From contig NC_087081.1 of the NCBI RefSeq assembly GCF_026151205.1, forward strand, positions 5,513,246 to 5,577,245: DNA of 64,000 nucleotides, in the 5' to 3' direction. The notes beneath the pieces are model-generated. The model was not told the DNA's origin. It did not search any database and saw only the letters and a list, made by a program, of their open reading frames with translations. Of this stretch, positions 1 to 64,000 are shown piece by piece; position 1 is the stretch's first letter, and each line of letters opens with the position of its first letter. Source of the DNA: Bolinopsis microptera. Its lineage: Eukaryota; Ctenophora; Tentaculata; Lobata; Bolinopsidae. Both the position numbers and the translations under genes were made by a program.

Positions 1-620
1 GGTGTAAGTACGCAGTGAGTAAATGAGGCGCCAATTGTCATGGGAGCAGCTCTCTTCCTACATTATCTTCAATAGTGGTACGATATATAAAGAGAGTAAA
101 TAGCAGTTTGTCTTGAGCGTGTTGGGAGAGAAGTACACGTGAGCAGTGATATAGCAGCAGTCGCTCCAAAATAATGATGTAATAAATCTTACAATTGGAA
201 GCAGTCTTCAAACTTTGGAAGCATAAAAACAATGTACCTCGGGCTCGAGTCACAAGCGGGTCACAAGCGGGTCGCCTCGAGGTAAGAGGTACATCGTTTG
301 CATGCTTCTATGACTACTTCAAACACTTCAAAAGACCAGTATGCAGCGATGTGTGCTCATATCGTAAACACTTATTACATTTATAGGCCAAAACATAAGA
401 ATGGAACAGTGCCAAATTTTACCTAAACAATAATTCCGTTTTGTTATGGGGATTTTTGACGTTTTCAGGAGCATGTTCACAAATAATGACAATGAAAAAC
501 AAAGTAAATTCTATTTTATTAATAAGTATAGCTTTATTAAAATTTATCAAAAGTCACATATTATAGCGATATACAGATTTCTCACTCGGAAAAGGATCAT
601 GCTCTTCATCTTAACGTGGA

Positions 621-776
621 ATACCTTATCGGACGTTGTTTGACCGGACATTTCGTGAACCGACATAATTTTCAACGGACATAGGAACTCTCGAAAGAAT
701 TCATTTAATGTATTTAATTTAACCTTCAGCGTCCAACTCCAATTAATGTCCGTTCAAATTAGGTCCGATAAGGTAT
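621..776. mobile_element. MITE, family A (TIR ATACCTTATCGGAC)
   Basis: A 156-bp element has perfect 14-bp terminal inverted repeats, ATACCTTATCGGAC at 621-634 and its complement at 763-776. The interior carries the phrases TTTGACCGGACA and AATGTCCGTTCAAAT, which recur at about 13145, 16045, 24342, 26693, 30345 and 45583. It has no coding capacity, so it is called as a non-autonomous DNA transposon. The superfamily is not assigned; a TA target duplication is possible because TA is part of both ends. The remainder of 1-1520 shows no gene I can support. Confidence 0.7.
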
Positions 777-1524
777 AGTTAATATTCCTTCAGACATCAT
801 TTACGATCACCTCCTGAATCCACGTGCGATATAACATAACTCATTTTGTTCTGGGATTGGTTGGTATTTACAGTCTTCTTGAACTTTCATTTCGTCATGG
901 ACTTGTCAGTGACTTTCTGAAAATGTGATCAGAATTTAAAAGATAAATTTGCAATCAGTAGACAGTGTGATGAAATATATCAATTATAGCGGTCCTATTT
1001 TTTGTATACAGCACCACGATGCTCCTGGAGAACAAAACCTTTAAAGTTTGTTCCCACTTCCCTCCACTTTTGAAATATATTCTTAGAATATGCCGAACTA
1101 AATCTTCATGAAAATAATCAAGAAATGGATCATTTAGAGAATCGTTATTAATACACTTGTTTAAATAGTTTACGTAACCATAAACTTTGTTACTTACGTA
1201 GATTAATATTATAATTATATATGTAATTCAGCTATATACAACCCAGTAAATTTGTAATTATGTTATTGTTTCGACGCATCGTTTGCCGACTACCGCGTAA
1301 TACTAATATATTTTGTTCAATAGACCTCTAAATTCATTTCAATCTCTATCATTGTATTTGATTGTTAATCTTTCATAATCACGCCACCTCTGTATATTGG
1401 AGGTCCTGCGTCGTGTGGCTAGTATTTCATCACGTATGTTACTGATAAGGGGTGACGGACTGTCGTCTTCCCGGATCATCCTACTTGAATCTTCAACCTG
1501 CCAATAGGGATTGTCAAAGAATTA

Positions 1525-1786
1525 ATCAACTTGTTAATTACTAATTACCTGTTTATTACTAATTGTACGTTAATTACTAATTACATGTTCGTTACTAATT
1601 ACCTGTTCATTACTAATTGCATGTTAATTACTAATTACCTGTTCGTTACTAATTACCTGTTAATTACTAATTACCTGTTCATTACTAATTGCCTGTTAAT
1701 TACTAATTACATGTTCATTATTAATTACCTGTTAATTACTAATACCTGTTAATTACTAATTATATCCTGTTAATTACTAATCATCC
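1525..1786. repeat. 18-bp minisatellite (TTAATTACTAATTACCTG)
   Basis: About 14 head-to-tail copies of an 18-bp unit, TTAATTACTAATTACCTG, with variants (GTTCATTACTAATTGC). The open frame across it is a by-product of 18 being a multiple of three. Nothing else is seen between this array and 2137. Confidence 0.9.
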
Positions 1787-2137
1787 GCCGTGAAAGTAAA
1801 CCTTATTTGTACAAAAAATCGTTAACAGTGCACAGTTCTATTTATAGTATTATTCCGAGTGGAGTTGTACCCCATCCATAATTGCAAAACGCAAATTATC
1901 GTCATGACGGTAAAGGTATATGTTTTATTTCCAATGTGCTGCGAAAATAGCGGTAGATATGCCATCTAAAAATTCCCAGCCACCCTAACATGCTACGAAT
2001 TTTGACTAATTAAATTTTGCCTTTGTTACACTTTTGTACGCTTCAATGTAACATCATTGTATCCATGATCCATCATTTCAAATAATTTTGTATACAGCAG
2101 GTTGAAAATATTGATATATCCATGATCCTCCGGTTAC

Positions 2138-2287
2138 CTGAGGATAAGGAATTATCGTCTCCTGAAGATCGTATTTCAGCTCCACCGCTGTTTCAAGTGT
2201 CAAAGGAGACACCCTCTTCACTGGACTGTTTGGTGCGGATTTCAGTGAGGAGTTTCCAGAATTATCGTCGTTGTTACCTAGTTTTAT
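2138..2287 (-). CDS. candidate internal exon of an unidentified gene
   Basis: On the minus strand a 150-bp open segment (exactly 50 codons) lies between a good acceptor (TATATTGCAG, ending at 2288) and a donor (CAG/GTAACC after 2138). Both junctions are phase 0. The predicted peptide is rich in Asn/Ser/Pro at first (NNDDNSGNSS, SAPNSPVKR) and then acidic/hydrophobic (ELKYDLQETIIPYPQ). I recognise no domain. Another candidate exon on the same strand at 15189-15246 ends in phase 0 and would join this one in frame across a roughly 12.9-kb intron that holds the whole 31-bp minisatellite. Splice-site quality and composition are the only evidence; chance occurrence is possible. Confidence 0.35.
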
Positions 2288-2329
2288 CTGCAATATAGTT
2301 GTAGTTAAGACATGGCCGAGGAGGACAAA

Positions 2330-4018
2330 TTAGAGGACTGTGAGGATGCAGTGGGGGAACTTAAAGGACTGTAAGGATGTAGTGGGGGAACTTAGAGGAG
2401 TGAGGACTGTGAGGATGCAGTGGGGGAACTTAGAGGAGTGAGGACTGTGAGGATGCAGTGGGGGAACTTAGAGGACTGTGAGGATGCAGTGGGGGAACTT
2501 AGAGGACTGTGATGATGCAGTGGGGGAACTTAGAGGAGTGAGGACTGTGAGGATGCAGTGGGGGAACTTAGAGGACTGTGAGGATGCAGTGGGGGAACTT
2601 AGAGGACTGTGATGATGCAGTGGGGGAACTTAGAGGACTTTGATGATGCAGTGGGGGAACTTAGAGGACTGTGATGATGCAGTGGGGGAACTTAGAGGAC
2701 TGTGAGGATGCAGTGGGGGAACTTAGAGGGCTGTGATGATGCAGTGGGGGAACTTAGAGGACTTTGAGGGTGCAGTGGGGGAACTTAGAGGACTGTGAGG
2801 ATGCAGTGGGGGAACTTAGAGGACTGTGAGGATGCAGTGGGGGAACTTAGAGGACTGTGATGATGCAGTGGGGGAACTTAGAGGACTGTGAGGATGCAGT
2901 GGGGGAACTTAGAGGACTGTGATGATGCAGTGGGGGAACTTAGAGGACTTTGAGGGTGCAGTGGGGGAACTTAGAGGACTGTGAGGATGCAGTGGGGGAA
3001 CTTAGAGGACTGTGAGGATGCAGTGGGGGAACTTAGAGGACTGTGAAGATGCAGTGGGGGAACTTAGAGGACTGTGATGATGCAGTGGGGGAACTTAGAG
3101 GACTGTGAGGATGCAGTGGGGGAACTTAGAGGACTGTGATGATGCAGTGGGGGAACTTAGAGGACTTTGAGGGTGCAGTGGGGGAACTTAGAGGACTGTG
3201 AGGATGCAGTGGGGGAACTTAGAGGACTGTGAGGATGCAGTGGGTAACTTAGAGGACTGTGAAGATGCAGTGGTGGAACTTAGAGGACTGTGAGGATGCA
3301 GTGGGGGAACTTAGAGGACTGTGAGGATGCAGTGGGGGAACTTAGAGGACTGTGAGGATGCAGTGGGGGAACTTAGAGGACTGTGAGGATGCAGTGGGGG
3401 AACTTAGAGGACTGTGAGGATGCAGTGGGGGAACTTAGAGGACTGTGATGATGCAGTGGGGGAACTTAGAGGACTGTGATGATGCAGTGGGGGAACTTAG
3501 AGGACTGTGAGGATGCAGTGGGGGAACTTAGAGGACTGTGATGATGCAGTGGGGGAACTTAGAGGACTTTGAGGGTGCAGTGGGGGAACTTAGAGGACTG
3601 TGAGGATGCAGTGGGGGAACTTAGAGGACTGTGAGGATGCAGTGGGTAACTTAGAGGACTGTGAAGATGCAGTGGTGGAACTTAGAGGACTGTGAGGATG
3701 CAGTGGGGGAACTTAGAGGACTGTGAGGATGTAGTGGGGAACTTAGAGGACTGTGAGAATGCAGTGGGGGAACTTAAAGGACTGTGAGGATGCAGTGGGG
3801 GAACTTAGAGGACTGTGAGGATGCAGTGGGGGAACTTAGAGGACTGTGAGGATGCAGTGGGGGAACTTAGAGGACTGTGAGGATGTAGTGGGGAACTTAG
3901 AGGACTGTGAGAATGCAGTGGGGGAACTTAGAGGACTGTGAGGATGCAGTGGGGGAACTTAGAGGAGTGAGGACTGTGAGGATGCAGTGGGGGAACTTAG
4001 AGGACTGTGAGGATGCAG
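2330..4018. repeat. 31-bp minisatellite, left block
   Basis: Tandem copies of a 31-bp unit that reads TTAGAGGACTGTGAGGATGC then AGTGGGGGAAC. Variants include GATGATGC, GAGGGTGC, GAAGATGC and a longer form with GAGGAGTGAGGACTG. Homology is exact for most bases over about 54 units. The first unit lies in a short ATG frame (2312-2374; starts MAEEDKLEDCEDAVGEL, then stops), so the unit may have been seeded from coding-like sequence. Because 31 is not a multiple of three, later copies change frame. Confidence 0.97.
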
Positions 4019-5394
4019 TTACAATCTTTTATTCTAGCTTTTGCAACATTTTAATTGCTCTCTTATCGGTAGTGTTATCTCAACGTGCTGTTACACCGAC
4101 ACGTCGTGCTGTACGCCTTGGCTTTTGTAAAATGGATTTTTCCGTCGAACATCTGAACAGATTTGAAAAGGAGCTATCGTCAGCGATGAATGAGATTTTG
4201 AAGATGTCAAAAGCACAAAGCGTTACAGAACTGAATCATGCGAGATTAATGGCTGTAAATAAAGATCCCTTGGCTACTGCAGTTGAAAATCTTTCTAAGC
4301 TAATGACTAGTAATCTTGAACTTTGTAAATGTGCAGCCAGTACGATAGACAAACTTAAATCAGATCAGCTGAACTATCAGAAAGACCAGATTAAACAGCA
4401 ACAGGAGCAACTCGACTCTTTTAAAACAACTGTTCATACCGAGATGAAGACAGCGTGGAGCGATATCGTGAAGAAGAACTGCGAGACAACTACAAGTACT
4501 CCGTCGATCAACAGTATAAAAACAGCTGTGAAAACCGTAGTTGAAGACGACATCCGTAGTAAGAATTTCATTATCTACGGTGTACCGGAGAATTATTCCC
4601 CTGATCCACACTTAGTGGCAGAAGAAGTGATCGAATTGATTTGGGAATCCTCAGGGTGTGATCCTAAAGTTGTGGCAGCAAATTCTATCGGGACTAAAAC
4701 AACTTCAGGCAGTGGTAAACCGAGACCAATAAAAGTGACATTGGCTTGCGCGGAATCAGTAAAAATGGTTCTTGCTCGAGCAAGAAATCTGAAGAAATCT
4801 AAATGTACAGCGTACCACACATGGTACATCACACCTGACAGAAGCAAGGAGGAGAGAGCAGCTCATCAGAAACTTGTTGTCAAAGTAAAGGAAATGATCA
4901 CTGATGAGCCAACAAAGTATCATTATATTAGAGACGGCAAGATTTTCAGTGTAGATAAGGTTAAGTTGTAACATTCGGTGTTTTTGATATCTACATAATT
5001 ACTTTGATTTAAATGTGTGTATGGCTCTTATTTATGGCTGTTGCGTGTATTTGTTGATTACGGCTAATAACGAGAAACTTTTAATTGTGAGCTAAAAAAC
5101 TGCAACCGTGATTGTAACTCAGGTATGTGATGACTTGTGGAGCACACATCGCTGAATAGCAATCGCGAAGCAGGTCTCACCAAGGCTAGGTATATTTAAG
5201 GTTTTTTATTTTTCTGAGGACACTTTGCCAGTAGTTTAACTTTTTGTGTTGTGTGCTACGGTACAGTGTTTCAATTTTTGATTATAGTGGTATGTTCTAT
5301 CTTTCTATTTATTTATCTAATTCTAATGTAATATTTCAATATTATAGTAAACATTAACCAGTGTACCAAAAGCTGGTCCCCAAACAAACAAACA
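4019..5394 (+). mobile_element. 1.37-kb non-LTR-type insertion inside the minisatellite
   Basis: Unique sequence interrupts the 31-bp array and holds the ORF1-like gene at 4132-4971. The left junction is GATGCAGT/TACAATC. The right end has a CAAA-type tail (CCAAACAAACAAA) before CAGTGGGGGAAC, so CAGT occurs on both sides and may be a very short target duplication. A 3' (CAAA)n tail and an ORF1-type protein fit a non-LTR retrotransposon lacking ORF2. It could instead be a retrocopied host gene. The 420 bp after the stop codon show no second ORF. Confidence 0.5.
4132..4971 (+). CDS. L1/Tx1-type ORF1-like RNA-binding protein
   Basis: A 279-codon uninterrupted frame; the ATG at 4132 is the first after the minisatellite. 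The same frame runs back into the array to 3907, but that extension is repeat-derived and is rejected as coding. Residues about 72-106 are Gln/Lys-rich and probably coiled coil (KDQIKQQQEQLDSF). Residues 141-217 look like the RRM-type domain of non-LTR ORF1 proteins: strand IRSKNFIIYGVPE, then PRPIKVTLA, then a helix containing MVLARARNLKKSK. The C-terminal part has TPDRSKEERAAHQKLV followed by YHYIRDGKIFSVD, a pattern typical of these ORF1-like proteins in invertebrate genomes. The expected role is nucleic-acid binding or chaperone activity in a retrotransposon RNP. ORF2 (endonuclease/RT) is absent. It may be a non-autonomous element or an exapted copy. It has no internal stops, so it is recent or under constraint. 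Confidence 0.75.
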   Translation: MDFSVEHLNRFEKELSSAMNEILKMSKAQSVTELNHARLMAVNKDPLATAVENLSKLMTSNLELCKCAASTIDKLKSDQLNYQKDQIKQQQEQLDSFKTTVHTEMKTAWSDIVKKNCETTTSTPSINSIKTAVKTVVEDDIRSKNFIIYGVPENYSPDPHLVAEEVIELIWESSGCDPKVVAANSIGTKTTSGSGKPRPIKVTLACAESVKMVLARARNLKKSKCTAYHTWYITPDRSKEERAAHQKLVVKVKEMITDEPTKYHYIRDGKIFSVDKVKL

Positions 5395-8300
5395 GTGGGG
5401 GAACTTAGAGGACTGTGAGGATGCCGTGGGGAAACTTAGAGGACTGTGAGGATGCAGTGGGGGAACTTAGAGGACTGTGAGGATGCAGTGGGGGAACTTA
5501 GAGGACTGTGAGGATGCAGTGGGGGAACTTAGAGGACTGTGAGGATGCAGTGGGAAAACTTAGAGGACTGTGAGGATGCAGTGGGGGAACTTAGAGGACT
5601 GTGAGGATGTAGTGGGGAACTTAGAGGACTGTGAGGATGCAGTGGGGGAACTTAGAGGACTGTGAGGATGCAGTGGGGGAACTTAGAGGACTATGAGGAT
5701 GCAGTGGGGGAACTTAGAGGACTGCGAGGATGCAGTGGGGGAACTTAGAGGACTGTAAGGATGCAGTGGGGGAACTTAGAGGACTGTGAGGATGCAGTGG
5801 GGGAACTTAGAGGAGTGAGGACTGTGATGATGCAGTGGGGGAACTTAGAGGACTGTGAGGATGCAGTGGGGGAACTTAGAGGACTGTGATGATGCAGTGG
5901 GGGAACTTAGAGGACTGTGAGGATGCAGTGGGGGAACTTAGAGGACTGTGAGGATGCAGTGGGGGAACTTAGAGGACTGTGAGGATGCAGTGGGGGAACT
6001 TAGAGGACTGTGAGGATGCAGTGGGGGAACTTAGAGGACTGTGAAGATGCAGTGGGGGAACTTAGAGGACTGTGAGGATGCAGTGGGGGAACTTAGAGGA
6101 CTGTGATGATGCAGTGGGGGAACTTAGAGGACTGTGAGGATGCAGTGGGGGAACTTAGAGGACTGTGAAGATGCAGTGGGGGAACTTAGAGGACTGTGAG
6201 GATGCAGTGGGGGAACTTAGAGGACTGTGAGGATGCAGTGGGGGAACTTAGAGGACTGTGAGGATGCAGTGGGGGAACTTAGAGGACTGTGATGATGCAG
6301 TGGGGGAACTTAGAGGACTGTGAGAATGCAGTGGGGAACTTAGAGGACTGTGAGGATGCAGTGGGGGAACTTAGAGGACTGTGATGATGCAGTGGGGGAA
6401 CTTAGAGGACTGTGAGAATGCAGTGGGTAACTTAGAGGACTGTGAGGATGCAGTTGGGGAACTTAGAGGACTGTGAGGATGCAGTGGGGGAACTTAGAGG
6501 ACTGTGAGGACTGTGAGGATGCAGTGGGGGAACTTAGAGGACTGTGAGGATGCAGTGGGTAACTTAGAGGACTGTGAGGATGCAGTGGGGGAACTTAGAG
6601 GACTGTGAGGATGCAGTGGGGGAACTTAGAGGACTGTGATGATGCAGTGGAGGAACTTAGAGGACTGTGAAGATGCAGTGGGGGAACTTAGAGGACTGCG
6701 AGGATGCAGTGGGGGAACTTAGAGGACTGCGAGGATGCAGTGGGGGAACTTAGAGGACTGCGAGGATGCAGTGGGGGAACTTAGAGGAGTGAGGACTGTG
6801 AGGATGCAGTGGGGGAACTTAGAGGACTGTGAAGATGCAGTGGGGGAACTTAGAGGACTGTGATGATGCAGTGGGGGAACTTAGAGGACTGTGAGAATGC
6901 AGTGGGGGAACTTATAGGACTGTGAGGATGCAGTGGGGGAACTTAGAGGACTGTGAGGATGCAGTGGGTAACTTAGAGGACTGTGAGGATGCAGTGGGGG
7001 AACTTAGAGGACTGCGAGGATGCAGTGGGGGAACTTAGAGGACTGTGATGATGCAGTGGGGGAACTTAGAGGACTGTGAAGATGCAGTGGGGGAACTTAG
7101 AGGACTGTGAGGATGCAGTGGGGGAACTTAGAGGACTGTGAGGATGCAGTGGGGGAACTTAGAGGACTGTGAGGATGCAGTGGGGGAACTTAGAGGACTG
7201 TGAGGATGTAGTGGGGAACTTAGAGGACTGTGAGGATGCAGTGGGGGAACTTAGAGGACTGTGAGGATGCAGTGGGGGAACTAAGAGGACTATGAGGATG
7301 CAGTGGGGGAACTAAGAGGACTGCGAGGATGCAGTGGGGGAACTTAGAGGACTGTGAGGATGCAGTGGGGGAACTTAGAGGACTGTGAGGATGCAGTGGG
7401 GGAACTTAGAGGAGTGAGGACTGTGAGGATGCAGTGGGGGAACTTAGAGGACTGTGAGGATGCAGTGGGGGAACTTAGAGGACTGTGATGATGCAGTGGG
7501 GGAACTTAGAGGACTGTGAGGATGCAGTGGGGGAACTTAGAGGACTGTGAGGATGCAGTGGGGGAACTTAGAGGACTGTGAGGATGCAGTGGGGGAACTT
7601 AGAGGACTGTGAGGATGCAGTGGGGGAACTTAGAGGACTGTGAAGATGCAGTGGGGGAACTTAGAGGACTGTGAGGATGCAGTGGGGGAACTTAGAGGAC
7701 TGTGATGATGCAGTGGGGGAACTTAGAGGACTGTGAGGATGCAGTGGGGGAACTTAGAGGACTGTGAAGATGCAGTGGGGGAACTTAGAGGACTGTGAGG
7801 ATGCAGTGGGGGAACTTAGAGGACTGTGAGGATGCAGTGGGGGAACTTAGAGGACTGTGAGGATGCAGTGGGGGAACTTAGAGGACTGTGATGATGCAGT
7901 GGGGGAACTTAGAGGACTGTGAGAATGCAGTGGGTAACTTAGAGGACTGTGAGGATGCAGTGGGGGAACTTAGAGGACTGTGAGGATGCAGTGGGGGAAC
8001 TTAGAGGACTGTGATGATGCAGTGGGGGAACTTAGAGGACTGTGAGAATGCAGTGGGTAACTTAGAGGACTGTGAGGATGCAGTTGGGGAACTTAGAGGA
8101 CTGTGAGGATGCAGTGGGGGAACTTAGAGGACTGTGAGGACTGTGAGGATGCAGTGGGGGAACTTAGAGGACTGTGAGGATGCAGTGGGTAACTTAGAGG
8201 ACTGTGAGGATGCAGTGGGGGAACTTAGAGGACTGTGAGGATGCAGTGGGGGAACTTAGAGGACTTTGATGATGCAGTGGGGGAACTTAGAGGACTGTGA

Positions 8301-11300
8301 AGATGCAGTGGGGGAACTTAGAGGACTGCGAGGATGCAGTGGGGGAACTTAGAGGACTGCGAGGATGCAGTGGGGGAACTTAGAGGACTGCGAGGATGCA
8401 GTGGGGGAACTTAGAGGAGTGAGGACTGTGAGGATGCAGTGGGGGAACTTAGAGGACTGTGAAGATGCAGTGGGGGAACTTAGAGGACTGTGATGATGCA
8501 GTGGGGGAACTTAGAGGACTGTGAGAATGCAGTGGGGGAACTTAGAGGACTGTGAGGACTGTGAGGATGCAGTGGGGGAACTTAGAAGACTGTGAGGATG
8601 CAGTGGGTAACTTAGAGGACTGTGAGGATGCAGTGGGGGAACTTAGAGGACTGCGAGGATGCAGTGGGGGAACTTAGAGGACTGTGATGATGCAGTGGGG
8701 GAACTTAGAGGACTGTGAAGATGCAGTGGGGAACTTAGAGGACTGCGAGGATGCAGTGGGGGAACTTAGAGGACTGTGAGGATGCAGTGGGGGAACTTAG
8801 AGGACTGTGAGGATGCAGTGGGGGAACTTAGAGGACTGTGAGGATGCAGTGGGGAAACTTAGAGGACTGTGAGGATGCAGTGGGGGAACTTAGAGGACTG
8901 TGAGGATGCAGTGGGGGAACTTAGAGGACTGTGAGGATGCAGTGGGGGAACTTAGAGGACTGTGAGGATGTAGTGGGGAACTTAGAGGACTGTGAGGATG
9001 CAGTGGGGGAACGTAGAGGACTGTGAGGATGCAGTGGGGGAACTTAGAGGACTGCGAGGATGCAGTGGGGGAACTTAGAGGACTGCGAGGATGCAGTGGG
9101 GGAACTTAGAGGACTGTGAGGATGCAGTGGGGGAACTTAGAGGACTGTGAGGATGCAGTGGGGGAACTTAGAGGAGTGAGGACTGTGAGGATGCAGTGGG
9201 GGAACTTAGAGGACTGTGATGATGCAGTGGGGGAACTTAGAGGACTGTGAGGATGCAGTGGGGGAACTTAGAGGACTGTGAAGATGCAGTGGGGGAACTT
9301 AGAGGACTGTGAGGATGCAGTGGGGGAACTTAGAGGACTGTGGTGATGCAGTGGGGGAACTTAGAGGACTGTGAGAATGCAGTGGGTAACTTAGAGGACT
9401 GTGAGGATGCAGTGGGGGAACTTAGAGGACTGTGAGGAAGCAGTGGGGGAACTTAGAGGACTGTGAGGACTGTGAGGATGCAGTGGGGGAACTTAGAGGA
9501 CTGTGAGGATGCAGTGGGTAACTTAGAGGACTGTGAGGATGCAGTGGGGGAACTTAGAGGACTGTGAGGATGCAGTGGGGGAACTTAGAGGACTGTGATG
9601 ATGCAGTGGGGGAACTTAGAGGACTGCGAGGATGCAGTGGGGGAACTTAGAGGACTGTGAGGATGCAGTGGGGGAACTTAGAGGACTGCGAGGATGCAGT
9701 GGGGGAACTTAGAGGACTGTGAGGATGCAGTGGGGGAACTTAGAGGACTGTGATGATGCAGTGGGGGAACTTAGAGGACTGCGAGGATGCAGTGGGGGAA
9801 CTTAGAGGACTGTGAGGATGCAGTGGGGAAACTTAGAGGACTGTGATGATGCAGTGGGGGAACTTAGAGGACTGTGAAGATGCAGTGGGGGAACTTAGAG
9901 GACTGTGAGGATGCAGTGGGGGAACTTAGAGGACTGCAAGGATGCAGTGGGGGAACTTAGAGGAGTGAGGACTGTGAGGATGCAGTGGGGGAACTTAGAG
10001 GACTGTGAGGATGCAGTGGGGGAACTTAGAGGACTGTGATGATGCAGTGGGGGAACTTAGAGGACTGTGAAGATGCAGTGGGGGAACTTAGAGGACTGTG
10101 AGGATGCAGCGGGGGAACTTAGAGGACTGTGAGGATGCAGTGGGGGAACTTAGAGGACTGTGAAGATGCAGTGGGGGAACTTAGAGGACTGTGAGGATGT
10201 AGTGGGGAACTTAGAGGACTGTGAGGATGCAGTGGGGGAACTTAGAGGACTGTGAGGATGCAGTGGGGGAACTTAGAGGACTGTGAGGATGCAGTGGGGG
10301 AACTTAGAGGACTGCGAGGATGCAGTGGGGGAACTTAGAGGAGTGAGGACTGTGAGGATGCAGTGGGGGAACTTAGAGGACTGTGAGGATGCAGTGGGTA
10401 ACTTAGAGGACTGTGAGGATGCAGTGGGGGAACTTAGAGGACTGTGAGGATGCAGTGGGGGAACTTAGAGGACTATGAGGATGCAGTGGGGGAACTTAGA
10501 GGACTGTGAGGATGCAGTGGGGGAACTTAGAGGACTGTGAGGATGCAGTGGGGGAACTTAGAGGACTGTGAGGATGCAGTGGGGGAACTTAGAGGACTGT
10601 AAGGATGCAGTGGGGGAACTTAGAGGACTGTGAGGATGCAGTGGGGAACTTAGAGGACTGTGAGGATGCAGTGGGGGAACTTAGAGGACTGTAAGGATGT
10701 AGTGGGGGAACTTAGAGGACTGTGAGGATGCAGTGGGGGAACTTAGAGGACTTTGAGGATGCAGTGGGGGAACTTAGAGGACTGCGAGGATGCAGTGGGG
10801 GGACTTAGATCGAGTACTGTAAGAATGTAGTGGGGGAACTTAGAGGACTGTGAGGATGCAGTGTGGGAACTTAGAGGACTGTGAGGATGCAGTGGGGGAA
10901 CTTAAAGGACTGTGAGGATGCAGTGGGGGAACTTAGAGGACTGTGAGGATGCAGTGGGGGAACTTAGAGGACTGTGAGGATGCAGTGGGGGAACTTAGAG
11001 GACTGTGAGAATGCAGTGGGTAACTTAGAGGACTGTGAGGATGCAGTGGGGGAACTTAGAGGACTGTGAGGATGCAGTGGGGGAACTTAGAGGACTGTGA
11101 GGGCTGTGAGGATGCAGTGGGGGAACTTAGAGGACTGTGAGGATGCAGTGGGTAACTTAGAGGACTGTGAGGATGCAGTGGGGGAACTTAGAGGACTGTG
11201 AGGATGCAGTGGGGGAACTTAGAGGACTGTGATGATGCAGTGGGGGAACTTAGAGGACTGCGAGGATGCAGTGGGGGAACTTAGAGGACTGTGAGGATGC

Positions 11301-12476
11301 AGTGGGGGAACTTAGAGGACTGCGAGGATGCAGTGGGGGAACTTAGAGGACTGTGAGGATGCAGTGGGGGAACTTAGAGGACTGCGAGGATGCAGTGGGG
11401 GAACTTAGAGGAGTGAGGACTGTGAGGATGCAGTGGGGGAACTTAGAGGACTGTGAGGATGCAGTGGGGGAACTTAGAGGACTGTGATGATGCAGTGGGG
11501 GAACTTAGAGGACTGTGAAGATGCAGTGGGGGAACTTAGAGGACTGTGAGGATGCAGCGGGGGAACTTAGAGGACTGTGAGGATGCAGTGGGGGAACTTA
11601 GAGGACTGTGAAGATGCAGTGGGGGAACTTAGAGGACTGTGAGGATGTAGTGGGGAACTTAGAGGACTGTGAGGATGCAGTGGGGGAACTTAGAGGACTG
11701 TGAGGATGCAGTGGGGGAACTTAGAGGACTGTGAGGATGCAGTGGGGGAACTTAGAGGACTGCGAGGATGCAGTGGGGGAACTTAGAGGAGTGAGGACTG
11801 TGAGGATGCAGTGGGGGAACTTAGAGGACTGTGAGGATGCAGTGGGTAACTTAGAGGACTGTGAGGATGCAGTGGGGGAACTTAGAGGACTGTGAGGATG
11901 CAGTGGGGGAACTTAGAGGACTATGAGGATGCAGTGGGGGAACTTAGAGGACTGTGAGGATGCAGTGGGGGAACTTAGAGGACTGTGAGGATGCAGTGGG
12001 GGAACTTAGAGGACTGTGAGGATGCAGTGGGGGAACTTAGAGGACTGTAAGGATGCAGTGGGGGAACTTAGAGGACTGTGAGGATGCAGTGGGGAACTTA
12101 GAGGACTGTGAGGATGCAGTGGGGGAACTTAGAGGACTGTAAGGATGTAGTGGGGGAACTTAGAGGACTGTGAGGATGCAGTGGGGGAACTTAGAGGACT
12201 GCGAGGATGCAGTGGGGGAACTTAGAGGACTGCGAGGATGCAGTGGGGGGACTTAGATCGAGGACTGTAAGAATGTAGTGGGGGAACTTAGAGGACTGTG
12301 AGGATGCAGTGTGGGAACTTAGAGGACTGTGAGGATGCAGTGGGAGAACTTAAAGGACTGTGAGGATGCAGTGGGGGAACTTAGAGGACTGTGAGGATGC
12401 AGTGGGGGAACTTAGAGGACTGTGAGGATGCAGTGGGGGAACTTAGAGGACTTTGAGGGTGCAGTGGGGGAACTTA
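5395..12476. repeat. 31-bp minisatellite, right block, with higher-order repeats
   Basis: About 7.1 kb of the same 31-bp unit as the left block, some 228 copies. Distinct variants recur together in order, which shows duplication of long multi-unit blocks. The GTAGTGGGGAAC variant lies at about 5609, 7208, 8970, 10199 and 11647. The unusual CTTAGATCGAG variant lies at about 10803 and 12251, so the last two blocks repeat with a period near 1448 bp. No open frame of useful length exists. The array ends at the GGGGGAACTTAG before 12477. Confidence 0.97.
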
Positions 12477-13862
12477 GATGTATAGGTGTATATTGTGCAT
12501 TAGGCTAGTTTAAAAGTTGAAAATCTAAAAGTTGCACACGTGGGGACACGCCCAAATTGATATAAAATTGCTAAAATCACGGAAAATTGCATATATTGCC
12601 CGATTTTACTTTCTGAATTAGTGAATTAGTCGCGCCACGCTCAAATACTTTCTGAAAGTCTTAAAACTTTTTCACCAAAAACATTCTAATTCACAATGAA
12701 ATATAATTGATCAGTTTCAAATTTAGAAAGAATGTTAAGAGTTTCGGCAGTTTAACCTCATATAGACCTTTACTTATTAAATTGATGTGACTGCACTGAC
12801 GGTGGACCATTGCATCATGTGGTGCCTAAAGTTTCGCATATTCAAATTATTGTGTAGGCGTGCAGATGAGGCTTCTTAAGGTGTGATGTAGAGTTTAAGA
12901 GGTTTTTTCAACAACGAACATTTAGGGGTGTTTCTAATAATCTAACCATGAGGGTCTAACTCTAATCATCATCATTATATAAGGCCGATTATAACACTGG
13001 TAACAGGTAAAGAGGTAATTAGCATCATTTTGAACTTTGAGCTGAAGTGACTGTCTTTTTAAGTATTGCATATTAATGTTAGGATGTTAGGAGATGATAT
13101 GATTTGCAGGCTGATAATAGTAAATACTTTTATTGAACGCTTATAGGGCTTCCAGCGTCCAATCAATGTCCGTTCAAATAATGTCCGTTAAGTTAGACAT
13201 CTATAATAATACAAAATAAAGTTACCTGAAGTTCTATCTTAGTGTGTATAGGGGCTGTAGTCAGGATCGACATTGGCCTCACCAGTTGTATTCTCCTAGA
13301 ACGTTTGTAACTGGCTGCTGACGATGCACGATTATGGCTGTGTCTACTCATGGTTACAACAAATTTAACTGTATATCATAAACTATTTCGATCCCTCACA
13401 AGAGTCAATCGAGTGCATTCGAGCAATGCACAATATATTAAATCCGATAAACAGTGCTTGTGGTGAATTTAATTCAATAATCCAAGCAGCTGAGCCTGCG
13501 AAACCGACGGAAGATAAAACGAGTGCATTTAAACCTCACAGTGGTTAAAGTTAAGATGTGCAATCAACTGCAACCGTACGTGTGATCATGCAGGATCATG
13601 TGAATTTGTGACACGATTACATAGGACATTGTTTTAGGGGCACCTTCATTAGTTTAACGTATAAATATATATTCGATACGAAGAAATACGAAGTTTTAGA
13701 AGTTTTAAATCTATCGATATCATCACTATTATTGTCAAAGCTGAACGTTTATAATGCATCACAAATAACAAACACCATCTCTTCTTGTGAATACAGCAAA
13801 TATACTATGCGAGTTTTGCATTGTACAGTATTCTGCTTACTAATCCACATATACAGTTCCTT
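12477..13862. other. AT-rich non-coding interval
   Basis: No ORF or RNA gene is supported. It contains a short family-A MITE fragment near 13145-13195 (CAATGTCCGTTCAAATAATG). Nothing else is recognised. Confidence 0.5.
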
Positions 13863-13992
13863 GTCCAATCAATAAGCAGATGAGAAGAACAGCCAATCAA
13901 CGACCACGATTTCCCGCACGTGGGTTGTCAGGATGTCACATGGAAACCACGTGGGCCGTCAAGACGTCACGTGGTCCGACCACGTGACGTCG
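13863..13992. promoter_or_regulatory. candidate promoter: CCAAT boxes plus CACGTG/ACGTCA cluster
   Basis: Within 130 bp there are two CCAAT motifs (TCCAATCAAT at 13864, GCCAATCAAC at 13892), four CACGTG E-boxes (13917, 13948, 13968, 13981) and two composite GACGTCACGTG/CACGTGACGTCG sites (13963, 13981). CGACCACGA and TCGTGGTCG form outer inverted copies. This density is far above the AT-rich surroundings and resembles a promoter bound by NF-Y plus bHLH-zip or bZIP factors. No downstream CDS can be assigned, so the role is inferred. Confidence 0.4.
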
Positions 13993-14984
13993 TGGTCGTT
14001 ACGTTTCATTACTAAATTCGTCATAACAATGAAATAGCTCTCCCGCATGTCTGGAACTTTCAGTAGTGAAGAAACAGTAAAACGAAACGTTCTTTAAATC
14101 TCTCGCCACCTTGCTTGACGACACGTACAGCTATGAAGCAACAATGATAACGGAACACCATTTGAGACTGCTTGAATTATTTGTGTCTGCATTTAAAACT
14201 TTTAAATTTCGTGAGATGCATGGTGTGATCAAATCTGATACAATTGTAGTTTATAGTGTGATGATATTTCATTGCATGTATTTGTAAAATATCGTGGGAC
14301 CTTTTACCATTGCTATTCATACAGTGGCCATAATGGGCAGCGTTAGTTTGATAATCTCAACATTGGGTGTGGTCGAATAAATGAAACAAGTGGGTTGACC
14401 AACGTTTTTTAACACCTGGTGGTGGTCTTGAAATCTCATTATCTTTGAACAATAACAATTAAAAAATATTTGGAGATCAAAACCAGTGCTTATAAGTAAG
14501 CTTACATTGATATCAAAGGCAACTACGAAAATTTTAACGCCACTAAAACCAAGTAGTTCAATTAACAAAAGTAACAAAAATTGAGTCACTCAATCACAAT
14601 TTATCTGCTCTCATTTTCTGATAAAAAATTACGATCATCAAACTGGAGTGTCCAGATGGATTTGACCAACTCCAAGCTAGAAAGTTTCTATAGCAGGTAT
14701 GCATCAGCTGCTTGCTCTGACTTCAGAAATAATCAAACCACCGGGACCACTGAGCGATTGCAGCGCTACCTCCACCCGTGCCCTGGGACAGGTCTTATAA
14801 TGTCACTATTCAAGGAAGAAACCAAACATGAAAACTATTAAGATATTAAAACAGGAGCACTTATTGTCGTATCACTTTTATATAATTCCAATTTAAATTA
14901 TTGTACTTGTAGTTAAGTGCTGTCAATTTGTTGCACGCTATAGTATATAAAGCATATAGTATAATATAGCATGTCCGTTTATAT

Positions 14985-15030
14985 AGCATGTCCGGTTTTG
15001 TATATATATATATACAAAACCGGACATGCT
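14985..15030. repeat. perfect 46-bp palindrome
   Basis: AGCATGTCCGGTTTTGTATA at 14985-15004 is followed by a TA tract and then its exact complement ending at 15030. There is no spacer, so it could extrude a cruciform. A partial copy of the outer arm (AGCATGTCCG) lies just upstream at 14968. Confidence 0.95.
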
Positions 15031-15188
15031 CAAAGACCTGTTTACTCATTGCTTCGCGTCTGTTTTATTTAAAGGCAGCGTTTAGTACATATTTTGATAA
15101 AAATCTATAAAATGATGCGACCCCATACTCTGTTCTGCATTGTTTATTTATACAGATTTTATAAAATCTCAAAATGATTATATCTTAC

Positions 15189-15246
15189 CGGAGGTGTTGG
15201 TATGAATCTTCCGTCCACCGCCCGAACTGACACTGCACTCTTACCA
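15189..15246 (-). CDS. candidate small internal exon, unidentified gene
   Basis: On the minus strand a 58-bp segment is bounded by a strong acceptor (TTTCATTTCAG, ending at 15247) and a strong donor (CCG/GTAAGATA). Read with one base completing a previous codon it encodes GKSAVSVRAVDGRFIPTPP and ends in phase 0. That phase is compatible with the candidate exon at 2138-2287. No family is recognised, and another frame is also open, so this rests on splice signals and plausible composition only. Confidence 0.3.
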
Positions 15247-15393
15247 CTGAAATGAAAAAGAATTTATAATAAAGATCTTGTCGACAAAATGTTGGGTGGG
15301 AAGCTGTATCCACGCTCCTTACAAGCTTACAGTTATATGTAATTTATTTAAGTCTCGATCTAAATGTGCTGAATCAGCTGTCAAGCTCACACT

Positions 15394-15540
15394 TTGGAGT
15401 CACGGAAGTATCTGCCCACGGTGAAACTCTCTAGGGGGGTGTTCTCTTCTAGAGGTGCAGAGTTCCTCCACATCTCGTTGTAATGTTTTTTACGTTGGGA
15501 CACTGTCTTTGGTTTTTGGGGGCTGATGCATGGGGAATTT
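15394..15540 (-). CDS. possible terminal exon (low confidence)
   Basis: The minus strand is open from about 15540 to a TGA at about 15394. It encodes a basic-then-acidic peptide containing QKPKTVSQRKKHYNEMW and ending ESFTVGRYFRDSKV. The composition looks protein-like and a weak acceptor (GCATCAG) lies near the start. It cannot be joined in phase to the candidate exon at 15189-15246, so it would belong to another transcript or be chance. Confidence 0.2.
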
Positions 15541-15902
15541 TTTCATTAATTTCAAGATAATAATAATAATAATAATTCGTAATAATTAAATGTCATAATA
15601 TTCATTTATAAAAAATTATAGAACCGATTTCTACATTCTAAAATATTCCAACATATGGAAAAAATAAAAACGCCATGCCAAGCTACAATTAAAAGTCCAT
15701 GGTGAATCAAATCATCCACTAAACTTTTACTAAATCGAAGTGTATTTACCAAGTGTATTTACAAAGTGTATTTACCAAGTGTATTTAAAGACGGGACGAG
15801 ATGTATAAACCACGTTAGGATTGTAAGGAACGTTTTTGCTAGCGTCCGGTCTCACAACTGCAGTACCACGCTCGTGAAAGGGAGCCTGTGTAGACCTGTA
15901 CC

Positions 15903-15996
15903 ACAGTTTTGTTTATAGTTTTGTTTATAGTTTTGTTTATATTTTTGTTTATAGTTTTGTTTATAGTTTTGTTTATAGTTTTGTTTATAGTTTTGT
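15903..15996. repeat. 12-bp tandem repeat (AGTTTTGTTTAT)
   Basis: About eight copies of AGTTTTGTTTAT with one T variant. A separate 15-bp repeat (AAGTGTATTTACCA, about three copies) lies at 15739-15788. From 15997 to 17925 I see no gene, only a family-A MITE fragment near 16045-16080 (AATAAATGTCTGTTCAAATA) and A-rich tracts near 16500-16570. Confidence 0.85.
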
Positions 15997-17933
15997 GCAA
16001 TTCGATAAGTCAGCTGGGTAGACATATTGATAATTGTGTATTACCGTCCAATAAATGTCTGTTCAAATAAATTCCGGTGACGTATAGTATTAGTAATGAT
16101 AACTGCATAATATATATTACAGTATTATAATTACACAGTTTTCTCTGGACAATTCAATGCAGCCTCTTTTGACCTGTTAAACAATATTTGCTGGCCAACA
16201 GAATAGGGAAACTGGAAAACTTGGAAAGGAAATAAAATATTTACGTTAGATTGTAGAAATCTCGCGCTGTTTCCATCATTTTCTTGTCATCATCCCCCTC
16301 CTCGACCAATCTGTTGGATCAAAAGCTTTTAAAGAAACATCAAACATACCTTATCCTCCCTTATTATACTTATCTAGGTCAGAGTACATTTTTTATAATC
16401 ATTAAATTGTCCACTTTGTGTGTGATTGCAATAAACTTCATTTCATATTCACACATCTCACACAATGCTTAGCGATGATAAACTCACTAAAACTTCAGAA
16501 CACATAAAAAACTTGAAAAAAAAGAACCAAAAAGCACAAAAAAAAACATACGAAAAAAAAAAACACATGTGAAAGAGCAGCTCCCAATTACCTCGACTGC
16601 TCCGGCATCCACATGTTACTGTGACTGTACATAGCAAAGCGCATGCCCGCTAGTCGACTCCGTTCCATTCCGCAGTATATATATAAGAACAAAGGTTAGC
16701 ACATGAGTTATAACCGCAAGGAGATCTAATAACAAGTACGGTGGATAATGCTGCTCTCAATATCGTATAGTCTATCTTAACGTCTTATCACGGATATGTC
16801 TAGTTTAACACATTCTGTAAAGCACATGGTCACCTCTCTGGATATAAGTTTATAATGTAAAGTGTGTGAGCTGTGATTAGACAATGGTGTTAAAGTTTAA
16901 GGTTATAAGGATTTAAACTTCAGATGTGATGCACTGATGCGTGTACGTGTAGCTGTAGCTGTAATGGTTTCAGGAACGAAGTAAGCATACTATAGGATCA
17001 CGATCATGGTGTTATAACGCTAGATTCACGTGATAATACCAGAAAGCAATTCGACGAACTTAAGTTATTGCCAAGTGTTTGCAGCAGTAGAGCAGATAAA
17101 TCGAGCTGCAAACACGTGGTTTAGCTATGTAACCTCTAAAATAAAACGTAACCTAGTGTTACAATGTGAAACCTCCCGGTCTAATTCACAAATACGCACA
17201 CCAGCTGGTGTTGTCCATTATTCTTGTCCCAGTTTCAAAGATTGAAGATGAACTTTCCTGGACCAAATTTCACAGAGTTGACTACATTTTTTTCCACTGA
17301 AAAGTTTTAAGTCAGTAAACTTAAACTGAATGCATGCAATGTATGTTTGATCTTATTTGTCTGACCAGACGAAGAATGTTTAAAAATTTTTAAATTAATG
17401 TTTTAACCTTTATCCAGCTTTTCATACTTTTTGACCTTATTCTTGTTTTATAGCCTTATAAACTATGAGTATACCATTCCACCTTATAGCTTTGTTCATT
17501 GGCCATTTTTCTTCCTTTAGCTATCACTTATAATAAACATTAAACATCTTTTCGTCACAGTTGAAAATTAATCAAAGCGTCAATCAAAGCACAACTTTTT
17601 AAATTCAGCATGCTGTCTTATGTGAAAGTAAAAATAATCCTCAGCTGATCAATTAACGTTTACTTATCAATTTATGACATAATATAATACAGTTACATCA
17701 TTCCTACTTCACATCACTATAAAACAATCAAACAGATTATGAAATCATTGATCTAAATTGATCTAAATTTAAATGAAACAAATATCAAAGTTACATAATA
17801 TCAGCTAGGTTAAAATAGTGAGTTTGTAAATTAATAAATCAGTAAATTGGTCACTCCTCACTGCTGATGATTTTCTTTTATAAAAAAGTTCTTTAACTCA
17901 CGATCATTCAGTCCTCCAATCAGCAGTGCATTA

Positions 17934-19844
17934 GGCAACTTGGTCGTTTAGCTCCGGACAGTCTATGCAACGTCCATGCAACGTCCATGCAACAACAAAA
18001 GAACCGTCTATGCAACGTCTATGCAACGTCCCTGCACAATGAACACTCTATGCACACTCCCTGCACGGTCAGTCTATGCAACGTCTATGCAACGTCTATG
18101 CAACGTCTATGCAACGTCCCTGCACAGTACCATATGAACACCGGCTACTAGCCGGCTAGTAGCCACTTTTGTAATAACAGCTCCTCAACTTCACATTACC
18201 AACCGGCTACTAACCGGCACTTGAAAAGTGGTCACTAGCCGGCTACTAACCGGCTACTAGCCGGCTAGTGACCACAAAGTGGCTACTAACCGGCTACTAA
18301 GCGGTCACTAGCCGGCTATTAGCCGAGCTCTAAAGCAGACCTACTAGTAGCCGGTTCCAAACCGGCTACTAGCCGGCACTTAGAAAGCGGTCACTAGCCG
18401 GCTACTAACCGGCTACTAACCGGCTAGTAACCACCAAGTGGCTACTAACCGGCTACTAACCGGTCACTAGCCGGCTCTTAAGCGGACCTACTAGCCGGCA
18501 CTCGAAAAGCGGTCGCTAGCCGGCTACTAACCGGCTACTAACCGGCTACTAACCGGTCACTAGCCGGCTATTAGCCGAGCTCTAAAGCAGACCTACTAGT
18601 AGCCGGTTCCAAACCGGCTACTAGCCGGCTACTAACCGGCTAGTAACCACCAAGTGGCTACTAACCGGTTGAGGAGCTGGAGGTTGAGGAGCTGGAAGTT
18701 GAGGAGCTGGAGGTTGAGGAGCTGGAGGTTGAGGAGCTGGAGGTTGAGGAGCTGGAGGTTGAGGAGCTGGAGGTTGAGGCGGTTGAGGAGCAGCAGCGGT
18801 ACGAGGAGCTAGTCCTGGAACAGTGGGAGGAGGAGGGGGTGGGGTAGGTCTTGAAGTAGAAGAGGTTCTAAGTCGGTGATTGGTGGTGGGGATAGGTCTG
18901 TTTGGTCGAATTGTGGGTGTAGAGTGCAGGGAGCACGGATCGATGTGTACTATAGTAGCCGGTTTGGAACCGGCTACTAGTAGGTCCGCTTAAGAGCCGG
19001 CTAGTGACCGGTTAGTAGCCGGTTAGTAGCCACTTGGTGGTTACTAGCCGGTTAGTAGCCGGTTAGTAGCCGGCTAGTGACCGCTTTCTAAGTGCCGGCT
19101 AGTAGCCGGTTTGGAACCGGCTACTAGTAGGTCTGCTTTAGAGCTCGGCTAATAGCCGGCTAGTGACCGGTTAGTAGCCGGTTAGTAGCCACTTGGTGGT
19201 TACTAGCCGGTTAGTAGCCGGTTAGTAGCCGGCGAGTGACCGCTTTTCAAGTGCCGGCTAGTAGCCGGTTTAGAACCGGCTACTAATAGGTCTGCTTTAG
19301 AGCCGGCTAGTGACCGGTTAGTAGCCGGTTAGTAGCCACTTGGTGGTTACTAGCCGGTTAGTAGCCGGTTAGTAGCCGGCTAGTGACCGCTTTTCAAGTG
19401 CCGGCTAGTAGCCGGTTTAGAACCGGCTACTAATAGGTCTGCTTTAGAGCTCGGCTAATAGCCGGCTAGTGACCGCTTAGTAGCCGGTTAGTAGCCACTT
19501 TGTGGTCACTAGCCGGCTAGTAGCCGGTTAGTAGCCGGCTAGTGACCACTTTTCAAGTGCCGGTTAGTAGCCGGTTGTTAATGTGAAGTTGAGGAGCTGT
19601 TATTACAAAAGTGGCTACTAGCCGGCTAGTAGCCGGCTAGTAGCCGGTGTTCATATGGTACTGTGCAGGGACGTTGCATAGACGTTGCATAGACGTTGCA
19701 TAGACTGACCGTGCAGGGAGTGTGCATAGAGTGTTCATTGTGCAGGGACGTTGCATAGACGTTGCATAGACGGTTCTTTTGTTGTTGCACGGACGTTGCA
19801 TAGACGTTGCATAGACTGTCCGGAGCTAAACGACCAACTTCCCC
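17934..19844. mobile_element. foldback element FB1 (1.9 kb, 8-bp TSD)
   Basis: A long palindromic element. The 8-bp direct repeat GTGCATTA flanks it exactly (17926-17933 and 19845-19852). The left end starts GGCAACTTGGTCGTTTAGC; the right end is its inverted near-copy, starting GGGGAAGTTGGTCG when read inward. Each arm has an outer array of an 11-bp unit (GTCTATGCAAC) and an inner array of a second 11-bp unit (CCGGCTACTAA) broken by TAACAGCTCCTCAACTTCAC. The arms are about 720 and 880 bp. The centre (18621-18953) holds a proline-rich open frame on the minus strand. An 8-bp TSD suggests a hAT-, P- or related cut-and-paste transposase supplied in trans; none is encoded here. Confidence 0.85.
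18621..18953 (-). CDS. proline-rich ORF in the centre of FB1
   Basis: A 110-codon minus-strand frame without an ATG. It begins IVHIDPCSLHSTP, passes through RPNRP and RPTPPPPPPTVPG, runs through about eight PAPQPP repeats (encoded by the GAGGAGCTGGAGGTT repeat at about 18668-18778), and stops inside the left arm. The first half matches the ORF of element FB2 (25160-25612): both have IV-x-x-DPC, then H-x-TP, RP-x-R and RPT-x-PPPPP-T in the same order. The C-terminal half of the FB2 protein is missing; repeat expansion and arm sequence occupy that position. It is probably a decayed or captured fragment. Confidence 0.5.
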   Translation of the reverse strand: MVHIDPCSLHSTPTIRPNRPIPTTNHRLRTSSTSRPTPPPPPPTVPGLAPRTAAAPQPPQPPAPQPPAPQPPAPQPPAPQPPAPQLPAPQPPAPQPVSSHLVVTSRLVAG

Positions 19845-20095
19845 GTGCATTAATTAAATACATATCTATTAAATAAATTAAACTTGGTAATTGTTGATAA
19901 AGATTTGTAAATAAATTGAGTTTTCCTTTATATCGCGGCTAGCCCAATTAACAAATGAACCTTCAGCCCTCAGTTTCATTATCTATTTCACTCCTTTTAA
20001 AAATACATATTTCTCACAATTAAAAAAACTATCAGTTTTGATTATAGTGCTGACTCTCGTCTACATATTTAAACTCAACAAATCATATAACAGAT

Positions 20096-21424
20096 TCAGT
20101 GCTGTACTCCAGTCATGGACAGAACAACACACACCAACAGTGAACTGGAAACAACACACAGCAAGGTAGTTGTGTAAGGGTTCAGGAAGGACGCCAGAGC
20201 CACCCCACCGATACCACCAACATACGCAACTGTAAACATTAGGGTGCTGCTTGCTGCTAGGCCATCCGAGCCAAAATACTCAGCGTCCAACAGGAGGATA
20301 AGGGATTCTGTGGATTGCATTCCGTAAACCATTTTAGCAATGCCCATGCAGGTATATTGAACCCACAAGCCTGGTTTGAACAACACGACCGCACAGCTTA
20401 TAGCAGTGAGTGCTCCTATAACTGACTGAAGGACTCTGAACTTAAAGCACTTCCGGAGAAGAAACCCGAAGTAACGTCCAAAGAACTGTGAGCCTCCGGA
20501 AATAGCTGCTATTACGAGATACTCTGCTCCGTGAACCACACCCTGGCAGGGGTCATATTCTAATATAGTGGAATTTAGCGGGCTCTCAGAATTCTCGAAA
20601 TTGTTGGATTTCATAAGTTCTGGTACTAAAAGAATACTGCCGTACCCAAACACCATTAGCAGACCAATAAACAGACTCCCTTTACATAAACGTAGGTTAA
20701 AGTCTGTAGGCTCCTTAAAATGCTCCTTTTTCCGAGAATCAGTGTCTAATTGTTCTTCGTGGCTGTCCGATTTTTCTAGATTACAGTGCAGTATGATTAT
20801 AGGCGGTATGAACCAAGGGATTGAGGTACACAGAATAAACTCACGCCAATTTATCAGATCCAGCAGACACCACCCTAGAAAACCTATCCAGGTACTTCCC
20901 AGGGCAATGGCAAATCCTTGTAGAAAAGCTCCAGTAGGAACGATTTCAATAGAGGACACATTCTGGGTGAAATACACCCCTGATGTTGCGGCAGTTAAAC
21001 CAACACAGATGCCAGTGAGTGCCCGGGAAATTAACAGTGTCCAATAGTTAGGAACAATCGCACATACCACAGCGAAAATAATTGAGGAGTAAAGTGAGAG
21101 ATAGAGCACGAACTTATTACCGAGCTTCTTAGCTAGGGGCATGGAGATTAACGTGGATAGAGCCATGAAAACGTAAAGAATTACCCCCAGGACAGACTCG
21201 CCAAGAGGGGAAATGTCCATCTCACAAGAAACTTGCTGGGTTATGATACCGGGCAGGTAGATCTCAATCCCATGACCGAACTTAATTAGCATCCACTGGA
21301 CCAGGAATATGTAATCTTTACCAGTCCATTTCACGATGTGGCGCTTTAGCAGGGTGTTCCTCTCTGAGCCTTGTCTTTCTTCTTCGGTGTCAGGGGTAGA
21401 GTTTGAAGTGATCATTGGAGACAT
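20096..21424 (-). CDS. MFS transporter, SLC22/SV2-like
   Basis: An intact 442-residue intronless frame. It has an N-terminal cytosolic tail of about 36 residues, then hydrophobic segments near 37-62, 77-95, 105-124, 127-147, 164-188 and 196-212. A charged central loop spans about 213-246, and a second set of segments runs from about 250 to 440, giving the 6+6 layout of the major facilitator superfamily. PLAKKLGNK (96-104), between TM2 and TM3, matches MFS motif A; SRALTGICVG (133-142) matches the Arg-containing TM4 motif; GRYFGFLLRKCFKFR (316-330) is the second-half equivalent of motif A. It should act as a membrane solute carrier; the substrate cannot be deduced. The start is the first ATG. 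Eleven bases upstream lies a possible splice acceptor (CCCTTTCAG), so a 5'UTR intron or trans-splice site is possible. Confidence 0.85.
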   Translation of the reverse strand: MSPMITSNSTPDTEEERQGSERNTLLKRHIVKWTGKDYIFLVQWMLIKFGHGIEIYLPGIITQQVSCEMDISPLGESVLGVILYVFMALSTLISMPLAKKLGNKFVLYLSLYSSIIFAVVCAIVPNYWTLLISRALTGICVGLTAATSGVYFTQNVSSIEIVPTGAFLQGFAIALGSTWIGFLGWCLLDLINWREFILCTSIPWFIPPIIILHCNLEKSDSHEEQLDTDSRKKEHFKEPTDFNLRLCKGSLFIGLLMVFGYGSILLVPELMKSNNFENSESPLNSTILEYDPCQGVVHGAEYLVIAAISGGSQFFGRYFGFLLRKCFKFRVLQSVIGALTAISCAVVLFKPGLWVQYTCMGIAKMVYGMQSTESLILLLDAEYFGSDGLAASSTLMFTVAYVGGIGGVALASFLNPYTTTLLCVVSSSLLVCVVLSMTGVQH

Positions 21425-21975
21425 GCGGTGTCCTCTGAAAGGGATTATTTTTATTCTAAAAACTTAAATATTTTTAAACATGATTTAAGAAATTAACAAA
21501 TGTATCAGCAATTGGCCCAAGACGCATTACTTTTTGCATAAGCTTCGAGTATCGAGTGAATCGACAAAAAATGACAGAAAGTCATCGCGTTTATAGATAC
21601 ACGATTAATACAAATTACTGAAACAACTGTTATTGATATGATAAAAATGGCCGGGTGCAAATTTTGACCAAGAAATATTATGAAATCGGCCGTGAGTATA
21701 TGGTGTACACAATAGACATTAGACATTTTGTAAGTCTAAGTATACGCATAAATGATAATGTGCCGTAATGTCAAGAGGAGAGTGGACACGCGTCAAATAA
21801 AAACTAAAATAATCGTACAATAGTGAAAAAGAAGAAGTGACGCGCCACACCCTCTGTAATATATGACATTTAACAGAACTTCCAGGAAATCTGAATTTGA
21901 CCCATATTTATATTTTCTGAAATTTTGGTGCAATTCTGACACGAATTACGTGAATTATTAATATATATATAGGCA

Positions 21976-22821
21976 ATAGATGTGGATACTGGCGGGGAGG
22001 TGATAATTGTTTGTTTACATTAATAGTGAGCACATGTTAAGCAGGCTGAGGAGGTGATAATTGTTTGTTTACATTTTAGGTCGAGCACATGTTAAGCAGG
22101 CTGAGGAGGTGATACATATTTTGTATTATAGAAGGTTTGTAACACTTGTAACGCCTTCTTGTTACCCCCCTTTGAGGACCCCGATTTATTTTCTGAACGA
22201 AAGCTCAAAAATAACCGAGAAATCGACCTTCTTATTAACTCATTTTGATGACTGTTTCTGACCTAAAATTGCACGAAAAATCGATTTAGCTAAGTTTCAG
22301 AACCTATAAACACTTCCTTATCCCTCAAAATTGATGTTTTATAGTTAATACGACCAACAAGCAACATATATTTTGATCCTTCGGTTCTACTCATGACCTA
22401 GACAGTTAAGCTGAACCCGACAGATTGAGGCAATCCTCACCTTAACTGACCAAACTGGTACTAACACAATTTTCAGATATAAATGTTCTTTGCGATACGT
22501 TTATTGCAGCTTTGCAACTTGAGTGAAGACCAGAGTACGAAAACACACAGCAGGTAAGCAACTCACTTTTGGTGACTGTTCCTCACGAACATTCTGATCC
22601 TGTAACAATCCTCACCTTAACTCAAAGGGGGGTAACAAGAAGGCGTTACAAGTGTTACAAACCTTCTATAATACAAAATATGTATCACCTCCTCAGCCTG
22701 CTTAACATGTGCTCGACCTAAAATGTAAACAAACAATTATCACCTCCTCAGCCTGCTTAACATGTGCTCACTATTAATGTAAACAAACAATTATCACCTC
22801 CCCGCCAGTATCCACATCTAT
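21976..22821. mobile_element. inverted-repeat element with 201-bp arms
   Basis: Arms 21976-22176 and 22621-22821 are inverted copies that I see as essentially perfect. Each starts ATAGATGTGGATACTGGCGG and contains two direct copies of GTTTGTTTACATT...CACATGTTAAGCAGGCTGAG. The 444-bp centre has no ORF of interest. It is a foldback or MITE-like element, or a local inverted duplication. No clear target duplication flanks it. Confidence 0.85.
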
Positions 22822-24325
22822 AGGGTTACACGTACGTGCAGTGTGGGCAGTTACTTTCGGGCCACCATGATGTACTATATTCTTATATTAAATTAAAAGG
22901 TATTGCAACAGACGAATAATACAAAGAACCTTGACAAGAGTGTGAGAGTTTATAAATAAACCGTATTTATTATTTAACATCAGTTAATTATTTGATGAGG
23001 ATGACAATAGAAATCAGAAGGCGTATCCTTATAATCTTATAGAATCTATGAAAGTGCAATGAAGTAAAATGAAGTCTAAACATCGTGCATTTCTTAAGTT
23101 TTTATCACGACAAATACAATGAAGTGATCAAACAATAAAAGCTAAGGCTTTTATAAACTTTTCGTAAGATTGCGGGACTTTCATTACGTCCCCAGCAATC
23201 TATCAAATACAATAAAGTGCTAAAATTAAGACATAAAGTTAAACAGTGTCGGAACTCCTTTTCATGAGAACATTTTCTTTCGTATGGAACATTTCTTTTA
23301 TAAAAAATGTTCAATCTTCACTGAAATTAGAACAGCAAATATAAAGTAAAAAAGTAATTCGAAAAATTGCCATCGCGATAGCGATTGTTCGATGCGAGCC
23401 ACATGTAATGCGCGCGCGCAGAGCCTATCAAATAAAGCCGGTAACCAAAATTAACGCATATAGTCGTAAAAAATTGCCTCTCAGCTAGCAATAAACAAGA
23501 AAACATCAAAGATTTGAATTGTGATAATGATAAGATATTCATTAGTTTCAGGTTTTGTCATAGAAGATCCTCTCAATAAGCATAATTTGTGGCGTAAAAT
23601 TTCCTTTCCAGAATGATCAAACTCAAAGTTGGCACCAAAATGATGTGCCTGGTATGTTCGGTTTATTAGATTAGTATCTTCATCTGATTATAGTAATTAG
23701 GTTGATTTCTGAATGATATATAACGCTGCTTAATTTTTAACAAAAAGACAATTTTCTGGATTGCATAGCCGATAAGACGTTTTTAAGTAAATATATTTAT
23801 AACGGAACTTCGATATTATTACATGGCATTTTTTATGATCGAATTAATATCGTTATTAATATTAAAATGCTCATAGTTGCCAAATATTTTAAACTTTCAT
23901 CAGCACAGTATAATTAGATCAATTTAGCAATAACAGTTCCATAAATGTTTGTAAATTGGTGCTCGCTTATCAGTTGCTGGGTTTATTTAATTAGCGATCA
24001 TATCTCAACGACCAGAATCCAATCCACTTCACACAATTAGATCCAGTTTCAGAACCTATAACAGGGTGGGACTGTACAAATAAAAAGCTGAGTTTGTTTG
24101 TAATACCGTGGGTTTACAAAGTAGCTTCTGCTCTACAGGAGCATATAACATTTATTAAACGTATTGATTTCCAAAAATCTGCGTATTATAAAACCAATCA
24201 TGGCAATATAAAGCCCAATGATAGAATCAATTTTCATGGTCGTGGAGTCTCATGGATGATGATAATCGGATTATCATCATCCAGTCATGTTTCATTTCTT
24301 TCGACATGATATTTTTTAAAGGTTT
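22822..24325. other. non-coding AT-rich interval
   Basis: Open frames here are short and without splice context or recognisable motifs. A GCGCGCGCAG patch lies at 23411. Nothing is supported. Confidence 0.4.
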
Positions 24326-24326
24326 T

Positions 24327-24602
24327 AAGGGTTTTTTAACGTACCTTATCGGACGTTATTTGACCGGACACTGCGTGAACGGACATAATTTTGAATGCAC
24401 ATTAAAATGAACGGCATGTACTATACCTTGTCTGACTTTATTTGAACGATTTTGAAGTCCGATAAAATATTTAACATCTTAGAACAGCACGGCCCCTCCC
24501 TCCCCCCACAATGATTCATTATGCGGTACTCAAATTTATTATATATTTTATCACATACTAACAAAGCGGGATGGTACAAGCTAGCAAAAGAGAAATAGAA
24601 AG
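24327..24602 (+). repeat. 280-bp dispersed direct repeat, copy 1 (contains family-A MITE ends)
   Basis: About 276 bp that match 26679-26963 in the same orientation with roughly 90% or more identity. It includes CCTTATCGGACGTTATTTGA, the shared CCCCTCCCTCCCCCCACAATG and AACAAAGCGGGATGGTACAA. Together with copy 2 it brackets FB2 and the non-LTR fragment. It could be the end of a longer element or a MITE-rich segmental duplication. Confidence 0.8.
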
Positions 24603-24647
24603 AGAAAATATATACACTATACAGCATATTAATTATACAGCATATTA

Positions 24648-25832
24648 GGCAATTCAGTAGTGTGGCATAACACGGTTAAGGCACGGTTAAGGCACGGTTA
24701 AGGCACGGTTAAGGCACAAGGGTTACATAATAACAGTAGTGTGGCATAACACGGTTAAGGCACGGTTAAGGCACGGTTAACGCTCGGTTAACGCACGGTT
24801 AAGGCACGGTTAAGGCACAAACTGCCCAAAAGCAACCATTATGGTCGCTTAAGGCACGGTTAACGCACGGTTAACGCACGGTTGGGGAAATATAACATAT
24901 AAACATACAAGTGGTTAACTAAGGCACGGCTAGGGAACAAGGGTTACATAAGGCACGGTTGAGACACGGTCACTTAAGGCACGGTTAACGATCTGTAAAT
25001 TTTACAGTGCGATTCCCGCTATGAATAAATTTTCTAATTGTAAAGCAACAGCCCTGCTTCGTTTGACCGTCCTATATTTGAAATCCTTATCTCGATTAAC
25101 GATCTCTTCAGGTAACAAAGCTCTTCAAATTAAGTTAACATCTCCTAGAGGGTCATCAGATGATTGTTGTAGTCGATCCCTGTCAGACACACGCTACTCC
25201 TGTAGTCAGACCGACAAGATCCAACCCTGCACCTACAAATTCTCGTACCACCGCTGTACGTCCTACCAGACCTCCTCCTCCTCCCACACCTATTGTTCCT
25301 GCTTCCAATCCCAACACCGCTCCTACCGCTCCTACCGCTCCTACCGCTCCTACTTTACCTCCATCTGGATCCCCGCCTACCTCTTCCAATGATGCTGGTT
25401 CGGATCTTGTTGCTCAAAATCCGATACTTCCTCTCAACGCTGGCAATCCCGCTCCTGGTCCAGTACGATCCAATACTCGCAAGAGAACATTCTCCCTGCC
25501 TGGAATACAAACAGAGTACAAATCAATCTTGGACCGTGTCAACGATGGAGAATCTCTAGCAGCAGCTCTAAACGCTGCTGCGTTCCCCAACCGTGCGTTA
25601 ACCGTGCGTTAACCGTGCCTTAAGCGACCATAATGGTTGCTTTTGGGCAGTTTGTGCCTGAACCGTGCCTTAACCGTGCGTTAACCGTGCGTTAACCGTG
25701 CCTTAAGAACCGTGCCTTATGTAACCCTTGTGCCTTAACCGTGCCTTAACCGTGCCTTAACCGTGCCTTAACTGTGCCTTAACCGTGCCTTAACCGTGCC
25801 TTAACCGTGTTATGCCACACTACTGAATTGCC
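24648..25832. mobile_element. foldback element FB2 (1.2 kb, 8-bp TSD)
   Basis: Flanked by an exact 8-bp direct repeat GCATATTA (24640-24647 and 25833-25840). Ends are perfect inverted repeats for at least 28 bp, starting GGCAATTCAGTAGTGTGGCA. The arms are arrays of an 11-bp unit CGGTTAAGGCA (variant CGGTTAACGCA). Both arms share the interrupting module ACAAACTGCCCAAAAGCAAC plus CATTATGGTCGC, then the array again, then GGTTGGGGAA. The centre encodes a 150-residue proline-rich protein on the plus strand, homologous to the ORF in FB1. No transposase is present. Same architecture and same GGCAA terminal start as FB1, with an unrelated repeat unit. Confidence 0.88.
25160..25612 (+). CDS. proline-rich protein with HTH-like C-terminus, cargo of FB2
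   Basis: 150 codons from an ATG at 25160. Residues 1-9 read MIVVVDPCQ. A Pro/Thr-rich low-complexity stretch (RPTRPPPPPTPIVP, then four APT repeats) covers about 15-75. A basic segment (RSNTRKRTFSLPG, about 103-115) precedes two predicted helices, TEYKSILDRVNDGES and LAAALNAAAFPNR, which look like a helix-turn-helix DNA-binding module. The frame then ends within the 11-bp array. The sequence AACGCTGCTGCGTTCCCCAA before the stop region shares CCCCAACCG with the inner end of the left arm, so the ORF terminus and the arm boundary coincide. An overlapping +1 frame (25021-25392) may hold an upstream portion (MNKFSNCKATALLRL) joined by a lost splice or frameshift. Function unknown; the family is shared with FB1. 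Confidence 0.5.
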   Translation: MIVVVDPCQTHATPVVRPTRSNPAPTNSRTTAVRPTRPPPPPTPIVPASNPNTAPTAPTAPTAPTLPPSGSPPTSSNDAGSDLVAQNPILPLNAGNPAPGPVRSNTRKRTFSLPGIQTEYKSILDRVNDGESLAAALNAAAFPNRALTVR

Positions 25833-25859
25833 GCATATTAATTATATATAATTGCAGTA

Positions 25860-26258
25860 GTTGGTGTCCTACTGCAAAGTCACTAGAAAAACTAGACATT
25901 TGCCATAGAAAACACCTTAGATCATTACTGAACATTTATTGGCCTCATGGAACAATATCCAATGCAAACTTATACCTAAGATGTAACTCAGTAAAGCTAT
26001 CAGATTTTGTCCCTAAAGCAAGGTGGAAGTTCTTAGGTCATATCTTGCGTAGTGCTGGATGACTCCCCCGCTGCATTAGCGTTAAAGTTTGCTGTCACAA
26101 CAAACTGTAAAGGGCGCGTCGGTGCGCATCGTAAGAATTTGTTCAAGATTATTATGAATGATTTGACCCGTAGAGGTTTAAAACTTAACTCTTTGAATGA
26201 TCTTGATAAGCTTAAGATATTAGCCGATGATAGAGTTGCTTGGAGAAACAAATTTTAA
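25860..26258 (+). pseudogene. 3' end of non-LTR retrotransposon ORF2
   Basis: The frame from about 25860 reads PTAKSLEKLDICHRKHLRSL, then IYWPHGTISNANLYLRCN and ARWKFLGHILRSAG, then a stop. These are hallmarks of the C-terminal region of CR1/RTE-like element ORF2 proteins (HRRHLR-LL-WP; RW-x-LGH-x-LR). A +1 frame takes over at 26052 and ends with LNDLDKLKILADDRVAW before TAA at 26258, so one frameshift separates the two parts. It is a 5'-truncated, broken copy, probably of the same family as the fragments at 53.96-55.58 kb. A 44-bp piece (25905-25948) is repeated exactly at 29397-29440. Confidence 0.75.
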
Positions 26259-26678
26259 CTCTAGCTGTTTTGACCACCATTTTAGGATGACTTGATTTCT
26301 TTTAGGGGTTTTGAATATTTTATTTTTAATGGTGTAAACAGTTTCTTAATAATACAGCATATTATGACCTACACTATAAATATAACCATGTGCTGTGGTG
26401 GATTACGAAAAGAGTGTTAGTTTATCAAATTAAGACACCATTCAACACGTCAGACTCAGACACGGTGCAATTTAAATAAAACCTAAAATAAACAGCCGAC
26501 AACTTTACACAAACACTGTGTTTGCATAGCATTAGCAAGCACCACTCACCATGCGAGGAGCGTGGAGGGAGGGGTGAATATATGTATGACGTCACAGCGC
26601 AATATCTAGTTATGGCTCTAACTTATGATAGGAACATAATAGTGTTTCGAAGGTGGTTAGTGTGAAGTTTGCACCCTT

Positions 26679-26963
26679 TAAGGGTTTTTACCGTACCTTA
26701 TCGGACGTTATTTTACCGGACATTGCGTAAACGGACATAATTTTGAATGCACATTAAAATGAGCGGCAATATGTACTTTTAAATACATCGTCTGACTTTA
26801 TTTGAACGATTTTGAAGTCTGATAAAGTATTTAACATCTTTGAACAGTACGACCCCTCCCTCCCCCCACAATGATTCATTATGCGGTACTCAAATTTATT
26901 ATATATTTTATCACATACCAACAAAGCGGGATGGTACAAGCTAGCAAAAGAGAAATAGAAAGG
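26679..26963 (+). repeat. 280-bp dispersed direct repeat, copy 2
   Basis: Second copy of the repeat at 24327-24602, same strand, with small indels (for example GAGCGGCAATATGTAC against GAACGGCATGTAC). Between 26964 and 28112 I see no gene. Confidence 0.8.
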
Positions 26964-28112
26964 GATGAAGCTAATTAGCTTATTTCATGGACTCCAACTC
27001 AGCTGATACCCAAAGTCAAATACTAAGTTACCTGATTAATAATGTTATCCGATGAGAGGAAACGATTTTACAATATACAAACAAACTTTAATCACTTCAA
27101 GGACACAGCCATGGGAGTAACGTGCACCAGACAGTTCGTTTGAAAGTTTGTTCTGACTTCTGCAATTTAATTACAACTTTAGAATTATTGAGTTAGAGCC
27201 AAATTGTTCCTAGTATATAGTAGGTAGTATAGTGTATTATGATTTATGAACAAACATAGAATAGCGGTGGCTTTATGTTGTTAACATTGTAATTGGGTGT
27301 TCAATGTTCATGGGCAGAAAACACAAAGTAGAATCGCTGAATCGTGCTAAAAAATATGACATAGGTACATATTTTGATTTCGATTCAATAATAACACGAT
27401 TCATGAAAATAATTCTTAGCACTGTGAGATTGTGGGTTTCAATTATTGCGGTCTTCTTTGTAAAGTTTTAAAGTTTATAAATTACAATTTACTACACACC
27501 ATTACTCGACAAAACTTATTTACACATGAACTGTGTCCACTATCCAATTATCCAAGACAGTAAATAGAATGAGGTCTCATGGTAGGTGAATTGAATAAAA
27601 ATATTGAAGTAAATAAAAGCAAACAAATTACATGTAATGCTGGAATTAGCAGAAAATAAAAAAATTTAAAAACAAACAAACAAAATACTGACAGGTAATT
27701 CACTTCCTTTGTGTAGCGGGTGTCGTACATACATAAAACTATAAAATCAATTGGAATAGTTCATTCGAAGAAAGACTGCTTTAGTATCTAATATCAGTAT
27801 GTTTCCTGGAAATTGGAAACCAGAGAAGGAACTAAATTTATGCAGTTGTGACGTTAACGTTGGTCCAGAACGCGAACGTTTGTAGTTGTTATGTAATGCC
27901 AGTAAAATCACGAAAAGTGCTACATTTCACAGAAAATAGCTCTTTAAGGACAGTTCACAATAACTTTACCTTCCTAGTTGTGAATTTGATCAAATAATCT
28001 CACAGATCTAAACGACAGAATAAGCTTAGTTTCACTTTAATTATTTTGATTCTTAATCCAAATTGCACATGCGACAGCATAAGATTAAATGATTCATTTT
28101 AGCTTGTGGTAA

Positions 28113-28973
28113 TAGTAGAGGCTCTTACGGGCATTGTCTGCTCGATACGCTAGGGACCCCAGATACACCTTTCTAGACGTATTTTTGACCGTAGAATCGA
28201 TTAAAAGTGGTTTCGAGATGATTGGACTGAGTTTACGCGGGTAAAATCGCAAAAAACTGATTTTTGGGCAAAAAATAGGCCAAAAAACCATGTTTTTTGA
28301 TATTTTGAACAAGTTAATTTTGTTGGCATGTCGGCAAAACTTGCATGGAAATAGTTAAAACACAGCCGCACAAGACGGTACAAAAATTTTAAAAATCCCT
28401 CTGTTTTTACGCGGGTAAAAATCCAAAAAAGTGGTAAAAATTTTGACTTTTTTTGCTTGAAGTTTGAATAATTTTTTGCAGTTGTATTAAATCAACCCAA
28501 AAATAGTCACATCGTGTTTGCCTAAATTTTTCCTTTCCGAGAAGTACCCACTCCATATACTTTATCGAAGTTTGAATATTGTCACTCCGCAAGCGTTTTT
28601 GCCAAATTTTCGACGCGCACTACGCGCAAAAGCATTTAGTTGTTATCAATTGGCACCCGCGCGTTCATCATAAATTTCAAACAGCTGTAACTCAGCGAGA
28701 TTATGGCCGTTTTAGCTCATATTTTCACACTAAATAGAAAATAATGTGATCTTATTGCTGACAAAATATGAATATAATTACTCTATTTGCCTTAGAGTAA
28801 TAGACTGTCAAAGTTTAAAACGCGCATTGGTATAGCACGTGACTAATAATGCCAAATTTATACTTCTTAACATATTATCGATCCTTAGACATCATACTAT
28901 TGTGTCAAATTAGCGGTTAGGTCTCTAAACTCGTAGCAGAAAACACGTCTTTTTGCCCGTAAGAGCCTCTACT
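28113..28973. mobile_element. Harbinger-like non-autonomous DNA transposon
   Basis: Terminal inverted repeats TAGTAGAGGCTCTTACGGGC at 28113-28132 and its complement ending at 28973. TAA lies immediately outside on both sides, which would fit the 3-bp TWA duplications of PIF/Harbinger elements. The 861-bp interior is AT-rich with internal copies of TTACGCGGGTAAAA (about 28236 and 28408). It has no transposase frame. Confidence 0.65.
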
Positions 28974-29181
28974 ATAATACTGATACTGTACTGATACTGT
29001 CATATCTAACAGCCTTAAAATCAGCCTTTGTAACTGCAAGCACCTGTTCAAGCATAACAAAAATCTTCTCTGGATTGTCGAGTGCAATGATAACAGTAAG
29101 CAGTTTGTTGGGATGTATTCTTTTATGTAACTTAGTAACAACGAGATATCTGGACCGGGTATAAAAAGCAGTGTGGTGCAA
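28974..29181 (-). CDS. possible exon fragment, unidentified
   Basis: A minus-strand frame of about 69 codons next to the Harbinger-like element. Its composition is protein-like (NKLLTVIIALDNPEKIFVML, then TKADFKAVRYDS), but I recognise no family and its end is supplied by the transposon terminus. It could be an exon disrupted by that insertion or chance. Confidence 0.2.
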
Positions 29182-29396
29182 ACTAGCAAATAATTATAGG
29201 TTCGATTATAGGTTCTATTCCGATTTGCTTCAATCTCAAAAATGGTGAGCTGGAGGCCAGATTCTCAGGTTCTTATCCGAAGTATCACTCCGATAGATTC
29301 TAATATCAACCATTATTTGAAAAACCCACGGGTGTTTATTTTGAGCATCTCACCTTGGTGACAAAATTATTACTTATAATTTACTTAGCAAACGAA

Positions 29397-29440
29397 ATAG
29401 AAAACACCTTAGATCATTACTGAACATTTATTGGCCTCAT
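29397..29440 (+). repeat. 44-bp fragment of the non-LTR retrotransposon
   Basis: Exact match to 25905-25948 (contains CACCTTAGATCATTACTGAA), which encodes the HRKHLRSLLNIYWPH part of the retrotransposon C-terminus. A short relic. Confidence 0.8.
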
Positions 29441-29802
29441 TTAAACAAAACTTCAAACGAAATTTTGTTTAAATCTTCTTTAACAGTTTACGATTTAACA
29501 CCTCGTAACTTGGCACCAATGTTCGTCAAGGTCTAAACTTAAAGTTGTTTCAAAATTTGAGATGGAACGGATAAAAGCTTTAGGAGAAGATAAGTTTTAA
29601 AGGTGGGAAATAAATTTTCAGGAAAGCCAAAAATACTGATTATTGAGAAAATGTGTTAATCTCAATTTATGAGCATATAGTAGATTGAAAGCTAAACATT
29701 TCAAATGAACTGATCGATAAATATAATATTAACGCTCTAACAGCCTTTAAGTAGTGTAGAAAAAACATTGGACTAAACAGATCTATAACTCTTTCAAAAA
29801 TT

Positions 29803-30144
29803 GTCACTCCAGATGAATAGTCCTCCGTTTCAGCTCTTTAATCTTTGAAAGAATATTAAGTAACGTATATGAACAGATATTAATAATGGATTATTAATCG
29901 GAGGTTTCAATGAGAAAGAATTCGGTCTAAGGTCATCGGTTGAGTTTGAGTAAACTATCGTCCAGGCTTGTAAAGGTGTGAGGAGGTAATAACTTGTTTA
30001 AAGCCGCTAATAGTGGCTGAAGCAATCTAATCTATCTAAATTTACCAATCGTAGTATCATTAATATAAGTATACTATACGTTCATTGATATTCTTTCCAA
30101 GATTAAAGAGCTGACATCAAGGACTATCCCTATCTGGAGTGACA
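29803..30144. mobile_element. MITE (TIR TGTCACTCCAGAT), 342 bp
   Basis: TGTCACTCCAGAT at 29803 and its complement ending at 30144. The inverted similarity continues inward through AGTCCT and TCAGCTCTTTAATCTT with a few mismatches. No ORF. The next 1.9 kb (30145-32084) carries no gene, only a family-A MITE fragment (about 30345-30440) and two diverged copies of a roughly 165-bp segment (about 31135-31300 and 31500-31660) that share CAAGGAAATATTTT and AGTAGTAGAAC. Confidence 0.7.
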
Positions 30145-32084
30145 CTCTTAGCAAAAGAGCTGTAAGCTTAGAAAGGGCGTGGCATAATATTAATAACTAT
30201 GCATACTAGGTCATTGAAGCGGCATCACTGCTCCAGTCCAGCAAATATTTTTTATTGGGGCAGCTAAAGTTTCTCACATGTAAATTATCTAGAAACGCGC
30301 GCGACGATTAAAGAAATCTTGTTAGCTTTGCCCTTGTAGTTCCCGTACATACCTTAACGGACCTTATTTAGACGCATGAGGCCCTAGCGTTCATTTTAAT
30401 GTCCGTTCAAATAAAGTATGTTCGTTTACAGTCCGTCCAAGTCAAAATTCGTTGAAATTTTTCCCCAAACGTATTCCACTACAAACTTTTTGTCCAGGAT
30501 ATATAATTACTATTAATTGTAGATATTTCACGTTAAACAACAGATTTATTTTAACAATTGTGCGTTGCAGTTATGTAAAAGTTATTGCAACTTTTCATCC
30601 ATGACAAAGGTATTTAGCAGAATTAACGTTTGTTTAATACACTGAGTGGAGACTCTCACTTCCTCCCCAAGTAGTTTCTCAACTATTGGTAATATGTTTA
30701 CTGTTTAGTAGGTGAAATGAGAGGGTGAAATGAGCCATGAGGCTATCAAGTATACTTTTGTGTATATTTTCGAGTAGGTTCGGTATTATGATTATCTAAT
30801 ATGTCAACAATAAAAATTGATTCATCCTCTTCAAGCTCAATATTTCAAAATGAGGCTAATAAATAATTCGACCGCATTTTAATTTCAACGCACGGAAACA
30901 TGTTATAGACCCACTACAAAACTTGTAATTGTAGCCCGAAGGTTATTGAGACTTTATCGAAACTTATGTAAGGTTGGATTGAGGCTACCTTCCCTCCTTG
31001 AGGCAAAATTGAGGCTAACAGATACACTACGCAGACAAACGTCACTGTGTTACTGATAGGGAGACAAGTACCCAACACCGTGATAAATCTGCCCTTGCAT
31101 CATAGTCATACTGTGTTGTATTAATGTAAGGATTGACTTATCTCAAACACAAGGAAATATTTTGTCGTAAACTATGAATGTAAATTTGTCGCCGCCCAAG
31201 AATATCTTGCGCCCATTGCGCTAATTGTCGTAAGACTACCTCAGGTAATTAATTTAAGTCTTTGTTAGTAGTAGAACTGTTGGCTAGAGTAGGCTCCTTA
31301 CTTCTATGGAGCTCTCTGGCCAATTGCTCTGGCAATGCTATCCATGGGGCCATGTAATATCACATGATCTGATATCATGCCAAATTAGGCTCCAAACTAT
31401 AAAGTGTAATACAAATGAAACTGTTTGAGAAATTTTTACAAGGAAAGTTTTTATTTCGCTTGACACATCTCATTATTATTATATTTTAAATGTTTCAAAA
31501 TGTTCTCAAACGCAAGGAAATATTTTTTGTATACATTTTTCCTAATAATCGAAAGTCAATCTGAATATTGCACTATTAAACATAAACTACCCCAGGTTAC
31601 TGATTTAAATCAATATTTAAATCAGTACCTCATAGTAGTAGAACAGCTGTTGAGAGGGCTCTAAAAAAGCAGTGCAATTAGTTTTGTAATCACACCGAAT
31701 ATGCTTTCGGATGCTCAAAAAACAGTGCAATTAATCGCACTCCCTGGAAAAAAGCCGCGGTGCGATTATGATAATAATAAGTGGCCGTCAAATAGGTCAA
31801 AAGTGGAGTTATACAGTAAATTAAAGCATTCGACATTAAAACTATCACTTATTAAATATTATAATAAGCGTGACAGGAGTTAGCCTCGATCTCACCTCTC
31901 AAAACTCATGTCAGGTTAGTATAACTATATGATCATCGACTATTCATGAATTATACAGGTTAGACAGGAACAATTTGAAGGGCTAGTCCGAAGAAGCAGT
32001 AGAACAAGAAATGAACAAAACCTTGATAGTTAGCCTTATTTTATCCTCTATCAAAAGAAAGAAAGGGTAGGTGGAGTCTACTGC

Positions 32085-32830
32085 ATCGACCTAAAGTGCC
32101 TATCCATATTATGTATACCAGGGCAAAGGATAATTTGAAGGACGTTATTGTCAAACATAATTTAAAAATTAGAAAAGATTTGTTAGCCTCACTTTACCCT
32201 CCATTAGAAGGAAAAAAGGGGTCGGCTGGGCCCAGGGACAAAAGGATTTCGCGGCGATTTTGGCCAAAAATCGCGATACCGCGAAATACATTTCGCGGTA
32301 TATTAAACTATACATAAAATTTGTCGCGGAGAATGGGAAATTTCGCGGTTTCGTACATGCCGCGAAATCCTTTTGTCCCTGGCTGGGCCGGCCTTCGACC
32401 AAGAGCATCCATCTTATGTATTTTAGGTTAGAGGATACTTTGATAGACGTTATTGTTCAAAATAATTCAAAAATTAGAAATGATCTGTTAGCCTCACTTT
32501 ACCCTCCATTAGAAGTAAAAAAGGAGTCGGCTGGGCCATCCTTCGACCTAGAGCATCCATGACCATATTATGTATTTTAGGTCAGAGGATACTTTGATAG
32601 ACGTTATTATTCAAATATAATTCATAACTTAGTGATGACTTGTTAACCTCATTTCCCCCTCAATTAGAAGGAAAAAAGGGGTCGGCTGGGCCAGCCTTTG
32701 ACCTAGAGCATCCAACTCATGTATTTTAAGTCAGAGGATACCTTGATAGACGTTATTATTCAAATACAATTCATAACTTAGTAATGACTTGTCCTCATTT
32801 TCCACTCAATTAGCGAAAAAATTCTGAAAG
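32085..32830 (+). repeat. ~155-bp tandem repeat, about 4.5 copies
   Basis: Recurring phrases AGAGGATACTTTGATAGACG (32431, 32584, 32735), TTACCCTCCATTAGAAG and AAAAAAGGGGTCGGCTGGGC define a unit of about 152-159 bp. The first copy is split by the hAT-like MITE at 32233-32381, and the last copies are more diverged. Confidence 0.8.
32233..32381. mobile_element. hAT-like MITE, 149 bp
   Basis: Inverted termini CAGGGACAAAAGGATTTCGC and complement, with an exact 8-bp target duplication GCTGGGCC (32225-32232 and 32382-32389). CAGGG-type ends with an 8-bp TSD are diagnostic of the hAT superfamily. The interior is made of further inverted TTTCGCGG motifs. It lies inside a unit of the ~155-bp tandem repeat; the uninterrupted copies show the empty site. 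Confidence 0.9.
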
Positions 32831-33119
32831 AGTTCGATCTGATGAATCGATTGAACACGTTTAAACTTTTATTACATAATTGGAAGCTGTCATTAGAATA
32901 CAAAATGTAAAATGACTCGTTACCCTCAATTAGCCCTCGACTAAATGCATCGCAAATTTTATTAACCGAAACTCAATTAGTTGAACTATAGACATGTGAA
33001 ATATCATATGCCTATATTAAAAGTTCTTGCTGTGACAATCATCTAAAGTTAAATTGGGAAATACGTGGTCCATCTCGTGCGAAGTTTCATAATGACCAAC
33101 GTCAGTAGAGACTATGAAC

Positions 33120-33166
33120 GACAAGTGAAACTACTGTTTTACTCCTAAACAGTAGTTTCACTTGTC
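33120..33166. repeat. perfect 20-bp stem hairpin
   Basis: GACAAGTGAAACTACTGTTT (33120-33139), a 7-base loop, then its exact complement (33147-33166). Part of it (TGTTTACTGTTTAGTAGTTT-like) recurs nearby at 33268-33290 and 33312-33345. Confidence 0.9.
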
Positions 33167-33811
33167 CTACCTACTACCTAGTCTTTACTACCGGATATTT
33201 ATATCCCTGTAATCATTATCTTATCATGAGACTAATGAACAGCGAACCTCTCCAGGATCTTATATTGGTAATGTGTTTACTGTTTAGTAGTTTCTACTTT
33301 CTCAATTATTGATAATGTGTTTACTGTTTAGTTATTAGTAGTTTCTCGATTATCACCTGTGTTATCGAATTATACTGTCCAATTCTAAAGGATTATTAAT
33401 ATCACTAGATAATTGTGTTACCTGGTCAGCTGTACCATTTGAACTGGGGAGAATATAATTTCCACCACTGAAAACTTATGTGAGGAAGGCATTTGAAATT
33501 ACTAATATGTTAATATTATCGCATATTCTCCCCTCCTGTGGTAAGAGCACTCATTTGATAACTTTTGGTGTCTTATTAGTGTAGGCTGAAATGCTCTGTT
33601 ATAGTCGTAAAATCAAAAGATAAGTGCACCTTACAGTTCAACGCAAAAAGAGCTTTTTTGGGTTCGATAAATGTTGCAAATTTTACTAATCGGTAAATTG
33701 AATGCCAACAACAAAATGAAAAAGTAACAAAATGAATGAGACATTTAAGATCTTTGTTATAATTGAATTTAAAATAAGTACAATGAAGCCCTTTATCAGT
33801 GCGTTGTGTTA

Positions 33812-34053
33812 CCAGATCGGATGGAAATACAATCACCAACGCTCTGGTATCGGATATTAATACACTCGCACCTTCGACAATCGTGTAATAGTTTCCACCT
33901 TCATTCTTTGAATGATGGTACAATATACATATTTTGAGTGCTACCACATTTTGATATGATTCAGCGTCGTAAAACCGGAAATTATGTACAAATAAAGGGG
34001 CGTACAATAGTTCATCTGCCACAGCTGTACTGCCACACTGCCACAGCACTGAT
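33812..34053 (-). CDS. candidate internal exon, unidentified gene
   Basis: The minus strand is open from an acceptor AATTTCTTAG (just above 34053) to a donor CCGATCTG/GTAACA (about 33812). The product reads SVLWQCGSTAVADELLYAPL, then NFRFYDAESYQNVVALKICI, then EGASVLISDTRALVIVFP: a globular, protein-like composition with no domain I can name. The other strand is also open over part of this interval, so coding strand and reality are uncertain. Confidence 0.3.
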
Positions 34054-34202
34054 TCTAAGAAATTACCCATTCATGGTGACTGGTGAGATAACGTACTATC
34101 CCAGTCAATCGAGTTATTTAGCGTACAATACCAGGTCGAATTACATTGAGCAACTTTACCGATGTGTGGATCAGGATGTCAGAGGGATTGTTACCTGGTA
34201 AA

Positions 34203-34402
34203 CCTGAAATTTTTGTGAAACTTGATTCTGACATAACAGCTATAGCATATAGAAGTTTATAAATATTTGAGGCAACAAATTCCGTCCGCACAGCCCTACA
34301 AAAGATGATACCACCAAAGGTATTACCGAGTGTGACTGATGTGAAGAAAACTTGACTTTTCTCCGATTGTTGTTGAAGAATAAAGTGTTCAAGTTTGCTC
34401 AA
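34203..34402 (-). CDS. candidate exon upstream of the previous one
   Basis: Minus-strand open segment ending at a donor AAAATTTCAG/GTTTAC. It encodes SKLEHFILQQQSEKSQVFFT, then GNTFGGIIFCRAVRTEFVAS. It could precede the candidate exon at 33812-34053 in the same gene. No motif is recognised. Confidence 0.25.
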
Positions 34403-34552
34403 AGTAAAGTCGGTGCTGATAAATTCGTCGAAGCAAAATCGAGCCCAAACCTCCTTCTAGTTTTCTATAATTTATCCGCCTATATGAAGGGATTTATCAG
34501 TATAAAGTTACTCTATTACAATCATTGTTATCATTGTTATCAATGTTATCAA

Positions 34553-34721
34553 CAGAGGAATTTAATTATCCCTTTGAATCAATCAAGCTAGATGATTTGT
34601 TGTAAATACTGAGATCAAACTATCAATTTACAGGCTATCGTCAAACATGTTGCAAGGCGTCATCTACAGTGACATAAGCCTAAAAATTGTAAAAAGTTAG
34701 TAAAACCCAAAATTCCTTTAA
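34553..34721 (+). repeat. 165-bp direct repeat flanking the GIY-YIG remnant, copy 1
   Basis: Matches 35997-36161 in the same orientation (shared GTCAAACATGTTGCAAGGCG and TCAATTTACAGGCTATCG). The two copies bracket the GIY-YIG remnant, an arrangement seen with the terminal direct repeats of Penelope-like elements. Confidence 0.75.
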
Positions 34722-34758
34722 AAATCTGAACACTCTTAAAACGGTTATATAATTAAAA

Positions 34759-35215
34759 TTAAGATGTTAGGAGTAAGAGAAGGCCAAAAGGATTTATAGT
34801 GTTTATTCCCAAAGGTTTTAAAGTCTTGAGTTGTTGAATGTATGTATGTTCGCGAACTTCTAAAGTTTTAGGACTAGAATTATCAATAATTGACACATTA
34901 AAAATGTTGTTAAAATCTTCCCTTTGTCTAAAACCATGATCCAACAAATGTAAGCCCAAACTATATTCATTACTTGTTTCAACTACTTTATCACCATTTA
35001 AAAGTTTATAATATTTGACCCTATGTTTTCCAGTTCTAACCCGTAGAGAGCGAGTAGCGCGACCGACGTAAGCCTTTCCACAGAAACTACGTTGGAACAG
35101 ATAAATGATGTTGTAACTCGGGCAGTTTCCAGCTTCTTGCCGTTCACTTTGAATTCATGGCTGCCTTTGACAAGTTCGCAGCATTTACGTCTTGGCATAT
35201 GGCATTTGCTGGTTG
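34759..35215 (-). pseudogene. GIY-YIG endonuclease remnant, Penelope-like element
   Basis: The minus strand first encodes a Cys-containing linker (MPRRKCCELVKGSHEFKVNG). After a frameshift near 35110 it encodes a GIY-YIG-type nuclease: YNIIYLFQ in the GIY position, KAYVGRATRSLRVRTGKH with the YIG-like YVG and the catalytic-type Arg, then EYSLGLHLLDHGF, then SPKTLEVREHTYIQQLKTL with the expected Glu, and finally GINTINPFG with the terminal Asn. That order (CxC linker then GIY-YIG) is characteristic of the endonuclease end of Penelope-like retroelements. The reverse transcriptase is not present in the window. The direct repeats at 34553-34721 and 35997-36161 flank it. Confidence 0.6.
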
Positions 35216-35996
35216 GACCCTGTTTAGCTCAATGTTATCAATGTATATCTAGGACGATAAGTTGCAATTCCCATCAGCATATAACATAGTCTGACTATAT
35301 AGGCTTGTGGTAGCTAAAGCTTTGCCTCGAGATCCAACTTAGTTAGTCTCGTTATATTCAGTAATCTTAAAGCTCTAAGTGTTCTAAATTTATGTGAATA
35401 ACCTGACAATTATATTACAACGCATTACGACGTGTATTTTTTGGTTAAGTTTCTCAGCGATTTGATACGACTTTCATACTGGTCGAGGTTATTAAATTTC
35501 GGGGTAATTTTATGAACAGATCCAGTTGTAATTGGTAAGTGTAACTAGCATCCTGCACTGCACTGCGTTTTGTAGACTCCGATGAACATGACCGGTTAAT
35601 GAAGATAGGTCAGGGATATATGAATGATAAGGTTGATACATCTCATCATTCATCATAAAGTCATAAGTATAGGCATGCAGTTGTCGGTATCCCAGTTTGA
35701 GAAGAGCAGCTTATATCTGATGGAATTGGTTTTGGTATACAATTCTTTCTGATGTACATTTTAAACTAGTTACAACACTACAAGTAAAAATCTATTACAC
35801 CTATTGAGTCCGAGGAGTCTTCACTCTCCTCGTGTCCTAAGATGACGTTTCTCTTGTTGTATATACATGGGTTAGTTAATTTTCAAATACTTTATCTTGT
35901 TTGATACTCTAATAATTGTTTTATTGTATGTACTTTTTTGTTTGGATACGTTTTTTGTATAAGCTTATTCTTCTAAGATTTATTCTAATTGAACTT

Positions 35997-36161
35997 CAGA
36001 GGAATTTATTTTCTTCCTTTGAATCAATCAAGGTAGATGATTTTTTGTGAATACTGAGATAAAATTATCAATTTACAGGCTATCGTCAAACATGTTGCAA
36101 GGCGTTATCTTCAGTGACTTAAGCCTACAAATTGTAAAATTTTAATAAAACCCATAATTCC
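35997..36161 (+). repeat. 165-bp direct repeat flanking the GIY-YIG remnant, copy 2
   Basis: Second copy of the repeat at 34553-34721. It is followed directly by a run of about 19 C residues (36160-36178). The interval 35216-35996 has no recognisable gene. Confidence 0.75.
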
Positions 36162-37562
36162 CCCCCCCCCCCCCCCCCTCTTAATTGTACTTCATCTTAT
36201 TTAAGCGTCCCAACGTTAGACGTTTGATTATTCACTAAGACAAACGTTTGGAACGTGCTTATAAAGTTATAAAACGCAGCAAATTAAGTCGGAAAGTGAC
36301 AATTCAACAAGTCACAGACAGATGAAATGATATGATGAATTTAAAAAGGGATACGCACGAAACACTTCGGATACCGATTTAATGATAAGTAGTCGGTAAT
36401 TTACATAAGTTTGGAATTGAGTCTGGTTGGTTCTCATTTAAGCATTTATATCGAGTAAGGTTGTTGATAATGGCCTGGAATTCAGTTAGTGAACGATTAT
36501 ATTCTTTATTTATCTGTTGTTGAATTGAACGTTAGGCTAAAATGCTTCTAATCGACATGAGTTGTAATTGTTGCGACAATTCGTTCTTTCGTTTCCCCCG
36601 GTATATGCTATACATAATATATATACTTAGGTTTTGGAACGTGAAAAATTGTATCGATTACCATTACCTACCTGCAATTGGGAGTTGTTTCTAACTTTCT
36701 AAGTTTCTGTGATCAAGAATAGCGATGTTTTCATAGACGTAAAAATATTGACGGATTGGGCAGTTGACTGAAAAACGAACATTTCATTTTTGATTCCATA
36801 TTCACTGTGATTTGATAGTTAAATCTTTAAATGATTATACGTAATGAACAATGGGGATGGAAAATGTCAAATATACTCTTTTAACAGTAAGTTTATTGAT
36901 TTTGAAATTGTCTGTATAGCTCATATAATAGTGCCTTTACTAACTATAAATTTTAAGGGTTTGCTATAGCAGACCTCTTTGACTGGTAAATTTACTTTGA
37001 GAAATATAACAAATATTTATGATTTTATGGTTTGGGCGTATCAATATGTAGTCCAAAATCTTTCAAAATTTGATTTCATCCTAATACATCAATTAGTGTA
37101 ACCATTCAGGTCTTTGATTTAATTCCGAGCCATATTTATGCATTGTTTCGCCGTTTGTTCTTTCATTTTGATAACGCCAAGCTTGATGTTACAGAAATAT
37201 TATTTTCAGACGATTATTTTAATGCAAATTTCTAACTTAGGATTCTTTTAAAGACTGAAATTTACCAATTATATGTTAAATGCTTTGTTTTGTTCTACTG
37301 CATCTTGATCCCAATTAAACGTTAATTATTCAAGACAATTAGAAGGCATGGTATAATAACTGACGCGTATTCCGAAAATGTTTAAGCAGAACTTGTAAGC
37401 CCGTCAATTCTCTACTTCTTTTAGCTTTCTTAAGGGGAAATCATCAATATTTATTGCTATGAATCTTACTAGTGGATGGTTAACTTTGTACACAATAATA
37501 ACTTAATAACGTTAAGGAAGCAATATTTAACTAAAAAAACAAGTTATTCTAAACAATTTTAA

Positions 37563-37705
37563 AGTTGTTGATTTCATATTCTCTCGTACAAAAATAGCCT
37601 ATAGGCTTTTTTTGTTACTTTGTTATTGTTTTATTTGTCATTAGTGCCTTTAGTCGCAGTGTCGTTGGTGTACAGAGAATCCGAGAAAATATGAAATCAA
37701 CAACG
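37563..37705. repeat. 143-bp inverted-repeat (MITE-like) element
   Basis: GTTGTTGATTTCATATTCTC at 37565 and the near-complement GAGAAAATATGAAATCAACA at about 37684 form arms of about 22 bp around a 95-bp loop. It is non-coding and sits about 140 bp upstream of the EF-hand gene start. The rest of 36179-37840 shows no gene. Confidence 0.6.
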
Positions 37706-37840
37706 TCAAAACGTTCATCGAGAGTGTGCTTTCACACCATATTCAAACAATTTTAAATAATTTCAACTTTACTTACTACGATTTACGTTTACGATTGAAT
37801 GATCATCCAAAGAATATACACATGCCTTAAAAGCTTAAAG

Positions 37841-40654
37841 ATGGACTTTAACCCGAGTACGTTGACGAAGGAGGAGGAGACGGAGATGAAGAATATGTTC
37901 ATAACTTATGATATTGATGCTAACGGTTCCCTGGAGCTGGATGAGCTGCAGAAAATGTTTGCTAGTTTCAATGTTATTGCTCTGAAAGAGGATCTCAAGG
38001 CTTTTTTCGAAAAGGTTATATTATAGTTTTACTTATAATTTTACAACCTCACCAATTTACCGACATTTGTTTGTTTGACTATTTCTTTGGAGGTGAATGA
38101 TCTATTAAAGTGGACATTTACTTTTATTTTTCGACTATTTTCAAAACATCAGTTCGCCATGTATTTTGTATGGAGTGATAGTAGGGCATGGGCTATGTAA
38201 CGAGAAAATTAGCATTTGAGAAAATGCTGGAAAGCTCTAGAGCATGACCAATGTTCAGTCTATATTAACGATATTAAGTCTAGGTTCAGCACCCAGTTAA
38301 TTGCATAATTGCACAATTATGTATAATAATGCAATGAGCTTCTTTAAAGGTTGACACAGACCAGGACGGCACGGTAGATTTTGATGAGCTGATGCTGTAC
38401 ATAGAGGAAATAATGGCAGAACAACCAAACTCAGATGACATTATGGACGCTTTCAATCTGATTGATGCGGACGGAAATGGAGAGGTATCTCATGAGGAGG
38501 TGAGCATAGTGTTATGGTGTGTTGTGGAGTGTTATGGAGTGTTGTGGAGTGTTATGGAGTGTTATGGAGTGTTATGGAGTGTTATGGAGTGTTATGGAGT
38601 GTTATAGTGTGTTGTGGAGTGTTATGGAGTGTTGTGGAGTGTTATGGAGTGTTATGGTGTGTTGTGGAGTGTTATGGTGTGTTGTGGAGTGTTATGTTAT
38701 TTAACGGCCAGGTAGTGCAGTTGGTTAGAACGCCATCTTTCCAAATCGTGAGGTTGCGAGTTCGAATCCCACTGTCTGCCTGGTCGTGGGGTGAGCGTCG
38801 TTGACGTTCAGCTAAGGATCGTGAGTGGTCTATGCAGCCCCCGGTCTACTCAGCCGAATACTCGAGAAATCGGGTGTAAGGGTTAACTGAAGAGCTGCAC
38901 ATTGCAGCAAAATCTCGGGCGAAGAAAGTATGGTACACACTTCCTTAACCGTCACTGGCCAAAAAAATCCTTCGGCTTCCTGTACTTTGCTGGTTGCACC
39001 TGTGTAACAATGTGGCTGTTGGAATACGCCGAAGTAAAATAAGTGTCTGGAGTGTTATGGAGTGTTATGGAGTGTTATGGAGTGTTATGGAGTGTTATGG
39101 AGTGTTATTGAGTGTTATGGAGTTTTATGGAGTTTTATGGAGTGTTGTGGAATGTTATGTAGTGTTATGTAGTGTTATGGAGTGTTATATAGTGTTATGT
39201 AGTGTTATGGAGTGTTATGGAGTATTATGGAGTGTTATGGTGTGTTATGTAGTGTTATGTAGTGTTGTGGAATGTTATGTAGTGTTATGTAGTGTTATGG
39301 AGTGTTATGTAGTGTTATGTAGTGTTATGTAGTGTTATGGAGTGTTATGGAGTATTATGGAGTGTTATGGTGTGTTATGTAGTGTTATGGAGTATTATGG
39401 AGTGTTATGGAGTGTTATGTAGTGTTATGGAGTGTTATGGAGTGTTATGTAGTGTTATGTAGTGTTATGGAGTGTTATGTAGTGTTATGTAGTATTATGT
39501 AGTGTTATGGAGTGTTATGGAGTGTTATGTAGTGTTATGGAGTGTTATGGAGTGTTATGGAGTATTATGTAGTGTTATGTAGGGTTATGGAGTGTTATGG
39601 AGTGTTATGGAGTGTTATGGTGTGTTATGGAGTATTATGGAGTGTTATGGAGTGTTATGTAGTGGTATGTAGTGTTATGGAGTGTTATGTTGTGTTATGG
39701 AGTCATGTAATCTGCCATTGCTTATCTTTAGTCTTCAGACATCAATTCTCTGATCTTTATCATCGTATTTACTTATTTAAAGTGTTATGGAGTGTTATGG
39801 AGTGTTATGGAGTGTTATGGAGTGTTATGGAGTGTTATGGAGTGTTATGGAGTGTTATGTAGTGTTATGTAGTGTTATGGAGTGTTATGGAGTGTTATGG
39901 AGTGTTATGAAGTATTATGGAGTGTTATGGAGTGTTATGGAGTGTTATTGCGTGTTATGGAGTTTTATGGAGTTTTATGGAGTGTTGTGGAATGTTATGT
40001 AGTGTTATGTAGTGTTATGGAGTGTTATGTAGGGTTATGGAGTGTTATGGAGTGTTATGGAGTGTTATGGAGTATTATGGAGTGTTATGTAGTGGTATGT
40101 AGTGTTATGGAGTGTTATGGCGTATTATGGAGTGTTATGGAGTGTTATGGAGTGTTATGGAGTGTTATGGAGTGTTATGGAGTGTTATGGAGTATTATGG
40201 AGTGTTATATAGCGGTATGTAGTGTTATGTAGTGTAATGGAGTGTTATGTAGGGTTATGGAGTGTTATGGAGTGTTATGGAGTGTTATGGAGTATTATGT
40301 AGTGGTATGTAGTGTTATGGAGTGTTATGTTGTGTTATGGAGTCATGTAATCTGCCATTGCTTATCTTTAGTCTTCAGACATCAATTCTCTGAGCTTTAT
40401 CATCGTATTTACTTATTTACACTTTCATAACAATGGCTATGTCTCCACCACGCGCGCTTCAATTGTATCAAATTGTTATTTTTATGATAATCTGACCGAT
40501 CCTAATTACTCTTTTGAAGGTAGCGGTTGCGATGCAGAAAGCAGACGTTGGAATTCTAACAAAAGACATTATTTATCTGTTGGAGGAAGCAGACCTCAAT
40601 ACTGACGGAAAAATCAGCTTTTCGGAGTTTCGGAGCCTCATATACGGACTATGA
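37841..40654 (+). CDS. four-EF-hand calcium-binding protein (calmodulin/troponin C-like), 3 exons
   Basis: Exons 37841-38014, 38350-38499 and 40520-40654 join in phase 0 at both introns (donors AAG/GTTATA and GAG/GTGAGC; acceptors CTTTAAAG and CTTTTGAAG). The 152-residue product has the length and layout of calmodulin/troponin C proteins. There are four 12-residue loops: DIDANGSLELDE (24-35), DTDQDGTVDFDE (60-71), DADGNGEVSHEE (97-108) and DLNTDGKISFSE (133-144). All have acidic position 1 and Glu at position 12, so all four could bind calcium. Both introns fall between the DNA for adjacent loops. The linker between lobes is IEEIMAEQPNSDDI. It is a cytosolic sensor or buffer, not calmodulin itself: N-terminus and linker differ. 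Intron 2 (2.0 kb) is almost wholly minisatellite plus a SINE. The stop codon is TGA at 40652. Confidence 0.92.
38500..40343 (+). repeat. 10-bp intronic minisatellite (GTGTTATGGA)
   Basis: Intron 2 of the EF-hand gene consists of about 150 copies of a 10-bp unit GTGTTATGGA with variants (TGTA, TGTG, TATTA). It starts right at the donor site (38500). It is interrupted by the SINE (38706-39045) and by a 78-bp unique segment at 39702-39779. That segment recurs at 40342-40420 (CATGTAATCTGCCATTGCTT shared), which shows a duplication of about 640 bp. Long open frames across it are artefacts. Confidence 0.95.
38706..39045 (+). mobile_element. tRNA-derived SINE
   Basis: A 340-bp insertion inside the 10-bp minisatellite. 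The 5' 78 bp are tRNA-like: an A box TAGTGCAGTTGG and a B box GAGTTCGAATCC, with GGCCAGG pairing with the CCTGG near 38783. A tRNA-unrelated body follows, ending GAAGTAAAATAAGTG. The tRNA part lacks a believable anticodon arm, so this is not a functional tRNA gene. Pol III promoter elements look intact. Confidence 0.85.
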
Positions 40655-41006
40655 ACAGTCAAAGTGGCTTTTAAGTCTTTGCAAATGGTGTCGTTTAATC
40701 AACAGCACTATAGGTGATACATGTTTTACAGCCATAAATCATGGACAAAGATTAAAGAGTTCGGGGTGAGGTTACGGCTATAAAATTTTTAAAAGTTGAT
40801 AAATTTAAACGGTTTCCATATCGTTGATTCAAAATGATTCCATATAACCTTAATTGAACCACAATTCCACAAATTCTAAAATATTTGTACATAATACGCA
40901 AAGTTAATTTATTGAAAAGTGAAGGTTCTTTGTCTAAGAACATTATAACTTTATAATTGATATTATGACATTTTGTATGTGTAAACTAAATTGATACTTA
41001 TTTTTT

Positions 41007-41082
41007 AGAACATCTTGAGGTGATGTGTACGAGATATTAATCCTGTGTTTAATATCTCGTACACATCACCTCAAGATGTTCT
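41007..41082. repeat. perfect 34-bp stem hairpin at the end of the channel fragment
   Basis: AGAACATCTTGAGGTGATGT at 41007 starts the left arm (to 41040). After an 8-base loop the right arm (41049-41082) is an exact complement. The right arm is continuous with the DEG/ENaC-like coding sequence, so the left arm is an inverted copy of its end. Confidence 0.95.
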
Positions 41083-41515
41083 GGATAATTTGATGGTCAT
41101 GGAGATTATATTCACCAGTATGCACAAATACGAGGTCAATGAAGTCATTAAATACGACCTTGGGAACCTCTTCGGTGAGATATCAAACTCAGGATTGGAG
41201 AATTCATATGCAGAATGTAACATGTCGATGGCTCCAACACTTCTATGAACTGTCCTGGCGAAGGCAGGGGAGAGAGAAGTTATGACGACTTCGTACTTTG
41301 GCTCCTGGCAGGGAGTGTCACAATGACACATAGCTTTTTCTAGCTTTGTATTGGAATAGTTAGCATACCACTCTCGGTAATGAGGAAGCCCACAACGAAC
41401 CCAAGTCTCCAGAGTACACGACTTGTACTTACCATTATATTCTCGGGGGGTACCACTTGTACACACCCACACGTCTTCTCAAACATGGACTTATCCTTGC
41501 ACTCGGCTACACGCC
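41071..41515 (-). pseudogene. DEG/ENaC (ASIC-like) sodium channel fragment, frameshifted
   Basis: On the minus strand the reading starts ECKDKSMFEKTCGCVQVVPP. It shifts frame at a run of six C's near 41445 and continues YNGKYKSCTLETWVRCGLPH, then AMCHCDTPCQEPKYEVVITS. The C-x-C-x-x-PC-x(4)-YE pattern followed by S-x-SP is the signature of the Cys-rich extracellular domain of DEG/ENaC channels, just before TM2. A second frame change near 41185 would give EEVPKVVFNDFIDLVFVHTG, resembling the pre-TM2 strand. No TM1 or TM2 is found nearby. It is either a broken gene fragment or exon(s) with sequencing errors in the homopolymer. The fragment ends in the 34-bp hairpin. Confidence 0.6.
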
Positions 41516-41615
41516 CCCTCAATGAAAATACCGTATGTAGTTTCAGTGAGAGATGATTGCTCAGTAAGCACTAAGCAAGAGAATATAAATGGCTTAATCA
41601 AGTTAATACGTTAAA

Positions 41616-43036
41616 GTCTAGTACGATAGTATGACGGTACAAATTTATGCAATTAGACTTTTTGAGGAATTCAAAGGTGAGGAAGAACAAAAAATCGCAT
41701 CACAGATCAAAATCATTGCACTGCAAACACATGTTCATGAAGAAGAAACTAGACAAGCGACATTGGTGATTCATCCGCGCCATTGATGGTTAATACTGGC
41801 TAAAAATACGGAATACAGGGCCGGCATGCCGGAAGAAAGAAAAATGCATGGTTTCACGTTTTCGGAGGCGGAGTTATTTCATTGTATCCAGCTGTAAATT
41901 CAGAGAATATGCCTCTGTGACTACTCGTATGCAGGTGAAACATAATTTATCTATCGTTTTCAAATTTCATTATTCACAATAATCTTCTGCAGTATAATAA
42001 CTGTATTATTAAATTCACAAATTTCTAATAATTGCCTTCATAATGTTTGATAAGAAGGCGCCATTGGTCCTATACTGCTTTGATCACAGATTGCTCCCAC
42101 AAAAGGTCCATTCCGCTTCGTTGATATGTTGTGGATCAGCCTATCACATCATAATATAAACCAATCGATCAGTAAAATTACTGGCCTCCCACCTCCTTTC
42201 ACATTAGAAATCTAAGAATTACAGTCGTAATGGATTTTCTGAAGTTGGTTCGTGCGTCAATTTTGTCAGGAAAGTGTTAAGTGCGTAAAGCGTGCGTTAT
42301 GATTTTTGTTCGTACGTTAAAGTGCGCTATGTTTTAGAAGTGCACACGAACCAACTGTGATGCAGTTTGATAGTTAAACATTCCTGTCCTCTTGATAAGC
42401 TGTTAGGTTTCTGCCTTTGATATCCTAACTATTATCATGAGTTAGAATTTAAGTTAAATAAAATACCACTCCTTTATATAATACCTCACACGACGCATTT
42501 GACAATGACACCAATAAATGATGAATTTAGTCATTTTAACCCAGACATCAAGCTTGAAATACCAGTTAAATCATTCATGTAATACTATGAGTATGATAGT
42601 TGACATACGTTGCATACCACTTATCGGCCGCAAAGCCGCCGATATTTGGGATACGCAACATGAATAAATATATGATGGTTAAACTGATCTTTAAAACTAA
42701 TATCTCAATATGTAAACTTGCATTTAAATCGTCACAACGGAACACCACCCATCATTATAACTGTTGCAATTTTTGAATAATTGGCTTCTTGACCAAAGAA
42801 TTTCAGTTTAAGATCAAAAAGTTTATAGAAAAAATGAAATTCTTTTTTTGCCAAGCACAAAAAATGATTACCAATTAAGATTAACAACACGAAAAACTTA
42901 CAGCATTAAGAATTAATAAGAAAATCTAAGTATTAGCGACATTGAGCAACAATAAAAATATTTCTAATGAAAGAAGAGAACTATCCTTGGTTTATAAGTT
43001 AAGGGTTCATGAAATAATATACTGTAAAATATAATT
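41616..43036. other. non-coding interval
   Basis: No gene is supported. A segment of about 55 bp at 42888-42940 (CGAAAAACTTACAGCATTAA) is a diverged copy of GPCR intron sequence at 43446-43500, so the 3' flank of the GPCR contains a small partial duplication. Confidence 0.4.
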
Positions 43037-46000
43037 TCATATATATTGCTCCCTCAAAAAAGTTATCCTGGACAAAACTATGGAATTTGTAAAATGACAT
43101 TTTTTAGAATACTTTGCCTTCAAACTCCTATTCATTGCCAACTTCCTATTAATACTCCGATTATACAAAATATATAAAAAGGGGTTAACTGCAGAGTTGA
43201 GATTCAAAAGAATCTGCTCCGAAAAACATTTGAAATATTTGTAATTGAAGAAGATAAATTTGGAGACGGTTATATTGCGAATGTTAACGAATCGGAAGCC
43301 TATGTAAATGGAGTAACAGAAGATAGAGGTCACCATAATGGAGATAGCACACGTCAACATTTCATCCTGCTCTGACTCTGAAAATATGACCGGTATTCTA
43401 AAATTATTCTGGGTATTTTTCACTATAATTTTACAATTACAAAGCATGAAAAACTTACAGCACCAAGAATAAATAAAATAATCTAAGTATTATCGTAACC
43501 AGGTTTAAATACGATTAATACGCTTGGTTTTAAGGCCTCTAACAGATAAAATACCGTAAACCTTGCTTTCAGAATAATTAATTTTAATCAGCAATTGAAA
43601 GAGCATTGAGTTGGGGGTGGTGTGGGTAGATAAATTGCTTCAAAAAGAGCTGAAGTTGTCCCGTGTCCACATAGGAAGGCCTCTAATCACTAATGTACGG
43701 AGAAAAAAATGTTCAAATTCATAAACAGATAAACGTTACAAATTTCATTCTTGCTTCTCATTCAATTCTCCCTCATAATTTGGTTAATTTTTGGAAAATT
43801 TCCAAAACTTACTTTGGCGTTCTAGTTGTATTCCAGCGCTGACACTGCTTCTTTTTATTGTCCGAGCACTGACAACTATCAGCACTGTTGCCAGGATCAG
43901 TAGGATTAGGATCAGCTCGTAGTTCAGGAAAAATGATATGTAGATCTGAGATATTGGGGGTATCCAAATGTTAATACAGTTATATTATACTTATGATACT
44001 TATATATATACTTATAAGTCTTATATATAATACAATGTTTGAGCATGACATTTTTCCACCCCCGATAAGTCGATAATAAGTTAAAAATAAAGTTATATTA
44101 TCCATGAGGGATGACATTAGATACCTGCAGCTACTCAAAATTCATGTATGGAAACAATGATAAAGTGACGCAGGCGCTATTCAGCGGTATAAAATTTGCA
44201 AAATTCTCGATTAAACATGTCAGGATGGCCGAGTGGTTAAGGCGCCAGATTCAAACTCTGGTCCACGAATGTGGGCGTGGGTTCAAATCCCACTTCTGAC
44301 AACTTTTACTTTTTAACTGATCATGATTTAAATCGATCTACAGTAAAGCGCCGCGCCCCTGATTAACCGCAAATTCCGATTTACCGCAGTCATTTCCTTA
44401 ATATACAGGGGGGGGGGGGGGGGGGGGGCCCGGGGGGGGGGGGGGGGGGGGGCAAAAGTCAGTACCCATACGTTGGGTCTTATACCACCGCCGTGTTTTA
44501 TATTTGAGAGTTGTTGCTTTGCAGATGGCATTCTGTACCTTACTTGTTCAAGGATTCCGTCACCAAAATTTGAAAATTAGATTTTTGGGGGCCACACCCA
44601 ATCAACATTGAATTGCTTATACTGGTGTTTGTAAACCTGTTAGAGACTCCATTGTAACACTAACATATTGCAATAGTTCACTCAATCTGGAATATAATCT
44701 GAAAAGATGGTGCGAAACGGATTTAAAAAATAAAATGACGAAGCTATTAAGCAATTTGTTTATCTCGTTAGCAAAATTGATTGGGTACTCAATGATTACC
44801 CAATTACGACACCATAATTGGACTCTCTGCACGATTCCCGTAATGCGGATCTATAGCCTCAACCCAATCACCTGATCGCACGTATAATGAACAAACTCGT
44901 TGTGCTTCATATCTCGGTTGCATCTGAGTAGCATCAGATGCATCTGAGTAGCTATAATAACTCTCTTTTTTTTTGAAAAGAATTATTTCAATTGGGCACT
45001 CAGTGATTGAGCTAACGTATGGGTACTGACTTTTGCCCCCCCCCCCCCCCCCCCCCCCCCCGGCCCTGTACATAATGTGAACAATAAAAACCCCGATTTG
45101 CCGCGGATTTGCTTTCTCCTAAGTATTTAGTCGGCACTTACGTTTTTATTAATATCTATTTAATGGCTTTATTTTGTGATTTATAAACGTAAAACTCAAA
45201 ATTTCAGTCGATCACATATTAACATGTAAATTGTTTGAATATGGTTCTTTGGCCCGAAAAGGACCAAATTAGACCCCCCATAACTAAGGTATTACGATTA
45301 ATTGTCTATTCTGAAATCGGTAAAGGCTCAATTATTGGTCCTTGATTGAAAGTAAGTAGGAGTAGAAGTCTATAATTTCGCAGCACCAAAAATAAGACAG
45401 TCCGTCAATAAAGTTAATTCAGTTCGAAACAGGGCCGTAGGCAACAAAAAAATGAAATCAGAACTCTGTCCACTAGCCCGTCCGGTGGTGGAGACGCAAG
45501 ATGTCTTGGCCTGGGCGTGCTAGCCCGAATCGGACCCAAGGTATAATGGTCGTCCCTTTCATTTATATATGATCTCACCAGTACCTTATCAGACGTTATT
45601 TGACCGGACTTTGCGTGAACGGACACATGAAGTTTGAAGGAACGTTAAAATGAACGCTCAAGGGACAATCTACTTAAGTATTATATAACTATGCTTGGTG
45701 TAGCTTGTTGGGATAGTATAGGAATTCTAGTTCCTATAGTTGAGAATGAGGTAGTTGTCTGTTCACAGATCGCCCTCTTAAACTTACAAGGAAATATTTC
45801 CTGTAGATCCTTGGTATATAAGCAACATTTGACAGAGCATTGTGTGGAGTGAGCTATGTGCCCATCCTTGGAGAACCCGGCGAATGTCCTTGCTGTACGG
45901 CAGTGTTAAACAAGGAACTGAAACCGAGGGGTTCCGTTCAGGCCCTTCACACTTTGTTTCTGTCTAGTTCTAATGTACCGTCACAATAGTGACTTTAAAT

Positions 46001-48266
46001 ATATCAGACATTTAAACTGCCGCGATCTGAGTAGCTCTTCTAACAAAATGTTTAATATGTTTCAAATAATACAATAATTTAATGGCTAACTAATAATCTA
46101 AATTTAAGCCGATTGATCTGCATATCATCGATATCTCGGGAATTACGACCAGCTGGCCCTGTTTTATAATAGTATGTTACCATTAGCGCCAAATTTAATT
46201 GGATATCATATTCAAATGTATATTCATTGATTGATTGTGTGATAACATTGGCAATAACATTGGTGATAAATGATAAAATTGTGTTTTCTAACCTGGTAAG
46301 GATCATAATGATCGTTTATCATGCACTCTACTGTGAAGTGGTTCAACTTTACTCCACATTTCATAACTCTTAGTCCCGTGTATAGCACCTGAAAAACAGC
46401 GTTATTATAACTAATTACAACACTACAAATCTATTACATTTATTAAGGACAACGTGATCGAAAAAAAGCCAGTCCAAACCCTGGCTCCATAACATGAAGG
46501 CTTCGTTTTAATTTGTATTGAAAAGCACTCATATAAGTTTTAATACTTTCAAACTACTATATATTAAATACATCCTGTATAATGTATAATTAGATAATAT
46601 TAAAGTTACTATTTATAACGTTTTGCTGTTATCTTCAGATTTGCTGTCACGACAGTATCGAAAGTATGCATTTTAAGGAAAATATTCCTTTAAAATCATA
46701 AAGCTCTAACTTTCTAGATGGATATAAAGTAAATCAAACTGGTTTACATAGTCAACCAGACCGTCGACAAGTCCAACTCGAAGCGCGCGTCTTGGTATGT
46801 TACACCGTTATAAAGTTATAAATCTCGTACAACCTAGTAGTCATGGTTATACTGTTATAGTCAGGGGTGTAGGGAGCGGTGGGGGGGGAGGGGGGGGGGC
46901 AGGGGGGCCATCGCCACCCCCCCCCCCATAAAATCTGGGCAAGGGGTCAAAAAGGGCCAACTTTTTAAGTCAACATTTTTCAAAGTTTTTCTGGAAACTA
47001 CTTTTGTTCATGTTTCATGCTAGCCTGATTATTATATGAGCCGAAAATATTTTTTTCGGTTTTCGAAGTCCGCACCTACAACCTACCCCTTCGATATACG
47101 ATTTTGGACCCTAGGGTTCCCCTTTGTAATGTGATCTCTGAAGGCAGGCCTCCCCTTCGCAATACGAGCTTGGAAGCGAGAGCTCTGCCTTCAGAGGTAC
47201 GTATCGAGAATGACTCAGACCGAAAATTTTCTAAGTCAATTTACGCCCATGGTTATTGTCAACCTAATAGTAATAAAGTAATAACCTATTCTGGCGAACA
47301 AACAATAACCTACTCTATCGAATAAAAAGCTCACCTTTGTAAAGACGATGAGAAAGAGAGCAATGATGATGTTCCTGTTGTTAACATAACGTTTAACAAC
47401 AAAAGTAGCCCTTAAGACGATAGCTTTAGTGAAGGCGAGAAGCAGGGCTATGGACAGGGTTATTGCTGGTAACGATTCCATTAGGGAGAAGAACGAACAC
47501 CACGTCTGTTGGGAGGGTTTTGTGTTACATTCATGATTAATTTTTTAGTTTTTGCTCATGTTTAAATGTTTAAAAAGCTTCATTTCTCTATTTCAAATCT
47601 TCAATCATGACTCTTAGTCTTATGAGACTTTACTTATCAGAAGCTGAAATATCAACAAAACTTTGCACCCCCGGCCGTGGGATCCGTCAGGCTAGTTTAA
47701 AGGGGGTAAAAATTCTGATGGTCGTGCTTGTCAGCATGACTGTCATTAACTGACTAATGAATAAATTACCGATTAACTATGAATTGATTAATCAATTAAA
47801 CAACAATATGTACACAACAAGTTAGGGTTAATTACCTCTAAACCAGCGCTTTCTTCATAGTAAAAGTAGACAAAGTAGAACTCAAATCCAGTACAACCTC
47901 TTATCAGATCAAAACCGGTGAGACAAAAGAACAGGTAGTTTGTTGCTTTGAAGGAGCCACCTTGTCGTTTCAAGTTGTACAGGAAGTGGAGGGCAACACA
48001 GTTTGCTGAGGATTGAGAAATTTTAATGGATGAAGGGGAAAGCACCCTAGCTTTTTCGGCAGAAAACTATCTTAAACTCTTATATTTGTAATAAATTGAA
48101 GATTACGGGCTATAATCGTAAAAACATATGTTGAGTCTGTCATGGGAACAATCTTACCGAGAATGGCAACAATGCATATTCCACAATTTATCCAAGCTAG
48201 AATCTTGAGAATAACATCTTCTGTTGTTTCCATCATGTGGAGCAGCGGGATGTTACTTGCGTTCAT
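43037..48266 (-). CDS. rhodopsin-like (class A) GPCR, 6 exons
   Basis: Exons on the minus strand: 48266-48158, 48005-47836, 47505-47335, 46388-46293, 43945-43813, 43377-43037. All junctions are GT-AG and phases agree (1,0,0,0,1). The joined product is 339 residues. TM1 is near 20-45 with ILANCVALHFLYN (Asn38 as the conserved TM1 Asn). TM2 is NYLFFCLTGFDLIRG with Asp69. The TM3 start is ETWCSFFS with Cys96, and ECL2 has Cys161 or Cys172 for the usual disulphide. TM5 is LILILLILATVLIVV, and TM7 is LLNLNSAVNPFLYILYN with NPxxY at 291-295. Unusual: the TM3 E/DRY motif is replaced (AFTKAIVLR) and TM6 lacks CWxP. The N-terminus is short with one Asn site (NAS). It is a plasma-membrane receptor; the ligand is unknown, and a lineage-specific or chemosensory-like receptor is likely. 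A tRNA-Leu gene sits in intron 4. Confidence 0.88.
44219..44301 (+). tRNA. tRNA-Leu (anticodon CAA)
   Basis: The acceptor stem GTCAGGA pairs with TTCTGAC, with discriminator A at 44301. The D arm is GGCCGAGTGGTTAAGGC (A box), the anticodon arm is CCAGA-TTCAAAC-TCTGG with anticodon CAA, the long variable arm is typical of type II tRNAs (Leu/Ser), and the T arm is GTGGG-TTCAAAT-CCCAC (B box). A T-run terminator (CTTTTACTTTTT) follows at 44303. There is no intron, although animal tRNA-Leu(CAA) genes often have one. It lies inside intron 4 of the GPCR gene on the opposite strand. Confidence 0.96.
44408..45062. repeat. inverted repeat with terminal G/C homopolymers
   Basis: Left: a G run (44408-44452, with a central CCC) followed by CAAAAGTCAGTACCCATACG. 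Right: AACGTATGGGTACTGACTTT then TG and a C run of about 25 (45037-45061). Thus G-run plus 22 bp is present in inverted form around about 540 bp. Outside both ends lie relatives of a CCGATTTACCGC repeat (44370, 45091), which also occurs at 53029-53215. Probably a MITE-like element with TIRs of the CCCCGATTTACCGCGG type, inside GPCR intron 4. Confidence 0.6.
45583..45665. mobile_element. family-A MITE fragment
   Basis: TACCTTATCAGACGTTATTT then GACCGGACTTTGCGTGAACGG and AACGTTAAAATGAACG match the family-A elements at 621-776 and 24342. Only one end is clear. It lies in GPCR intron 4. Confidence 0.6.
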
Positions 48267-49713
48267 TTTGCAGCTAGGTATCTAGGTTTCAGAAATTTCA
48301 ATACTTAAAAGCTCAAAGAAATGTGATGCTTGATTTTTTTCAACGCCATAACATAAGTTGAAAAACCATTTCTAAAACTGAAAACAAAAATATGCAATCA
48401 TTTTTTGGTCCTTGAGAAACTTTTAATGTACAGGCAACATAATATTTTGTGCAGTTAGGATTAACTTCATAGCGAAATATTCATGGTGTTAACCATGCCT
48501 GTCAAAAAGATGTAAATTTTATGGCAGGAGCCATGAAAGCTGCATCCCGTCCAAATTCTGTTGGCAGAAGGATAGCATTAGCAATGGTGTTCAGTTTGCC
48601 GTAGCCGAAAATCTTGTGGCGATTTTTTCGTGCAAATGCCAATGGTGATGGCCTGAAGGCAATTCGGTAACAAATGAGATTTTTTTGCCTGATCCAGAGG
48701 ATGTCACCATTTTACCTTCACACAGACATCGAACGCTGTAATAAGATGGCCATTGACCATCAGACCTCGTTTTTAAATGAGACTTTAAATGCAAATTTAA
48801 AACACAAAACAACAGGATCCTAAAAATATAATAGTATAAAGCTCACAATTAAGTGGTCCTTTCTAAAAAAGCTATAGTTAACGGCCATTTACCGTTCCGA
48901 CGGCATAACACAGATACCAGAGAAATATCTTCGAAAGTTTAAAAATATGAATAATTGGTTAAGAAATTTGAATGTGCAGGTAGAATTGCTTTGTGCAGGC
49001 AACAAGGTTACCAGGTTAACTTTTGTATACACATGTAATTGTATCATTGTCAACATTTGCCCATCAATAAAACAGTCAATTAACTGATAACGTACTAATT
49101 ATTAATTAATTTGAAATAAAACCAGTTTTTTTGCCTCTGTTGACAATTTTGATTTACAATGTCGACAAGTGAATAACGACAAATAATGAATGCAGCATAT
49201 ATTATAGCTCCACAACTGAATTTAATTTTTTCTGCGTAGCTCCAATTAATCTCCAAGTTGAAGTCCATCATGATGTGAAAATAATTTTAATTCTTAATAC
49301 CACCATATTAACAACTGTACGCGGTGGCCTGGGAATTAAATTAACTTCTGAAAATCAAAAAGTTTCAGAACCTATACATATTGAATCATTTAACTTTCTT
49401 ACATGGCTCTATAGTTTACACTTTTATACATGCAGTCACTAGTCAGTGGCGAAACGACCGCCCGACACGCCGGCTATACCCCTGCTAATGCTATGCGGAA
49501 GTGGGATGGGGGGTGCAGCTGCGGCCTCTTAGGTACGTTTCGCCACTGCATATTATCCACTGTTACCAACACGGGGTCTATGATAAGTTTGAGTATAAAA
49601 GTATAAAAACCGATTATTGGAAAATAACTGTTTGCTTAACTTCAGTTCTTAGGTTGCCATTTTTAGATACATTCCTTGACTATGCCATAGGTCAAAGAAA
49701 TAATAGGCTTATC
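48267..49713. other. non-coding interval upstream of the GPCR
   Basis: Frames are short and carry no motif or convincing splice context. The GPCR promoter should lie here, but no clear element is visible. Confidence 0.4.
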
Positions 49714-50259
49714 ATGTTGCAAAATCATTCGGGGACAGAATTTTCCTGTCCCAAACAGTACAGGAAGCGCTACTTGGAAACTCCATCGGAAGGTTCACTG
49801 CCGTCAGAGGAAGTTGACAGCAACTTGCCGTTACCTTAGCTGATGGGCCAAAGACCAAAGTACGTTGTTATTTCTAGCAAGACAAGCAAAAGCAACACAG
49901 ACCTCACAAAACTGTTGTCAGCGGTAAATATCGCAAAAGCCCAGCCTAGGCGCACCACTAGGACAAAATACAAGGAAGAAGCTGGCTATCGACCTGTCAT
50001 GAACACGCAGGTTATCCAAGACCCTAAAGATATAATTATATTTTTCGAAAATGACTTGTTCATGTTTAAAAATGCTGACGGCACAAACAGTGTCCTGATA
50101 ATCGTGGAAAATATTTCACAGAACGATTTTATTCTCCATAAGGCTGTCGTTGGCAAACTCGTCCAAGAGTGCCACGACCATGCTGACTGCTTTCAGTTAA
50201 TAGATTTAGAAGAAAAGTGTGTCAGTGTTGAAGAAGATGCGCTTATATCTTATAACTGA
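49714..50259 (+). pseudogene. unidentified ORF interrupted by one amber codon
   Basis: A single reading frame runs from an ATG at 49714 (MLQNHSGTEFSCPKQYRKRY) through ETPSEGSLPSEEVDSN to a TAG at 49837. It then continues in the same frame from 49840 (LMGQRPKYVVISSKTSKSNT) to TGA at 50257-50259, for 181 codons including the TAG. The second half is open for 138 codons and looks globular: DPKDIIIFFENDLFMFKNAD, then VLIIVENISQNDFILHKAVV, ending in an acidic tail. No family is recognised. Alternatives are a shorter intact gene starting at ATG 49843, an intron with acceptor at CCTTAG/CTGATG, or a nonsense mutation (CAG to TAG). Confidence 0.4.
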
Positions 50260-50370
50260 TCGAACAAGCTTGGCCAGGTAATGGGTTGTCTACGTTATTC
50301 TGTTAATAGATGTTACAGGGTATCAGGCTCATTTATGCATGATTTTTACAACCTTGTCAATGTGTAATGG

Positions 50371-50417
50371 TATAACACTGGTATAATACTGGTATAATAC
50401 TGGTATAATACTGGTAC
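50371..50417. repeat. 11-bp tandem repeat (ACTGGTATAAT)
   Basis: Four copies of ACTGGTATAAT. Short array in otherwise featureless sequence between 50260 and 50738. Confidence 0.85.
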
Positions 50418-50738
50418 AATGTTTAAGTTATATTATTAATTAGGTTTTTTTTGCAGTTTGCAGGTAAATCTTCGTAATATTTTAAATTCAGTTCTCAAAA
50501 TCCTAAAATACAATTGTTTTACTTTTTCTAACTTAAAGTTAAGAGGTGTATTGATTTGAAATGAAATTAAAAGATTGCCATAGTTGTCGGAACTTTGTGC
50601 ATCATTACGCCACAGGAGGTTCAATATTATTGCATGGCCAGTCAATTGGTGGGACTTTTCAATACTTTTCAATACAAATGTAGATTTAGAAGTACGTATG
50701 ACACCGTAGAATTGAAAAGTAGGAGTACTAGCGGTTAG

Positions 50739-51029
50739 GCGACAATTGTTATTGACATCCCGACAATTGACCCCCCGAGTATTGACCCCCCGACAATCGA
50801 CCCCCTGGCAATTGACCCTCCGACAATTAAACCCCCGACAATTGACCCAAAAAATATATTTATTATAGTTATACTAACCCTAACAGTAACCCTAACCCTA
50901 ACCCTAACCCTAACCCTGACCCTAACCCTGAATTGACCCCAGTGTAATTACATGGGGGGTCAATTGTCGGGGTCAATTGCATCGGGGGCCGGGGGTCATT
51001 TGTCGGGGGGGGGGGGGGTCAATTGTCGC
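50739..51029. mobile_element. inverted-repeat element enclosing telomere-like repeats
   Basis: Outer ends are GCGACAATTG (50739) and CAATTGTCGC (to 51029). Inward on each side are repeated GACAATTGACCCCC motifs (at least six on the left; the inverse GGGGGTCAATTGTCGG three or more times on the right). In the middle lies the telomeric block at 50875-50931. It could be a palindromic element built on the GGGGTCAATTGTCGG motif; no ORF. Confidence 0.6.
50875..50931 (-). repeat. interstitial telomeric repeat (TTAGGG)n
   Basis: CCCTAA is repeated about eight times with two imperfect units (CCCTAACAGTAA, CCCTGA). This is the standard metazoan telomere motif, here internal and bounded by inverted GACAATTGACCCC repeats. 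Confidence 0.9.
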
Positions 51030-51223
51030 GGTACCATACTATATACCGTACTATACCTCTAATTTGGAGATTCAGTACCAATCAGTGCAGTGGTTGTCAG
51101 CTTTTTATTAACTCCGGCCAATTTCTTGACTGTGCTAATCAACTCGGTTTTATTGACTTTTAGTTTTGGTGCCAAATAGGCAAAATTCCAAATAACTTAA
51201 GAACTTAAAAGAAAGATAAAAGA

Positions 51224-51490
51224 AAACCTGCCGATTTATAACTTTAACACTGCCATAATAGTATAATCTATTTGGCATGGATTGATAATTTTATAACAAA
51301 TCTTGCCAAGTTAATGGAAAACCTGCCGATTTAACTTTATAACTGCCGTAATCTATCCGGCAAGGATTGATAATTTTATAACAAATTCTGCCAAGTTAAT
51401 GGAAAACCTGCCGATTTAACTTTATCACTGCCGTAATCTATCCGGCGAGGATTGATAATTTTATAACAGATCCTGCCAAGTTAATAGAAA
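51224..51490 (+). repeat. 85-bp tandem repeat, 3 copies
   Basis: Units begin GAAAACCTGCCGATTT and contain TGCCGTAATCTATCCGGCAA then GATTGATAATTTTATAACA. The first unit is slightly longer and diverged. The motif AAACCTGCC also occurs downstream to 51725. From 51730 to 53020 no gene is supported, although 51760-51850 (a short frame ATG GCC GTT AAA ... ending SESDR) and the GC-rich patch 52040-52220 differ in composition. Confidence 0.85.
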
Positions 51491-53024
51491 ACCTGCCAAA
51501 TAACAAATACCTGCGCTGTTGATGCAGGATCACTAGTTAATGAGGCAGGTTTTGCAATAAAAAATTAAGAGAAAACCTGCGCCTGCGGATTTTAATTAGT
51601 GTAATATACTGCTGATCTGCACTGAGTAAATTAGATTACTAGGCAGGAGTGGTAATTTGGCAGTCTTCGCTATTAAGCTATTAACTGGGCAGGTTTTAGG
51701 TTAAATTCGCAGTGGCAATGGCTGGAAGGGGCCTAACTTTAAAAAAATCAGAGATATGACGCGGACGTGATCGAGATTACAATGGCCGTTAAATTTAATT
51801 TAGATCCCACGTCCACCCGGCAGCCCGCGCCCCCGACCCACTCCTCTGAGTCTGACCGCTAGCTACTAAAAGTAAATATTATAGTACGCTTTTCCGAATA
51901 TCCTCTACATATAATACCCCTTAAATGAACAATTCAAATGCAACATTAAATCGTGGCTACGATCTTTAAAATTCTATGAAAGTGAAACTTGAATTAAAAG
52001 TTGTAAACATTTGTCTACAAACTAAACGGTACGCGACCTTAAAATTAAACGGTGCGACCCATATATGTTGCATGTGGACAACGGACACGCGTTTTGTAGC
52101 GTGATGTGTTACTGGGCCGCGCCGCGCACGTGATTATGCTTATGCTTCTCGCAACCACAGTAGTTAAATCGGCGAGATGCGCTATATACTGGGCCTCGCC
52201 GAGCTGCGAAGAATCATGACATCGATTCGTCAATTAAACACGCGTTGTGGGACTGTAAATAACTCACTAGGTAACCTCTGGCTGGTAAATATGCGTTTAA
52301 ACTTGCAGTTGTGTCATGTTTGTACTTGTAGTACTATAAGTAAAATAACGTAAAAGATGGTTATATTGAGAGAGAGTACGTGTAATATTATTATTATATT
52401 GAAAATTAATTGCTAAAAAAGTCACGGGATGTTAAAAATAATCCGTGTGTATTATCATTGAAACCTCTCAGCAGAATACAGTCATACACCGTATTAAATC
52501 TGTGATTGGTCGCACAACGACCGCTCAACAATATTGTGTTCAAATTAAAGTGGTGAATTTTGTGTATTTCTTGACCGTATATTCTGCACTCCATCATTAC
52601 AAGAGATTGATTTCAGTGAATACTTTCACGTGAGTCGTGACTTAGCAGCAAGATTAAAAATGTACGAGCATATCAAAATGCACCATCTCCACGTACAAAA
52701 ACAGAACTGTGCTCATGTTTCAGAACCCTCATTTCCAGGCAGAGTTCGCTATAAATTTATATCACGTAATATTTGAACTGCATTTCGTTTAGTTTTACAA
52801 ATGATCTGCTCGCTCTAATCCACAGATCAGACAGTTTCGTTTCGGGAATATAAACATTGAAATGTTGATTAAATTACAAAATACAATACGTTTCATGCTG
52901 TCGAAAATTATTTGCTCTTTCCAAAATGTTATAAATTTCCAACTATATAATATGCAAAAACGTACTGATTGAACAGTAAATTTGACAAGAAAACAGAAAA
53001 ATACCCCATGCAGTAATACTAATA

Positions 53025-53222
53025 CCCCGATTTACCGCGGAGTTTGGAAGAAAGGATAAAGCCGCAGCGCGGTATTCCATATTCGGTAAATCGGGGTTTG
53101 CGGTAAATCAGGGTTTTGAATTTAATTGTTTACATTATGTATGTTAATTGTTAAGCCCTATTTGGAGGAAGGAAATGGCCGCGGTAAATCGGGGTTTGCG
53201 GTAAATCGGGGTTTTATTGTAC
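53025..53222. mobile_element. possible pogo/Tigger-like MITE
   Basis: Repeated CCCCGATTTACCGCGG and inverse copies (CGGTAAATCGGGGTTTGCGG) occur at 53028, 53088, 53100, 53183 and 53200, ending GGGGTTTTATTGTACA. The arrangement resembles the sub-terminal repeats of pogo/Tigger-type elements whose ends start TACAGT or TACAAT. Relatives flank the inverted repeat at 44.4-45.1 kb. Superfamily assignment is a guess. Confidence 0.4.
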
Positions 53223-53959
53223 AACGATTCCCTTTCAAGAGGATATTGATCTAAATGATTCACAAAGTACTACCTTACTGCCTTATGATTTAGTAGGCTG
53301 CACATATGAACAAGATCCCCCAATATGAATCATTCTGATTCACTTAATAAATTTTGTTGACAGATGACATGGCGAGATTTTGCTGGTCGCTGCATATTCC
53401 TGACTTATTATCCATGTACTGGCCTGTCAAAAAAGGTAATCCATCGTACGCGTAATATAGTAATTCTGGTTGGATTTGGATCCTTTTAAGGCGACACTTC
53501 AAAAGTATAAATACTTAAAATCTATCAAATATGAATGGCTTGATTTTTCCTTCAAGTATGACGAAGTGTAAAATATTCCTTCTGATTTCTTTCATCAAAT
53601 AATGAAATCATCAAACGGTTGTGTTGGTGTGTGAAACCCCTGTCAATAATGATAACCTGGTTGGTTTTAACCGACAAAAATGCATTAAATGAAAAAATAC
53701 TGTTTCATTTCGAAACCGTTAAAATTTAAGCTACAAATCTTGAAATATTTTGCCAGATATTTGAACAGCGAACAGGTTGAACAGCCCTACTCAGCGATTC
53801 AATACAATTTAACATGCAGAGCAATTTACCTGGGGACCTCAGGCTATCATGTTCATAAACATATAGAATAGAGATTCGGCGGAATGACAGGCTGAGCGCG
53901 GCCCAGTAAGGAACAATACGAATTTCCTTGGACTTAAGCCGTTGACAACATAGCCCCAG

Positions 53960-54300
53960 AAGTCTTCGATGCGACCTTGATCAAATTGTCTTAGACTTCT
54001 GTAACAATGCTCTATTGAAAGGCGAGAAACCAGACCAATGGTCAATTGCGAACTTCATACCAATTCCAAAAAAGGGCGACCTTAGCGAACCAATGAACTA
54101 TCGGGGAATAATTGCTTGTCATCCTAGATCTAAGTTGCCAAACAACAAATGGCCCTGAACCGGTTGAAACCATAGATCGAGACAATTCTGTACAGAAACC
54201 AGAACGGATTCAGACCAGGAAATTCAACAGCCCAGCAGATATTGGTAGTGAGGCGTCTAATAGTAATAAAGTGTGTCAAGAGTCGGAAACTGCCAGCTGT
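53960..54300 (+). pseudogene. non-LTR retrotransposon RT fragment (N-terminal fingers)
   Basis: Broken frames read KPDQWSIANFIPIPKKGDLS then EPMNYRGI, later RNQNGFRPGNSTAQQILVVR and KSRKLPAV. These are reverse-transcriptase motifs 0-2 of CR1/RTE-like elements (W-x-x-IPIPKKGD, NYRGI, QNGFR-x-x-STxxQI). Frameshifts and a small deletion separate the pieces. The reading resumes at about 55207 with the palm motifs, so about 900 bp (54301-55200) interrupts this copy; a G-run (54473-54487) lies inside that interval. Confidence 0.75.
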
Positions 54301-55206
54301 GTGTAACTATATTACAAACTGATACAGCTGAATTTCTTGCAGTCCCCCATAGCACGATCCCCTAGCCATGAAACAAATCCTCACTATAATGAACAACGTC
54401 CAACAAATAAAAACAGTACTGTTCTTCCAGGACGATGATTTAAACGATCATATAATATGACGGGTGTAGGAAGAGGGGGGGGGGGGGATAATATTAACTA
54501 ACTGACCCGTGGGTGCTACTCCAAGACACAGATGTGGATTTAGCTGTCCTTCTGCTAACTTGAAAACACTCAGTCTTCTGATCGGATCTTTCCATTTTAT
54601 GGCGAGGTCAACAAACAATAGCAAAATGAACAGCAGTGTGTTCTCTGAGTTCTCCAGATGTGGTTATAGTGAGAAGTTATGACATATTGATGATTTCCAG
54701 ATATTTTCTGCTGATTAGATTGATCATTTTCAATTTTCATGACCAGATTGAATTAGCTTGGTTTGATTTGTCACAATAGCCGTTTCTCTTATCCAATCAA
54801 TTTTAGTGTTATCATAGCAGCCCTCTTAGAACCATATACATTATATAACGCTGGTTCTTTGATTGCTGATATTATAATATTACTAGAAAACCCGTGGTCA
54901 TAGCGAGAAAGCTAATAGTATTTTTTTTAGTAAGTTTAAATCGCGTCAAAAAATATCCATATCAACCAAAGATACAGCCGATTAAAATGTTGCTTGTACT
55001 AAACACAGCGTAATATCAACAAAACCGACCAAAATGACGTTAAAACAATCATTGCACGTGCAATGAATTATAGCGGAGATGGCGAATGGTGAAAATGAGT
55101 ATGAATCGTATACTGATGCAACAATTTGTAATATATGCCATAAAGATAATGAGATTGAATATGCTCATGAGAAGTATTCTTCCACGGTACTTTTAAAAGT
55201 ACGGTT

Positions 55207-55563
55207 CATAAGGCTTTCGACAGTGTACATCGTGGGAAAATGCTCAAGATTCTAGAAGCTTGAGGCATTCCAGTCAAGATCGTATAGCTTATAAGCCTCA
55301 TGTACGAGAAGACAATGGCCAAGGTCATAACTCCAGACGGAGAAACGGAATTGTTTGAGATACTAGCAGGTCTGTTACATGGTGATACCTTAGCACCTTA
55401 CCTTTTTGCAATAGTCATCGACTACTCATGTATGAGGCAAGCCATAGGTGCAATGATACGGCGCGACTTGGACTCACTCTCGAACGTAGAAATAAGCAGA
55501 AGAGTAGGGCCCAAGATCATCACCGATGTGGACTTTGCAGATGATATAGCACTTATATCTGAG
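55207..55563 (+). pseudogene. non-LTR retrotransposon RT fragment (palm)
   Basis: Continues the fragment at 53960-54300. KAFDSVHRGKMLKILEA is followed by an in-frame TGA, then GIPVKIV and a TAG, then MYEKTMAKVITPDGETELFE, LLHGDTLAPYLFAIVIDY and finally VDFADDIALISE. FADD is the catalytic motif C (usually Y/FADD), and GDTLAPYLF is the motif B region typical of CR1/RTE-like ORF2 proteins. Two stops make it a pseudogene. The LTR retrotransposon begins immediately after ALISE at 55564, so it inserted into this copy. Confidence 0.85.
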
Positions 55564-56624
55564 TGTAAGAACCCCCGGATCTGACGTTATCCAAGACCGG
55601 ACCTTACCCAGATAGTTCGCCCCTGGACCAGCGTACATCGGTTGTCATGGTAACATCGGTTGCCATGGTTACAGAAACCCGACCCTACGGCCGCACCAGC
55701 CGAGAGCTGAAGTGTCGATAATTACCATTCAATTGGGTGATAAGATACCACGATGGTAATTGGTCTGATAACGAACCAAGCGCGGCCAGCCTCGGTAGGT
55801 TACACAGAAGTGCCGCCGAGACTGTCGGTCTCAAGCCACCGCTAGCGACCTGTGAACCACGTGTCACGTCGCATCACTTCTCTTGGATCGATCCAGAGTA
55901 CGTTACGTTTTTCCACTCGTGACTTAAGATGGAAGTATCCGGAAGGACTTCACCACCTTGATGAACTCTGCCGATTTCTCTGGACCTCACCCTCGAGCGG
56001 CTGATGATGATACGCCACTGTCGCAGTACTCCCCGGAGTAGCCACCACGTCGAACCTTGTCGGATTCTACGCCTCTAAGCTTCACCAGAGATCTAACGAC
56101 CACCGGAGTGAGTACTCCTAGAAGGCTTTAGGATTAGAACTTAAGTTAAATTATTATGACGATATTACGATTATATATATCCATTGCTTGGTATAATTAC
56201 CTTGATGTCAGAAGCTATATTCTGGCCCCCTAAATAGGCGTACCTTACTGGTGTTATTATATAAATCAGTGACAACAAGGGTCACCAGCCAGGAGCAATC
56301 CTGTGCTGCAAATTGTCATTGAAATTACGTTAAAATAACAACACTACTAATACGGAATGATGCCGTGTCTCTCGGAGGCTTTCGAGTGCCACTAAATTAG
56401 TGGAACGTTACGAACCCGAGACCCTGGTGGGACCTGAAGGAGGACATGATGCAGGTAAGTATTGACCCGCTTGCCCGGGCTATCCAGGTTTGATCATGTT
56501 TGGGAGCTATAGGAAAGCTTCTATGGAGCCTTAAAATAAACTCTCCGCCCTAGGTTGATTGACATATTATTCCAGGCCACCTTTTGTAGTTCACAGCCAG
56601 TTTAACGACGGCTGGGCTCTTACA
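55564..56624 (+). repeat. 5' LTR (1061 bp)
   Basis: Starts TGTAAGAACCCCCGG and ends GGGCTCTTACA, giving the terminal inverted TGTAAGA...TCTTACA and the canonical TG...CA ends. It repeats at 63025. Short frames inside it are duplicated in both LTRs and are not considered genes. Confidence 0.93.
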
Positions 56625-56627
56625 AAT

Positions 56628-56650
56628 TGGAGCCTGATACGGGACTCGAA
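56628..56650 (+). promoter_or_regulatory. tRNA primer-binding site
   Basis: TGGAGCCTGATACGGGACTC plus GAA lies three bases after the LTR. Its complement ends ...TCCCGTATCAGGCTCCA, i.e. the T loop/stem, acceptor strand, discriminator T and CCA of a tRNA. A 23-nt match to a tRNA-like 3' end is strong support for a tRNA-primed LTR element. I could not identify the amino acid. Confidence 0.8.
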
Positions 56651-59600
56651 TAGCTTATGATTGACAGGCATTAATTGATCCGTATACAATATTCATGCTA
56701 AAGGCAACGTTACGCACTGTGGGGATATTATCAGTCGACAGTAGTTACCAGTCGAGCCATCGTAGGCATTTTAGTAAGACACAGAAGTTGTAGGATTAGC
56801 CGACTCTAACATTATTTCCCCCTCATATATTGGATTGACGTGGACGGAACCAACCAAAGAAGTACCATGCCGAGGAGGATACAAGAAGCACGAATCGAAT
56901 CAGTACACTCCAAACGCCGACAGTAGATGTCTCTTTAAAGAACACGACCGACGCCAAGGATACCCCTGTCTGATGAACCAGTGAAGAAACAGGTCAGGGT
57001 GCTTGAAATATTCGGCTGAGGAAAAATAACGATCCCAGTTTATGGATTATTAATGAGTAAATGGTTTGACCGACCAAAACTAGGATAATGGTTACTTTTC
57101 GTTAAATTATTAAATATGTACATGAGACACTTTTGAAAGAAGTTCATTTCACCGAATAATCACGAATGGTGATTTCGAGCCACAGTTTTGAAGTTAAATT
57201 AAATTATTAAAAACGTCGAGGTTAGTTGCCAGCCACAGCAACTGGACGTCAGTGAGATAATGAAAGTAATATTTGACCGTTCTTCGGTGAAGGATGGAGA
57301 TGCGTCCCCTATATTTTGCTAACTAAGATCATGTACACTCACTATAACGTTACTTTGGTTACCTACACGCTCACGTCTCACGAACTCAAAAACCCCACGA
57401 CATTCGCTGTAACCAGAGTAACGAGAATTGGGTTAGGTTACTTAAAGAGCGTCTAGAGATTATCTGGTTGTCATGCCAACTCTGGCTGAAGTGTTGTATG
57501 CGTGCAGCACTCCAGCTTCGAGAGGCGATACAAATTCCACGCTCCACCATCACTTTAGATATGGAGATTACCAAAAACTGGCCTCAAATGACACCAGCTA
57601 GTTGATGGAAGCTAATAATTTTGCCACTCACAGAAGGGGGGAATGACCCTAATGGTCACCATATCATCATCAACGCAACTAATTATTTTTATTAACGCGT
57701 AAAAACAACTCTGCGTCGTATACGTCGTTCAGTATATTACTAGTAGATACGTTCTAAGGAGTCGATGAAGCACTGGGTGGATTAGAATAACCACCATCTC
57801 CTAGTATTAAGTTTGAAATCACTCGTAGCTTATGATACCGTAAAATTGTACGGTACCCAGACCATTAAGACTAGTATAAGTGTAAGCCACAATTGAAGTG
57901 TATTACCAGTAATAAGTATTTACCATAAACGGGCTCCCAATCACAGTAGATGTGTTGCATCGACATGGTAAATTATAGTGTAGAAAAGGTGGGTGGTTGT
58001 TGTCGTTGTTGTAATTACGTATATCTAGTAGTAAATTCGCCACCTCCGTTTAGAAACCGGGGCCACCGGGGCCAATGTATCGCGGTTTTTGTGGTATAAA
58101 ATTCAATTTCTGTAACTTGACTTTCGCCCCCCCAATTTCCACATAAATCAATTTATTCCTGCACTCCCCCTGGGTTCTACTTTCAGGGTTCCTACTTTCA
58201 GATCCCTAAACTATCCCCACGACAGGTAAGAGCATGACTGTTGTCGTAATTATTTAATATCCACGATTCAAATAACGGAGTAGTCCGCTACGTATTAGCT
58301 TAATTTTTAATACTTTCAACAGTACTATATAAGTATAACAAATAACTTGGGCCTGAAGATGTCGTTGGCGCCGTAAATGTGCCTGCATTCCTGGCTCCCT
58401 GTTTTGTGGTCCTTGTCCCTTCCGGCCGGATGTTGTCCAGCTATCGGCATATCCACCATTGTACCAGTAATAAGTAGTAGTAGTAAACTGCCCTATGCCT
58501 CATTTAATACTTGTAAATAAATCGAGTAAAATGCTCCTAACTAAAAGATGGTACTGCAAACACCGGTGAGCCGTACCAACCATGACGTAATGATTAAAAC
58601 CACACGACGTACGTAACCACATACCCACGAGACCACGAAGTAGGTCAACCCTTCGAACCGTCAGTTGTTAACGAGCATCCCCTAATCGTATGTCATTGTT
58701 AATTGCAAAGAGAATACCCGAAATGACCTACCGAGGCTTGATAGTCAATCAAGTTGATTAAGCAATTAACACGCTTAGCGAAACCACCTTAAGATTATCA
58801 TGTGATTTTAGACCACCTCCTATACGAAAGATACCATTTAGTCGCCCTATTTAATAAAACATGTGCAATTGAACGCATATTAACTTAGTGCTTCCAGTGC
58901 AGTTGTGCAATTGTTTAGCGTCTGGTTTTGATCTTTTTGATGGTAAAAAGGAATTAACACCCCAGCACCGTAAGTATTTTAAGAATTGTTGGTCTCGAAC
59001 ACACATCCCAGACTATTGACGGGGCCTTCGGAATGTCGTTTAATTAGGTCGTTCTTGTAACAGTTAAGTTTCATACTTGCGATATTAATCACTCAGTTAG
59101 CGATCGTCACGTGTCTTTCGGGAGCTGGGTTCCAATGAAATTCACACATTTATGAAATCTCACACAGTCTGACAGTTACTCCTGTTACCACAGTTACCGG
59201 CATTTTACCGGTTCCACCCGACTAACTTTCCACGATCATCATACTAATTCCGCAGGTCGTTCTCACTCTAAACATACCGCACAAACGACCCTCGTACCAC
59301 ACACGAGATCGAACACCACCCCACACTATCGTGGCAGCTGCCGCGACGCCCCTAACCATTTTGGCAATATAAGACAGGACTGTTAATTGCGCAACATAAG
59401 TTTAGTTGACGTATTACGATAAGTATCATGACGTAATACTGTACCTGATAAATGCTACGACGTACTCAATTGTAGTTTAACATCTTTAATTCTTGATGTA
59501 AGGGTTGTATTTTATTATTTTTAAAGTGTACATGTAAGGGGATACAGTTTTAATCCCGAATTGCTGAGATAGTACTTGTTTTATACCACTTTAAATTTCT

Positions 59601-60711
59601 TAATTCGAACTTATAACTGATGTTTGATAGGCCACCTCACGTGTATTATTATATAACGTTAAAAAAAAAAAAAAAATTGTTGATGTTACTCCACTGGGAG
59701 AGCGGTACTGTGAGAGAAAGTTAATCATGTCGTCAAGTTGAAGAGAAGAATGATGAAGAGTTGAGACGCATGAAGCGTAAGTATGCTGGCAGGGGCCCCG
59801 TGATTAAAAGGAAGTTGATGTGTAAGTGTGTAAGTGTGTGAGTGTAGAGAAAGTGAGTAAGTAGAACCGTGCTGGATGGTAACCGTATGAGTAAGCTGCT
59901 GTTCTGTGCGAAATAAGGTATACCCGCTGGATTTTATATTTAGTGTTATTGACCAGAGAATAGTGCCTGAAAGTAAGAGAATCGACACAGCACGTGACTC
60001 GCGAGTCTGAATGGTGAATGTGTGATATGTAAGTATTAAGTAATGATAGCAGAAGATATGACGATAATGTTATAAAGTTATAAGAAGTTTATGCCAGCTG
60101 GGCCCCAGATTATATGAGAATGAAAATGATAGTGTAAAGTGATGGTGTAGAGATCTCACGCGAAGTAGAAGTTATATATTCCTGCAGATGCCGACAATGA
60201 TCGATGCCGCAAAAAGGGCGAAGGTGAGTCAGTTTCGTATAATAAATAAATAGGATTAAAATAAGTGTACTAATTAGGTATCGACTGGCTCACGTGAGTA
60301 TGTCGTGTGATGAATGTGTGAAATGTGAGAATTGATAAGCGCTATATAAGTATAAATTTGTATTCCTGCAGATGTTACGGCCGAGTATTGCCGATTCCGC
60401 CAATTTATAAATCAGTACAAATGTGAGTTACTGGGCGAAGAAGGACCAGGTTAAGTAAGCATACGTTAAAGAACTGATAGTAGGATAGCCACCTATGTAC
60501 ACTAGGTGATGACTGGTGCCTTGTTAAGGATATAGTGTGACGGCATTTTCAATGAAGGCAAGTGTGAGTAGTATGGTTAGATAAGAAGCATAACACCGCT
60601 CTCCCTCAAATTTTAATGTAAACTTTTGTCACTATAAGTGCTATTATATTATATTGTGGCTAAAGGAAAAGAAATTTTTAACACTCAAATTAACCCTCTT
60701 CCTATCAAATC
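56651..60711. other. non-coding interior of the LTR retrotransposon
   Basis: Four kilobases without an ORF longer than 87 codons on either strand and without gag, protease, RT, RNase H or integrase motifs that I can see. It includes an A15 run (59661) and a purine-rich stretch at 59690-60200. It may contain 5' leader, packaging or intron sequence for the downstream ORFs. Confidence 0.6.
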
Positions 60712-61404
60712 ATGTCAACCCAAAGTTCCACCTCGACGATGAGCTTAGACGCGAAGCACGCCGTCCTACTTAAAAATGAACCATTTCTGATGGCTGCCGC
60801 CCAATACAGACGACGCACTTCTGGCGCCGTCCCGAGGCACGGCCTCCCAGAGGCTAGTATGGCTGCCGAGCTGCACTTCAGCTTGGTAAGGAACATTTCA
60901 ATGCTGGAGACAATAGACAATGTTAGCTACTGGAGACAATAGATAGTGTTAGCTGCTGGAGACAAAAGACAGTGTTAGCTGCTGGAGACAATAGACAGTG
61001 TTAGCTGCTGGAGACAATAGACAGTGTTAGCTGCTGGATGCACTATGATATGTTATAGTTATATATCTGCCAATAGGTAAAAAGATAAACCTGATTTTAT
61101 GGTAGTTTGAATGAAGAACAATAAAGCTATTAATTACTGGAGGTAACATAAGACTACTCATAACTTACCTCTTTACTGGAGCGAATACCTGCAGGGAGTC
61201 GCCGCTCGCGCAGCGCGAGCGGCGCTGTATCAGCCAGGCCGAAAACGACAGACTATGACGGCGCTACTTAACGTAATCACAAAGATTCTGATCCCCGACA
61301 TCGAGGAGAAAACAGTAGCGACGCAAACCGACGAAACAGCTGGCGAGACAGCCGCCAGAACGCCCACGCCCCCACCACAAGGGAACGACGAACCTTGGTG
61401 GTAA
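60712..61404 (+). CDS. two-exon ORF of the LTR element, function unknown
   Basis: Exon 60712-60885 (58 codons from ATG; starts MSTQSSTSTMSLDAKHAVLL, ends ASMAAELHFSL) has a strong donor CTTG/GTAAGG. Acceptor TACCTGCAG at 61194 opens exon 61195-61404 (70 codons), which starts GVAARAARAALYQPGRKR and ends with acidic, Pro-rich GNDEPWW then TAA. Both junctions are phase 0, and the joined product is 127 residues. The exon 2 start is encoded by a perfect 23-bp palindrome (61201-61223). The intron contains a 26-bp tandem repeat. It has no recognised domain; an accessory or residual gag-type protein is possible. Confidence 0.5.
60896..61037 (+). repeat. 26-bp tandem repeat in the ORF intron
   Basis: About five copies of TGTTAGCTGCTGGAGACAAT plus AGACAG, the first diverged. 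It starts directly after the donor site of the upstream exon. Confidence 0.85.
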
Positions 61405-61565
61405 ATAGAAGCCCCTCCTAACGGCGCATGTCGCCGAACGACGAACTTTGCTGGGAATTTAAATAGTCCTTTTACGTGTTTTAATGTGGGCCCTCGGGTA
61501 CTCGTATTTTTATTTTTCGATGTAATGTTTAATTATTAAATTTATTGTTAGTAAGTTATTCTTTT

Positions 61566-62144
61566 ATGCTGTTACCCCCAAAACCTATATCACTGCCAAC
61601 ATTAAGCCTTTTAGACGCCCTTAACATCCCAAAAGTAGGAGCCGCAAAACTTCTGGTAATGAGACAGACATTTCAAGCTGAAACAGAACGCCTCAGCGAA
61701 AGAGGGAGTCAATTCGAGGAGGAATGGGGATCTCACCAACCAATAATGGACACTATAGACAGGATACGCTCAATCCCACGCTACATAACCATCGCTGCAT
61801 GGATAGCAGCAGCTGCAATTGCCTTCTACCTAATCAGCATGGTAAAAAGGTTTGTGGCTCCAAACGCCAACTTGATACCCAAAGGCTGCTGCACCTGCCG
61901 AGAAGAACCACGACTCACGCAAGAGACCCCGCCTACTGTAACCTACGTGCCCCAGCAACCAGGACCATTGGCACGCTCAGCAAGCCACGTATCACTGGTG
62001 GTAGCTGCGGAACCGACAATCGTGGCACCAAGCCGGTCCGACGAAGGGACCTTCAAGCTATCAACACTACCACGAACCCTCGTCGCACCCTACCTACGTC
62101 AACCCTACCGGAATATTTACCCGGAAACTCCGACGGGTCTCTAA
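61566..62144 (+). CDS. single-pass membrane protein of the LTR element (env-like position)
   Basis: 192 codons from the first ATG. About 75 residues of mixed, partly helical sequence (including RQTFQAETERLSERGSQFEE) precede IPRYITIAAWIAAAAIAFYL, a hydrophobic segment of about 21 residues that ends ISMVKR, a stop-transfer-like basic edge. A 90-residue tail follows that begins with a CCTCREEP Cys cluster and is Pro/Ser-rich. There is no N-terminal signal peptide; one could be added by splicing from upstream. Position just before the 3' LTR, one membrane anchor and a short tail fit the location of envelope-type genes in retroelements, but nothing in the sequence proves that family. An overlapping +2 frame (61724-62158) is also open and is judged a shadow. 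Confidence 0.5.
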   Translation: MLLPPKPISLPTLSLLDALNIPKVGAAKLLVMRQTFQAETERLSERGSQFEEEWGSHQPIMDTIDRIRSIPRYITIAAWIAAAAIAFYLISMVKRFVAPNANLIPKGCCTCREEPRLTQETPPTVTYVPQQPGPLARSASHVSLVVAAEPTIVAPSRSDEGTFKLSTLPRTLVAPYLRQPYRNIYPETPTGL

Positions 62145-62406
62145 ACAAACAGGACTAAGTATCAACGGTAAACAGGTGACGTATCGTGTAAACAACTACA
62201 TTATTTTTAATCAATTATATCGATTTAACCCACTTTACAAATTTACCAAATTAAATTGGAAGTTTTTTTAACATTTTTAAATAAGTATTTTAACTCTGGC
62301 GTATTCTGATTGCTCTGCCCTACAATCCACTTTTCATACAGTATACTTTCTTTTAGATCGCTACGCTAGCATAAATAACCATATACTAACACTCAATTCC
62401 CTTCAG

Positions 62407-62505
62407 AACGCTGACACGCCACCTAACATGGACTCAACACAACCAGACGTACAACGCCGGGGAGTGAATTTCGTTCAAGGACGCTGGTTCACAGAAGACA
62501 CCTGA
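62407..62505 (+). CDS. candidate terminal exon of the LTR element
   Basis: After an acceptor (AATTCCCTTCAG ending at 62406) a 32-codon segment NADTPPNMDSTQPDVQRRGV ... FTEDT ends at TGA 62503. It may be the last exon of a spliced transcript, or a mini-ORF from its internal ATG. Confidence 0.3.
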   Translation, partial: NADTPPNMDSTQPDVQRRGVNFVQGRWFTEDT

Positions 62506-62741
62506 TAAACTATTAAACCCTTTTCTCGACGAACAATGACTAACGTATTTTGCCGTGAGAATAAGAAAAGAACAGATTTTAAATTTTGTTTTGGAGTTTA
62601 AACCTATTCTTAACTATAAGCACCACTATTCATTGTTGCATAACAAAGACACTAGAAGTGTATTGCCTACGATAACTATGTACGTTGATTTAACTAAACC
62701 AGACTACTAAGTTCAATTATTGTGAAATATTAGCATGCCCC

Positions 62742-62819
62742 AATTTATATCGCCGCCGCTCCTTATAGAGGGCCACTTTTAATTTATATCACTGCCGCTC
62801 CTTATAGAGGGCCACTTTT
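62742..62819 (+). repeat. 39-bp tandem duplication
   Basis: Two copies of AATTTATATCRCYGCCGCTC followed by CTTATAGAGGGCCACTTTT, two differences between them. Located between the last ORF and the polypurine tract. Confidence 0.9.
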
Positions 62820-63011
62820 AATTGACTTTTATTTAACTATGGGTAATTTACAGCATGCCGTAAATTAACTTACACAGCCTTCTAGTCCGCGTAGGAAAAA
62901 CCGGAACTACGAACCCTTACAGCCGACGGTGATGAAAGTTCGACAACGACAGCAGAACAACCGATGCTCAACGGAGATGTACCCCCAAATGATTGACGTG
63001 GGCGTCAACTT

Positions 63012-63024
63012 AAAGAAAGAAAGC
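63012..63024 (+). promoter_or_regulatory. polypurine tract
   Basis: AAAGAAAGAAAGC immediately before the 3' LTR TG. This is the expected plus-strand primer for LTR element replication. Confidence 0.75.
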
Positions 63025-64000
63025 TGTAAGAACCCCCGGATCTGACGTTATCCAAGACCGGACCTTACCCAGATAGTTCGCCCCTGGACCAGCGTACATC
63101 GGTTGTCATGGTAACATCGGTTGCCATGGTTACAGAAACCCGACCCTACGGCCGCACCAGCCGAGAGCTGAAGTGTCGATAATTACCATTCAATTGGGTG
63201 ATAAGATACCACGATGGTAATTGGTCTGATAACGAACCAAGCGCGGCCAGCCTCGGTAGGTTACACAGAAGTGCCGCCGAGACTGTCGGTCTCAAGCCAC
63301 CGCTAGCGACCTGTGAACCACGTGTCACGTCGCATCACTTCTCTTGGACCGATCCAGAGTACGTTACGTTTTTCCACTCGTGACTTAAGATGGAAGTATC
63401 CGGAAGGACTTCACCACCTTGATGAACTCTGCCGATTTCTCTGGACCTCACCCTCGAGCGGCTGATGATGATACGCCACTGTCGCAGTACTCCCCGGAGT
63501 AGCCACCACGTCGAACCTTGTCGGATTCTACGCCTCTAAGCTTCACCAGAGATCTAACGACCACCGGAGTGAGTACTCCTAGAAGGCTTTAGGATTAGAA
63601 CTTAAGTTAAATTATTATGACGATATTACGATTATATATATCCATTGCTTGGTATAATTACCTTGATGTCAGAAGCTATATTCTGGCCCCCTAAATAGGC
63701 GTACCTTACTGGTGTTATTATATAAATCAGTGACAACAAGGGTCACCAGCCAGGAGCAATCCTGTGCTGCAAATTGTCATTGAAATTACGTTAAAATAAC
63801 AACACTACTAATACGGAATGATGCCGTGTCTCTCGGAGGCTTTCGAGTGCCACTAAATTAGTGGAACGTTACGAACCCGAGACCCTGGTGGGACCTGAAG
63901 GAGGACATGATGCAGGTAAGTATTGACCCGCTTGCCCGGGCTATCCAGGTTTGATCATGTTTGGGAGCTATAGGAAAGCTTCTATGGAGCCTTAAAATAA
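63025..64000 (+). repeat. 3' LTR, truncated by the window end
   Basis: First ~976 bp of the LTR, starting TGTAAGAACCCCCGG. Identical to 55564-56539 except for the one substitution noted. About 85 bp more would be expected beyond the window. Confidence 0.93.

Follow-up and report, generated by a model that had tools for sequence, protein, structure and literature searches.

Two foldback elements of a ctenophore genome as probable internally deleted copies of two-gene Merlin transposons

Introduction

The window analysed here, a stretch of 64,000 nucleotides from the ctenophore Bolinopsis microptera, contains two inverted-repeat elements, FB1 (17934-19843) and FB2 (24648-25832), which raise the question of what kind of mobile element produced them and where the proline-rich open reading frame at their centre comes from. 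A sequence-only reading had taken them for a possible undescribed element family with a conserved cargo ORF between rapidly changing arms. We examined the two elements, their relatives across the genome and the genes that these relatives encode.

Structure of FB1 and FB2

The features of the two elements are as follows.

17926..17933, no strand: FB1 left target duplication GTGCATTA
17934..18120, + strand: FB1 left outer arm, the end GGCAACTTGGTCGTTT followed by the 11-bp array GTCTATGCAAC
18141..18660, + strand: FB1 left inner arm, 11-bp array GGCTACTAACC
18667..18954, - strand: FB1 centre, a 288-bp accessory-gene fragment coding ..TIVHIDPCSLHSTP..PPPPPPT..PAPQPP..
18955..19640, + strand: FB1 right inner arm, 11-bp array complementary to the left inner arm
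19657..19843, + strand: FB1 right outer arm, terminating in AAACGACCAACTTCCC
19845..19852, no strand: FB1 right target duplication GTGCATTA, preceded by an extra C at 19844
24640..24647, no strand: FB2 left target duplication GCATATTA
24648..24985, + strand: FB2 left arm, the end GGCAATTCAGTAGTGT and the 11-bp array CACGGTTAAGG
25139..25609, + strand: FB2 centre, a 157-aa open frame, accessory-gene fragment
25583..25832, + strand: FB2 right arm, complement of the left array, terminating in ACACTACTGAATTGCC
25833..25840, no strand: FB2 right target duplication GCATATTA

Both elements are flanked by identical 8-bp copies, as had been proposed. In FB2, GCATATTA passes directly into GGCAATTCAGTAGTGT on the left and ACACTACTGAATTGCC into GCATATTA on the right, so that the duplication is exact; in FB1, GTGCATTA is followed by GGCAACTTGGTCGTTT, and at the right AAACGACCAACTTCCC and GTGCATTA are separated by one C. 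Because this extra C sits between the family-wide end and the right duplication copy, FB1 ends at 19843, and the end originally placed at 19844 lies one C too far. The common GGCAA start ascribed to both elements also needs correction for FB1, whose two termini differ, one being GGCAACTT and the other GGGAAGTT; a combination of one GGC and one GGG end was seen in 40 of 41 FB1-type end pairs (compiled by hand from pairs formed among the 100 places listed). The outer arms of FB1 (17934-18120 and 19657-19843) are 95% complementary. The 11-bp arrays were correctly recognised: self-match was highest at lag 11 in each of the six stretches tested from the arms of FB1 and FB2. The same was true of all 19 element-arm stretches tested, with a weak value (0.37) in one mostly non-array stretch, and lag 11 was not the best in one other inverted repeat tested.

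At the centre of FB1, the 288 bp show 99.65% identity to the accessory gene of the related loci L031-L034, and the array abuts both junctions directly. Compared with the corresponding protein, the FB2 frame is missing the first zinc motif and the greater part of the C-terminal domain, and its end enters the right arm. A search with the FB1 peptide matched the FB2 frame (C10:5538405; 53%, E=4.9e-4), and alignment of the C-terminal domains between FB1-type and FB2-type relatives gives 49%, confirming that the two coding segments are homologous. Neither FB1 nor FB2 itself encodes a transposase.

Element families across the genome

With one mismatch allowed, genome-wide counts are 105+97 for the FB2-type end, compared to 4+2 for the control, and 200+194 for the FB1-type end, compared to 22+16. 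Subtracting the control from the end counts yields an estimate of roughly 180 FB1-type and 100 FB2-type copies, versus 84 merged places with accessory-gene matches. The median length of the 41 FB1-type end pairs mentioned above is 1,116 bp, and 38 of them are shorter than 2.5 kb; thus, it is the arms that persist inside a family. Between the four 11-bp families, protein and period persist while the unit sequence changes. The suggestion that the ORF rather than the arms is conserved therefore holds between families and fails within one.

The ends are GG-initial (GGCAACTT, GGGAAGTT, GGCAATTC and GGTAACTC, and GGCAGTTT in the deeper family L047). Scanning the fetched loci and the window for exact 8-bp duplications with GG..CC ends yielded 12 cases, compared with 0.15 in mononucleotide shuffles, which preserve base content only; seven of the 12 are element ends and five are matches within arrays or otherwise not element ends. 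Exact 8-bp duplications were found at L021, L030, L032, L034, L038, L041 and FB2, with L032 and L034 representing FB1-type elements of 5.1 and 5.4 kb. Among 20 sampled copies, hand-picked as pairs from the 100 places listed per end type with some pairs skipped, 13 carry an exact 8-bp duplication, three show one or two mismatches and four show none; the per-position counts of this sample also include nine duplications read earlier. No duplication was seen at L047 (cataattg left, gaagagag right), L024, L037 and a 12.5-kb copy on C2. Inspected by eye, 13 of 20 fetched accessory-gene loci have inverted 11-bp arrays or a family end on both sides and four on one side, and three (L026, L028, L029) have neither in either flank. 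In these samples, protein matches lie mainly between such flanks and exact duplications prevail, so that neither of the two outcomes named as counting against the sequence-only reading arose.

Full-length relatives and assignment to Merlin

The existence of full-length relatives that combine a transposase with similar ends had been predicted, and two were found with both genes open. L041 is a 3,935-bp element with the duplication GGGTTTTG and ends GGCAACTTGTACGAAC of the GGCAA type; it encodes a transposase of 318 codons (NCBIfam IS1595, 7.5e-27, over the cut-off; Pfam PF12762, 5.8e-13) and a second protein of 346 aa. L030 spans 3,446 bp, with the duplication AAAACATG and GGTAA ends. DDE_Tnp_IS1595 transposase frames are present in L041, L030 and L047, and the D-D-E residues lie in the motifs IVEIDESK, LTDKWKGY and HTN(T/S)CEGMW in L041 and L030. 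The L041 transposase additionally shows weak PAX/HTH (HTH_23) matches (0.0097 and 0.26). A profile search of solved structures with the transposase returned no match.

Traces of the same transposase occur in the shorter copies. FB1-type copies contain Merlin transposase pieces, the longest within a 481-aa fused frame (L046), and in the FB2-type copy L027 the accessory fragment runs into a transposase fragment with 59.5% to residues 36-155 of the L030 transposase. Among the FB1-type and FB2-type elements examined, only such pieces and no intact transposase were seen.

Two-gene elements thus exist in related families, with defined ends and duplications, and FB1 and FB2 descend from elements carrying the second gene. 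Since full-length relatives with such ends, arms and duplications encode an IS1595-type DDE transposase, we consider it highly probable that FB1 and FB2 represent non-autonomous foldback copies, shortened by internal deletion, from two Merlin-superfamily (IS1595-like) families, whose complete elements have two genes. The proposed novelty survives as a mobile family with 8-bp duplications; a superfamily of its own was rejected because the transposase, the GG ends and the 8-bp duplications all place the elements in Merlin. Two other foldback types were considered as well. Drosophila FB (Mutator-like Foldback) has a Mutator-type transposase and a 9-bp duplication, and was rejected in view of the IS1595-type transposase and 8-bp duplications found here. 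Galileo belongs to the P superfamily, with a THAP/P-type transposase and a 7-bp target duplication; it was rejected because Pfam and NCBIfam scans of the L041 transposase lead to IS1595 and the duplication length disagrees.

The second gene

The accessory protein has two Cys/His motifs, the knuckle CX2CX4HX4C and the motif CX2CX23CX2H, followed by a proline-rich spacer and a C-terminal domain resembling a helix-turn-helix. At 21 of 58 Merlin places its gene is found no more than 5 kb from the transposase, against an expectation of 0.23 (calculated with 20 Mb for C4, the true length of which is 16.3 Mb). A divergent version, the one with the CCDC106 match described below, occurs at 10 further places and raises this to 31/58, which is the sum of two counts, with the random control covering the 21; three of the 10 are separated by 2.7-4.8 kb within a repeat-rich stretch of C6. 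At the remaining 27/58 places, the searches found no accessory gene within 5 kb, and one has it at 6.5 kb. The proximity and end-pair lists were compiled by hand, and the searches give lower bounds.

Judging from substitution rates in its two domains (pN 0.27-0.40 versus pS 0.62-0.86; transposase for comparison, pN 0.21-0.23 and pS 0.76-0.84), the accessory gene is under purifying selection. Both zinc motifs are kept in 13 of 28 sequences scanned, from four families, with many of the others being partial copies. For the C-terminal domain, structure prediction gave a poor model (pLDDT 51), and a profile search of the accessory domain against solved structures returned nothing useful, its two matches having E 1.6-1.7. 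The proline-rich ORF derives from a second gene that belongs to the transposon itself: the idea of host cargo was rejected, as the ORF is a broken piece of a gene carried by several Merlin families.

The C-terminal domain of the L047 accessory protein matches the C-terminal half of the Pfam CCDC106 profile (PF15794; E=2.5e-5), with 24.6 bits against a curated cut-off of 30.2 bits. Four of nine other accessory proteins also match (best E 0.0043), and one genomic place above the CCDC106 curated cut-off matches the L047 protein (2.2e-4). From these profile matches, the domain is likely homologous to CCDC106, a vertebrate cellular protein, and we do not claim membership. Unlike CCDC106, the accessory proteins encoded in the FB1, FB2, L041 and L030 families contain zinc motifs as well as a proline-rich region.

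A possible role for the arrays

A complete element consists of two genes between long inverted arms. The DDE transposase would be expected to work at the GG..CC ends, leaving 8-bp target duplications. The second protein, alone or together with the transposase, may bind the successive 11-bp units in phase, along a single face of the helix, and pair the two arms, which would mark the ends and assemble them into a transposition complex. Slippage and gap repair could lengthen and alter the arrays, with the proteins of each family tracking their own unit. Gene-less copies would stay mobile by borrowing both proteins, so that selection would act on arms and ends and the ORF would be free to decay. 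As a prediction from sequence, array binding by the second protein, perhaps with the transposase, seems to us quite possible, if short of probable. Points against the overall reading are that the arms of L047, the deeper family, are built of a 15-bp palindromic unit and its second ORF shows no CX2CX4HX4C knuckle, so that both the 11-bp period and the knuckle can be absent, and that the two genes are not oriented alike in all families. The wider scenario, in which a second, array-binding protein has accompanied Merlin from an early split within the superfamily onwards, with domain and arrays co-changing, helical phasing holding the 11-bp period and vertebrate CCDC106 being a domesticated descendant, appears decidedly unlikely.

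Somewhat doubtful, yet possible, is that array recognition falls to the transposase alone, as in Galileo, and that the second protein acts otherwise, for instance in anti-silencing like VANC. PMC5735166 describes VANC proteins that bind short motifs in VANDAL tandem repeats and co-change with them, and the transposase has the weak PAX/HTH match of its own; however, the accessory C-terminal domain has weak HTH matches as well, and the two proteins are not separable as binders here. That the arrays are functionless satellites, their 11-bp period reflecting nothing beyond their mode of origin, strikes us as unlikely. In its favour, the number of units differs from copy to copy, the L047 family has the 15-bp unit, and tandem repeats within Merlin copies have been reported and regarded as possible proto-satellites (PMC8101967). 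On the other hand, the period is exactly 11 in four families despite differing units (at least five unit sequences were distinguished), and the DNA examined contains few period-11 arrays of different unit, 4 versus 54 of element type in a sample centred on elements and with a loose likeness threshold.

Passive carriage of a captured host gene of the CCDC106 kind is highly improbable. It would fit the CCDC106 similarity and the presence of CCDC106-like places without a listed Merlin transposase nearby (C10:10.83-10.85 Mb), but the gene occurs in a number of Merlin families whose transposases are as little as 37% identical, and its orientation relative to the transposase varies by family between co-directional, divergent and convergent. 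A recent passive capture also predicts decay and a single family, whereas the substitution pattern points to purifying selection.

Comparison with known systems

Merlin elements are usually pictured with one gene and short ends. The elements described here share with Merlin (IS1016/IS1595-like) the DDE_Tnp_IS1595 transposase, GG-initial ends and 8-bp target duplications, and differ from it as known in having a conserved second gene and foldback arms made up of 11-bp arrays. A Merlin lineage with a conserved second gene and fixed-period foldback arms provides a natural example of possible joint change in a protein and its repeated target, here in a ctenophore, a lineage with an early split from other animals; the CCDC106 match suggests a possible origin of that vertebrate protein. 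A limited literature search, including part of PMC8101967, yielded no description of a two-gene or foldback Merlin, and internal tandem repeats are noted there in some Merlin families. Galileo and other foldback elements have long inverted arms with internal tandem repeats (PMC3688188); Galileo shares this trait with the elements studied here, whereas transposase superfamily and duplication length differ. Mutator-like VANDAL elements with VANC likewise combine a second protein with fast-changing tandem-repeat motifs inside the element, according to PMC5735166, and may be likened to the present families by arrangement.

Deletion derivatives of two-gene Merlin elements

Two-gene Merlin elements exist in the Bolinopsis microptera genome, together with deletion derivatives that have the same ends and arms. 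The foldback elements FB1 and FB2 lie in the window with an MFS transporter open frame of 455 codons between them, and further repeats were found around them.

Inverted repeats and other features in the window
2330-12478: minisatellite of 10 kb made of some 321 repeats of 31 bp, strongly enriched in G on the forward strand
17934-19843: FB1, inverted repeat, arms are arrays of 11-bp period
21976-22821: inverted repeat, arms 21976-22176 and 22621-22821 (201 nt, 100% complementary, 444 nt apart)
24648-25832: FB2, inverted repeat, arms are arrays of 11-bp period
26057-26259: frame reading ..GRVGAHRKNLFKIIMNDLTRRGLKLNSLNDLDKLKILADDRVAWRNKF

The 11-bp arrays that the sequence-only reading had seen in the arms were borne out, with lag 11 as the top self-match in all six FB1 and FB2 arm stretches tested. 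FB1 is built from two array units (outer GTCTATGCAAC, inner GGCTACTAACC) and FB2 from CACGGTTAAGG; the target duplications are GTGCATTA, with one extra C preceding the right copy, and GCATATTA, respectively. FB1's 288-bp centre shares 99.65% identity with the accessory gene (a proline-rich ORF accompanying the transposase in full-length relatives) of the longer FB1-type copies L031-L034. The array begins directly at both junctions of this centre, which resemble a deletion that may have arisen during copying or repair. In FB2, the retained accessory stretch begins at the DPC motif and reaches the beginning of the C-terminal domain. The centre of both elements is a broken transposon gene. The 99.65% identity and the exact duplications are signs of recent movement.

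The 21976-22821 inverted repeat is probably another recent mobile element. Each arm contains a 55-bp repeat roughly twice, and the left arm, which was tested, has no 11-bp period. By eye, the 26057-26259 frame resembles the end of a protein from a non-LTR retrotransposon.

Full-length relatives

The full-length relative with a transposase suggested earlier was found at locus L041, an element of 3,935 bp with the duplication GGGTTTTG, ends GGCAACTTGTACGAAC and arm unit AACATTAAGAC. Its minus strand contains an open frame of 318 codons matching the NCBIfam IS1595 transposase above cut-off (7.5e-27) and Pfam DDE_Tnp_IS1595 (5.8e-13), and its plus strand encodes the second protein of 346 aa. Both genes are also open in L030 (3,446 bp; duplication AAAACATG; ends GGTAACTCGGTAATCT). 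FB1-type elements with exact flanking duplications are L032, L034 and L038 (5.1-5.8 kb), and Merlin transposase pieces occur in the FB1-type L034, L035/L036, L038 and L046. In L046, a single 481-aa open frame, presumably created through deletion, joins a transposase core (D, D and E kept) to a proline-rich part and the C-terminal domain. The FB2 family showed its transposase solely as a fragment in L027, and the copies read from the FB1 and FB2 families include none with an intact transposase.

Surroundings of accessory-gene matches

Searching the genome (264.65 Mb, 232 contigs) yielded 15 match stretches for the FB2 frame, 19 for the FB1 peptide and 91 for the C-terminal domain of the accessory protein P0003, which merged into 84 places. 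A prevalence of protein matches in ordinary genes without inverted arrays, named earlier as evidence against an element family, was not observed among the 20 accessory loci counted by eye.

Inverted arrays or family ends around 20 accessory loci
Both sides (13/20): L021, L022, L023, L024, L027, L030, L032, L033, L034, L035 (with continuation), L037, L038, L039
One side only (4/20): L025, L031, L036, L040
Neither side (3/20): L026, L028, L029

Additionally examined loci had arrays on both sides (L041, L043, L044, L046) or on one (L042). L026 adjoins an apparent retrotransposon. At L040 (4682-9513), the proline-rich part of an FB1-type accessory gene has grown to thousands of bases of short repeat, with the C-terminal domain downstream inside a 2,080-aa open frame.

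Ends, target duplications and array period

FB1-type ends were counted 200+194 times in the genome against 22+16 for the control, and FB2-type ends 105+97 times against 4+2. From the 100 FB1-type places listed, 41 end pairs were formed (median 1,116 bp), of which 38 span less than 2.5 kb and are shorter than every two-gene copy read. Among 20 sampled copies, 13 carried an exact 8-bp duplication (8/10 FB1-type, 5/10 FB2-type), three had one with one or two mismatches and four had none. Of these four, the copies at L076/L077 and L078/L079 carry one another's flanks as reverse complements, which points to inverted duplication or recombination between copies.

The array period is 11 in the FB1, FB2, L041 and L030 families, with differing units, and 15 in L047. 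Further 11-bp arrays of other units, possibly arms of further families, lie at L022 6529-6619, L023 9442-9819, L026 7168-7229, L043 5233-5335 (unit resembling the FB1 inner unit) and window 50368-50420. The arrays are putative binding sites; since the period is close to a single turn of the helix, all sites would fall on one face. The binder could be the transposase or the second protein.

Pairing of transposase and accessory gene

Merlin transposase matches were found at 58 places, 21 of which have an accessory gene within 5 kb (random placement: mean 0.23, maximum 3 in 2,000 trials), 14 divergent and seven co-directional. L047 represents a deeper family, its transposase being 37% identical to that of L041 and its ends starting GGCAGTTT. 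Its proline-rich ORF lies downstream of the transposase on the same strand, and the C-terminal domain aligns with the other accessory domains (24% to P0003) and as a query retrieves FB1-type accessory genes (3e-5 to 5e-4). Counting L047 relatives brings in 10 additional transposase places whose partner is no more than 5 kb away, for a total of 31/58; the random-placement control covers the first 21. Two of the 10 are convergent and three lie on contig C6 at 2.7-4.8 kb.

At C10:5581804-5582112, 4.6 kb past the right end of the window, a transposase and an accessory fragment overlap by about 15 bp on opposite strands. Within L047, a 409-bp piece (3093-3501) recurs head-to-tail at about 531-bp spacing on several contigs; this satellite-like repeat was either inserted into the element or has spread together with it.

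The accessory protein

A CX2CX4HX4C knuckle followed by CX2CX23CX2H is kept in 13 of 28 sequences scanned, from four families; the IV-x-x-DPC and H-x-TP noted earlier are parts of the latter motif. Next come a proline-rich stretch, variable in length, and a domain some 105 residues long, in which RKRCI-x-EAA is invariant in all nine aligned sequences but is not kept unchanged in L047. The protein is under selection, because pN is 0.27-0.40 while pS (0.62-0.86) is near saturation.

In Pfam, the L047 protein matched CCDC106 (2.5e-5, below the curated cut-off) and HTH families (0.04-0.11); four of nine other accessory proteins matched CCDC106, all below the cut-off (best 0.0043). The CCDC106 model exceeded its cut-off at two C10 places, one of which the L047 protein also matches (2.2e-4). 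Places over or near this cut-off at C10:10.83-10.85 Mb, with no listed Merlin transposase nearby, may be host genes or another transposon.

Comparison with known Merlin elements

In the part of PMC8101967 consulted, neither a second conserved Merlin gene nor a foldback form is described, and the word "foldback" does not occur; novelty is judged from a limited literature search. The same part reports GG ends and 8-bp duplications for Merlin across eukaryotes; it also reports that some families contain internal tandem repeats and that three other ctenophores have Merlin matches.
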